Shown here one piece after another: positions 1-34,738 of a stretch of 34,738 bases of DNA (position 1 is the first letter of the stretch; each line of letters opens with the position of its first letter). The translations under genes were made by a program, and so were the position numbers. Below the pieces are notes generated by a model, which was given only the letters and a program-made list of their open reading frames with translations, made no database searches and was not told the DNA's origin. The DNA is from Desulfobacteraceae bacterium (lineage in GTDB: Bacteria; Desulfobacterota; Desulfobacteria; Desulfobacterales; RPRI01), in assembly GCA_011391695.1 (NCBI GenBank), contig JAABQB010000032.1, positions 1 to 34,738 of the forward strand, written 5' to 3'.

Positions 1-108
1 TCTTAAATGATTTATAACGTCATCGAGTTTCAGTCGGTGGCAATTTGTAAACGACTCACTTGCTTCTCTCCAATATCTGGCCGACTTGGCCGGAATATTC
101 AAGCTCAT
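1..108 (-). CDS. Hypothetical protein, N-terminal fragment cut by the window edge
   Basis: An open frame on the minus strand begins with ATG at 108 and stays open for 36 codons to the left edge. The peptide starts MSLNIPAKSARYWREAS and I do not recognise its family. An AGG lies directly against the start codon, so the ribosome binding site is poor. It lies next to a decayed recombinase and may belong to the same accessory stretch. A frame of this length can be open by chance, so this is only a candidate. Confidence 0.25.
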   Translation of the reverse strand, partial: MSLNIPAKSARYWREASESFTNCHRLKLDDVINHLR

Positions 109-194
109 CCTGAAATTATAATATATTCAGACTGTAAGCTTTGATATCCCCTAAATACTTCTTTTTTGACAACTTTATCATGTCCTGTTCATAA

Positions 195-355
195 TCACAG
201 GTTATCAAGAGGACTCAAGGCTTTTGAAATGTCTTTTTCCATGACATAGGTGTAGATTTCAGTTGTTTTTACATCTGAGTGCCCCGGCAGCTCCCGAACA
301 ATTCGAATGTTATACCATTTTCAAGAATATGTGAGGCAAGAAGGCTCGGAATCCG
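195..355 (-). pseudogene. C-terminal remnant of a tyrosine recombinase (integron-integrase/XerC-like)
   Basis: Translating the minus strand up to a TGA at 195-197 gives NIRIVRELPGHSDVKTTEIY followed by TYVMEKDISKALSPLDNL. This matches the C-terminal part of tyrosine recombinases: the GHSDVKTT block is the usual LGH-x-x-xTT region and IYTYV carries the catalytic tyrosine. Just upstream, in a different frame, is LLASHILENG, the block that normally precedes it (HSFASHLLENGY). One base appears to be missing near 309-314, between GG and AT. The start codon, the rest of the gene and the upstream catalytic Arg/His region are not recognisable. I read this as a dead recombinase, most like integron integrases, left by an old mobile-element event. 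Confidence 0.72.
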
Positions 356-541
356 TCACACCCGATCCATAAGTTTTATTTTGGGATCCGGTGTATAATT
401 TATTCTTGATTTACATAGTAACAATTAATATCCTTAAAACATTGAAAATTCAACACTGTTTTTCCGTGTTTTATTGATAATACGACAATATATGGAAAGT
501 TTTCCGCTTATTAACACTGCTATGTTGTGCGGAGACTTGAA

Positions 542-989
542 ATGATACATATTCGAAACTGTTTTATAATTCTGGTTGTCCTATTCTTCTGCTCTCTGTC
601 CAGCACTGTACATGCATACGATGAGTATGTGAAGAAAGGCATGTCCTTAACGGCGCGAGACGTTGAAAAAGACCTTCCCGACCAGCCTATAGATGTTTGG
701 TTAAGCTCTAACATACCAGCACGGTACGAGATGGTATGGGGTAAATACATCCCTGATTTCGGAGAGAGTGCCGGAACCTCAGTCGATAAAAAGCGTGATA
801 TGTCAATGCGTTGGTTTATAAATAATCTGATAGTTATTACGAAAAAAAGATTCAAGATTTGTTTCGCATGGTGATATTATACAGTTTATAGGTTCACCGA
901 GAATTGCTGGACGTGCCTGCTTAAACTTGACATACAAGCAGATTGATGCAATAAATCAAAATGTTGAAAGCATATTTTTATCAATTTAA
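542..989 (+). pseudogene. Secreted hypothetical protein, disrupted by a frameshift at an A7 run
   Basis: The ATG at 542 has a GGAG box 8 bases upstream and begins a clear signal peptide (MIHIRNCFIILVVLFFCSLS, probably cleaved near VHA-Y). The frame ends at 872-874 after ITKKRFKICFAW. If one A of the seven at 842-848 is skipped, the frame continues as KKDSRFVSHGDIIQFIG and runs through RIAGRACLNLTYKQIDAINQ to a TAA at 987-989. The whole would be about 148 residues of exported protein. No family is recognised. The homopolymer makes three readings possible: a true pseudogene, a sequencing error, or slippage during expression. It lies downstream of the recombinase remnant, so it may be horizontally acquired. 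Confidence 0.5.
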
Positions 990-992
990 GCT

Positions 993-1014
993 CCCCGCCG
1001 CAGAATGGGCGGGG
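993..1014. repeat. Short GC-rich hairpin (REP-like)
   Basis: CCCCGCC at 993-999 pairs with GGCGGGG at 1008-1014 around an 8-base loop, in otherwise AT-rich DNA directly after the hypothetical gene. There is no T-run right after it, so it is not a typical terminator. It resembles REP or IS200/IS605-type end hairpins, but no transposase is present. Confidence 0.4.
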
Positions 1015-1055
1015 AATCTTCGACCGTAAGGAATATTATCCATTTTTAATTCGCT

Positions 1056-1098
1056 CGCTAACCCCGCTGCAGAGCGGACTGGGTTAGCGCTCGCTTTT
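1056..1098 (+). terminator. Probable rho-independent terminator
   Basis: CGCTAACCC (1056-1064) pairs with GGGTTAGCG (1081-1089). A smaller CCGCT/AGCGG stem lies inside the loop, and a CTCGCTTTTT tract follows at about 1090-1099. It ends about 30 bases before the cytochrome gene, so it would stop plus-strand transcripts coming from the accessory region. Confidence 0.5.
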
Positions 1099-1128
1099 TG
1101 GGTTCAAACTGAAATAAAAGGACAGATT

Positions 1129-2481
1129 ATGGGCGTTGATCGTCGATCTTTATCAGGGAAAACACAGATTTTCATCGTGGCTATCCTGGCCGTGCTTTTT
1201 ATCTGCACGGCTTTTTCTTTTGGGGAAACCTTTAGCCAGAACAGGTTTATCAGCCCTGACACCTGCGGGGATTGCCATAGTGAGATTCACAGCCAGTGGA
1301 AAAATTCCATGCATCATCTGGCTCATCATGACCCGGTTTATGTGGCCCTGTCCCAGTTTCTTCTTAAGGGTCTTACTGATCCCGAAGAAATAGCTGAAAG
1401 TGAGTCTTGCGTGAAATGTCACACGCCTGTTGGCAATATCACGGGCTATCCCCTGAAAACATCCGATGACCTTAAAAAAGTGTCAACCATTGCTGCCCAG
1501 GGGATTCAGTGCGATTACTGCCACTCGGTCACGGGTGCAAAAAAAATGGAAAACAACGGCCTGATCCTTGATCCCGGTCATGGTGAGGATAATCCGGGCA
1601 CCAAACGGGGTCCTTTCGCCGATTCCCAATCGGATTTTCATGAAAACGCTTATTCCGAGTTCCATACCGGCTCGGAAATCTGCGGCACCTGCCATAACGT
1701 TACCCATGTCTCATTTGGAACCAAGCTTGAGTCAACCTATGATGAATGGAAGGAAGGGCCCTTTAATTCTCCCGATCCATCGAAAAAAATCACCTGCCAG
1801 GGCTGTCACATGTTTCAGCGGACCGGGATCCCGGCCACGGCATCCACAAACCGCCCTCCAAATAAAGGCCTCGCCGCCGATGACGGCCCCACGAGGGATC
1901 ATGTGTTCACCCATGTGTTTGTTGGTGCCAATACCGTTGTGCCGCCGGGTTTCGGAGGCAAAGATAAGGCGGAGATGGCCCTGGAACGGCTGAAAAACAG
2001 TGCAGACCTCGCTCTGGACACCGGTAGAGTCAACGAAGGCTGGCTGGGGATTGTCATCACCAATTCAGGGGCGGGACATTATCTGCCCACTGGCCTGACC
2101 GATGTCCGTCAGATGTGGCTCGATATCCATATCATGGATGAAAAGAACACCACGGTGTTTTCAAGCGGAGCTGTGGACAAGGACGGGTATGTTCCGGAAA
2201 ACGCCATTATCTATCATACGGTGTTCGGAGACGGGAAGGGCAAGCCTGTCCTGAACATCGCCCAGGCCAGGGAAGTGCTCACAGATAAGCGCATCCCTCC
2301 GGGGCAATCTGTACGCGAAGAAGTCCTTTTTAAGACGAACCGCGCCAAACAATTGACCATCGTCGTCAAACTTTTATACAGGAGCGCTCCTCAGAAGGTC
2401 ATGGACCTGGTTCTGGGCAAAGGCAAACAGACACTTCCCATTGTCACCATGGAAGAGATCCGGACCACCCTGACCCTTTAG
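1129..2481 (+). CDS. Pentahaem cytochrome c (cytochrome c-554-like) with C-terminal beta domain
   Basis: This 450-residue exported electron carrier has an N-terminal hydrophobic segment at residues 12-32 (signal peptide or anchor). Five CXXCH haem c sites follow: CGDCH 46-50, CVKCH 94-98, CDYCH 128-132, CGTCH 185-189 and CQGCH 223-227. The haem spacing and extra histidines such as HHLAHHDP resemble the cytochrome c-554 family, whose members pass electrons in the periplasm. From about residue 285 the protein has no further haem sites and looks beta-rich, with a GHYLPTG motif at 316-322 seen in several multihaem proteins. An AAAGGA box sits at the right distance from the ATG. It is a single-gene unit converging on the glutamate synthase operon. 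Its redox partner is unknown. Confidence 0.85.
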   Translation: MGVDRRSLSGKTQIFIVAILAVLFICTAFSFGETFSQNRFISPDTCGDCHSEIHSQWKNSMHHLAHHDPVYVALSQFLLKGLTDPEEIAESESCVKCHTPVGNITGYPLKTSDDLKKVSTIAAQGIQCDYCHSVTGAKKMENNGLILDPGHGEDNPGTKRGPFADSQSDFHENAYSEFHTGSEICGTCHNVTHVSFGTKLESTYDEWKEGPFNSPDPSKKITCQGCHMFQRTGIPATASTNRPPNKGLAADDGPTRDHVFTHVFVGANTVVPPGFGGKDKAEMALERLKNSADLALDTGRVNEGWLGIVITNSGAGHYLPTGLTDVRQMWLDIHIMDEKNTTVFSSGAVDKDGYVPENAIIYHTVFGDGKGKPVLNIAQAREVLTDKRIPPGQSVREEVLFKTNRAKQLTIVVKLLYRSAPQKVMDLVLGKGKQTLPIVTMEEIRTTLTL

Positions 2482-2555
2482 CTATGAAAATTTAAATATT
2501 TTTTATCCTTCGTGATCTTTGTGATTGAAAGAGAGCATTGGATAAGCCGCACCGG

Positions 2556-5213
2556 TCATTCTTCATCCCAGTCGACTCCGTATTCTTCAGAAGCAACCGA
2601 TTCCACGGCCAGCACCTCCAGCTTGACCGCCTGCACTTTCCGGTAGATTTCGTTATAAACTTTCCTTTCGCCATTTACCGTAAGCAGGTCATTTTCAACC
2701 GAGATTCCGAACAGTCTTTCGTTTTCTTCCAGATACGGACGTATTAGCTCCCAGTCGGCCGGGCCCAGATCTGTAAACTCTCCGCCGTTTAACTGTTCCT
2801 TCACCACTTTGCGGAAAGGATCTCTCATATAGATGGCCCCGCCGGATGCAAGCGAAAACAGGTTTGAACCCGGATATGGAGTTGCCTGGGCGGTTGCATT
2901 GCCTTCATCATCTACCTGAAGACCGTTTAAAACGACAAAACCTCCGCCGTTTAACGGATCACCGGCCATGAAAGATTCGGCAAGGTAATCAAGGCAGGTT
3001 CCGTTGATGACGACACGCGGATGACCTACCGCGTTTATCAACGGACGCCCGGCCGCATTTCCCAGCACAAAGACATTTCCTCCCTTTGCGCCGTACATGA
3101 ATGTCTGCCCGACATCGCCATACACCACAAGCTTTCCTCTTTTCATTATCTGGCCGAGCTGATCCTGCGCGTTGTCGTGCACATATATCTCCGGGCCGTC
3201 AATGCCGGAAGCCAGATAATCGCCGGAACTCCCGTAGACGTCTATTCTTACACCGTCCGCTGATTCACCCAGGCCGCAGCCGGTAAACCGCTGCCCCCTG
3301 TATCCGTAGCAAATAAACTGCTTCCAGCCGAGCTTATGAGAGGCGCAGATAAGGCGCGCATCGCAATCATCGCCTTCAGGAGGAAATTCCCGGGCATTTA
3401 TTATCAGGATCTTTTCAGTCTTTTTGGGCGCCCTTAATGCAGCGCGGGTATTCCAGTCGATATGACGGTATATCCCGGAGCCTTTACCTCTCATACCGGA
3501 TGCCGAAGCAAAAACGGAGTCGAGGCTGTTTCTTACAATATTAAGCACCGAACCGCGTTTTTTAAGACCCAGGGGATACCGGCGGTCATTAAGAAATGTC
3601 AGTATCCCGATCGCTTTTGACGTGCTGTCGCTGCTTTGGCCGGAAAGCTTCGTTAACTCCGCGCATGCATATCTTAAAGTCTCATAATCCCAGCCAGCGA
3701 TATTTTTTATGAAAAAAGAGGCGCCGGACGCATGATCTTTCTCCGCAAGACATTTTCGTATTGCTTTTAAAACCGCGCCTGAATCTGCAGCCGGCCTGAT
3801 ATCAGGCGTCATTCTGTAATGGGCCTGCTTTCCGGTCAGTCTGACCGCATCGCCGAACTTGTTGGTACAGACCAGTCCTTTTTTGCCAGAGCCGTTTTTG
3901 TCATCCTTCACCGTGAAGATAAATGCGCCGCCGTCGGTTGCGCTTCCGCCGCGCGCATTCCAGTATTTGTCGGCAACCGGGCAGAAACGGTTGTCTTCCT
4001 TTGCAAGACTCTGAAGGGTGGCGTCTATCGCCTGCTTTTCAGAACATATGAGCCCTATCTGAACTTCGCCTTCCTGCAGGGCAAAAACCTGCGGGCGCAG
4101 CATGGCCGTATCCGTTATGCCGATAAGCTGAAAAGCCTTGTTATAAAAATCATTGCGGGCAATTATAAAAAACCACGGTCCGTCAGGCGAGCTGTGCATA
4201 TGGCTCGACTGGATCTGCCTGTATATTTGCTGTTTTGCGGGAGGCAGCAGGTCGAAATCATGCTCGGTGGTCGGCGCCATAGCCTCAATAATATACTCCA
4301 TCGGATATCCGTATGTCCGGTTCAGCAGATCGAGCATCAGCACCGATACTTCCGTATCCGTCAAAAACTGCGGGAATATATTGTTCTGTTTCAGGTATTC
4401 GCTGACTGCATGATAGTTGGCAAAGTCGCCGTTATGAACAAGGGCTTCATCCATTCCGATAAACGGGTGTGCGCCGCCCGGATGCCATACGCGCCCCTTG
4501 GTCGGAAACCGCTGGTGGGCGATCCATCCGTGCGCCTTGAAGTCATCCAGCAGGTAGTACTGTGCGACCTGCTCCGCATATCCTACGATTTTAAGGATCA
4601 TGAGGTTGCGGCCGTGGGAAAGCACAAATGCCTTTTTCTCTCCCATGGAAGCATAAAACGCCTGGTTAAGAAGATATGTGTTCCGATAGATATATTCATC
4701 TTCCACCTTCTGCGGGCTGATATCCTGTAATCCATTATCTTCGATAAAGCGGCCCAGCACGTCTCGTTTAACCCTCACAAAATAGCGCCAGACATCTGGA
4801 GGCCTGACCTCAAGGCCTGCGATGTCGCGGTAATCATCCACGGCTGGTATCTTCCCGGCATTGCTGAGTTCGAGATACGGTTCAATACTCATTTTTTCAA
4901 CATCTCTGCGCGCTTCAGGGTCTATCAGGGCAATCTGGAGCATATAGTGCGTGTCCAGAACATCCTGCGTGACTCCGAGGCTGCCCGCGGAAAGCCCGAC
5001 AGCAGCAATGCCGCCCCCCTTGCCGTTGCCCCGGTTGTGCATCTGGACCGAAGGCCCGAATATGTGACGTCCGCCGACCGGAATCGAAGAGATGAATCCT
5101 GTAACCCCGCACCCGCCTTCTTCCGCGGCCTTCTTTGAAGATATGTTCCCCTGCGGCAGCTTTGCCCTGCCGGCTAGAATTCTGTCGATGATTGCTTCTC
5201 TGTTCTTATGCAT
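2556..5213 (-). CDS. Glutamate synthase glutaminase domain fused to GXGXG domain
   Basis: The first ~450 residues form a class II (Ntn) glutamine amidotransferase. The nucleophile is probably Cys35 in GGCGVTGF, after a 34-residue leader that would be removed. RFPTKGR at 235-241 and HNGD at 260-263 are the glutamine-binding and oxyanion motifs. Roughly residues 600-800 form the right-handed beta-helix GXGXG domain that closes bacterial GltB (for example GKLVVYGDVGQTFMYGAKGG). The FMN domain that lies between these two in ordinary GltB is absent and is supplied by the next gene upstream. Glutamine-derived ammonia would be handed to that subunit to make glutamate from 2-oxoglutarate. It is the last gene of the operon, 82 bases after the FMN subunit, with a GGCGG box before its ATG. 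Confidence 0.88.
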   Translation of the reverse strand: MHKNREAIIDRILAGRAKLPQGNISSKKAAEEGGCGVTGFISSIPVGGRHIFGPSVQMHNRGNGKGGGIAAVGLSAGSLGVTQDVLDTHYMLQIALIDPEARRDVEKMSIEPYLELSNAGKIPAVDDYRDIAGLEVRPPDVWRYFVRVKRDVLGRFIEDNGLQDISPQKVEDEYIYRNTYLLNQAFYASMGEKKAFVLSHGRNLMILKIVGYAEQVAQYYLLDDFKAHGWIAHQRFPTKGRVWHPGGAHPFIGMDEALVHNGDFANYHAVSEYLKQNNIFPQFLTDTEVSVLMLDLLNRTYGYPMEYIIEAMAPTTEHDFDLLPPAKQQIYRQIQSSHMHSSPDGPWFFIIARNDFYNKAFQLIGITDTAMLRPQVFALQEGEVQIGLICSEKQAIDATLQSLAKEDNRFCPVADKYWNARGGSATDGGAFIFTVKDDKNGSGKKGLVCTNKFGDAVRLTGKQAHYRMTPDIRPAADSGAVLKAIRKCLAEKDHASGASFFIKNIAGWDYETLRYACAELTKLSGQSSDSTSKAIGILTFLNDRRYPLGLKKRGSVLNIVRNSLDSVFASASGMRGKGSGIYRHIDWNTRAALRAPKKTEKILIINAREFPPEGDDCDARLICASHKLGWKQFICYGYRGQRFTGCGLGESADGVRIDVYGSSGDYLASGIDGPEIYVHDNAQDQLGQIMKRGKLVVYGDVGQTFMYGAKGGNVFVLGNAAGRPLINAVGHPRVVINGTCLDYLAESFMAGDPLNGGGFVVLNGLQVDDEGNATAQATPYPGSNLFSLASGGAIYMRDPFRKVVKEQLNGGEFTDLGPADWELIRPYLEENERLFGISVENDLLTVNGERKVYNEIYRKVQAVKLEVLAVESVASEEYGVDWDEE

Positions 5214-5295
5214 TTCCGCCTTTCGCCTTACGTCTCAAGCCTTGCTGATCCGCGTCCAAAAAAATTTCCTGTTTCATCGATTCATTTCCCGGTTG

Positions 5296-6846
5296 TCATA
5301 TCACCAGTTTTATATTCGGCGCGGGCTGATATTTAATCCTTTCGCTTTCTTCCAGATAATCGAGATGAACCAGCAGATCACTTCGTCCGACGAGTTCGCG
5401 AATGCTTTTCATTCCGAACCTTCTTAATATCATGCACCATTCTTTCCGCCACGCAAGGTACATATTTACGATACGATTCTCCGCCCACTCTTCGGTTATC
5501 ATTTCGCCAAGTTCGGAGTCGGTGGTTGCTATGCCGCGGGCGCAGCCCCGGCCGCTTTCGCAGTTTCCGCAGCGCACGCATTCAAGGGCGACCAGGTCCG
5601 CCGTGCCGATAACGACCCCGTCCGCTCCGAGCGCTATTGCCTTGACGACATCCATTCCGTTTCTTATCCCGCCGCTTGCAATAAGGCAGACCTTGTCCCG
5701 GACTCCTTCTTCGGTTAAGAACTTATGAACTTTCGGTATTGCGTACTCAATCGGCATGGCAATATTCTTCTTTGCGATGTCCGGCGCGGCGCCTGTTCCG
5801 CCGTAGCTTCCGTCTATATGAACGATATGTGCGCCGGCATAATAACTCCCGACCGCCACCATATCCACATCCGAGGGAGTGGACACTTTTACCGACACCA
5901 AAACGCGCGGATTGATCTCCTTCACCCAGTCTACATGTTTTTTGTGATCCTCAACCGAGTAGACGCTGTGGAACGGAAAGGGCGAAAAAAGGGCGTTCCC
6001 CACCACGGTTTCCCGCATTGCAGCCACTCTTGGCGTTACCTTATCTCCCAGCAGATGGCCCCCGAGTCCCGGCTTTGCTCCCTGGGCGTATTTGAACTCG
6101 ACAACCGGTGCGTACTGTATTGTTTTTTCACGAACGCCGAACAGGCCTGTGGCCACCTGCGTGATAACATGGTCCGCATATGGCACAAATTCTTCAGGGT
6201 ACCCACCCTCGCCCGTGCAGGTCAGGGTGTTGAGACGTTTTGCTGCCCTGGCCCTTCCGACTATTACGTTTAAGGCGGTTGAGCCGAATGACATCCCTCC
6301 GCCGTAACATGGCATCGATATCGTTTTCTCCGGGCGGCCGTCGGAGCGTTTGTTCAAAAGAACGCTCATGTCGATATCCTCATCGGCAGGCCCGGAGCAA
6401 CTCTCTGTCTCCGTCAGTTTAAACCTGATTTTATCGAAACCGCCGCCCGAATTTCCGAGGCTGTACTCAAGATCGACTGCCGGCAGATTGCCGGTTTCAG
6501 CCATTTCCCAGTGCGCAATCAGCATTTCATCCGTCCAGCGGTAATCGCCGAGCGTATCTAATATCGGATTAAGACTCAGAGTCAGGGCCTGTTCCGGGCA
6601 CCGGTCTATGCAAAAAAAGTCATTTTCCCTGCACGCAAAGCCGATGCATTTATGCTCAACGGGGCGAAGCGATTTGTTGAAATTCTCATATCTTTGATGC
6701 ACCCCATAAGGGCAGAGCTTTGCGCACAGACCGCATGAAATGCAGCGGGAGTTTCTCCTGACAGTGTACTTGCCTATCGTATTTCTGAACCGGGATGGTG
6801 TAACCCTTGTCTCCGGAAATACATTCTTCTTTTTTCTGTTTTTCAT
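5296..6846 (-). CDS. gltB: Glutamate synthase FMN/iron-sulfur subunit (archaeal-type GltB)
   Basis: The 516-residue protein begins with a ferredoxin-like segment of eight cysteines (35, 38, 41, 45 and 67, 72, 79, 83) for two 4Fe-4S clusters. The FMN-binding (beta/alpha)8 domain follows, with the expected signatures MPCYGGGMSFGS, TGEGGYPEE, AKPGLGGHLLGDKVTP and ASGGIRNGMDVVKAIALGAD. After this, CVRCGNCESGRGC matches the 3Fe-4S site of glutamate synthase. It should make glutamate from 2-oxoglutarate and ammonia in the cytoplasm. No GltD-type NAD(P)H subunit is present nearby, and the extra clusters suggest that ferredoxin or another iron-sulfur protein is the donor. Its ATG comes 3 bases after the stop of the preceding gene, so translation is probably coupled. 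Confidence 0.9.
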   Translation of the reverse strand: MKNRKKKNVFPETRVTPSRFRNTIGKYTVRRNSRCISCGLCAKLCPYGVHQRYENFNKSLRPVEHKCIGFACRENDFFCIDRCPEQALTLSLNPILDTLGDYRWTDEMLIAHWEMAETGNLPAVDLEYSLGNSGGGFDKIRFKLTETESCSGPADEDIDMSVLLNKRSDGRPEKTISMPCYGGGMSFGSTALNVIVGRARAAKRLNTLTCTGEGGYPEEFVPYADHVITQVATGLFGVREKTIQYAPVVEFKYAQGAKPGLGGHLLGDKVTPRVAAMRETVVGNALFSPFPFHSVYSVEDHKKHVDWVKEINPRVLVSVKVSTPSDVDMVAVGSYYAGAHIVHIDGSYGGTGAAPDIAKKNIAMPIEYAIPKVHKFLTEEGVRDKVCLIASGGIRNGMDVVKAIALGADGVVIGTADLVALECVRCGNCESGRGCARGIATTDSELGEMITEEWAENRIVNMYLAWRKEWCMILRRFGMKSIRELVGRSDLLVHLDYLEESERIKYQPAPNIKLVI

Positions 6847-6849
6847 CTC

Positions 6850-8259
6850 TTATACCAGTCCTGATACTTTTTTTTCGCCGAAAATCGGACCAAAATTCTC
6901 CTTTTCCAGATCCTCGAACCACATGGAGCGGCCGACTTCACCCCGCAATCGCCTCGCTTCGCGGATGCCCATGGCGCCCATAACTTCAATCAGCTGGTTC
7001 CGCCATGCGCCGACAAGATTTATTATCCTCTGTTTCCCCCAGTCCGGATTTATGTCGCCGATCTTAACGGGACAGGCCTTGTCGTCCCTGCATCGGTAAC
7101 ATAAGCGGCATTCGAGCGCGATCAGGAGAGGGATGTCGATGGTGACACCGTCTGCTCCGCATATAATCGCCTTTGCCACATGCTCAGCCATTGCTATCCC
7201 GCCGGAGAAAACCAGGTTTACCCTGTTTCTTATAAGCTTGCCGACCAGCCTGAGGTGAACCTCCCTAATCATCTCCTTTATGAACCTGGGATTTTCAGAA
7301 TCAAGTTCCCGCCCCCGTGAATCCGCGTAAAAATGAATCGTATCCGCCCCGCACTCTGCAAGCTCAACCGCACGGGATGCGGCTTCGCTATTTAAGGGAA
7401 CACCCGCCGAGATTATGAGCCCCGTTTTTAATGCTCTTAATCCGGAGATTATCTTGCCTGATTCATTGTCATAGGAAAGCTCCATCATCCTGATTCCGGG
7501 AGCCCGCTCAAGAAAATCAATGTAGTTATGCTTTGACAGACATGGCACAAGGCAGTCGGCAAACCGGGCAAGATTGGCAGAATAGTATTCCGGGTTGATG
7601 AAGAACATGGTGCCGAGAAAGTAGGCGGCCCGGACAGCGGCCTGCAGCACGTTTTCGCTCAAAACCCCGAACTTCGGCTGTCTTAGCATGACAGGAACAG
7701 GAATTTCGAAAACGGGCGGCATTCCATCAACCGGCGATCCGTCTTCGGAAAAACTGAGCCGGGAATTCCGGCGGGAGAGTTCAATCCCCGTATTGATATA
7801 TTCGCGTCCGTGAATCCCGTCTCTTGTAGGCCTTACTATTTCGGACATATCAGTCCACATCGAATCGAAGCCTTCTCCTACGAACGGGCCGCGGTAGCCG
7901 GCCCCTGAAACCGGGATCTTTCCGGTGTGAGCCTGATACCATGTCCGGTGAATTACATCCGCTTGCCAGTAGTCGTCTCCAAGGGAGCGGTATTCGGGAT
8001 TGATCACGCGGGAGAAAATTCCCCTGGTGCACTCCTGAACACAACGAAAACAGCTCTGGCATGCATATAAATATTCGGGTTCAGCCATGTGCGCGACATG
8101 CTTATAATTATCCTTGAAAATATTGTATATGCATGCTTTTTTGACGCATTTCCGGCAGCTTCCCGCGCAGTCTTCACGGAATTCTATTGTGGTGTATTTC
8201 CCGATCGGCTTGAACCGTGGAGGCGCAGCTTTTACCGGAACCTGATACTTTTTTGGCAT
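6850..8259 (-). CDS. Glutamate-synthase-like iron-sulfur flavoprotein, divergent paralogue
   Basis: I start this at the ATG at 8259 (469 residues) because GGAGGAG lies just upstream and an earlier ATG at 8343 would overlap metF by about 70 bases. The N-terminus has eight cysteines (31, 35, 38, 43 and 67, 70, 73, 77) for two 4Fe-4S clusters. The C-terminal half keeps the barrel end of glutamate synthase (SGGIAMAEHVAKAIICGAD) and a 3Fe-4S-like CRLCYRCRDDKAC. The substrate motifs seen in the neighbouring subunit (TGEGG and KPGLGG) are missing. It has therefore probably lost glutamate synthase activity or changed substrate, and may carry electrons within a complex. It lies 13 bases after metF and 3 bases before the true synthase subunit. 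Confidence 0.8.
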   Translation of the reverse strand: MPKKYQVPVKAAPPRFKPIGKYTTIEFREDCAGSCRKCVKKACIYNIFKDNYKHVAHMAEPEYLYACQSCFRCVQECTRGIFSRVINPEYRSLGDDYWQADVIHRTWYQAHTGKIPVSGAGYRGPFVGEGFDSMWTDMSEIVRPTRDGIHGREYINTGIELSRRNSRLSFSEDGSPVDGMPPVFEIPVPVMLRQPKFGVLSENVLQAAVRAAYFLGTMFFINPEYYSANLARFADCLVPCLSKHNYIDFLERAPGIRMMELSYDNESGKIISGLRALKTGLIISAGVPLNSEAASRAVELAECGADTIHFYADSRGRELDSENPRFIKEMIREVHLRLVGKLIRNRVNLVFSGGIAMAEHVAKAIICGADGVTIDIPLLIALECRLCYRCRDDKACPVKIGDINPDWGKQRIINLVGAWRNQLIEVMGAMGIREARRLRGEVGRSMWFEDLEKENFGPIFGEKKVSGLV

Positions 8260-8272
8260 ACTCTCCTCCGGT

Positions 8273-9205
8273 TTACGCGGCCTGCGGCCTTGGTGAAAGG
8301 CCCGCTGCTTCAACGATTCTTCCGACAGTCTCTTCCCATTCAATGGCCATCATGTGGATGCCGTGCACCCCTTTTATCTCACGCAGTGCGGCAATTGTTT
8401 CCAGGCAGATACCAATCCCCTCTTCGGCCGCTTTTCCCTTGGGCACGCCTCCCATTCTTTTGATGACCGATTCGGGCACATCCATCCCGGCCACCTTTTT
8501 TGCCATATATTTTGCCATTCCTTCCGATTTTAACGGTGTTATTCCGGCCAGTATATGGACTTTTTCGGTCAGGCCCTCTTCGCGTGCGAGGCGCATCCAT
8601 TCCCTGAAGCGTTCCAGGTTGTAAACACACTGTGTCTGAATAAAGTCGGCTCCCGCATCTATTTTCTTTGCAAGTCGGATGACGCGGTACTCAAACGGAT
8701 CCGCAAACGGATTGGCGGCAGCCCCGATAAACATCCTGGGTGGAGATATGAGATCAAATCCGCTCATATCTTTTCCATCCGCTTTCATGACCTTTACCAT
8801 GTGGACCAGGTTGACCGAATCGATGTCAAAGACGTTCATTGCATCAGGCTGGCTCCCGAATGTCTGATGATCGCCTGAAAGGCAGAGGATGTTCCTGATT
8901 CCCAGAGAAGAGGCGCCAAGAATATCGGACTGGAGAGCTATCCTGTTCCTGTCCCGTGTGACCATCTGCATTACGGGTTCAAGTCCCATAGCCGACAGAT
9001 GCACGCAGGCTGCGATGCTCGACATTCTAACAATTGCGGTCTGATTATCTGTTACATTCACCGCGTCCACATGCCCTCTCAACAATTCGCCTTTTCTCCG
9101 GATTATCTCAGGATCAGCGCCACGGGGCGGCCCGCACTCGGCTGTTACTGCGAATTTTCCATCTGATAAAACACGCTGCAGGTTGCTTGGTGATTCCGGC
9201 TTCAT
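8273..9205 (-). CDS. metF: Methylenetetrahydrofolate reductase, MetF subunit
   Basis: This 310-residue flavoprotein interconverts 5,10-methylene- and 5-methyl-tetrahydrofolate in the cytoplasm. It spans the FAD/folate barrel, with TAECGPPRGAD near the N-terminus, VTDNQ at 51-55, LGIRNILCLSGD in the middle and GADFIQTQ in the C-terminal half. The frame overlaps metV by 4 bases (ATGA), as expected for the two-subunit MetFV enzymes of acetogens and sulfate reducers. There the reaction belongs to the Wood-Ljungdahl pathway and the electrons do not come directly from NAD(P)H. In a sulfate reducer it could run in the oxidative direction. The following gene begins 13 bases after its stop. Confidence 0.9.
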   Translation of the reverse strand: MKPESPSNLQRVLSDGKFAVTAECGPPRGADPEIIRRKGELLRGHVDAVNVTDNQTAIVRMSSIAACVHLSAMGLEPVMQMVTRDRNRIALQSDILGASSLGIRNILCLSGDHQTFGSQPDAMNVFDIDSVNLVHMVKVMKADGKDMSGFDLISPPRMFIGAAANPFADPFEYRVIRLAKKIDAGADFIQTQCVYNLERFREWMRLAREEGLTEKVHILAGITPLKSEGMAKYMAKKVAGMDVPESVIKRMGGVPKGKAAEEGIGICLETIAALREIKGVHGIHMMAIEWEETVGRIVEAAGLSPRPQAA

Positions 9206-9870
9206 ATTACATGATCCTCTCTTACCAGTTTTCTGGGTCCGCCGGCATGACTGGTTCGCCAGTCTTTCGGGGGATTGTATTTTCTCAAATTGTCAAGCTG
9301 CCCGAGAGCGGTCAACCTCGTGATAATCTGCTGCCAGGCGCAATCCGTCTCCGGATTTATTTCGCATTTTCCGATACGGGAACCGCCGCAGGGACCGTTC
9401 TGGAGTTTTTTGGCACATCTTGAAACAGGGCATACCCCGCCGAAAACAGCCAGTTGGCAATCGCCGCATCCCAGGCATTCTTCGGTAAAGAGACCCTGCT
9501 TTTCAAGAACACCGATAAAGGTTGTATTGACTCCAGGAAGCACCGGAACATTCGCAAACCTCCTTGCAATTGCCTGTACGCCTGCTCCGCAGGCAAGAGA
9601 TAATACGGCCGTATTTTTAGAAATGGCAACTGCCGCTTCCCTTATGAATTCATCTTCGCACTGCCGCTCCACGGTCAATTCCTCTATGTAGATGCTCCTG
9701 CCGTCTTTTTTAAACAAAAGACGCAAAGCGGAAGATAAGGTTGCAACTTCGTCTTCTCCGCCTGCAAAGCATGTTTTCACGCAGGTTCCGCAGCCGAGAA
9801 CAAGCAACTTCTTGTAAGGCGAAACAATTTCCCTGATTTCCGCAATAGATTTCTGTTTTCCGACTATCAT
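9202..9870 (-). CDS. metV: MetV, zinc/iron-sulfur subunit of methylene-THF reductase
   Basis: The 222-residue protein has an N-terminal GCGTCVKTC motif (Cys27, 30, 34) and a cysteine-rich C-terminal region with CLGCGDC, CPVSRCAKK, NGPCGG and a last Cys near ETDCAW. This is the layout of the methylene-tetrahydrofolate reductase C-terminal family. MetV partners MetF and carries clusters and a metal site that feed electrons to the flavin. GGAGAG lies upstream of its ATG, and its stop overlaps the metF start. It follows the MvhD-like gene by 38 bases, recalling Moorella, where MetFV is associated with HdrABC-MvhD; no hdr genes are seen here. Confidence 0.88.
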   Translation of the reverse strand: MIVGKQKSIAEIREIVSPYKKLLVLGCGTCVKTCFAGGEDEVATLSSALRLLFKKDGRSIYIEELTVERQCEDEFIREAAVAISKNTAVLSLACGAGVQAIARRFANVPVLPGVNTTFIGVLEKQGLFTEECLGCGDCQLAVFGGVCPVSRCAKKLQNGPCGGSRIGKCEINPETDCAWQQIITRLTALGQLDNLRKYNPPKDWRTSHAGGPRKLVREDHVI

Positions 9871-9908
9871 GATGATTCTCTCCGTTTGAGATCTTTTAAA
9901 TGCTCACT

Positions 9909-10313
9909 TCACTTCGCCGGGTTCGGCCCCATGTCGTTTATATCCGACAAGATCTGCCGAAATATCTTCCCGATATTTTCGGTATCGCCGGATTCGGCAT
10001 TGTGAAGCGAAAGGCGCCTTCCCTCCAGCCCGATTTCATCAAGCAGTTTTTTAATAAAGTTCACCCTTTTCTTTGCCCTTATATTTCCCTCCACATAACG
10101 GCATTGCCCTTCCGGGCACACAAAAACAGCTACTGCATCAGCGCCGGCCTCAAACGCCCTGAGAAGAAAAACATCCTTTACCATGCTTGAACAGGCCATC
10201 TTAACAGTTTTAAGCTCGAATGCGACTCCTGATAAAACAGAAAGTGACGCACGGTCGTTGAATGCGTTGATGCAGTAAAACAGTGTTATCTGCGGTTGAA
10301 TTTTTTTTATCAT
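9909..10313 (-). CDS. MvhD-like hydrogenase/heterodisulfide-reductase iron-sulfur subunit (variant)
   Basis: I use the ATG at 10313 (134 residues); a TTG nine codons further upstream is possible. The protein resembles MvhD, the small 2Fe-2S protein that passes electrons from a hydrogenase or dehydrogenase to HdrA-type proteins. Recognisable parts are MACSSMVKDVFLLRAFEAGA, CPEGQCRYVEGNIRAKKRV and the LLDEIGLEGRRL helix. It has only four cysteines (14, 41, 66, 71): the usual FCCQWCSYAG opening is reduced to FYCINAFND. As first gene before metV and metF it is a good candidate electron link for the MetFV enzyme. The altered opening means the cluster ligands may differ. Confidence 0.75.
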   Translation of the reverse strand: MIKKIQPQITLFYCINAFNDRASLSVLSGVAFELKTVKMACSSMVKDVFLLRAFEAGADAVAVFVCPEGQCRYVEGNIRAKKRVNFIKKLLDEIGLEGRRLSLHNAESGDTENIGKIFRQILSDINDMGPNPAK

Positions 10314-10431
10314 TCGTGTTCTTTTCCATCCTGTTTGCAATAACTTTGCCTTACATCCGGTTCAGTCCGGTACTCCACTGCTGTGTAAAGCTCTCATTGC
10401 TTCAGATGCCTGTGTATTATCACATATATTA

Positions 10432-10446
10432 AGAACTATTAGTTCT
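10432..10446. promoter_or_regulatory. Perfect 15-bp palindrome upstream of the mvhD-metVF-glt operon
   Basis: AGAACTATTAGTTCT is an exact inverted repeat (AGAACTA-T-TAGTTCT) about 120 bases upstream of the MvhD-like start. It lies in the AT-rich leader, just downstream of the terminator that follows glnA in the minus-strand direction. This is a natural position for an operator. No regulator gene is adjacent, so the binding protein is unknown. Confidence 0.4.
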
Positions 10447-10449
10447 ACT

Positions 10450-10499
10450 AAAAACAAAAAAGACGTCATTCCCATGATACATGGGAATCAGACGTCTTT
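10450..10499 (-). terminator. Strong stem-loop with T-tract, minus strand
   Basis: The outer stem AAAGACGTC (10459-10467) pairs with GACGTCTTT (10491-10499). The inner stem ATTCCCAT (10468-10475) pairs with ATGGGAAT (10481-10488) around the loop GATAC. Read on the minus strand, the hairpin is followed by TTTTTTGTTTTT, so it should stop transcripts arriving from glnA before the mvhD operon. The ATTCCCAT arms resemble the CATTCCC palindromic repeats elsewhere in the window, so it may be derived from one. Confidence 0.65.
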
Positions 10500-10781
10500 G
10501 TCTGTTTACCGCCGCGGCAGAAAGCTCACACCATCGTGCGCACTGTGCCTATGTCGATTTCCTTCTTAAACCAATCATACAATTTGTCAAGTTATTTTAT
10601 ATGGGCAGTAAATTATTAATAATTCGATATGTTAGCTATACTTAATTATTGTTTGTTGCTATAATTATTACTAATATAAGAGAGTGCGCATTCCTGCTTA
10701 CATATAAATTGAAGTGGAAAAATGAATCGGCGGTCCTTCTGGATTGCGGAATTAACCCTATCCGCTTGAAGGCAGGCGAAT
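10500..10781. other. Gene-free AT-rich stretch between glnA and the mvhD-metVF operon
   Basis: No credible gene, RNA gene or repeat is seen in these 280 bases. The part from 10560 to 10720 is strongly AT-rich. No -24/-12 element was found here. Confidence 0.5.
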
Positions 10782-10817
10782 GCATGGCTGACTTCACTTG
10801 ATTGAAGTCAGCCATGC
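10782..10817 (-). terminator. 15-bp perfect hairpin after glnA
   Basis: GCATGGCTGACTTCA (10782-10796) and TGAAGTCAGCCATGC (10803-10817) form a perfect stem with a 6-base loop, ending 10 bases beyond the glnA stop. There is no T-run after it on the minus strand. It may stabilise the 3' end of the glnA message, or work together with the stronger terminator about 300 bases further on. Confidence 0.5.
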
Positions 10818-10827
10818 CACTTATCTG

Positions 10828-12240
10828 TTATATATCATAATAAAGCATAAATTCATGCGGGTGCGGGCGAAGTTTTACAGGATTGATTTCGCTTTTTATT
10901 TTGTATTCGACCCATGTGTCGATTACATCCTGTGTAAAAACGCCGCCTTTAAGCAGAAATTCTTTGTCGTTCTTCAAAGCATTTAACGCCTCGTCGAGAG
11001 AGCCAGGAGCAGTAGGAATATTTGCAAGTTCTTCGGGCGGAAGATCATAAATATTCTTGTCAAGAGGATCACCCGGATCAATCTTGTTTTCTATGCCGTC
11101 TAATACCGCCATCAGAATTGCGGAAAAAGCCAGATATCCGTTGCATGACGGATCTGGTGTCCTGAATTCCACACGTTTAGCCTTAGGCGACGTTGAGTAC
11201 ATCGGGATACGGATTGCAGCGCTTCTGTTTCTGCTTGAATACGCAAGATTGACGGGCGCTTCAAACCCGGGAACAAGTCTTTTATAGGAATTTGTCGTTG
11301 GATTCGTGAATGCGCAAAGAGCCTTGCAGTGTTTCAGAATTCCGCCTATGGCATGCAGGGCCTTCTGGGATACACCCGCGTATTTATCCCCTGCAAAAAG
11401 AGTTTTGCCTCCTTTCCATATGCTGACATGAACATGCATCCCCGATCCGTTATCTTCAAAGAGAGGTTTCGGCATGAATGTTACCGTGTGGCCGTTTTGA
11501 TATGCGACATTTTTCAGTACATACTTGAACCACATGAGCTGGTCTCCCATCTGAACAAGCGGTTTGAACCTCATATCTATTTCGGACTGACCTGCTGTCG
11601 CAACTTCATGATGCTGGCACTCCATCTCGATGCCGAGATCTTCAAGGGTAAGAAGCATTTCGGTTCTTAAGTCCTGGAATTTATCCATCGGGGGAACCGG
11701 GAAATAGGCCTCTTTATGACGCGGCTTGTATCCGAGATTTGGGCCTTCATCCCTTCCGCTGTTCCATATACCTTCTTCGGAATCAATCTCATAAAAGGCG
11801 CTGTTTTTCTGGGAATCAAAACGCACATCATCAAAAATGAAAAATTCAGCTTCAGGGCCGAAAAACGCCGTGTCGCCTATCCCGGTTCTCTTCAGATAAG
11901 CCTCCGCCTTTTTCGCAATATAGCGGGGATCGCGGGAATATGATTCCCTTGTCAGCGGATCCACGATGTCACAGATCATTACAAGTGTAGGAACCTCAAA
12001 AAAAGGATCCATCTTTGCCGTTGCAGGATCAGGAACGACCAGCATATCACTGGCATTTATCGGCTGCCATCCTCTTATGCTCGATGCGTCAAACCCGAAC
12101 CCGTCTTCAAAACTCGATTCGCTCAATTCCCCTATCGGAACAGTAAAATGCTGCCATAAGCCTGGAAAATCAATAAATCGCAGGTCAACGACCCTTGCTC
12201 CCTTTTCTTTTGCAAAACTCAACACCTCTTTTGGTTTCAT
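10828..12240 (-). CDS. glnA: Glutamine synthetase type I
   Basis: The 470-residue enzyme makes glutamine from glutamate, ammonia and ATP in the cytoplasm and normally forms dodecamers. Visible family motifs are [13 protein letters not shown] in the N-terminal domain, [10 protein letters not shown] at the metal site, GSGMHVHVS, and NRSAAIRIP. The adenylylation loop [11 protein letters not shown] places the target tyrosine at residue 398, matching Tyr397 of enterobacterial GlnA. That agrees with the presence of glnE at 20205-23093. AAGGAG stands before the ATG. It lies 129 bases after glnB and is probably the last gene of the glnD-amt-glnB-glnA unit, followed by two hairpins. Confidence 0.97.
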
Positions 12241-12369
12241 GAAAAATCTCCTTCTTTGATAAGTTAATCATATTTGTTTGTATTTATTTGGTATTATGAA
12301 ACATTTCAGGATTGTAGATTAAGAGCGCAAACCTCCAATCCATCATTCATTAGCCCGGTTCTGTACTAA

Positions 12370-12723
<354 letters not shown>

Positions 12724-12758
12724 TTATTTATTGTGACTTTATAAAAAGCCGTCAATAT

Positions 12759-13976
12759 TTACATTGTATAACCTACCTCACTGTGCTGAGTCACATCAAG
12801 ACCCTGTACTTCTTCCTCATCGGTTACCCTCAGACCGGTAACATTATCCACAATCTTCACAATAACGGCAGTCACTCCCATGGAAAACGCAATCGCAGCT
12901 AAAATACCGACCGCCTGTATCAGAACCTGTTTCGGATTTCCGTAAAAGAGTCCGTCAAAACCGGCAGGATTAATTGTCTTGGTTGCAAAAAACCCTGTTG
13001 CAAGAGCGCCCCAGATTCCGCCCACTCCATGCACAGCCACCACATCAAGGGCGTCGTCATATCCGAACCTGCTTTTCATCATCATCGCAAAACAGCAGAT
13101 GATGCCTGCCACAATGCCGATGATAATCGCAGGAACAGGGCCTACAAAACCTGCGGCAGGAGTTATTGCCACAAGGCCTGCAAGTGCGCCTGATGCGGCT
13201 CCCAGAGTAGTCGGTTTTCCATGATATAGCCACTCCGCTGCAAGCCATGAAACGGCGGCGGCGCCTGCCGACAACTGAGTTGTAACAAGGGCCATTACGG
13301 CCACAGGACCGGCGGAAAGCGCGCTTCCCGCATTAAAACCGAACCAGCCGAACCAGAGTATTCCGGCGCCAAGAACCGTCATGGAAAGATTATGGGGCAT
13401 TATCGATTCTTTTCCCCAGCCCCTTCTTTTTCCAAGCATTACGGCAACAACAAGCGCAGCCGCTCCCGAATTTATGTGTATGACAGTTCCTCCCGCAAAA
13501 TCAAGGGCTCCTAGCTTTCCAAGCCACCCACCGCCCCAGACCCAGTGGCAGACGGGAAGATAAACAAATGTCGTCCAGAGCACCGTAAATAAAAGAAACG
13601 CCGAAAATTTCATTCTTTCTGCGTAAGCACCTGTTATCAGCGCGGGCGTTATGATTGCAAACATTAATTGAAAAGCGCAGAATAAAAGATGCGGTATTCC
13701 TTGGGAATATGGTCCCGGTGAAAGTCCAACACCGTTTAAGAAAGCCCATTCCAGATTGCCGGTAAAACCCTTTATATCCGGCCCAAAGGCTATCGAATAA
13801 CCGTAAGCAACCCATATCAGTGAAACCAGACCCAGGCTTATAAAACTCTGCAGAATTGTTGAAAGAACATTTTTAGACCGGACCAGTCCGCCGTAAAAAA
13901 GAGCAAGTCCCGGAGTCATAAACATAACCATTGTTGTTGCTATAAGCATGAATGCCGTATCACCCGAATTTATCAT
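12759..13976 (-). CDS. amt: Ammonium transporter (first copy)
   Basis: The 405-residue inner-membrane Amt/Rh channel subunit conducts ammonium. The first helix begins at the N-terminus (GDTAFMLIATTMVMFMTPGL) with no cleavable signal peptide. The twin pore histidines are in TVIHINSG and VVAVHGVGG, and the HWVWGGGWLG and GWFGFNAGS signatures are present. The C-terminal tail RVTDEEEVQGLDVTQHSEVGY is the cytoplasmic segment that PII docks to. GGAGG lies before the ATG. GlnB follows 50 bases later and is its likely gating partner. Confidence 0.95.
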   Translation of the reverse strand: MINSGDTAFMLIATTMVMFMTPGLALFYGGLVRSKNVLSTILQSFISLGLVSLIWVAYGYSIAFGPDIKGFTGNLEWAFLNGVGLSPGPYSQGIPHLLFCAFQLMFAIITPALITGAYAERMKFSAFLLFTVLWTTFVYLPVCHWVWGGGWLGKLGALDFAGGTVIHINSGAAALVVAVMLGKRRGWGKESIMPHNLSMTVLGAGILWFGWFGFNAGSALSAGPVAVMALVTTQLSAGAAAVSWLAAEWLYHGKPTTLGAASGALAGLVAITPAAGFVGPVPAIIIGIVAGIICCFAMMMKSRFGYDDALDVVAVHGVGGIWGALATGFFATKTINPAGFDGLFYGNPKQVLIQAVGILAAIAFSMGVTAVIVKIVDNVTGLRVTDEEEVQGLDVTQHSEVGYTM

Positions 13977-14067
13977 TTAATATAAACCTCCGTTATATCT
14001 TCCGCCAAAATCCATGACAGGGTTAAACAATTAATCATGACTCAGTAAAAAGTTTTAAAATCATAAC

Positions 14068-14097
14068 TCCCTTGAATCCTCGAATCCCTGAACCCTT
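14068..14097. repeat. Short phrase repeat (CTTGAATCCTCGAATCC type)
   Basis: A run of CTTGAATCCTCGAATCCCTG followed by AACCCTT is the reverse complement of the GGATTCAAGGGGTCAAGG repeats near 25762, 29559 and 30487. It lies between amt and glnD. These are low-complexity intergenic repeats with near-heptameric phasing. Confidence 0.55.
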
Positions 14098-14118
14098 ATA
14101 TATTTTTTAAACAGAGCT

Positions 14119-16776
14119 TCACAAAACCGGTTTTGGAAGTACCTCTGATATTGCAGCCTTGATTGAGGCCACCTGATCTTCTGAATCAACTTTTTGACCT
14201 AAAAAATCCGTCACGTAAAAAACGTCAACTACCTGGTCTGATTTTGTTGCAATTTTTGCAACCCGTATATCCAGCCTGCATAAAAAGATAGCATTTGTCA
14301 TGCTGTATAAAAGTCCCGGGAAATCATATGAAAAGACTTCAATAATTGTAAAAAAGCTTGAGCTCTTGTTGTCAACTTCAATTCGGTGAGGCTTTCCCAT
14401 CAGATGAGGTTTAAGATGCATGTTGTCCGACATTTTCTCCTTCAGGGCGATCGCAAGATCAAGCTCTCCCGAGAGAGCCGATTCAAGATTCTTTTTCGCG
14501 GAAGCCCATTTTTTCTCTTCAAATATCTGATCAACCGGGGGTTTGAGTGTAAAAATATCGAGTGCAATATTATTTTTCCATGTGTTGATCCGGGCATCAA
14601 GAATATCGAGCCCATTTAAAGTAAAGACTCCGGCCATTTTTGAAAACAACCCCGGCCTGTCTTTGGCACATATGGTAAGAATTCTTGTATTTGACTCGAG
14701 CGGTTTTTCCACATCCCATACGAATTCGGAACCTCCGAGACTCGAATAAAGTCTGTAATGCTCAAGAATCTCCCGGTCTGTCGTGTACAGAAGATATCTT
14801 GGAGGCAACACCTCGACATGCTTATTAATCTCTTTTCTCTCTCTTGCCGAGGTTACGGCACCGAGCAATTTTCTTTTTTTATTTTCAACCGCCTCAACAG
14901 CACCTGTTGCGGCAAGTTCGCCCTTTTCCATGATACTCAGTATCTTTAAGAACAGATCCCGAAGAAGGGTAAAGGTCCAGTCATTCCACGCCTTCGGACC
15001 CGTCGATATCGAATCGGCAACCGAAAGAAGGTAAAGCATCTTTAACAGCTCGATATTCTTTATTTTTCCGGCGCAGAAAAAGGCGGTCTCTTCATCATTT
15101 ATGTCTCTTCTCGTAGCTGTTTTGACAAGCAGCAGATGCTCTTCCACCAGAAACGAGACCGCTTCGATTGTCTCTCGTCTGAAACCCATCCTTGTGAGTA
15201 TATCCTTTGCAGTTTTTGCCCCGCGCCTGGAATGCCCGCCGCCCGGCTCGCCTTTGCCTATATCATGAAGGAGAGCAGCCCAGAGAAGAACCTTCCGGTT
15301 TTTCAATTCCTGGTAGAGATTTCCGCACAGCCAGTCTCCGGAGATATCCTCGTCAGTCCCAAAACTTTTAATGGTCCTGACGGCTCTTAAGGAATGCCTG
15401 TCAACAGGATAAAGATGATACTCGTCAAACTGAATCCTGTTAATGATTCCTTTTACCTCGGGGATAAAACGTTCGAGAAAACCGGTATTAAGCATATCAT
15501 CCAGAACACCGGATGACGGAGCCGGCGCGGCCAGTATTTTTTCAAACGACCTGATCACCGAAGCCGAAGCACTGAAAGCCCCGTCCACAATATAACCGAA
15601 TTCCCTTATCAGTCTTTTCCCTTCAGAGCATATAGGGATCCCCAGATTTGCGCTCTCTTCGAATATTGCAATCAGAAGTTCCGGATTGCTTAAAATGCTT
15701 TCCGAAGAGGCAAAATTGAGAGAACCTTTTTTTGTTACCTCAAGGCCCTCTGTCTTTGTATTTTTTAAAGACCTTCTCTTACGGGTCTGTTTTCTGTCGA
15801 AACCGACTTCATAAAGAAACATCATGAACTGCTGCTTTATAAATTCCATTCTGCCGTGAAGCTCTCCCAAAAACATTTCAACAGGCTTATGGCCGTTTTC
15901 AGAACTTAGTCTCAAAGCTTTTGCAACTTTCGGCTGATATTCAAAATAGAGCTGGTCACTTTTTCTCCCGGTCAAATAATGAAGTCTGTTTCTCGTATGC
16001 CATATGAAAGAGAGACACTCAGAAAAGCTCCTGAATTCGTCATGTGAAAGGTAACCGTAATATTCAAGATCCCTCGGTTTTTTGATATCCGACATGATAC
16101 GGGCTATCCAGAGCATCGTATGATAATCCCTCAGGCCTCCCTGCCCTTCCTTTATATTCGGCTCGAGCATGTATGTCGAATCCCCGAAACGCAGATGCCG
16201 GGTAGTGTTGCTTTCAACCAGCCAGTTGATAATTCTTTCCGGTTTTTTCACCAGAATTTTTCTCTGGAGCTCATCCATAAGGTCCGAATATAGAAACGAC
16301 ATCCCACATATGAAACGGGCATCAAGCAGCGATGTTAGAACCTGATAATCGCTTCCGGCAATGCTGATGCATTCTTTAACGGATCTGGTGGCATGTCCTA
16401 CATCAACTCCTATATCCCACAGGGGGTACACAACCTCCTTAATAAGCTTTTCGGCATTTTCAGGCACTTTTCCCCCGAAAAGGAAAAGGAGGTCAACATC
16501 GGAATGAATGCACTGCTCCTGCCGGCCGTATCCGCCAAGCGCAATTATCGCAAAGGGATTTCTATCAATCACCATTCCCGGTCCGATTATGCTTTTTTCA
16601 AAGCTTTCGAAAAAATAATCATCAAAAAGTCTTGAGTGCCGCTCTAGAAACAAAGGGTCATCATCTTTGAGATACTCCTCAAAAAATCTCTCCCTTTTCT
16701 GCTTCAAAACTTTCGAAGCATTTTCGTATTTAATATCCTCTATTTTTTCTGCGGCTGCGTTAATCAAAGTCTTCAA
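14119..16776 (-). CDS. glnD: PII uridylyltransferase/uridylyl-removing enzyme GlnD
   Basis: The 885-residue bifunctional sensor adds UMP to PII when glutamine is low and removes it when glutamine is high. The nucleotidyltransferase motif LGGYGRQEQCIHSDVDLLFL is near residue 80, with the catalytic Asp pair in SDVD. A central GlnE-like helical region follows, then the HD hydrolase (LLHDIGKGEPGGGHSRRG). Two ACT domains close the protein (ICAKDRPGLFSKMAG and EVFSYDFPGLLYSMTN). The start appears to be TTG at 16776 after AAAGGAA; no in-frame ATG exists before the upstream TAG. A consensus sigma-54 promoter lies about 70 bases upstream. Amt follows after 142 bases. Confidence 0.93.
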   Translation of the reverse strand: MKTLINAAAEKIEDIKYENASKVLKQKRERFFEEYLKDDDPLFLERHSRLFDDYFFESFEKSIIGPGMVIDRNPFAIIALGGYGRQEQCIHSDVDLLFLFGGKVPENAEKLIKEVVYPLWDIGVDVGHATRSVKECISIAGSDYQVLTSLLDARFICGMSFLYSDLMDELQRKILVKKPERIINWLVESNTTRHLRFGDSTYMLEPNIKEGQGGLRDYHTMLWIARIMSDIKKPRDLEYYGYLSHDEFRSFSECLSFIWHTRNRLHYLTGRKSDQLYFEYQPKVAKALRLSSENGHKPVEMFLGELHGRMEFIKQQFMMFLYEVGFDRKQTRKRRSLKNTKTEGLEVTKKGSLNFASSESILSNPELLIAIFEESANLGIPICSEGKRLIREFGYIVDGAFSASASVIRSFEKILAAPAPSSGVLDDMLNTGFLERFIPEVKGIINRIQFDEYHLYPVDRHSLRAVRTIKSFGTDEDISGDWLCGNLYQELKNRKVLLWAALLHDIGKGEPGGGHSRRGAKTAKDILTRMGFRRETIEAVSFLVEEHLLLVKTATRRDINDEETAFFCAGKIKNIELLKMLYLLSVADSISTGPKAWNDWTFTLLRDLFLKILSIMEKGELAATGAVEAVENKKRKLLGAVTSARERKEINKHVEVLPPRYLLYTTDREILEHYRLYSSLGGSEFVWDVEKPLESNTRILTICAKDRPGLFSKMAGVFTLNGLDILDARINTWKNNIALDIFTLKPPVDQIFEEKKWASAKKNLESALSGELDLAIALKEKMSDNMHLKPHLMGKPHRIEVDNKSSSFFTIIEVFSYDFPGLLYSMTNAIFLCRLDIRVAKIATKSDQVVDVFYVTDFLGQKVDSEDQVASIKAAISEVLPKPVL

Positions 16777-16845
16777 ATTCCTTTGCCGTCTGTTTGTGGC
16801 GGCATCATTACTATTTTTATATGCCTATTTTGAGACTTATTATAG

Positions 16846-16861
16846 AGCAACGATCGTGCCA
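16846..16861 (-). promoter_or_regulatory. Sigma-54 (-24/-12) promoter of glnD-amt-glnB-glnA
   Basis: Read on the minus strand, CTGGCACGATCGTTGCT matches the RpoN consensus TGGCACG-N4-TTGCW at every defined base, with the GG-to-GC spacing of 12. Predicted transcription starts near 16835, about 60 bases before the glnD start. Sigma-54 control by an NtrC-type activator fits the nitrogen genes behind it. Confidence 0.8.
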
Positions 16862-17214
16862 GAACAATTTGAATGATATAAATATTGTAATATCAAAATG
16901 TTACCAATTTTAATTATTATACAACAAAGCAATATAAAGAACAAGAATGTAATAAATAAATACAAATTTGTAACATGCCTGAATTGTTTCCCGGAATTTC
17001 TGTTGCCGGATAATTGTTGCGGTTCGATTATTTTATTTGAGCAACGATTACGATTATGATCCGGAAAAAAACAAATTCTGGTACGCCATGGACTTTTAAA
17101 CATGAGGCTTGATACCCCCCCAAAAAATACATATATGTAATAAATTATCATCATTTATACAATATTGTAATAATATATTATCTTATACTTTCTATAATAT
17201 CAGTTAGTTAAGGC
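16862..17214. promoter_or_regulatory. AT-rich region between two divergent sigma-54 promoters
   Basis: No gene is seen. Within it, ATATTGTAATA occurs twice (near 16880 and 17161) and an ATGTTAC/GTAACAT pair occurs near 16900 and 16970. GTTGC appears twice near 17000-17020, with GCAAC near 17040. Activators of sigma-54 promoters bind 80-200 bases upstream, so any of these could be shared enhancer sites. The classical NtrC palindrome (GCAC...GTGC) was not found. A run of seven Cs lies near 17115. Confidence 0.4.
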
Positions 17215-17231
17215 TTGGCATGGTTATAGCA
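17215..17231 (+). promoter_or_regulatory. Sigma-54 (-24/-12) promoter of the porin-amt2-glnK unit
   Basis: TTGGCATGGTTATAGCA fits TTGGCACR-N4-TTGCW with two mismatches and keeps the essential GG and GC at the required spacing. Predicted start is near 17242, about 130 bases before the porin start codon. It is divergent from the glnD-side element. Confidence 0.7.
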
Positions 17232-17369
17232 GTGCTTTCATCAACACAAAAAGCCGGTTCTTCAAAAAGTGGGGCGTGCGGAGATGCAGGCAGGAAGATC
17301 AAAAGGAGAAGGACATAAACTGTGTTTTTATCAATCAATTATTCGAAGGGAGAAAAGAGAGGAGAAAAA

Positions 17370-18227
17370 ATGAAAAATTTTATTTTTGCAGCAAGTATGT
17401 TTGTTTTGATGATGACAGCATTTATGACATCAGCCGGTGCAGATGAGTCTGCTCCAGCCGCAGGCGCCCCCGCTGTTCAGGCTACCCAGGATAATTCGGC
17501 AACAGGAAGCGTATCAGCGGGCGTGTTCAACAGGTATATCTTTAGAGGTTATGAGTTGAGCGCGCATAGCGCAGTTATTCAACCCGCGCCGACTGTTTCT
17601 TATAAAGGCTTCGGTCTATCCATGTGGGGCAATATTGATACCGACGAACACCCGACCCAGTCTTTTGTCCCCGACAGAGAAGGGCAGAAAAGCTTCAATG
17701 AGACAGATCTTACACTTAGCTATACCTATAACATAGATAAACTTTCACTTACCGGAGGATATGTCTATTACGGTACAAAGTATACAAATGAGACCGAAGA
17801 ATTATTTGTATCAGCTACTTATGATACACTGCTAAAGCCAACATTGGCTATTTATAAGGACATCAATGAATATTCAGGGACATATATAAATCTTTCGGCG
17901 TCGAAATCATTTTCTGTCTATAAGGAGATCAGCCTCGATTTGGGAGCATCTGCAGGATATTTCGTTGGAAATGCCGACTACTGGAAAACTTATGAAAGAT
18001 CAACAGGCTCATATACAGGAAAGAAATACCAGGGATTCCATGATGGCATGATCAAGGCCGGATTCACCATTCCAGTTACCGAGAATATAGTGATACAGCC
18101 TTTAGTACAGTGCTGGTTTCCTATTTCAGGCGAGGCCAAGAGAACGATTGACGACAACTCGTACAACTTTAATGGAAAGCTCGATGATACTTTTGTTTAT
18201 GGTTTGAATGTCACACTGTTATTCTAA
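17370..18227 (+). CDS. TorF-family outer-membrane porin (Gcw_chp-like)
   Basis: I choose the ATG at 17370 because GGAG lies just before it and it begins a clean signal peptide (MKNFIFAASMFVLMMTAF, cleaved near SAGA-DE); the upstream in-frame start lacks both. The 285-residue protein then shows alternating beta strands. SVSAGVFNRYIFRGYELS is typical of the start of the TorF/TIGR02001 barrels, and the chain ends in a terminal phenylalanine (LNVTLLF), the outer-membrane assembly signal. Its position between a sigma-54 promoter and amt-glnK suggests that it lets ammonium or small amines through the outer membrane under nitrogen limitation. The substrate is inferred from context only. Confidence 0.8.
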   Translation: MKNFIFAASMFVLMMTAFMTSAGADESAPAAGAPAVQATQDNSATGSVSAGVFNRYIFRGYELSAHSAVIQPAPTVSYKGFGLSMWGNIDTDEHPTQSFVPDREGQKSFNETDLTLSYTYNIDKLSLTGGYVYYGTKYTNETEELFVSATYDTLLKPTLAIYKDINEYSGTYINLSASKSFSVYKEISLDLGASAGYFVGNADYWKTYERSTGSYTGKKYQGFHDGMIKAGFTIPVTENIVIQPLVQCWFPISGEAKRTIDDNSYNFNGKLDDTFVYGLNVTLLF

Positions 18228-18251
18228 AAAAAACTTATACGGAGGAAAGAT

Positions 18252-19742
18252 ATGAAACGGTTTGTAATAATAGGCTTATTAATTAGTATACTGTATCTCT
18301 TTTTTTCGGGCATGCTTTTTGCCGGGGACAAACTTGCAGAGGCACCTGTGTCAGATCAGGCGGTTGCCTCTGTGTCAGCTGCGAATGTTTCAGCAGCGCC
18401 GGCTGTGGCCGTCACTCAAGAAGCGCTGGATGCTCTGAAAAGCTCAATGCAGGTGGGCGTCGACACAGCCTGGGTGCTCTTCACCGCGTTTCTTGTTTTT
18501 TTTATGAACCTGGGTTTTGCCATGGTGGAGTCAGGATTATGCCGCGCGAAAAATACGGTAAACATCCTGGCGAAGAACTTTATCGTATTTGCTTTATCGT
18601 CGGCGTCCTTCTGGGTAATCGGCTGGGGACTCATGTTCGGCAACGGCAACCCTTTCGCGGGTCTGGAGGGTCTGTTTTTTGCGAGCGGCGCTGATAACAG
18701 CCCGGCCATGGGCGAAGCCTACAAGGGCGCTTACACCGCCCTTAACTGGACCGGCGTGCCTATGTGGGCAAAGTTCTTTTTTCAACTGGTGTTTGCGGGA
18801 ACTGCCGCGACCATCGTTTCGGGAGCTGTGGCAGAGCGCATCAAATTCCACTCCTTTATCGCCTTTTCATTTGTTCTGGTGGCCATTATGTATCCGATTA
18901 CAGGTCACTGGATCTGGGGCGGCGGCTGGCTGCAATCTTTGGGGATGTTCGATTTCGCCGGTTCCACGGTTGTTCACTCCGTGGGCGGTTGGTCTGCACT
19001 CGCCGGAGTGATCCTTCTCGGTTCCCGTCTGGGCAAGTACCGCGATGACGGTTCGGTTAATCCTGTCTTGGGGCACAACATGTCCACGGCGACTCTGGGG
19101 GGAATCGTGCTCTGGTTCGGCTGGTTTGGGTTCAATCCCGGCTCAACCATGGCTGTGGGCGACGGCAGCGCCATCGCGCACGTTGCGATCACCACCAATA
19201 CCGCCGCCGCAATGGCTGTTATCAGCTCAACCGCCACCTCATGGTTGCTGCAGAAGAAGCCCGATTTATCCATGATTATAAACGGCGCTCTCGCCGGCCT
19301 GGTGGCCATCACGGCGCCCTGCGCCTTCGTGAGCGTTGGTTCATCGGCCGTAATCGGCCTCATAGCCGGCGTGCTTGTTGTATTAGCTGTATTCATGTTT
19401 GACAAACTGAAGATTGATGACCCCGTGGGCGCACTTTCGGTTCACCTGGTAAACGGCGTATTCGGCACACTGGCGGTAGGACTCTTCGCCCAGGATAAGG
19501 TTACAGGGACGGCAACCGGCAACGGCCTTTTATTCGGAGGAGGCGCCAAGCTCTTTATTGCGCAATTGGTCGGCGTCGTAGCGGTTGGTGTTTTTACATT
19601 CACTGTCGCTTTCGCCGTATGGTACCTTATTAAGATAGTAATGGGGCTTAGGGTATCGCGTGAGGAGGAGATCGGTGGATTAGATCTCAGCGAGCACGGC
19701 ACAAAGGCTTATCCGGACTTCCAGGGTTTCCTTACAAAATAA
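18252..19742 (+). CDS. amt: Ammonium transporter with N-terminal signal peptide (second copy)
   Basis: The 496-residue Amt differs from the first copy. It has a signal peptide (residues 1-24), a ~40-residue Ala/Val-rich periplasmic lead-in, then eleven membrane helices as in AmtB. Pore histidines lie in TVVHSVGG and LSVHLVNG, and HWIWGGGWLQ and GWFGFNPGST are present. The tail RVSREEEIGGLDLSEHGTKA is the PII-binding segment. GGAGG precedes the ATG, 24 bases after the porin stop. GlnK follows 44 bases after its stop. By eye, the central part of the gene is more GC-rich than its neighbours, possibly a sign of separate origin. Confidence 0.95.
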   Translation: MKRFVIIGLLISILYLFFSGMLFAGDKLAEAPVSDQAVASVSAANVSAAPAVAVTQEALDALKSSMQVGVDTAWVLFTAFLVFFMNLGFAMVESGLCRAKNTVNILAKNFIVFALSSASFWVIGWGLMFGNGNPFAGLEGLFFASGADNSPAMGEAYKGAYTALNWTGVPMWAKFFFQLVFAGTAATIVSGAVAERIKFHSFIAFSFVLVAIMYPITGHWIWGGGWLQSLGMFDFAGSTVVHSVGGWSALAGVILLGSRLGKYRDDGSVNPVLGHNMSTATLGGIVLWFGWFGFNPGSTMAVGDGSAIAHVAITTNTAAAMAVISSTATSWLLQKKPDLSMIINGALAGLVAITAPCAFVSVGSSAVIGLIAGVLVVLAVFMFDKLKIDDPVGALSVHLVNGVFGTLAVGLFAQDKVTGTATGNGLLFGGGAKLFIAQLVGVVAVGVFTFTVAFAVWYLIKIVMGLRVSREEEIGGLDLSEHGTKAYPDFQGFLTK

Positions 19743-19786
19743 TAAATGTCGCGCAAGCGTCAATATAAAAAAGAGGAGAAAATACT

Positions 19787-20128
19787 ATGAAACTTGTAAT
19801 AGCAATTGTGCAACCTGAAAAACTGAGCGATGTTAAGCAGGCGCTCACCACAGCAAAAGTTGCGAAGATGACTGTCTCCAGCGTTATTGGATGCGGGTCG
19901 CAGGGCGGACATACAGAGTCCTACCGTGGCGCCGTAACCGAGATAAACCTCCTTGATAAGGTGCGCTTCGAGGTTGCGGTCAATGACGAATTCGTAAAAC
20001 CCGCCGTTGATGCAATAATCAAGGGCGCGCGAAGCGGAAAGATTGGGGACGGAAAGATATTCGTGGTTCCCCTTGAGGAGTGCATCAGGGTACGCACCGG
20101 CGAGACGGGAGCCGCTGCTATCGGCTGA
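19787..20128 (+). CDS. glnK: PII protein GlnK-type, lacking Tyr51
   Basis: This 113-residue PII protein probably gates the Amt encoded just upstream. The fold signature [20 protein letters not shown] is complete. The T-loop reads [14 protein letters not shown]: residue 51 is Thr instead of the Tyr that GlnD uridylylates. Tyr46 is present but is not the usual target. It should therefore respond to 2-oxoglutarate and nucleotides without GlnD control, unlike the GlnB at 12370-12708. GAGGAG stands before its ATG. It ends the porin-amt2-glnK unit and is followed by a hairpin. Confidence 0.93.
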
Positions 20129-20132
20129 CATC

Positions 20133-20174
20133 ACGGTCCGGTTCGGCTGCGCATAACGCACCAAACCGGACCGT
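20133..20174. terminator. 11-bp hairpin between convergent glnK and glnE
   Basis: ACGGTCCGGTT (20133-20143) pairs with AACCGGACCGT (20164-20174) around a 20-base loop. It begins 4 bases after the glnK stop and lies 30 bases beyond the glnE stop, so it can serve both strands. No clear T-run follows on either strand. Confidence 0.5.
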
Positions 20175-20204
20175 ACTCTCCCCGCCAAAAACATTTCATT
20201 TTTA

Positions 20205-23093
20205 TCATGGGTGTTTTGTTATTAATGTATCCCAGATTTTTATCACCTGTTCTCTGAGGTCTGCGAATCTGGAAGCCTCGACTTTGGCGGGTTTTTCCTG
20301 GAGGCTCAGCCTGTGAGCGGTCAAACGGTAAGTCAGATATGCTTCTTTTAAAAAGTGGGCGGTGTAATCATCAATTATCTTTGTCTCCGCGAGCGATTGA
20401 AGAATCCTGACATTGTCTGTCCATTTAGTTAACTCTATGTTTTCACTGGATTTTAAAAGCACTAGATATTGAACAACAAATTCGATATCAACTATCCCTC
20501 CAATATCCTGCTTCAGATCAAAGACCCCCTTTTCGGGTTTTAAGTGTTCTTTTCTCATTCGTTCCCGCATGTTTATAACTTCATCCCGGAGTTTTTCTTT
20601 ATCTCTGTAGCGGGCAAGCACCTCCTTCCGGATTTGCTGAAACCTTTCGGCAAGAACACTGTCTCCACATACAGGCCTCGCCCGGACAATCGCCTGGTGT
20701 TCCCAGGTCCATGCTTCATTCAAAAGATAATCTCTGTACCCTTCAATATGGCTGACAAGAAGACCGGAAACGCCACTTGGCCGCAGCCTCATATCCGTCT
20801 CATAAATCATTCCCGCCCGTGTATAGGAAGTCAGAATATGCACAACTCTCTGCCCAAGCCTGGCAAAAAACTGCGAATTTTCTATCAACCGGGCGCCATC
20901 GATAGTATGGCCGTCTGCTCCGGCATGGAGAAAAACAAGGTCAAGATCAGAATCATACCCGAGCTCAAGTCCTCCGAGTTTTCCATATGCGATTACCGCA
21001 AAACCCTTTTCACATTTTCTTTTATCCTGAAAGCAGCGCGGGGTACCGTGCTTATTAACAAGATGCCTCCATGAAAGATCAAGCACCTTGTCAATTATCA
21101 CTTCTGCAATATATGAAAGATGATCGCTGACTTTCATTAGAGGCAGGCTGCCGGTAACATCAGCAGCAGCAACGCGAAGAATATTAATCTGTTTAAATAT
21201 ACACAAATCTTCAATTTGATACTCCAGATCCTGAGAAGGAATCATTTCAATCCTTCTTCTTATCTCATCCTCAAGCTGAGGTTTTTGAGGGGGAATAGAA
21301 AGAGTTCTTATGTCAAGAAGTTCATCCAGAAGAACCGGATGCTGTGCAAGAAAAGAGGTAATCCATGAGCTTGAAGCAGCCAGCCTGACCAGATGTTTCA
21401 TGGCCATCCGGCTTTCCAGCAAAAGAGATAAATAGCATGTACGCCTTTGAATGGCTTTCAGCAGGTCTGTAATCCGGTTTAAGACTATAACCGGCTCTCC
21501 GGACATTCCGGTTTCTCTCAGCAACGAAGGCATCAGTCTGTCCAGTTTCTGCCGTCCGCCGCTGCTTAAGGCCCTTGTTGAAGGATCGTTTCGAAAATGT
21601 TTAAGCAGGCTGATTACGTCATCAGGACTTTCAAATCCTGCCGATATAAGAATTCTCTTATTCTGCTCTTCTCTGTTATGGAATTGCCAGACATCATATA
21701 AATCATTTTCAATTTTATCTTCTTCTTTCCCGTCGCCATTTTCTTTTGTTTCAAGAAGGTTGATGAAATGAGACTGCACCCTTGTCCTGTGTTTGCCGAG
21801 CTCTGATTTAAACAGTTTCCATTCTGTAAATCCCATAGATGCGGCAAGACATGCCCTTGTCAAAGGATCTTCCGGAAGTTCGTGTGTTTGCTGATCCGCA
21901 AATTCCTGCAGGCGGTTTTCAACAATACGGAGAAACAGATAAGCCTGTTCAAGTTCATTGCGGGTGTTTTTGGAAATATAATTATTTTCTGCAAGAATAC
22001 TTAATACCTTTAATGCATTGCGCTCCTGAAGAGCCGGAACCACGCCTCCCCGTATAAGCTGAAATATCTGGGCAAAAAACTCTATCTCCCGGATCCCGCC
22101 CGGCCCAAGTTTTATATTCTCTTTCATCTCCTTCTGCATCACCTGAAGGGCAATTTTTTTCTTCATATCCCTCAGGGACTCTATCGCACCGAAATCAAGA
22201 TATCTCCGGTAAACAAAAGGCTTGAGTCTTTTAAGAAGATTTTCCCCGGCAGCCTTGTCTCCGGCAACTATCCTTGCCTTTATCAAAGCATACCGTTCCC
22301 ATTCCCGCCCCTGATCTTGGTAATAGTCTTCCATGCCGTCAAAGTTCATAACAAGAGGTCCGCTCTCCCCGTAAGGGCGAAGGCGAAGATCGACACGGAA
22401 AACCATTCCGTCTGAAACTGTAGATCCTATGATATTAATTAAGCGTCTGGAAAGGCGGACAAAAAACTCTTCATTGCTGATCGTTTTTTTACCTCCTATA
22501 GTTTCGCCTGCTTCAGGATAGGCAAAGACAAGGTCAACATCTGAAGAAAAATTGAGTTCAAAAGCTCCCAGTTTACCCATGCCGATAACAACAAGTTTCT
22601 GGGGGTCCCCGTCAGTGTCTGTGGGGACTCCAAGCTCATATTTCATAAATTCATACAGCCAGGTAAGAGCGGAATCAATGCAGGCATCTGCAAAAAAAGA
22701 GAGATCCTTGACTGTTTCGCCAAGTCCTGCATGCCCGGCAAGATCACGCCAGGCTATTCTGATCATTTCTCTGGAACGGAATATTCTCAGCGTCCCTCCA
22801 AGGCTTTCCTCGTTTTTTTTGTCCGAAAAGAGGTCTGCTAATTTTTTTTCATATTCGTGATCAGCGTAAGATCTTTTAAGATCACCGCTCGTTAATAAAT
22901 CTGAAAGCACGCCCGGATTCCTTATACAGCTTTTTGCAATAAAATCGCTTAATACAAATACGGTTTTCAGTTCCAGAAGAAAGTCCCTATCGAGTTTGAT
23001 ATCAATTCCGGTTTCTTTCAGGGCTGCATGAAATGAATCTATTTTGTTATCAAGGAGAGGCAGAATTTCTTTTGGAATAGCAGGAAGAGGCAT
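20205..23093 (-). CDS. glnE: Glutamine synthetase adenylyltransferase/adenylyl-removing enzyme GlnE
   Basis: The 962-residue bifunctional enzyme adds or removes AMP on glutamine synthetase according to PII state and glutamine. It holds two nucleotidyltransferase domains. The N-terminal, deadenylylating one has GMGKLGAFELNFSSDVDLVF near residue 175. The C-terminal, adenylylating one has AYGKLGGLELGYDSDLDLVF near 695. Both keep the DxD metal-binding pair, and full length matches the family. GPGGIREIEFFAQ and DIGGIVDIEFVVQYL are the conserved helical motifs after each domain. It is transcribed alone, away from fumC, and converges on glnK. Its target residue is present in the GlnA here (Tyr398). 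Confidence 0.95.
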   Translation of the reverse strand: MPLPAIPKEILPLLDNKIDSFHAALKETGIDIKLDRDFLLELKTVFVLSDFIAKSCIRNPGVLSDLLTSGDLKRSYADHEYEKKLADLFSDKKNEESLGGTLRIFRSREMIRIAWRDLAGHAGLGETVKDLSFFADACIDSALTWLYEFMKYELGVPTDTDGDPQKLVVIGMGKLGAFELNFSSDVDLVFAYPEAGETIGGKKTISNEEFFVRLSRRLINIIGSTVSDGMVFRVDLRLRPYGESGPLVMNFDGMEDYYQDQGREWERYALIKARIVAGDKAAGENLLKRLKPFVYRRYLDFGAIESLRDMKKKIALQVMQKEMKENIKLGPGGIREIEFFAQIFQLIRGGVVPALQERNALKVLSILAENNYISKNTRNELEQAYLFLRIVENRLQEFADQQTHELPEDPLTRACLAASMGFTEWKLFKSELGKHRTRVQSHFINLLETKENGDGKEEDKIENDLYDVWQFHNREEQNKRILISAGFESPDDVISLLKHFRNDPSTRALSSGGRQKLDRLMPSLLRETGMSGEPVIVLNRITDLLKAIQRRTCYLSLLLESRMAMKHLVRLAASSSWITSFLAQHPVLLDELLDIRTLSIPPQKPQLEDEIRRRIEMIPSQDLEYQIEDLCIFKQINILRVAAADVTGSLPLMKVSDHLSYIAEVIIDKVLDLSWRHLVNKHGTPRCFQDKRKCEKGFAVIAYGKLGGLELGYDSDLDLVFLHAGADGHTIDGARLIENSQFFARLGQRVVHILTSYTRAGMIYETDMRLRPSGVSGLLVSHIEGYRDYLLNEAWTWEHQAIVRARPVCGDSVLAERFQQIRKEVLARYRDKEKLRDEVINMRERMRKEHLKPEKGVFDLKQDIGGIVDIEFVVQYLVLLKSSENIELTKWTDNVRILQSLAETKIIDDYTAHFLKEAYLTYRLTAHRLSLQEKPAKVEASRFADLREQVIKIWDTLITKHP

Positions 23094-23384
23094 AAGCGCC
23101 TTTTTATTTTTTTATTGGATTAGGTCTGTCCGCAATACGTTATCTGTTTTATATTTAGTGTCCTTCCGGAAATAAAGCCTGGACACGGTTGAGTTTCAAA
23201 GCCCAAACCAACATCTTCCCCCTCCACAGGAAATAATTGTTGCGGAAACGAAAGACAGGATTGACGAAATATCGGAAATTTCATATAAATAATAGAAAAG
23301 AGACTTCCTCGTGTCAACCATATATCTCTAAAGCCCTGTTTTAATCGCTTTTAACCGGGCTGGATAATGATAAAGGATTTTTTT
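23094..23384. promoter_or_regulatory. Divergent intergenic region glnE/fumC with leader hairpin
   Basis: This 290-base region should contain both promoters; none is unambiguous. An imperfect hairpin AGCCCTGTTTTAA (23332-23344) and TTTTAACCGGGCT (23349-23361) ends about 10 bases before the fumC ribosome binding site, so it would lie in the fumC leader if transcription starts upstream of it. Confidence 0.35.
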
Positions 23385-24767
23385 ATGAAATTCGTCAAGG
23401 AAAAAGACTCGATGGGAACAGTTCTTGTGCCTGAAAACGCCTACTTCGGCCCGCAAACTCAAAGAGCCATAGAAAATTTCTCTATAAGCGGTCTGACCCT
23501 TCCTTTATCCTTTATATATTCCCTTGCGCTTTTAAAAAAATTTGCTGCAATTGTTAACCACGAACTTGGCCTGTTAAGCGAACAGTTATTAAAAGCCATT
23601 ATTCAGGCTGCCGATGAAGTAACAGAAGGAAAATTTGATAGCCAGTTTGCGATAGACGTTTTCCAGACAGGTTCCGGAACTTCTACCAATATGAATATGA
23701 ACGAAGTTATATCATCAAGGGCAAACGAGATAATAACAGGAAGGAAGGGAGGAAAAAAACCGGTACACCCGAATGATCATGTTAACCTTGGCCAGTCAAG
23801 CAACGATGTTATACCTTCCGTTATTCATATTTCAGCTTCCGTTCTCATAAAAGAGCAATTGATTCCTTCTCTTGATTCTCTTTTAAAGGCGCTCGCCGGA
23901 AAGAAAAAGGAATTCAGGAATATAAAAAAAATCGGAAGAACCCATCTGCAGGATGCGCTTCCGATAACTCTCGGACAGGAGTTTTCAGGATATGCAAGGC
24001 AGATTGAGCTTGGCATATCAGGAATAAAATCTGCGCAGAAAACCCTTTCTGAACTTGCACTTGGCGGAACAGCGGTAGGAACAGGAATAAACACTCATCC
24101 TGAATTTGCAAAAAAAGTCATAGCCCTGATAGCTGAAAAAACGGGCATCCACTTTAAGGAGGCAAAAAACCACTTCTCAGCACAGGCAGCCCAGGACGCA
24201 TGCATGGAAACGAGCGGGGCCTTGAAAACTATAGCAGTAAGCCTTATAAAGATTGCAAATGATATAAGATGGCTTTCATCGGGCCCGAGATGCGGAATTG
24301 GTGAAATAAATATTCCTTCACTTCAGCCCGGTTCATCCATAATGCCGGGAAAAGTCAACCCGGTTATTCCTGAAGCAGTTATTCAGGTTGCAGCACAGGT
24401 AATCGGAAATGACACAACCATAATGCTCGGGGCCCAGTCCGGCAATTTCGAACTTAATGTCATGCTCCCGCTGATAGCCTACAATCTTCTTCAGTCGGTC
24501 ACATTTCTTGCCCGGGCGACAGAAGTCTTTGCACATAAGTGCATTTCCGGTATTTCCGCAAATGCCTTAAAATGTCATTCAAACATCGAAAAAAGTATTG
24601 CTCTTGCGACTTTTCTTGTTCCTTATATAGGTTATGATAAAGCTGCGTCTCTTGCGAAAAAAGCCCATGAAACAGGAAGGACTGTAAGAGAGATTGCTCT
24701 TGAAGAAAAATTGTTATCCGAAAAAATATTAAACAAACTCTTAAAACAAATAAAAACAGGAGATTAA
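23385..24767 (+). CDS. fumC: Fumarate hydratase class II
   Basis: I prefer the ATG at 23385 (460 residues), which has AAGGA at good spacing; an in-frame ATG six codons earlier has a poorer site. The cytosolic enzyme interconverts fumarate and malate. Fumarase/aspartase superfamily motifs are in order: GSGTSTNMNMNEVISSR, HPNDHVNLGQSSND, KIGRTHLQDALPITLGQEFS and the catalytic loop GSSIMPGKVNPVIPE. The GSGTSTNMN and SGPRCGIGEI segments favour fumarase over aspartate ammonia-lyase, but aspartase is the nearest alternative. Class II fumarases need no iron-sulfur cluster. The zinc-ribbon gene follows after 2 bases. Confidence 0.88.
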   Translation: MKFVKEKDSMGTVLVPENAYFGPQTQRAIENFSISGLTLPLSFIYSLALLKKFAAIVNHELGLLSEQLLKAIIQAADEVTEGKFDSQFAIDVFQTGSGTSTNMNMNEVISSRANEIITGRKGGKKPVHPNDHVNLGQSSNDVIPSVIHISASVLIKEQLIPSLDSLLKALAGKKKEFRNIKKIGRTHLQDALPITLGQEFSGYARQIELGISGIKSAQKTLSELALGGTAVGTGINTHPEFAKKVIALIAEKTGIHFKEAKNHFSAQAAQDACMETSGALKTIAVSLIKIANDIRWLSSGPRCGIGEINIPSLQPGSSIMPGKVNPVIPEAVIQVAAQVIGNDTTIMLGAQSGNFELNVMLPLIAYNLLQSVTFLARATEVFAHKCISGISANALKCHSNIEKSIALATFLVPYIGYDKAASLAKKAHETGRTVREIALEEKLLSEKILNKLLKQIKTGD

Positions 24768-24769
24768 CT

Positions 24770-24973
24770 ATGGAAAAGAAGCGCTACACAATAAAATCAT
24801 CGTGTCCGCAGTGCGGATGTACCGACTTAACCGTTTTATCACCTGAAGAGATCAAAAAGAAATATGGCGATTCTCCCAACATAGATATGGAGTGCAGTGA
24901 ATGCGTCCTTAAGTATTCTACAGATATGGAAAAAGCGTGCCCGGAATGGGACAAGGAATGCAAAATGAAATAA
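24770..24973 (+). CDS. Small zinc-ribbon-like protein
   Basis: The 67-residue protein has CPQCGC at 12-17 and CSEC at 42-45, the two knuckles expected for a zinc ribbon, with two more cysteines at 57 and 64. It starts 2 bases after the fumC stop with GGAG overlapping the fumC end, so the two are translated together. I do not recognise a named family. It may bind nucleic acid or a partner protein, or be a metal-binding accessory; nothing in the sequence decides. Confidence 0.7.
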   Translation: MEKKRYTIKSSCPQCGCTDLTVLSPEEIKKKYGDSPNIDMECSECVLKYSTDMEKACPEWDKECKMK

Positions 24974-24998
24974 CGCCGGCTTATTTTCAATCACCAAG

Positions 24999-25127
24999 GC
25001 CAATTGCATAAGTCGTCATTCCCGTGTAAACGGGAATCCAGAAATTTTTACAAGGTATTGAAAAGACTGGATTCCCACTTTCGTGGGAATGACAAATTCT
25101 TCTCTCTTTAGGACTTTTGCAATTGGC
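24999..25127. mobile_element. MITE-like element with terminal repeats and near-perfect target duplication
   Basis: GCCAATTGCATAAGTC (24999-25014) and GACTTTTGCAATTGGC (25112-25127) are terminal inverted repeats with one mismatch. Inside are two hairpin-forming arms, 25015-25041 and 25067-25093, which are inverted copies of each other (GTCATTCCCG...GGGAATCCAG). The flanks are TCACCAAG (24991-24998) and TCACCAGG (25128-25135), 7 of 8 bases alike, as expected for a target-site duplication. It has no coding capacity. A related internal arm pair occurs at 32816-32884. Confidence 0.75.
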
Positions 25128-25271
25128 TCACCAGGCTCGATAATTAACTATTGACAACACAGATGCAATAATTCAGAATTCTTTACAGGCCAGGTGGCTT
25201 CCAACAGCATATATTAATAATTGTTTCAAATTGTTAAAGACAAGAAAGACAAAGAAAGGATTGAGAAAAAG

Positions 25272-25748
25272 ATGAGTTATGACTTCAATGCAGATGATAT
25301 ATTCGAGATAGCGGAACAGCTCGAAAGAAATGGTGGAAAGTTCTACAGAAATGCAGCCGACAGCATTTCAGATCCTGCTTCAAAGACATTCTTACTTAAG
25401 CTTGCCGGAATGGAAGATGCGCATGAGAAGACTTTTCATGCCCTCAGAACAACTCTTACAGGGAATGAAAAGGCACCCACGATATTCGACCCCCAGGATG
25501 AGGCCGTCCTTTACCTGCGGGCGCTTGCAGACACCAGGGTTTTTTTTGAAAAAGAGACGACTTACACATCCATGAAAGAGATCCTCAAATCGGCCATAGA
25601 AGCAGAAAAGGATTCGATCGTTTTTTACCTCGGCATAAAGGATGCTGTCCCGGAAAAATCCGGAAAGAATAAAATCGAAGCAATTATTAAAGAAGAGATG
25701 GGGCATATCAGACTGTTAAGCAAAGAACTCGTCGGTCTGAAAAAGTAA
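25272..25748 (+). CDS. Rubrerythrin-like diiron (ferritin-like) protein
   Basis: I start at ATG 25272 (158 residues, MSYDFNADDIFEIAEQLERN); an upstream TTG would add 17 charged, unconserved residues. Four helices carry the diiron ligands expected for erythrin/rubrerythrin: Glu in EIAEQLERNGG, EDAHEKTFH, AIEAEKDSI and EEMGHIRLL. The C-terminal rubredoxin domain of true rubrerythrins is absent. Such proteins remove peroxide or store iron in anaerobes. It lies alone upstream of the regulator-hcp pair, separated by repeats, and could belong to the same stress response. No FNR-type box was seen before it. Confidence 0.8.
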   Translation: MSYDFNADDIFEIAEQLERNGGKFYRNAADSISDPASKTFLLKLAGMEDAHEKTFHALRTTLTGNEKAPTIFDPQDEAVLYLRALADTRVFFEKETTYTSMKEILKSAIEAEKDSIVFYLGIKDAVPEKSGKNKIEAIIKEEMGHIRLLSKELVGLKK

Positions 25749-25761
25749 TCTGCGAGAAGAA

Positions 25762-25800
25762 AAGGATTCCAGGGTTCAAGGGGCCAAGGATTCCAGGGAA
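25762..25800. repeat. Short phrase repeat (GGATTCCAGGGTTCAAGG type)
   Basis: The run GGATTCCAGGGTTCAAGGGG continues as CCAAGGATTCCAGGG. It belongs to the same low-complexity intergenic family as those near 14068, 29559, 29682 and 30487. Confidence 0.55.
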
Positions 25801-25848
25801 CCGAAGCAGCGAGTTCATCATTGATGACGTGTCAAAAAATTGAAATTC

Positions 25849-26120
25849 AGACGACTTTGTAAGAAGCTAATATGCAAGGCGCGCAAATCCTGAGGAATGA
25901 AGCGTACTTTTCGTACGCTGAGCCCTTTGAAGAACATCCAATTTTGTCCAAGTACAAGGAAGGCGATACTTTTAACCGCGGGAATACATTGAGTATTTCG
26001 AGGATTAAAATTTGAGCCTGACGCAGTAATCGGGCAAAAGGGGGTGTTATGCAAAGGGCTCACGCTGCAATGACGAAGGATGCAGTGCAACACAGCAGAT
26101 TAGCTTATTACGAAGTCGTC
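25849..26120. mobile_element. Palindromic repeat element, copy 1, interrupted by another element
   Basis: The outer ends AGACGACTTTGTAAGAAGCT and its inverted partner AGCTTATTACGAAGTCGTC bound the element. Its two halves match copy 2 at 26850-26977, including GCAAGGCGCGC, GAGGAATGAAGCGTAC, CAATGACGA and GCAACACAGCAGA. A 141-base insert at 25921-26061 separates the halves. The right end overlaps the 3' end of the Crp/Fnr gene and supplies its stop codon. Confidence 0.75.
25921..26061. mobile_element. Nested palindromic insert with 6-bp target duplication
   Basis: This 141-base sequence begins AGCCCTTTG and ends CAAAGGGCT plus one base. Its two halves are imperfect inverted copies around a small GAATAC/GTATTT stem near 25980-26000. 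ACGCTG lies immediately before it (25915-25920) and again after it (26062-26067), while the uninterrupted copy at 26850-26977 has ACGCTG once at that point. It therefore looks like a non-coding mobile insert. Confidence 0.7.
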
Positions 26121-26803
26121 AGGTTTTTACCGTGTTCTGCGAGATGCATAAGCCCCGGGCGGTTAACAAGCTTTATCTTGCGTCCTGAAACTGCTATTAA
26201 CTCCATGTCTGTCATTTTCGCAAAAATGCGCGACAAAGTCTCCGGAATAGTTCCAAGAAGACTTGCAAGCTGACTTTTTGATATATCCAATCTGACGGAA
26301 TCCTCTTTCCCCTGCTCATCGGCAAGATATAATAAATATGATGCAAGGCGGCCCGGAACCTCTTTCAAGGAAAGATTTTCTATCTGGACCGTAAATTGCC
26401 TGAGCCTCATTGAAAGAACAGCAAGCATGCTCAAAGAAAGGGAGGGGTTTCCTGTGATAAGATCCACAAAATCCACCCTCGGGAAAAACAGAAGCCGGCT
26501 TCCTGCAATGGCTTCAGCATTAGCAGGAAACGGCTGGCCAGTAAAAACAGGAACCTCACCAAAAGGTTCTCCCGTTCCGAAAATATGAAGGATTTGTTCC
26601 TTTCCTTCTGAAGAGACCTTGTATATTTTGACAAGCCCTTCCACAACAACATAAAAGCCGTTGCCCGGATCACCCTCTGAAAAGATGGTTTCACCCTTGT
26701 TGAAGTGCTTGCTTACTGCAATCTTTCTTATATCATTGAGCTGCTCATCCGGAAGACCGTCAAAAAGGGGTACAGCAGAAACTATTTCAAAAACATTTTT
26801 CAT
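26108..26803 (-). CDS. Crp/Fnr-family regulator, HcpR-like, without cysteines
   Basis: I choose the ATG at 26803 (231 residues), which has AAGGA before it; upstream codons run into a repeat element. Residues 10-120 form the cyclic-nucleotide-binding beta roll (FSEGDPGNGFYVVVEGLVKI). A dimer helix follows, then the winged helix, whose recognition helix is TIPETLSRIF. Glu188, Ser191 and Arg192 match the FNR residues that read TTGA. There is no cysteine, so it cannot hold an FNR-type cluster; this suits HcpR regulators, which bind haem and respond to nitrosative stress. It is divergent from hcp, with a matching palindrome at 26995-27008. Its last codons (LTTS) and stop come from a repeat element. 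Confidence 0.82.
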   Translation of the reverse strand: MKNVFEIVSAVPLFDGLPDEQLNDIRKIAVSKHFNKGETIFSEGDPGNGFYVVVEGLVKIYKVSSEGKEQILHIFGTGEPFGEVPVFTGQPFPANAEAIAGSRLLFFPRVDFVDLITGNPSLSLSMLAVLSMRLRQFTVQIENLSLKEVPGRLASYLLYLADEQGKEDSVRLDISKSQLASLLGTIPETLSRIFAKMTDMELIAVSGRKIKLVNRPGLMHLAEHGKNLTTS

Positions 26804-26849
26804 ATTTTCCTTTTTGTTATTATCCACAATCTCAAAAAAGTTATGGTTC

Positions 26850-26977
26850 AGACGGCAAAGTAAAAAGCGCATTATGCAAGGCGCGCGAGTCTTGAGGAAT
26901 GAAGCGTACATATCAGTACGCTGCAATGACGAAAGATGAAGCGCAACACAGCAGAATGACTTTTTAAGAAGCCGTCT
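26850..26977. mobile_element. Palindromic repeat element, copy 2 (intact)
   Basis: The 128-base element is bounded by AGACGGC and GCCGTCT and is an imperfect palindrome centred on GTAC-ATATCA-GTAC near 26907-26920. It is the uninterrupted counterpart of the element at 25849-26120. It lies between the regulator gene and the operator-like palindrome, so it separates the regulator from its probable binding site. Confidence 0.75.
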
Positions 26978-26994
26978 AAAATATTGTCTTTTTT

Positions 26995-27008
26995 TTGACT
27001 TAAGTCAA
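26995..27008. promoter_or_regulatory. FNR/HcpR-type operator upstream of hcp
   Basis: TTGACTTAAGTCAA is a perfect 14-bp palindrome of two TTGAC half sites with the 4-base spacing of FNR-family operators. A -10-like TATATT at 27029-27034 puts the likely start near 27041, so the site would be centred near -40, the position for class II activation. The neighbouring regulator has the Glu-Ser-Arg residues that read TTGA. Confidence 0.78.
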
Positions 27009-27087
27009 GGCAAACCGATTGCAAACAATATATTTTCAAATCAAAAATAAGAACAGCCATATTAATCATAAAAAAGGAGAATAAATC

Positions 27088-28716
27088 ATGTTTTGTTACC
27101 AGTGCGAACAGACGTCAAAAGGTGAAGGATGTTCCAAGATAGGTGTATGCGGGAAAAGTCCGGAAGTTGCCGCCCTGCAGGATCTTCTTATATATGCTGT
27201 CAGAGGTTTGTCTCTGTATGCTCTTGCAGGATACAAGGCGGGAATAACCGACAAAGAGATCGACAAGTTTACCTGTGAGGCGGTTTTTTCAACATTGACA
27301 AATGTGGATTTTGACCCGGCAAGGTTTCAGAAACTTATCGAAAAGTGTGCCGGTTTTCGAGATGCGCTGAAGGAAAAGCTTGCAAAAGCCGGAATCAAAA
27401 CAGGCTTTACCGAAGACGCAGCTTTATTTATTCCGGAAAAAACAATCGAAGGCCTGATTTCACAGGGTGAAAAAGTTGGTGTAAAAAGCAATCCTGATAT
27501 CAATCCGGATATCTTATCTCTTCAGCATATTTTGACATACGGAGTAAAGGGAGTAGCCGCCTATACGGATCACGCTATGCTTTTGGGCAAAACGGATGAC
27601 AGAATTTACAGGTTCATTTACGAGGCAATGGCCGCAGGGTTGAACAAAAATCTGGGAGTAGAAGAGCTTGTTGGTCTTGTATTAAAATGCGGAGAAGCAA
27701 ACCTGTGGGCTATGGAGATTCTTGATGCAGCCAACACAGGCGCATACGGCCACCCTGTTCCGACAAAAGTTCCTCTTGGGGCAAAAAAGGGAAAAGCAAT
27801 TCTTGTTTCAGGACATGACCTGAAAGATCTTGAGGAGATACTGAAACAGACCGAAGGCAAAGGCATAAATGTATATACCCACGGTGAAATGCTTCCGGCT
27901 CATGGTTACCCAGGCCTTAAAAAGTATTCCCACTTTTACGGCCATTACGGAACTGCATGGCAGAACCAGGCAAAAGAATTTGCCGAGTTTCCTGGCGCGA
28001 TACTGATGACCACAAACTGTATTCAGAAGCCTAAAGATTTTTACAAGGAGAATATATTTACAACAGGCCTTGTCGGCTGGCCGCATGTAGCTCATATACA
28101 GGATAAAAACTTTGCGCTCGTAATCAATAAAGCACTCTCACTGCCGGGTTTTGAAAAAGATACCGATGGCAAAACCGTTATGGTCGGTTTTGCCCGCAAT
28201 GCCGTTATGGGTGTGGCCGGTCAGGTTATCGAAGCGGTAAAAGGCAAGGCTATAAGACACTTCTTCCTTGTTGCCGGATGCGACGGAGCAAAGCCGGGCC
28301 GCAATTACTACACCGAGTTTGTAGAAAAAGTTCCAAAAGATTGTGTCGTTTTAACTCTTGCCTGCGGTAAGTTCCGCTTCTTTGACAAGGACCTCGGTGA
28401 TATCGGCGGAATACCAAGACTTCTTGATATCGGGCAGTGCAATGATGCCTATTCAGCCATACAGATCGCTGTTGCCCTTTCAAAGGCTTTCAACTGCGGG
28501 GTAAACGATCTTCCTCTTTCCATGATACTTTCATGGTATGAACAGAAGGCTGTTGCAATTTTACTGACTCTTCTTTACCTTGGAATAAAAGATATCAGGC
28601 TGGGACCAACTCTTCCGGCATTTATCACGCCGAATGTTTTGAATGTTCTGGTCGATAAATTCAACATAATGCCGATAAAAACACCTGACGAAGACTTAAA
28701 GGCAATTTTGGGATAA
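27088..28716 (+). CDS. hcp: Hybrid cluster protein / hydroxylamine reductase
   Basis: The 542-residue cytoplasmic protein carries a hybrid Fe-S-O cluster and a 4Fe-4S cluster. It reduces hydroxylamine to ammonia in vitro, and NO to N2O is proposed as its physiological role. The N-terminal cysteines 3, 6, 15 and 21 (CxxC-x8-C-x5-C) are the spacing of the strict-anaerobe form (Desulfovibrio type). Hybrid-cluster ligands are visible in ANTGAYGHP, YTHGEMLPAHGYP, MTTNCIQKP, VAGCDGAKPGRNYY and ACGKFRF. AAAGGAG precedes the ATG. The TTGAC palindrome upstream suggests induction by the divergent HcpR-like regulator. Confidence 0.96.
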   Translation: MFCYQCEQTSKGEGCSKIGVCGKSPEVAALQDLLIYAVRGLSLYALAGYKAGITDKEIDKFTCEAVFSTLTNVDFDPARFQKLIEKCAGFRDALKEKLAKAGIKTGFTEDAALFIPEKTIEGLISQGEKVGVKSNPDINPDILSLQHILTYGVKGVAAYTDHAMLLGKTDDRIYRFIYEAMAAGLNKNLGVEELVGLVLKCGEANLWAMEILDAANTGAYGHPVPTKVPLGAKKGKAILVSGHDLKDLEEILKQTEGKGINVYTHGEMLPAHGYPGLKKYSHFYGHYGTAWQNQAKEFAEFPGAILMTTNCIQKPKDFYKENIFTTGLVGWPHVAHIQDKNFALVINKALSLPGFEKDTDGKTVMVGFARNAVMGVAGQVIEAVKGKAIRHFFLVAGCDGAKPGRNYYTEFVEKVPKDCVVLTLACGKFRFFDKDLGDIGGIPRLLDIGQCNDAYSAIQIAVALSKAFNCGVNDLPLSMILSWYEQKAVAILLTLLYLGIKDIRLGPTLPAFITPNVLNVLVDKFNIMPIKTPDEDLKAILG

Positions 28717-28730
28717 TAGGTTAGGTGGAT

Positions 28731-28820
28731 AGACTGAAAACTGAAGGCTAAAGACTGTCAGCTTATAGGATTTATTCCTAAATACCTTCAGTCTTCAGCC
28801 TAAACAACCTGAAGTTAGGA
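28731..28820. repeat. Imperfect inverted repeat between hcp and the HD gene
   Basis: AACTGAAGGCTAAAGACTG on the left and TTCAGTCTTCAGCCT on the right are inverted relatives, with a TAGGA/TCCTA stem at the centre. There is no T-run, so it may be a repeat element rather than a terminator, and transcription from hcp could pass through. Confidence 0.45.
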
Positions 28821-28827
28821 GATTACT

Positions 28828-29559
28828 ATGAAATGCCCCGGACAGGACAGCCGGTACTGGAAGCAGGGAGCTATCTTTGATGTTAATTGCCCGAAATGCG
28901 GCAGCAGAGTTGAGTTTTTCAAAGATGACACGGCGCGTAAATGCAATAATTGCGGATACAGATTCATAAATCCGAATATGGATTTCGGGTGCGCATCTTA
29001 CTGCGAATACGCCGAACAATGCCTCGGAACTCTTCCCGAAGAGCTTCTCGCCAAAAAAGAGGACTTGTTAAAGGACAGGGTGGCTGTTGAAATGAAAAGG
29101 TATTTCAAGTCCGATTTCAAGCGCATCGGCCATGCTTCAAAGGTTGCCCGATACGCCGAACGGATAGGGAAAGCGGAAGGCGGCAACCTTGCGGTAATTC
29201 TGGCGGCCTCCTATCTTCATGACATTGGAATTGTAGAAGCGGAAAGGAAATACAGCAGTACGGCTCCGAAATACCAGGAAGAGGAAGGACCTCCAATTGC
29301 AAAGGGAATACTTATAAAACTCGGCGCAAAGGAGAATCTTATCAGCGAGGTATGCGACATAGTGGGTCATCATCATCATCCGAAAACTGACGACAATATA
29401 AATTTCAAAGTGGTTTACGATTCCGATATGATCGTTAATATCGAAGAGAATATGAAAGAGAACCCGATTGATAAGGATAAAATAGATGAAATTATAGATA
29501 AATCATTTTTAACCGAAACCGGCCGGATCGTTGCCCGGGAGGTACTTATAAAAGCATAG
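28828..29559 (+). CDS. Zinc-ribbon plus HD-domain phosphohydrolase-like protein
   Basis: Of 243 residues, the first 66 hold eight cysteines: a zinc ribbon at 21, 24, 39 and 42 (CPKCG...CNNCG), with Cys3, 55, 59 and 65 beside it, which could bind another metal or cluster. From about residue 95 comes an HD domain: His102, the HD pair at 131-132 (SYLHDIGI), a HHHH run at 181-184 and Asp residues at 198/200. HD proteins are metal-dependent phosphohydrolases acting on nucleotides or other phosphoesters; the substrate here is unknown. GGAG precedes the ATG. Its place between hcp and a ferredoxin-like gene suggests a role in the same response. Confidence 0.75.
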   Translation: MKCPGQDSRYWKQGAIFDVNCPKCGSRVEFFKDDTARKCNNCGYRFINPNMDFGCASYCEYAEQCLGTLPEELLAKKEDLLKDRVAVEMKRYFKSDFKRIGHASKVARYAERIGKAEGGNLAVILAASYLHDIGIVEAERKYSSTAPKYQEEEGPPIAKGILIKLGAKENLISEVCDIVGHHHHPKTDDNINFKVVYDSDMIVNIEENMKENPIDKDKIDEIIDKSFLTETGRIVAREVLIKA

Positions 29560-29590
29560 GATTCAAGGGGTCAAGGAGTCAAGGGTTCGA
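29559..29590. repeat. Short phrase repeat (GGATTCAAGGGGTCAAGG type)
   Basis: GGATTCAAGGGGTCAAGG, then AGTCAAGGGTTCGAGTGAAA, begins at the stop of the HD gene. Nearly the same string occurs at 30487-30519, followed in both places by GTGAAAG and then AAAGCA. Confidence 0.6.
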
Positions 29591-29681
29591 GTGAAAGAAA
29601 AGCATGTCAGAAATTCGTCGGAGATATCAGAGCTGTGAGGAGGATGAAAAAATCTCTGGTGAAATAATTAAAAAACAAACA

Positions 29682-29717
29682 CTTGAACCCTCGAATCCTC
29701 GAATTCTCGAACCCTTG
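29682..29717. repeat. Short phrase repeat, reverse orientation
   Basis: CTTGAACCCTCGAATCCTCG, then AATTCTCGAACCCTT, is the reverse complement type of the GGATTCAAGG repeats. It faces the copy at 29559-29590, so the two could pair as a large stem around 29590-29682. Confidence 0.55.
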
Positions 29718-29731
29718 TAGGAGAATTCGAC

Positions 29732-30472
29732 ATGAAAGTAAAACGAAAAATAATAGAAATTAACGAAGAACTTTGTGACGGCTGCGGGCAGTGTGTTACG
29801 TCATGCGCAGAAGGCGCGCTTCAGATTATCGATGGGAAAGCAAAAGTTATTTCCGATAACTTCTGCGACGGGCTTGGCGCCTGTATGGGGGAATGCCCCG
29901 CCGGAGCGCTGCAAATAATCGAGCGTGAAGCCGATGAGTTTGACGTGGAGGCAGTTGAAAAACACCTTCATGATAAGCAAAAAAAAGCGGCGGTACCAGA
30001 ACCTGCGTCACCGTGCGGATGTCAGTCGGCCGGGGTACAGATTTTTACCTGTAAGGATGCCAACAAGCCTTCTTTTATCGAAGAAGCAGGTGATTCGGCT
30101 CTTTCCCACTGGCCGATTCAGATAAAACTCGTTCCGGCAAACGCTCCTTTTTTGAAAGGAGCCGATCTTCTGGTTTTGGCTGACTGCGTCCCCGTTACCT
30201 TTCCTACCCTGCACAGGGATTTTTTGAAAGGGAAGGCCGTAATGATGGGGTGTCCCAAATTCGACAATGTCCAGGAATACATTGACAAATTTGCAGCTGT
30301 TTTTAAAACAGCCGGAATAAAAAGCGTGACAACGGTGATAATGGAAGTTCCTTGCTGTTCCGGTCTTCCCATGATAGTTAAAAAGGGAATGGAAAAAGCC
30401 GGTGTAAATGTGCCCATGGAAAAGGTCGTGATAAGTACGAAGGGAAAGATTATAGGATCATTGCCATATTAG
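29732..30472 (+). CDS. Ferredoxin-like 4Fe-4S protein of the hcp locus
   Basis: The 246-residue cytoplasmic protein opens with a ferredoxin domain. CDGCGQCVTSC (Cys15, 18, 21, 25) is a full 4Fe-4S motif. The second, CDGLGACMGEC (45, 51, 55), lacks one cysteine, the form common in this protein type. A linker with CGC follows. The ~150-residue C-terminal domain has LVLADCVPVTFPTLH, MMGCPKFDN and VPCCSGLP, which add cysteines that could bind another cluster. HcpR regulons in deltaproteobacteria often include a ferredoxin-like gene next to hcp, so it is a candidate electron donor to Hcp. AGGAG lies before the ATG. Confidence 0.75.
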   Translation: MKVKRKIIEINEELCDGCGQCVTSCAEGALQIIDGKAKVISDNFCDGLGACMGECPAGALQIIEREADEFDVEAVEKHLHDKQKKAAVPEPASPCGCQSAGVQIFTCKDANKPSFIEEAGDSALSHWPIQIKLVPANAPFLKGADLLVLADCVPVTFPTLHRDFLKGKAVMMGCPKFDNVQEYIDKFAAVFKTAGIKSVTTVIMEVPCCSGLPMIVKKGMEKAGVNVPMEKVVISTKGKIIGSLPY

Positions 30473-30486
30473 CTGGTGATCCTATC

Positions 30487-30519
30487 AGGATTCAAGGGGT
30501 CAAGGGTTCAGGGGTTCCA
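30487..30519. repeat. Short phrase repeat (GGATTCAAGGGGTCAAGG type)
   Basis: GGATTCAAGGGGTCAAGGG, then TTCAGGGGTTCC, lies between the convergent ferredoxin-like and HAO-like genes. It is almost identical to the copy at 29559-29590 for its first 18 bases. Confidence 0.6.
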
Positions 30520-30547
30520 GTGAAAGGAAAGCAATTCATCTTCCCAA

Positions 30548-32740
30548 CTATTCTTTATCTGCTTTCCCTGGAAATTCCTTATAAACATATACTTTCCCTG
30601 TTTTCAGGGCTTCTTCGGAAGCCTCCTTTATTTTGTTGAAGCGGTGTTTCAGCTCGTAGAAACCATGCCACCACGCATAATCAGGGGCCATCATGGCTGA
30701 ACCCATCCTGGCTCTTCTTCCTTCATGGTGCCATAATTCATAGAATTCCCATTCAAGTTCCTCATCGAAGTAGCTGCTCTTTGACAGGATTCCTTTTGCG
30801 TAAAGATTATCCATGATTTTTGTGGCAGGTTCATAATAATTTGATTCATAATTTATAATCACATTGTCAAGATTTTTAAAGTGTGAGTTTGCCCATTCTT
30901 CTGAATGGCACTGCCGGCAGACCATTATCATTTTTGCTCTTTCATTTATCCAGTCTGTTTTTGCAGGGAAAGCCTTAAAATCAGACGGCCTGATTGTTGA
31001 TGGCGCCTGAAGTTCCCACGATAATCTTTCTGTAACATCATGAGTTTTTGAAACACCAAGTGCCGCTGACATATGGCAGGCAGAGCATGTCGGAGCCCTG
31101 AAGTCTCTTCCTGCTTTCCAAGTGCCGTCATCAGTAGTCCAGTTCCATTCTCCTGCTTCTGCATTGTATATGGCGCCGTGTTTCGATTCATTGTAAATTT
31201 CTATCTGAGGATGATCAGGGCCGAGATGGCATTGGCCGCAGGCTTCAGGTTTTCTTGCCTCGGCAACCGAAAACCTGTGCCTTGTATGGCAGCTTGTGCA
31301 GCTTCCCAGGCTTCCGTCGGGATTCTTTCTCCCCACTCCGACATTCGGCCATGATCCTTCAATCGGTTTGCCTTCTTTAACATCAACAACTGTTCCATGA
31401 CATACATTGCACCCGCTGTTGCGTTCAACATCATTGTTCATCCCGTATTGAAGCCATTTGTCGTTTTTCCACATTATCTCTATCGTGTTTGCATGTTTGC
31501 TTTTTGAATACTCGGCAACCTGTTTCGGGTGGCATTCAGAACAGGTTTTTGGGCTGACAAAAGATGTTATTAAAAGCGATGAATGTTTTAAATGAGATTT
31601 GCTTGCTGCGTTTGAAAGCGATTCAGTTGCTTTATGACATTTGTAGCAATCCGCTCCGACTCCGGCATGAATGCTTTTTGCCCAGTCGGCATATATGCCC
31701 GGATTCAATTTTTTGTGGCATTCAATACAGTTTTTTGCAGCAAGTGATTCGCCGGACAAAGTTTCTGGAAATACCTTGAATCCCCAGCGCCAGGAAGCTA
31801 TGCAGAAAATTATAAGCAGTATGATAACCATGTTGGAATAGGCCATGAAGACAAAGAGTTTTCTGGTTCCGCTGACCTTTTCAGGCTGTCTCTCTGCGCC
31901 CTTGACCTCGGCAATAAACTTCACCTTTTCCAGCACTTCGGGACCGTGAGGCGCTCCTTTTATGGCTTCTGTAAGATCTGTTCCGGCGGAATGCTTTCCG
32001 AAATGCCTTCCGTTTTTCCACTTCTGACTTCCGGTTACATCATAAATCTTTCTGTCATGAATTATGCAGGCTGGTTTACCTGATGATCCGTCGAAATCTT
32101 TAAGATTTTCAAAATCTATTTTCCCGGGATCAAGTACGGTTTGCTGTGCGGCCTGCGACTCCTTTTTCATCCGGCTGTGTATGAATGTGACAGCCGTGAC
32201 GGCGAAAAGAAGCATAAGGATGAAAAGGAGTATTTTAATAAAGAGAATGCGTCCGAAGGCGTTATCAAAAAAATGTCCGAATCTGTCTATGCGGAACCAG
32301 GTAAGATAGATGCCGGTTATCGTGAGCGTAATCAGGCACGATACGCCGAGTATGCGCTCTCCTTTAGGCAGCCCTCCGGTAATCTGAGAGGGTTTAACGA
32401 AAATGTGTATGTAAAATATGGCGCCGACAAGTATAAATGCGGCCAGAATATGCAGGTATCCTATGACGAATCTTGCCGTCTTGTGGAAAGCGCTCTGGAC
32501 CTTGACGGCTTTTTTGATGATATGAAGAGGAATAGGATACTGGTAGCCGTTTTTAATATATGCAATGCCTGCAGTTTTTAAACCGCCCCCTGTTTTCTCC
32601 TCATGACAGAATATACAGCCTTTCCCGGTTTTTTTTGCGTACTCCTCTTTGGCTGTTGCAAAGCCGGCACATAACAAAACAAGGGCTATAACCAGAAGAA
32701 TCGAAATGAATATTCTTTTTACCGGCATAATTCTATCCAT
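30548..32740 (-). CDS. HAO-like octahaem cytochrome c fused to membrane and cytochrome b5-like domains
   Basis: The 730-residue protein has five parts: (1) a signal peptide or anchor (7-30) and one haem c site, CIFCH 42-46; (2) three membrane helices (about 91-115, 130-149, 165-187) that look CopD-like; (3) a cytochrome b5-like domain at about 210-280 (KIYDVTGSQKWKNGRHFGKH); (4) a fourth helix at 295-317; (5) eight CXXCH sites at 338, 365, 400, 444, 481, 501, 552 and 608. The block NPDGSLGSCTSCHTRHRF through CGQCHLGPDHPQIEIYNESK and APTCSACHMS is the hydroxylamine oxidoreductase family. Such enzymes oxidise hydroxylamine or, in some lineages, reduce nitrite or hydroxylamine. By topology the b5 domain should be cytoplasmic and the octahaem module periplasmic. 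Whether the HAO cross-link tyrosine is present needs an alignment. Confidence 0.85.
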   Translation of the reverse strand: MDRIMPVKRIFISILLVIALVLLCAGFATAKEEYAKKTGKGCIFCHEEKTGGGLKTAGIAYIKNGYQYPIPLHIIKKAVKVQSAFHKTARFVIGYLHILAAFILVGAIFYIHIFVKPSQITGGLPKGERILGVSCLITLTITGIYLTWFRIDRFGHFFDNAFGRILFIKILLFILMLLFAVTAVTFIHSRMKKESQAAQQTVLDPGKIDFENLKDFDGSSGKPACIIHDRKIYDVTGSQKWKNGRHFGKHSAGTDLTEAIKGAPHGPEVLEKVKFIAEVKGAERQPEKVSGTRKLFVFMAYSNMVIILLIIFCIASWRWGFKVFPETLSGESLAAKNCIECHKKLNPGIYADWAKSIHAGVGADCYKCHKATESLSNAASKSHLKHSSLLITSFVSPKTCSECHPKQVAEYSKSKHANTIEIMWKNDKWLQYGMNNDVERNSGCNVCHGTVVDVKEGKPIEGSWPNVGVGRKNPDGSLGSCTSCHTRHRFSVAEARKPEACGQCHLGPDHPQIEIYNESKHGAIYNAEAGEWNWTTDDGTWKAGRDFRAPTCSACHMSAALGVSKTHDVTERLSWELQAPSTIRPSDFKAFPAKTDWINERAKMIMVCRQCHSEEWANSHFKNLDNVIINYESNYYEPATKIMDNLYAKGILSKSSYFDEELEWEFYELWHHEGRRARMGSAMMAPDYAWWHGFYELKHRFNKIKEASEEALKTGKVYVYKEFPGKADKE

Positions 32741-32815
32741 ACCTGAGGCTGATAATACGGGCTATTCAAAACAGGAAAGAGTTAAATTAATTTATTCGTA
32801 AAAAGCTAAAACCCC

Positions 32816-32884
32816 GTCACTCCTGTGAAAACGGGAGTCCAAGAATAGTTGAAAAATCTGGATTCCCGTTTTCGCGGGAATGAC
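32816..32884. repeat. Palindromic repeat with GTCATTCCCG arms
   Basis: The arms GTCACTCCTGTGAAAACGGG and CCCGTTTTCGCGGGAATGAC are inverted copies, each able to fold into a small hairpin. They are related to the internal arms of the MITE-like element at 24999-25127. This copy lies upstream of the HAO-like gene; the outer GCCAATTGCA ends are not seen. Confidence 0.65.
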
Positions 32885-32931
32885 ACAAAATAATAAAATC
32901 CGCTTAAGATAAAACACTTTTAAATTTTCTA

Positions 32932-32955
32932 TTAATTCATAAATATATGAATTAA
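32932..32955. terminator. AT-rich perfect hairpin after the MauE-like gene
   Basis: TTAATTCATA (32932-32941) and TATGAATTAA (32946-32955) form a perfect 10-bp stem with a 4-base loop, about 20 bases past the MauE-like stop on the minus strand. It may act as a terminator or a binding site; the low GC content makes termination uncertain. Confidence 0.35.
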
Positions 32956-32976
32956 TTGCATGAGTCAAGGAGTTAT

Positions 32977-33441
32977 TCAGGAAGAACGCTTGAGGCCGGG
33001 AGATTCGGATATGAAAACTTTGATGAAAAGATAAACCGCAATTACGACAAAAGAAAAATCGCGTATTAAATAAAGGGTTGATTCAGGCAAGTCGCCTTGG
33101 CTTGTCGAAAAACAGCCGCAGCTTATATCGAGTCCCCGGGCTTTATTGTACATAAGCGCACTGCAAAATATGATCAGAAGGATATTGCCGATAAAAACGG
33201 AACCCGGCAGCCAGACCCCAATTATAAGAAGAGAACCGATTACAAGTTCAAGCCAGGGTAAAAATATGGCTGATAAATTGATAAGTTCATCCGGAAGAAT
33301 CTGGTAATTATAAATGACTTTTGCAAAGGCCGCCGGATGAAGGATCTTATCGTAGCTTGCATAAATAAATACTATGCTCAGACCAATTCTTGCTCCGTGA
33401 TACAGGGTCATTGAAATTTTTTGCCTGATTTCTTCTTTCAT
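32977..33441 (-). CDS. MauE/DoxX-family membrane protein
   Basis: I start at ATG 33441 (154 residues), which shares its A with the TGA of the rhodanese gene (TGATG) and has AGGAG before it; translation is therefore coupled. The protein has four membrane helices. GARIGLSIVFIYASYDKILH is the typical DoxX/MauE opening, and DISCGCF between helices three and four is the paired-cysteine site seen in MauE-type redox-associated membrane proteins. The partner rhodanese suggests shared work on sulfur or thiol redox at the inner membrane; the exact reaction is unknown. Confidence 0.78.
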   Translation of the reverse strand: MKEEIRQKISMTLYHGARIGLSIVFIYASYDKILHPAAFAKVIYNYQILPDELINLSAIFLPWLELVIGSLLIIGVWLPGSVFIGNILLIIFCSALMYNKARGLDISCGCFSTSQGDLPESTLYLIRDFSFVVIAVYLFIKVFISESPGLKRSS

Positions 33442-33941
33442 CACTCTCCTGTTTCCACGGGAAGTCCGTTTTGTTTCCAGACCGGCCATCCATTTGAGAG
33501 AACTGTTGCGTTTTTATAGCCTGCATTTCGTAAAAAAACCGCCAATTCCATGCTCAGCTCGCAAGTTTCCCCGTCACAGTAGGTTATTACGGCGCTCTCT
33601 TCAGAAATTCCCGTCATTGCTTCAACAAATTTCCAGTCGACCTCCTTATATGGTAGGCTTATGGCACCCTTTATATGCCCCGCATCATATTCTGCAAGGG
33701 ATCTGGCATCAATAAAGAATGCCTTACCTTTTTTAAACAGGTTTGAAGCTTCGGCAAGAGATATTTCGAGATTCTCACCGGATGGAGTCACAAGATTTGA
33801 TTTTGCAGACCAGTCTTCAATAAAAGGGATTTTGTCGGATCTGAAATAGTTGGATGCAAACCCGGCGGCCAGGACTATCAGGACTATAAATAGAACCTGA
33901 TTTGATGTTTTTATCCAGATCTTGCTGCTAATTAATCTCAT
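33441..33941 (-). CDS. Membrane-anchored rhodanese-like sulfurtransferase
   Basis: The 166-residue protein has one N-terminal membrane helix (QVLFIVLIVLAAGFASNYF), which would place the rest in the periplasm. A single rhodanese domain runs from about residue 58 to the end. FIDARSLAEYDAGHIKGAIS is the CH2A motif, and the active-site loop is YCDGETCELS with the catalytic Cys in CDG. Such domains carry sulfane sulfur or act as thiol relays. It ends in a TGATG overlap with the MauE/DoxX gene and lies 19 bases after the arsenite permease, so the three are probably one transcript. Confidence 0.85.
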   Translation of the reverse strand: MRLISSKIWIKTSNQVLFIVLIVLAAGFASNYFRSDKIPFIEDWSAKSNLVTPSGENLEISLAEASNLFKKGKAFFIDARSLAEYDAGHIKGAISLPYKEVDWKFVEAMTGISEESAVITYCDGETCELSMELAVFLRNAGYKNATVLSNGWPVWKQNGLPVETGE

Positions 33942-33959
33942 ATTTCCTGTCGAAAAATC

Positions 33960-34738
33960 TCAAGATTTGCATGTGACATGACAAACGCCTGTAGGCGTTT
34001 CCACGGCATATGGAAAATACTTTTTCTTAAACCAGAGAGCGACATTTACAAGGCTTATCAATACAGGAACCTCGACAAGCGGCCCTATCACAGCGGCAAA
34101 TGCCTGCCCGGAATTTATCCCAAATACCGCCACTGCAACGGCAATAGCAAGCTCAAAATTATTTGAAGCTGCCGTGAAACTAAGTGTTGCCGACTGTTCA
34201 TAGGTGGCGCCGGCTTTCATTGAAAGGAAAAAAGAGACAAAGAACATGACAAAAAAATAGATGCAAAGAGGAACAGCCACACGTATGACATCAAATGGAA
34301 GCTGGACAATATATTCGCCTTTAAGGGAAAACATAACAAGGATTGTAAACAGAAGAGCGATAAGTGTGATAGGGCTTATGCTGGGAATGAATTTTTCTTC
34401 ATACCATTTCTTTCCCTTTGTCTTAAGACCTATAAATCTCGTTATCATCCCGGCGATAAAAGGAATCCCAAGATATATGAAGACGCTCTCTGCGATCTGG
34501 CCGATTGAAATATCCACCACCATCCCTTTCAATCCCAGCCATTCGGGTATTACAGTGATAAAAATCCACGCATAAACTGAAAAAAAGAGCACCTGGAATA
34601 TCGAATTAAATGCAACAAGTCCGGCGCAGTATTCGGTGTCTCCGGATGCAAGATCGTTCCATACGATCACCATCGCGATACATCTTGCAAGACCTATAAT
34701 GATAAGCCCGACCATGTATTCCTGATGCCCGGATAAAA
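33960..34738 (-). CDS. Acr3-family arsenite efflux permease (5' end outside window)
   Basis: The frame stays open to the right edge ([19 protein letters not shown]), so the ATG at 34715 is internal and the true start lies outside. The visible part has [19 protein letters not shown], including the cysteine conserved in Acr3 transporters, then at least six further hydrophobic helices and the family motif [20 protein letters not shown]. Acr3 expels arsenite through the inner membrane. The tail ends with two cysteines (CHVTCKS). It is followed by the rhodanese and MauE/DoxX genes. No arsenate reductase or ArsR is visible; they may lie beyond the edge. Confidence 0.88.

Follow-up and report, generated by a model that had tools for sequence, protein, structure and literature searches.

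A conserved gene module suggests electron sharing between a glutamate synthase and a folate enzyme in anaerobic bacteria

Glutamate synthase is a main entry of nitrogen into biomass, its usual electron donors being NADPH, NADH, ferredoxin and F420. The window analysed here, i.e. the whole stretch of 34,738 nucleotides from a Desulfobacteraceae bacterium, encodes a predicted glutamate synthase in the company of MvhD and of a MetVF-type methylenetetrahydrofolate (methylene-THF) reductase. The layout given in an earlier note on this DNA, namely six minus-strand genes with gaps of 38, -4, 13, 3 and 82 bases in the mvhD to gltB order, is reproduced when positions and gaps are recomputed from the ORF coordinates (table 1), and Pfam matches bear out the identities assigned there (MvhD, MetV, MetF and glutamate synthase parts). 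The 13-base metF/gltX gap assumes an internal ATG as gltX start, the longest gltX ORF beginning with TTG at 8343; gltX is a label of the present analysis only, unrelated to glutamyl-tRNA synthetase. The NAD(P)H subunit, HdrABC and hydrogenase said to be missing from the locus are indeed missing from the 20 window ORFs scanned by profile, so that neither the GltD of the NAD(P)H-dependent GltBD type (six genes and scanned neighbours) nor the HdrA, HdrB and HdrC in cis of the type IV HdrCBA-MvhD-MetVF complex (scanned window ORFs) is present. An Rfam scan of the window gave no matches, while promoters numbered 14 (shuffle mean 15.1) and terminators 17, barely above shuffles (mean 13.3, s.d. 3.7).

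Table 1. Positions of the operon genes, selected motifs and neighbouring genes in the window.
Feature	Position	Strand	Remarks
mvhD	9909-10313	-	134 aa
metV	9202-9870	-	222 aa
metF	8273-9205	-	310 aa
MetF Asp112 codon	8870-8872	-	replaced in several relatives
gltX	6850-8259	-	469 aa; ATG start at 8259
Fe-S motifs in the N-terminal part of GltX (Cys31/35/38/43; Cys67/70/73/77)	8029-8169	-	invariant, 73 sequences
GltX C-terminal Cys384/387/390/396	7072-7110	-	align to GltS cluster Cys423/426/429/435
gltS, Glu_synthase subunit for FMN/2-oxoglutarate, carrying Fe-S motifs in its N-terminal part	5296-6846	-	516 aa; PF01645 2.5e-89; 1ea0_A 4e-51
GltS AQGAKPGLGGHLLG motif	6046-6087	-	A. brasilense counterpart AQGAKPGEGGQLPG; motif absent from GltX
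gltB, class II glutaminase and GXGXG domain, single chain	2556-5213	-	885 aa; PF01493 1.6e-11; PF13522 7.6e-5
glnA, type I glutamine synthetase	10828-12240	-	TIGR00653 669 bits; upstream of operon, same strand
PII	12370-12708	-	context gene
Ammonium transporter (amt)	12759-13976	-	context gene
glnD, PII uridylyltransferase	14119-16776	-	TIGR01693 618 bits; context gene

Judged by their domains and motifs, GltS and GltB hold between them the parts of a complete glutamate synthase core, in agreement with the split, GltD-less enzyme proposed earlier. GltS combines the FMN/2-oxoglutarate domain and the cluster cysteines with a GAKPG(E/L)GG motif in which Leu, invariant in 41 sequences, replaces the Glu of Azospirillum brasilense. 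In GltB, a class II glutaminase is joined to the GXGXG domain; the GATase_6 (PF13522) match reaches 23.2 bits, under the cut-off of 27, and the glutaminase is assigned because, in addition, Cys35 and the HNGD and TDTE motifs are invariant in 46 relatives. Cys35, which follows a propeptide-like stretch, is the likely N-terminal nucleophile. The GltS FMN/2-oxoglutarate core, the GXGXG domain and the glutaminase are common to the NADPH-dependent GltBD of A. brasilense (1ea0, 2vdc, 6s6s), from which the window enzyme differs in its chain being split into GltS and GltB, in extra ferredoxin-like Fe-S motifs, in an added degenerate GltS copy and in an operon that includes MvhD/MetVF and not GltD. The ferredoxin-dependent enzyme of Synechocystis (1ofd/1llw) likewise lacks an NADPH subunit, whereas the window differs by the division of the chain, by input subunits rich in Fe-S and by dedicated MvhD/MetVF genes that replace a soluble ferredoxin. 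The GltX-linked synthase is not the sole route in this organism, since a second, GltD-containing glutamate synthase is encoded elsewhere in the source genome (C23); outside the window there are also a GltD/NfnL-like protein (C21) and an HdrA-like protein adjoining another mvhD-metV-metF (C32).

The added copy is GltX, previously taken for a second, plain Fe-S subunit, which hhalign aligns with GltS over almost the full length (probability 100, E = 9.2e-68). Its Pfam Glu_synthase match (E = 4.4e-13) covers the C-terminal part only, and a 44-residue gap falls on the 2-oxoglutarate/FMN segment that an active GltS carries (GltS residues 255-303 approximately, spanning AQGAKPGLGG), the adjacent motifs being also gone; this deletion rules out GltX as a second active synthase. 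All twelve Fe-S cysteines are invariant in 73 sequences, so that sequence comparison identifies GltX as a degenerate GltS paralogue that has lost the 2-oxoglutarate/FMN segment and retained every Fe-S ligand. The predicted structure is a TIM-barrel (pLDDT 80.7), with which Foldseek retrieves 1ofd. GltX and GltS are fused in eight loci, belonging to several lineages, and six further ORFs (L211-L216) contain both domains; the model of the fused protein is of low confidence (pTM 0.56), too poor to reveal an interface, and one alignment with GltX rows misplaced onto the GltS half was excluded from folding.

The upstream genes encode a putative electron input. MvhD, a predicted [2Fe-2S] electron adaptor, contains the FlpD/MvhD domain (PF02662, E = 4.7e-26; phmmer to the solved MvhD 7bkb_F, 7.3e-18) with Cys14, 41, 66 and 71 conserved at 0.98-1.00 in 65 sequences. 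MetV matches the MTHFR C-terminal domain DUF5981 (PF12225, E = 1.4e-35) of the Fe-S subunit of MetVF-type methylene-THF reductases and has 13 Cys invariant in 58 sequences; a sequence search of solved structures returned no relative at E 0.01. MetF is the methylene-THF reductase flavoprotein (MTHFR PF02219, E = 1.1e-39; relatives 6fnu and 1v93), the pair thus having the barrel and the Cys-rich partner of the MetVF type. The putative catalytic Glu23, Asp112 and Gln190/192, whose roles we assign on the assumption that they follow those of Escherichia coli MetF (Asp112 being presumably its Asp120), are retained in the window, and all four residues checked are kept in 94 of 104 gltX-linked MetF proteins. 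The Asp is lost at L179, L180 and L217 and throughout the five loci of HdrL type, lineages in which donation from methyl-THF by MetF is, therefore, hardly possible. In a quick tree search (104 gltX-linked and 33 other MetF sequences, the latter hand-picked among the matches listed, reduced to 111 rows at 92% identity), linked MetF separates from its paralogues with four label changes as compared with 26.1 in shuffles, and 55 rows form a single clade (SH-aLRT 99), gltX loci being linked to more than one MetF lineage. On this phylogeny, gltX-linked MetF is a dedicated lineage that stands alongside other MetF copies; indeed, MTHFR occurs in all 62 gltX genomes, most having several among the matches listed.

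A gene order unique to the window would have spoken against the link proposed in the earlier note, but the order recurs across phyla. Upstream of gltX, mvhD stands in 59 of the 59 named loci for which 2.3 kb or more of upstream sequence is available (21 of 80 loci, with less than 2.3 kb, were excluded from this count), and mvhD-metV-metF in 47 of 51 close relatives, in Desulfobacterota and Chloroflexota. The flanks vary (34 upstream neighbours belong to 23 families, 33 downstream ones to 27), so that only the module itself is conserved; a chance neighbourhood is ruled out by the 59 loci together with the changing flanks. Pairwise distances correlate among the module genes (r 0.81-0.93), as common descent would also yield. 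CODH/ACS (CdhC) is found in 57 of the 62 gltX genomes, and methyl-THF should, therefore, be available. A literature search, which reached few subscription journals, found no published description of the gltX cluster.

The input side of the module is not constant. A divergent group has mvhD-gltX-gltS without metVF (9 of 40 loci in one set, 4 of 8 in another), some loci reading mvhD-gltX-gltS-gltB with metVF absent nearby, and metV is kept without metF in 4 of 51 close relatives and in 5 of 40 loci of another set; loci L171-L210 were hand-chosen for spread and are not a random sample. MetVF is thus dispensable for the core, and these loci, with the altered MetF proteins, rule it out as a universal donor; by gene order, MvhD rather than MetF or MetVF is the most constant partner of GltX. 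In L188 and L189 the whole mvhD-metVF block is replaced by a FAD_binding_4/Fer4_8 protein adjoining gltX, while L179 and L180 have two mvhD genes, one preceding metV and the other gltX, with an HdrA-like protein encoded upstream in L179. In the four genomes read for it (G165, G189, G092 and G131), a ten-gene order, gltB-hdrC-hdrB-HdrL-mvhD-metV-mvhD-metF-gltX-gltS, places HdrC-HdrB-HdrL, two MvhD and MetVF between gltB and gltX-gltS, the MetF catalytic Asp being replaced. The HdrC-like, HdrB-like and HdrA-containing proteins of the type IV reductase are here present in cis, so that the lack of Hdr, true of the scanned window ORFs, is no general feature. The protein of about 1500 residues with HdrL domain make-up resembles the HdrL encoded next to mvhD in Desulfobacterium autotrophicum, a GltD-HdrA type fusion which, in the part of its description available, appears with Dsr or Fdh genes and not with gltX-gltS-gltB or metVF (PMC2702500).

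These observations suggest that in many anaerobic bacteria a glutamate synthase and a folate enzyme share electrons in place of the usual NADPH, and the reading that we consider fairly probable is that an MvhD(-MetVF)-GltX Fe-S relay feeds the synthase and replaces GltD. GltX would dock on GltS, and its clusters, probably three, would accept electrons from MvhD, and also from MetV/MetF, and hand them to the GltS FMN, where 2-oxoglutarate and glutamine would yield two glutamates; MvhD would serve GltX as it elsewhere serves HdrA. In the window version MetVF would most likely be the electron source, oxidizing methyl-THF to methylene-THF, because the catalytic MetF residues are kept and other MetF copies exist in the genome, or else a junction sharing the electrons of both reactions. 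According to the available part of the source, the methyl-THF/methylene-THF couple lies at -200 mV and methyl-THF oxidation reduced FAD and rubredoxin in vitro (PMC8760232); with the glutamate synthase couple estimated near -50 mV, methyl-THF appears a plausible, if unproven, donor. The shared complex envisaged in the earlier note gains support, as electron sharing within a single complex, from the fusions, the dedicated MetF lineage, the presence of at least two MetF lineages at gltX loci and the HdrCB-HdrL/MvhD/MetVF genes inside glt clusters, but its MetVF component is less constant than MvhD.

MetF could instead be a reductase and not a donor, MvhD being reduced by a protein encoded in trans, Hdr-type or otherwise, and feeding both MetVF, for methylene-THF, and GltX. 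This is possible though doubtful: it would fit the Moorella-type complexes, in which, in the sections available, MvhD joins HdrA and MetVF and NADH is the proposed donor (PMC8760232, PMC5736913), as well as the paired mvhD of L179/L180 with the HdrA-like gene of the former and the mvhD-gltX loci lacking metVF, while the scanned window ORFs, being free of Hdr genes, speak weakly against it, and the FAD/Fe-S dehydrogenase in the mvhD-metVF place of L188/L189 suggests that this position supplies electrons. Rather unlikely, in our judgement, is a family of flavin-based bifurcating or confurcating glutamate synthases, operating through HdrL in the ten-gene form and through methyl-THF or a trans Hdr protein, as electron sources, in the six-gene form. 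With ten genes, NAD(P)H would enter at the GltD domain of HdrL, strongly exergonic glutamate synthesis would pull one electron branch via MvhD, pseudo-MetVF and GltX to GltS, and HdrA would drive the other to ferredoxin, MetVF being reduced to a mere conduit. If true, anaerobes would recover energy from ammonium assimilation, and a candidate redox partner of MetVF would be at hand.

The neighbourhood of glnA, PII, amt and glnD, with nitrogen genes adjoining the operon at some other loci too, would also agree with a nitrogen-responsive operon in which MetVF is included since growth requires methionine as well as glutamate, both pathways being anabolic and the enzymes separate. Such co-regulation is improbable given the other MetF copies and separate linked lineage, the persistence of MetF beside gltX even after loss of its catalytic Asp, the nature of MvhD as a pure electron adaptor and the position of HdrCB-HdrL and MetVF inside the glt gene set. 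Split glutamate-synthase-like enzymes occur in methylamine metabolism, and the invariant Leu of GltS might point to a related amidotransferase-type enzyme acting on another amine (N-methylglutamate synthase-like), with MetVF handling the C1 unit; the invariant glutaminase Cys35 and HNGD/TDTE motifs, the nitrogen genes preceding the operon and the failure to find an N-methylglutamate dehydrogenase-like gene among the window ORFs scanned make this very improbable indeed.

If the MvhD-MetVF-GltX relay feeds the synthase, this conserved input would be a new donor route, coupling one-carbon and nitrogen metabolism via electrons. According to the portion of the source at hand, it is still to be settled which redox partner serves MetVF-type reductases physiologically (PMC8760232), and the gltX loci name a concrete and testable candidate. 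The mvhD-metV-metF set is common to the type IV reductase of Moorella thermoacetica (PMC8760232, in the same portion), whereas in the window GltX-GltS-GltB occupy the place of HdrABC and the second redox partner would be glutamate synthase. In ANME archaea, the glutamate synthase gene set of the FrhB10 clusters is F420-linked and likewise has a swapped electron-input subunit, where the accessible account gives FrhB/F420 as input (PMC9012536) instead of the MvhD-MetVF-GltX of the window. Input modules exchanged on a constant GltX-GltS core illustrate the evolutionary assembly of redox complexes, and a carrier of the module, Desulfospira joergensenii (locus L116), is in culture, which makes experiments feasible.

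In the window, which makes up the entire contig C42 of a 2.8 Mb genome (116 contigs, 98% complete), ORF positions and family searches bear out the minus-strand series mvhD, metV, metF, gltX, gltS and gltB, with intergenic gaps of 38, -4, 13, 3 and 82 bases, as the earlier note had named and spaced it; gltX is a working name for the gene of a 469-aa protein, not of glutamyl-tRNA synthetase. The cluster probably encodes a new glutamate synthase variant, which would also be a new partner of MvhD-MetVF; no published description of it was found in the literature searched, which excluded most subscription journals and preprints. By the same family searches, glnA, PII, amt and glnD lie upstream on the operon's strand, so that the neighbourhood is one of nitrogen assimilation, and the further genes found past glnD (see the table) make the ammonium-assimilation and regulation set on the contig nearly complete.

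Features of the window, of gltX loci in other genomes (L-numbers) and of other contigs of the window's genome (G000)
Feature	Location	Strand	Remark
Multihaem cytochrome, c554-type	window 1129-2481		immediately downstream of gltB
GltS site	window 6046-6087	-	Leu for Glu in GAKPG(E/L)GG; invariant in 41 GltS of gltX loci
Second amt	window 18252-19742	+	past glnD
Second PII	window 19787-20128	+	paired with second amt
GlnE	window 20205-23093	-	past glnD
Crp/Fnr-type regulator beside hybrid-cluster (prismane) protein	window 26108-26926 and 27088-28716
CopD plus multihaem protein (cytochrome)	window 30548-32740
GlcD-like FAD/Fe-S dehydrogenase	L188:8114-10024; L189:8288-10180		adjoins gltX, replacing mvhD-metVF
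Extended gltX ORF	L194:5815-8520		~470 additional N-terminal residues, no Pfam domain there; may be an out-of-frame extension
Second glutamate synthase	G000:C23 (L242:4907-10051)		376-aa protein without Pfam match, Glu_synthase subunit, 776-aa GXGXG-GltD fusion
GltD/NfnL-like matches	G000:C21:3904 and 57203	opposite	identical scores, near the contig's two ends; perhaps a repeat or assembly artefact

GltX is an eroded GltS paralogue. The Pfam model covers only the C-terminal part of GltX, and in a profile-profile comparison of 64 GltX with 41 GltS the two proteins align over nearly their full length (probability 100, E 9.2e-68). In this comparison a 44-residue gap in GltX lies opposite the GltS segment beginning AQGAKPGLGG, which aligns with AQGAKPGEGG of the solved A. 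brasilense enzyme, and the GltS stretches GGGMSFGS and TGEGG are likewise missing. Twelve cysteines of GltX (31, 35, 38, 43, 67, 70, 73, 77, 384, 387, 390 and 396) are conserved in 73/73 sequences; the fused GltX of locus L064, outside this set, is without the last group. The structure predicted from 64 sequences is a TIM barrel (pLDDT 80.7, pTM 0.81), less certain in its N-terminal part, for which Foldseek places FMN hydroxy-acid oxidases on top; glutamate synthase of Synechocystis (1ofd) comes 45th, at a high rmsd. We infer that GltX is an Fe-S carrier descended from a catalytic subunit. GltX and GltS form a single ORF in eight loci (L064, L131, L176, L178, L182, L191, L192 and L193), and also in L211-L216.

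How constant the gene order is was assessed on those 59 of the best 80 of 558 gltX matches in which 2.3 kb or more of sequence precedes gltX. The linkage from which the earlier note had argued is indeed conserved: mvhD is upstream of gltX in 59/59 loci, and mvhD, metV and metF all are in 47/51 of those with gltX of at least 55% identity, metF being absent from the other four (L086, L128, L129 and L130). Among the remaining eight, metVF is upstream in two, none is nearby in four, and metV follows gltB in two, once together with metF. The genes immediately flanking the module in these best matches are diverse, 34 upstream falling into 23 families and 33 downstream into 27. Forty further loci, picked for spread and grouped by us into order classes, show the window's order in 14, mvhD-gltX-gltS without metVF in nine, mvhD-metV-mvhD-metF-gltX-gltS in five, no metF in five, no mvhD in three, a second mvhD ahead of gltX in two, and mvhD-metF and metVF behind gltB in one each. 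From the counts in both sets, mvhD is the most constant partner of gltX and metVF a frequent one. As for gltB, it is present in 14/14 genomes tested, also where not adjacent to gltS. In L063 and L207, of one genus, the operon is without metF, unrelated genes (a signal-peptide-like 362-aa ORF and a von Willebrand/YfbK-type protein) lie between metV and gltX, and the genome's sole MetF is encoded elsewhere, together with a metV.

The electron-input genes may be exchanged. At L188 and L189, where neither mvhD nor metVF was found, a ~630-aa FAD_binding_4/Fer4_8 protein, the substrate of which might be a 2-hydroxy acid, precedes gltX. In L179, a protein of 931 aa, HdrA-like by domain make-up, is followed by mvhD-metV-metF-mvhD-gltX, a two-mvhD order also seen in L180. 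All four genomes read for it (G165, G189, G092 and G131) have a ten-gene, same-strand order: gltB, two small proteins that resemble HdrC and HdrB in domain make-up (one of ~188 aa with Fer4, the other of ~290 aa with a pair of CCG domains), a ~1500-aa GltD-like plus HdrA-like protein (domains scanned in L197 and L210), mvhD, metV, mvhD, metF, gltX and gltS.

On a quick tree of 111 MetF, linkage to gltX changes four times, against 26.1 in shuffles, and 55 linked MetF, of both Desulfobacterota and Chloroflexota, group in a single clade (SH-aLRT 99), separate from other copies of the same genomes; the metVF behind gltB (L133, L136 and L199) belongs to a different MetF lineage. MetF may thus, in our reading of a tree in which long branches meet, have been recruited to gltX loci more than once. 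The evolutionary distances of five genes correlate across 45 loci (r 0.81-0.93), which common descent alone can also produce. At four positions that we equate with catalytic residues of E. coli MetF, E, D, Q and Q are kept in 94/104 gltX-linked and 32/33 other MetF, and all four in the window's own. The Asp is His in five loci of the HdrL (GltD-like plus HdrA-like protein) type; other departures occur in L173, L179, L180 and L217, plus one truncated row. Since MetF stays in the cluster after losing catalytic residues, a conduit role is suggested in the altered loci, comparable to that of the non-catalytic molybdopterin protein proposed for Hdr complexes in PMC12054007.

Of the 59 genomes in the relatives set, 17, counting that of the window, have a GltX relative of at least 45% identity, and profile matches (E <= 1e-60) occur in 64/291 genomes of the class and 101/395 of the phylum. 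In the named-genome scan, 558 matches were confirmed; the best 80, with phyla as given in record titles, are chiefly Desulfobacterota MAGs and include the isolate Desulfospira joergensenii DSM 10085 (L116), Dehalococcoidia/Chloroflexi (e.g. L077, L094, L095, L097, L106, L119, L122, L125, L145 and L146) and one record each of Latescibacterota (L131) and Poribacteria (L137). Lone odd phyla may be binning errors, an unlikely explanation for all ten Chloroflexota records, which come from several projects.

MTHFR genes are present in 62/62 gltX genomes tested, in several copies in most, and CdhC of CODH/ACS in 57/62. In the genome of the window, MTHFR is encoded four times, once together with metV, mvhD and the gene of an HdrA-like protein; this genome also encodes a second glutamate synthase, in which GltD and GXGXG are fused, followed by the carbamoyl-phosphate synthase small chain. 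As neither MetF nor glutamate synthase of the operon is the cell's only copy, a special function of the pair is favoured. One proposal of the earlier note, that MvhD-MetVF and a GltD-less split glutamate synthase share electrons in one complex, is well supported by the comparative evidence, the complex itself being putative. The potential of the glutamate synthase couple is about -50 mV by our own estimate. With the methylene/methyl-THF couple at -200 mV (PMC8760232), electron flow from methyl-THF to glutamate synthase would, on this estimate, be downhill.

Follow-up and report, generated by a model that had tools for sequence, protein, structure and literature searches.

Genes at the locus and spread of the fusion

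The window analysed here, a stretch of 34,738 nucleotides from a Desulfobacteraceae genome, carries on its minus strand a gene (30548–32740) for a protein of 730 amino acids. An earlier reading of these positions (the sequence-only reading) had proposed that one polypeptide joins a cytochrome b5-like domain, a membrane domain and a HAO-like octahaem enzyme. We observed that the reading frame is real and open throughout and that all the listed parts are present; the list differs from our result in that the ninth haem c site lies ahead of the three membrane helices. The protein has nine CXXCH motifs, eight in the octahaem part and one at residue 42. Translation may start at the second ATG (residue 5), because an 86%-identical relative begins with MPVKR.

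The fusion gene converges with a gene for a two-cluster ferredoxin-like protein (29732–30472, +; Pfam Fer4), and 75 bp separate the two. The same cluster includes a gene for a Zn-ribbon and HD protein (28828–29559, +) and hcp (27088–28716, +), which encodes a hybrid cluster protein of the hydroxylamine/NO reductase family (PF03063, 572 bits; TIGR01703, 759 bits). Upstream of hcp lies the HcpR box TTGACTTAAGTCAA (26995–27008, unstranded). It fits wyTTGACnnnnGTCAArw, the box published for deltaproteobacteria outside Desulfovibrio, and a divergent gene for an HcpR-like regulator of the CRP/FNR type (26108–26926, −; PF00027 and PF13545) is positioned relative to hcp as described in the same paper (PMC1274295). 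There are three perfect TTGACTTAAGTCAA sites in the 2.8 Mb genome, and the CRP-like HcpR box TTGTGA-N6-TCACAA was not enriched in the window (16 matches vs 18 expected). Elsewhere in the genome a second copy of hcp (G000:C30:37946-42431) is followed, some 2.8 kb downstream, by another perfect TTGACTTAAGTCAA.

Upstream of the fusion gene is a 26-nt inverted repeat of the GTCATTCCCGCGAAAACGGGAATCCA type (32816–32884), which we consider a dispersed repeat and not a regulatory site, since one of its arms occurs in 12 copies in the genome. It is followed by genes for an ACR3-type arsenite transporter, a rhodanese and a MauE/DoxX protein (32977–34736), which are kept within the genus of the window (L034, L035 and L059). 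At the other end of the window, genes for nitrogen assimilation (2556–20128) comprise a split glutamate synthase, glnA, two amtB genes each with PII, and glnD/glnE-like genes; a 301-residue predicted secreted protein with no Pfam match is encoded immediately upstream of amtB (17322–18227). A cytochrome c554-like protein with five CXXCH motifs (1129–2481) shows weak similarity to the ExtKL and NrfH models.

When the module alignment was used to scan 84,980 species genomes, 32 loci were recovered, and complete fused reading frames with nine CXXCH motifs were found at 24 of these, each from a separate genome; the fusion is therefore not an assembly artefact. Later searches recovered further fusions, and the same nine-CXXCH architecture is kept in at least 27 genomes, mostly of Desulfobacterota, which also rules out a frameshift. 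The 24 complete frames come from, among others, Desulfosarcina widdelii PP31, where the fusion lies on a complete chromosome, Desulfatitalea, other Desulfobacterales and MAGs of deltaproteobacteria; single MAGs of Spirochaetes (L055) and Desulfarculus (L062) also contributed. The sequence-only reading had allowed that this exact fusion might already be characterised; our literature search found no paper describing a b5–octahaem fusion.

Parts and topology of the membrane module

We observed five hydropathy segments in the protein (residues 10–28, 91–109, 130–148, 165–183 and 296–314). The first resembles a cleavable signal, and a Sec signal peptide is predicted at residues 1–30 (32651–32740, −), with probable cleavage between FATA and KE. 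Next comes the periplasmic haem c site CIFCH (residues 42–46; 32603–32617, −), whose Cys42, Cys45 and His46 are invariant in 25 fused sequences. Modelled with AF2 (pLDDT 78), the module shows a b5 fold and four helices (84–115, 126–150, 161–201 and 291–319). Helix A (84–115; 32396–32491, −) carries the invariant His97 and His112. Helix B (126–150; 32291–32365, −) is overlapped by a match to CopD (PF05425, residues 131–197; 36.7 bits vs a cut-off of 32.1). Helix C (161 to about 197–201; 32150–32260, −) has an invariant Met176 and, in 24/25 fused sequences, His188, which is replaced by Asn in some relatives. Helix D (291–319; 31784–31870, −) connects the b5 domain with the octahaem domain. The match to PF05425 is confined to the three-helix segment; the score against the full-length CopD model NF033808 was 29.3 bits vs a cut-off of 195, and true CopD, which confers copper resistance, has neither b5 nor haem c parts.

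The b5 domain (residues 205–280; 31901–32128, −) is of the small archaeal/bacterial type. It scored just below the cut-off for Cyt-b5 (PF00173, residues 212–273; 22.7 vs 23.7 bits). Its fold is supported by the structures 6nzx from Hadesarchaea (family profile E 7e-22; model Z 13.2, 1.6 Å over 76 residues) and 6vz6 from Methanococcoides (Z 13.3). The candidate axial ligands are His246, His250 and His265, all invariant in the 25 fused sequences. In the full-length AF2 model the mean pLDDT was 62 and the octahaem part was mostly below 50, and we used it for fold matching only. We assigned no membrane fold to the helices, since the VIA-align matches (7ah0, HyaC, voltage sensors and TRP channels) scored no better than ordinary helical bundles.

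Attachment of c-type haem takes place exclusively on the outer side of the cytoplasmic membrane, in the periplasm. As the c-type haems are periplasmic, and three helices separate the first haem c from the b5 domain and one helix the b5 domain from the octahaem part, helix parity places the b5 domain in the cytoplasm and both the haem c at residues 42–46 and the octahaem domain in the periplasm. The charge pattern points the same way for two of the helices: K+R residues are more numerous before helix B than after it in 25/25 fused homologues, and after helix C in 21/25. The counts for helices A and D agree weakly with this topology. The sequence-only reading had arrived at the same arrangement from the positive-inside rule; the arrangement stands, by parity more than by charge, and the rule itself is clear for helices B and C and weak for A and D. 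The same reading had further suggested that the protein could move electrons across the membrane by itself. By parity the b5 and octahaem domains lie on opposite sides, but we can only infer a complete haem chain between them, since of the candidate intramembrane ligands His97 and His112 sit on one helix and His188 is variable.

The octahaem domain and the direction of its reaction

The octahaem domain (residues 330–722; 30575–31753, −) has its eight CXXCH motifs between residues 338 and 612, starting at 338, 365, 400, 444, 481, 501, 552 and 608. It matches PF13447 (Multi-haem_cyto, residues 480–653) with 120.9 bits vs a cut-off of 21.9 (E 8e-35), and a profile search matched 4qo5 (E 3e-57). 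Foldseek returned 4qo5 (E 4e-9), 6h5l and 1fgj, and we take the first two as the closest solved structures; together with the HAO arrangement of the eight motifs, these matches justify the earlier label HAO-like. MccA and the eight-haem nitrite reductase matched marginally, and hmmscan found no match of the fusion to the pentahaem NrfA family (PF02335). Both of the best matches, the Ignicoccus octahaem cytochrome (4qo5) and the reducing HAO-like protein Kustc0457/0458 of Kuenenia (6h5l), are chains without a membrane or b5 domain.

The active-site Asp/His pair after the sixth CXXCH is retained: Asp509-His510 (31211–31216, −), invariant in 25/25 fused sequences, align with Asp267-His268 of the N. 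europaea (Nitrosomonas) HAO. The cross-linking Tyr of oxidative HAO/HOX/HDH, which the sequence-only reading had singled out for inspection, is replaced by Trp691-His692 (30665–30670, −; conserved in 25/25 and 24/25, respectively). In phmmer alignments Tyr467 of N. europaea falls on the Trp column and a Tyr of an anammox HAO on the neighbouring one, so that the alignment is uncertain by one column, and the fusion has a Tyr in neither. Published work takes the absence of this Tyr to mark the reductive members of the HAO family, and in Desulfobacterota His goes with the reductive and Tyr with the oxidative state (PMC8940962, PMC12758564). In epsilon-Hao the position is held by Trp, with a Met eight residues earlier (PMC8940962); Met683-Trp691 and Met684-His692 of the fusion both fit this spacing. 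With the Asp/His pair kept and Trp/His in place of the cross-link Tyr, reduction is to be expected.

Gene linkage in the family bears on the same question. Near unfused haoA, an hcp gene is found at a distance of no more than 2 kb in 7/40 genomes (0.1 expected) and of no more than 5 kb in 9/40 (0.2 expected); the Poisson p is < 1e-9, in genomes that are not independent. The hcp gene is directly downstream of haoA on the same strand in G059, G105, G142, G069 and G020. Perfect HcpR boxes precede haoC in L077, L092 and L101. Two more are found at octahaem–module pairs: in L167 the box lies about 200 bp ahead of the pair, and in L157 it separates the two genes. The hcp linkage and these boxes tie the octahaem family, and in two cases the unfused module–octahaem pair, to the NO/hydroxylamine response. 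The ferredoxin gene is kept beside the fusion in L033–L036 and is found near an unfused octahaem in L096, L097 and L101, and the Hcp–HD–ferredoxin cluster abutting the fusion recurs in L034 and L035. Two observations count against extending the link to the fusion and against the nitrogen-oxide role that we propose for it below: hcp occurs near the fusion itself only in the genus of the window (L034, L035) and in L047, and the 32 fused genes all lack an upstream HcpR box, even with one mismatch allowed.

The sequence-only reading had left the direction open, to or from nitrite, hydroxylamine or NO. The missing Tyr, together with the family linkage to Hcp and HcpR boxes, favours reduction. An oxidative protein would take electrons from hydroxylamine (or NO) outside and pass them inward to b5 and the cytosol, which would account for a cytoplasmic b5 domain and would suit the HAO fold with its retained Asp/His pair. 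We regard this as unlikely, given the cross-link site without Tyr, the linkage to hcp and HcpR boxes, and a host that is a dsrA-bearing sulfate reducer.

The presence of dsrA in 7/8 host genomes also brings in sulfur chemistry. The octahaem domain might reduce sulfite, polysulfide or tetrathionate in place of a nitrogen oxide, a role that has been proposed for octahaems of another clade of Desulfobacterota (PMC9213671) and that to this extent counts against a nitrogen-oxide reductase. We give it a similarly small chance. Among solved structures, IhOCC and anammox HAO-like proteins come nearest, and the MccA match is marginal; the linkage seen is to hcp, and an unsystematic look noticed no sulfur genes beside the loci.

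Multihaem cytochromes frequently serve as electron conduits in such bacteria. The fusion could likewise do no more than conduct electrons or store haem, with no catalytic activity, but in the fused relatives the catalytic pair Asp509-His510 and the motif MMAPDYAWWHG near the C terminus show little or no variation, and this makes such a role very improbable in our view.

Unfused relatives and a proposed electron supply

The nearest unfused octahaems are HaoA-like proteins, 55–62% identical to the fusion over residues 335–725 and present in most genomes of the order. They typically come as haoC–haoA pairs: upstream of 39/56 unfused octahaems examined, a script found a NapC/NrfH-type gene with four CXXCH motifs (haoC). 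HaoC was not found in the genome of the window (98% complete), where PF03264 matched NrfH and the fusion itself only, nor was a second protein of the PF13447 (HAO) family.

The membrane module (residues 1–320) proved to be an independent family, which could not be seen from the window alone. Of 395 genomes of the phylum, about 50 have a full-length match, mostly a standalone CXXCH–CopD–b5 protein of 300–370 residues; these standalone proteins share with the fusion the order of domains and the invariant His residues. At L061, L141, L155, L157, L160, L161, L167 and L174 the standalone gene adjoins a separate octahaem gene of another subfamily. The fusion thus seems to bring its own electron supply in place of the usual separate partner protein.

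We propose, with a little better than even confidence, that the fusion is a membrane-anchored reductase of nitrite and/or NO, possibly also of hydroxylamine, in which a HaoA-like octahaem domain is supplied by a fused module that replaces HaoC. In its mode of action the periplasmic domain would resemble those members of the HAO family that are reductive and of the HaoA type. The module (haem c, CopD-like helices, b5 and helix D) would substitute for the NapC/NrfH-type tetrahaem HaoC, receiving electrons at the cytoplasmic b5 domain or from menaquinol in the helix bundle and passing them through the periplasmic haem c to the octahaem. Nitrite or NO would be reduced there toward hydroxylamine or ammonium. 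Hydroxylamine that is leaked or produced could be reduced in the cytoplasm by the adjacent Hcp with ferredoxin, and ammonium could be assimilated through the GS-GOGAT and AmtB encoded in the window. The proximity of the AmtB and GS genes may, however, be a coincidence, which weakens this part of the proposal.

The reverse-HURM pathway of Nautilia consists of Hao, Hcp, an Fe-S protein, AmtB and GS-GOGAT (PMC3701875), and all these protein types are also encoded in the window. By analogy, the scheme would most likely be that of Nautilia with the tetrahaem donor exchanged for the fused CopD–b5 module. Like the fusion, HaoCA/epsilon-Hao (in Campylobacterota and their Desulfobacterota relatives) combines an octahaem HAO fold without the cross-link Tyr, a Met eight residues before the Trp/His position and Hcp nearby, but there a separate octahaem is fed by the NapC/NrfH-type tetrahaem protein, whereas the fusion has the CopD–b5 module in a genome without HaoC. 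NrfHA offers a second comparison, again a membrane donor with a periplasmic multihaem nitrite reductase; NrfA is pentahaem and NrfH separate, and NrfHA models match the fusion only marginally. The host, a sulfate reducer with dsrA, also encodes NrfHA, with nrfH adjoining nrfA on contig 71. Nitrite reduction is therefore already available to it, which counts against the proposed role.

Two routes for electron entry can be weighed within the same reductase. The module may draw on menaquinol as NapC and NrfH do, with b5 being regulatory or an extra outlet. We hold this to be a serious possibility, somewhat short of even, and it is compatible with nitrogen-oxide reduction. The module takes the gene role of a quinol dehydrogenase, and its helix-bundle model can be superposed on HyaC cytochrome b (Z 10.1) and on a designed two-haem bundle (Z 11.6), although both values are such as a common helix arrangement would give. 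We found no quinone-site signature in the module, and the cytoplasm-facing b5 domain with its three invariant His is kept in every aligned relative, fused and standalone, which suggests that b5 carries electrons. In the other route, one polypeptide would take electrons from a donor in the cytosol and hand them on via b5, membrane haem(s) and haem c to a periplasmic, nitrogen-oxide-reducing octahaem, bypassing the quinone pool; we consider it possible but rather doubtful.

Octahaem HAO relatives are abundant in anaerobes, and what donates electrons to them, and in which direction they work, is mostly guesswork. Since the donor is fused here and is a separate neighbouring gene in relatives, the octahaem–donor partnership can be read from the genome, and it points to a second feeding route for the family besides NapC/NrfH proteins. 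The fusion also offers a one-gene test construct where nitrogen-oxide and sulfur chemistry are debated.

The fusion probably arose at least twice, although we state this tentatively. In our trees the Desulfarculales-like fusions (L062, L113, L115, L116 and L119) are separate from the main fusion clade, and octahaem-neighbouring standalone modules are placed beside each fused group. A single origin of all fusions was weakly rejected (p-AU 0.03), but support for the main clade differed between methods (1.0 in FastTree vs 41% in the quick IQ-TREE run). The octahaems beside the standalone modules form a second subfamily of about 415 residues (for example L061:7902-10103), in which a Tyr occupies the HAO cross-link column or the one beside it (DYSTWYG / PDYALWYG); it is possibly of an oxidative or intermediate type.
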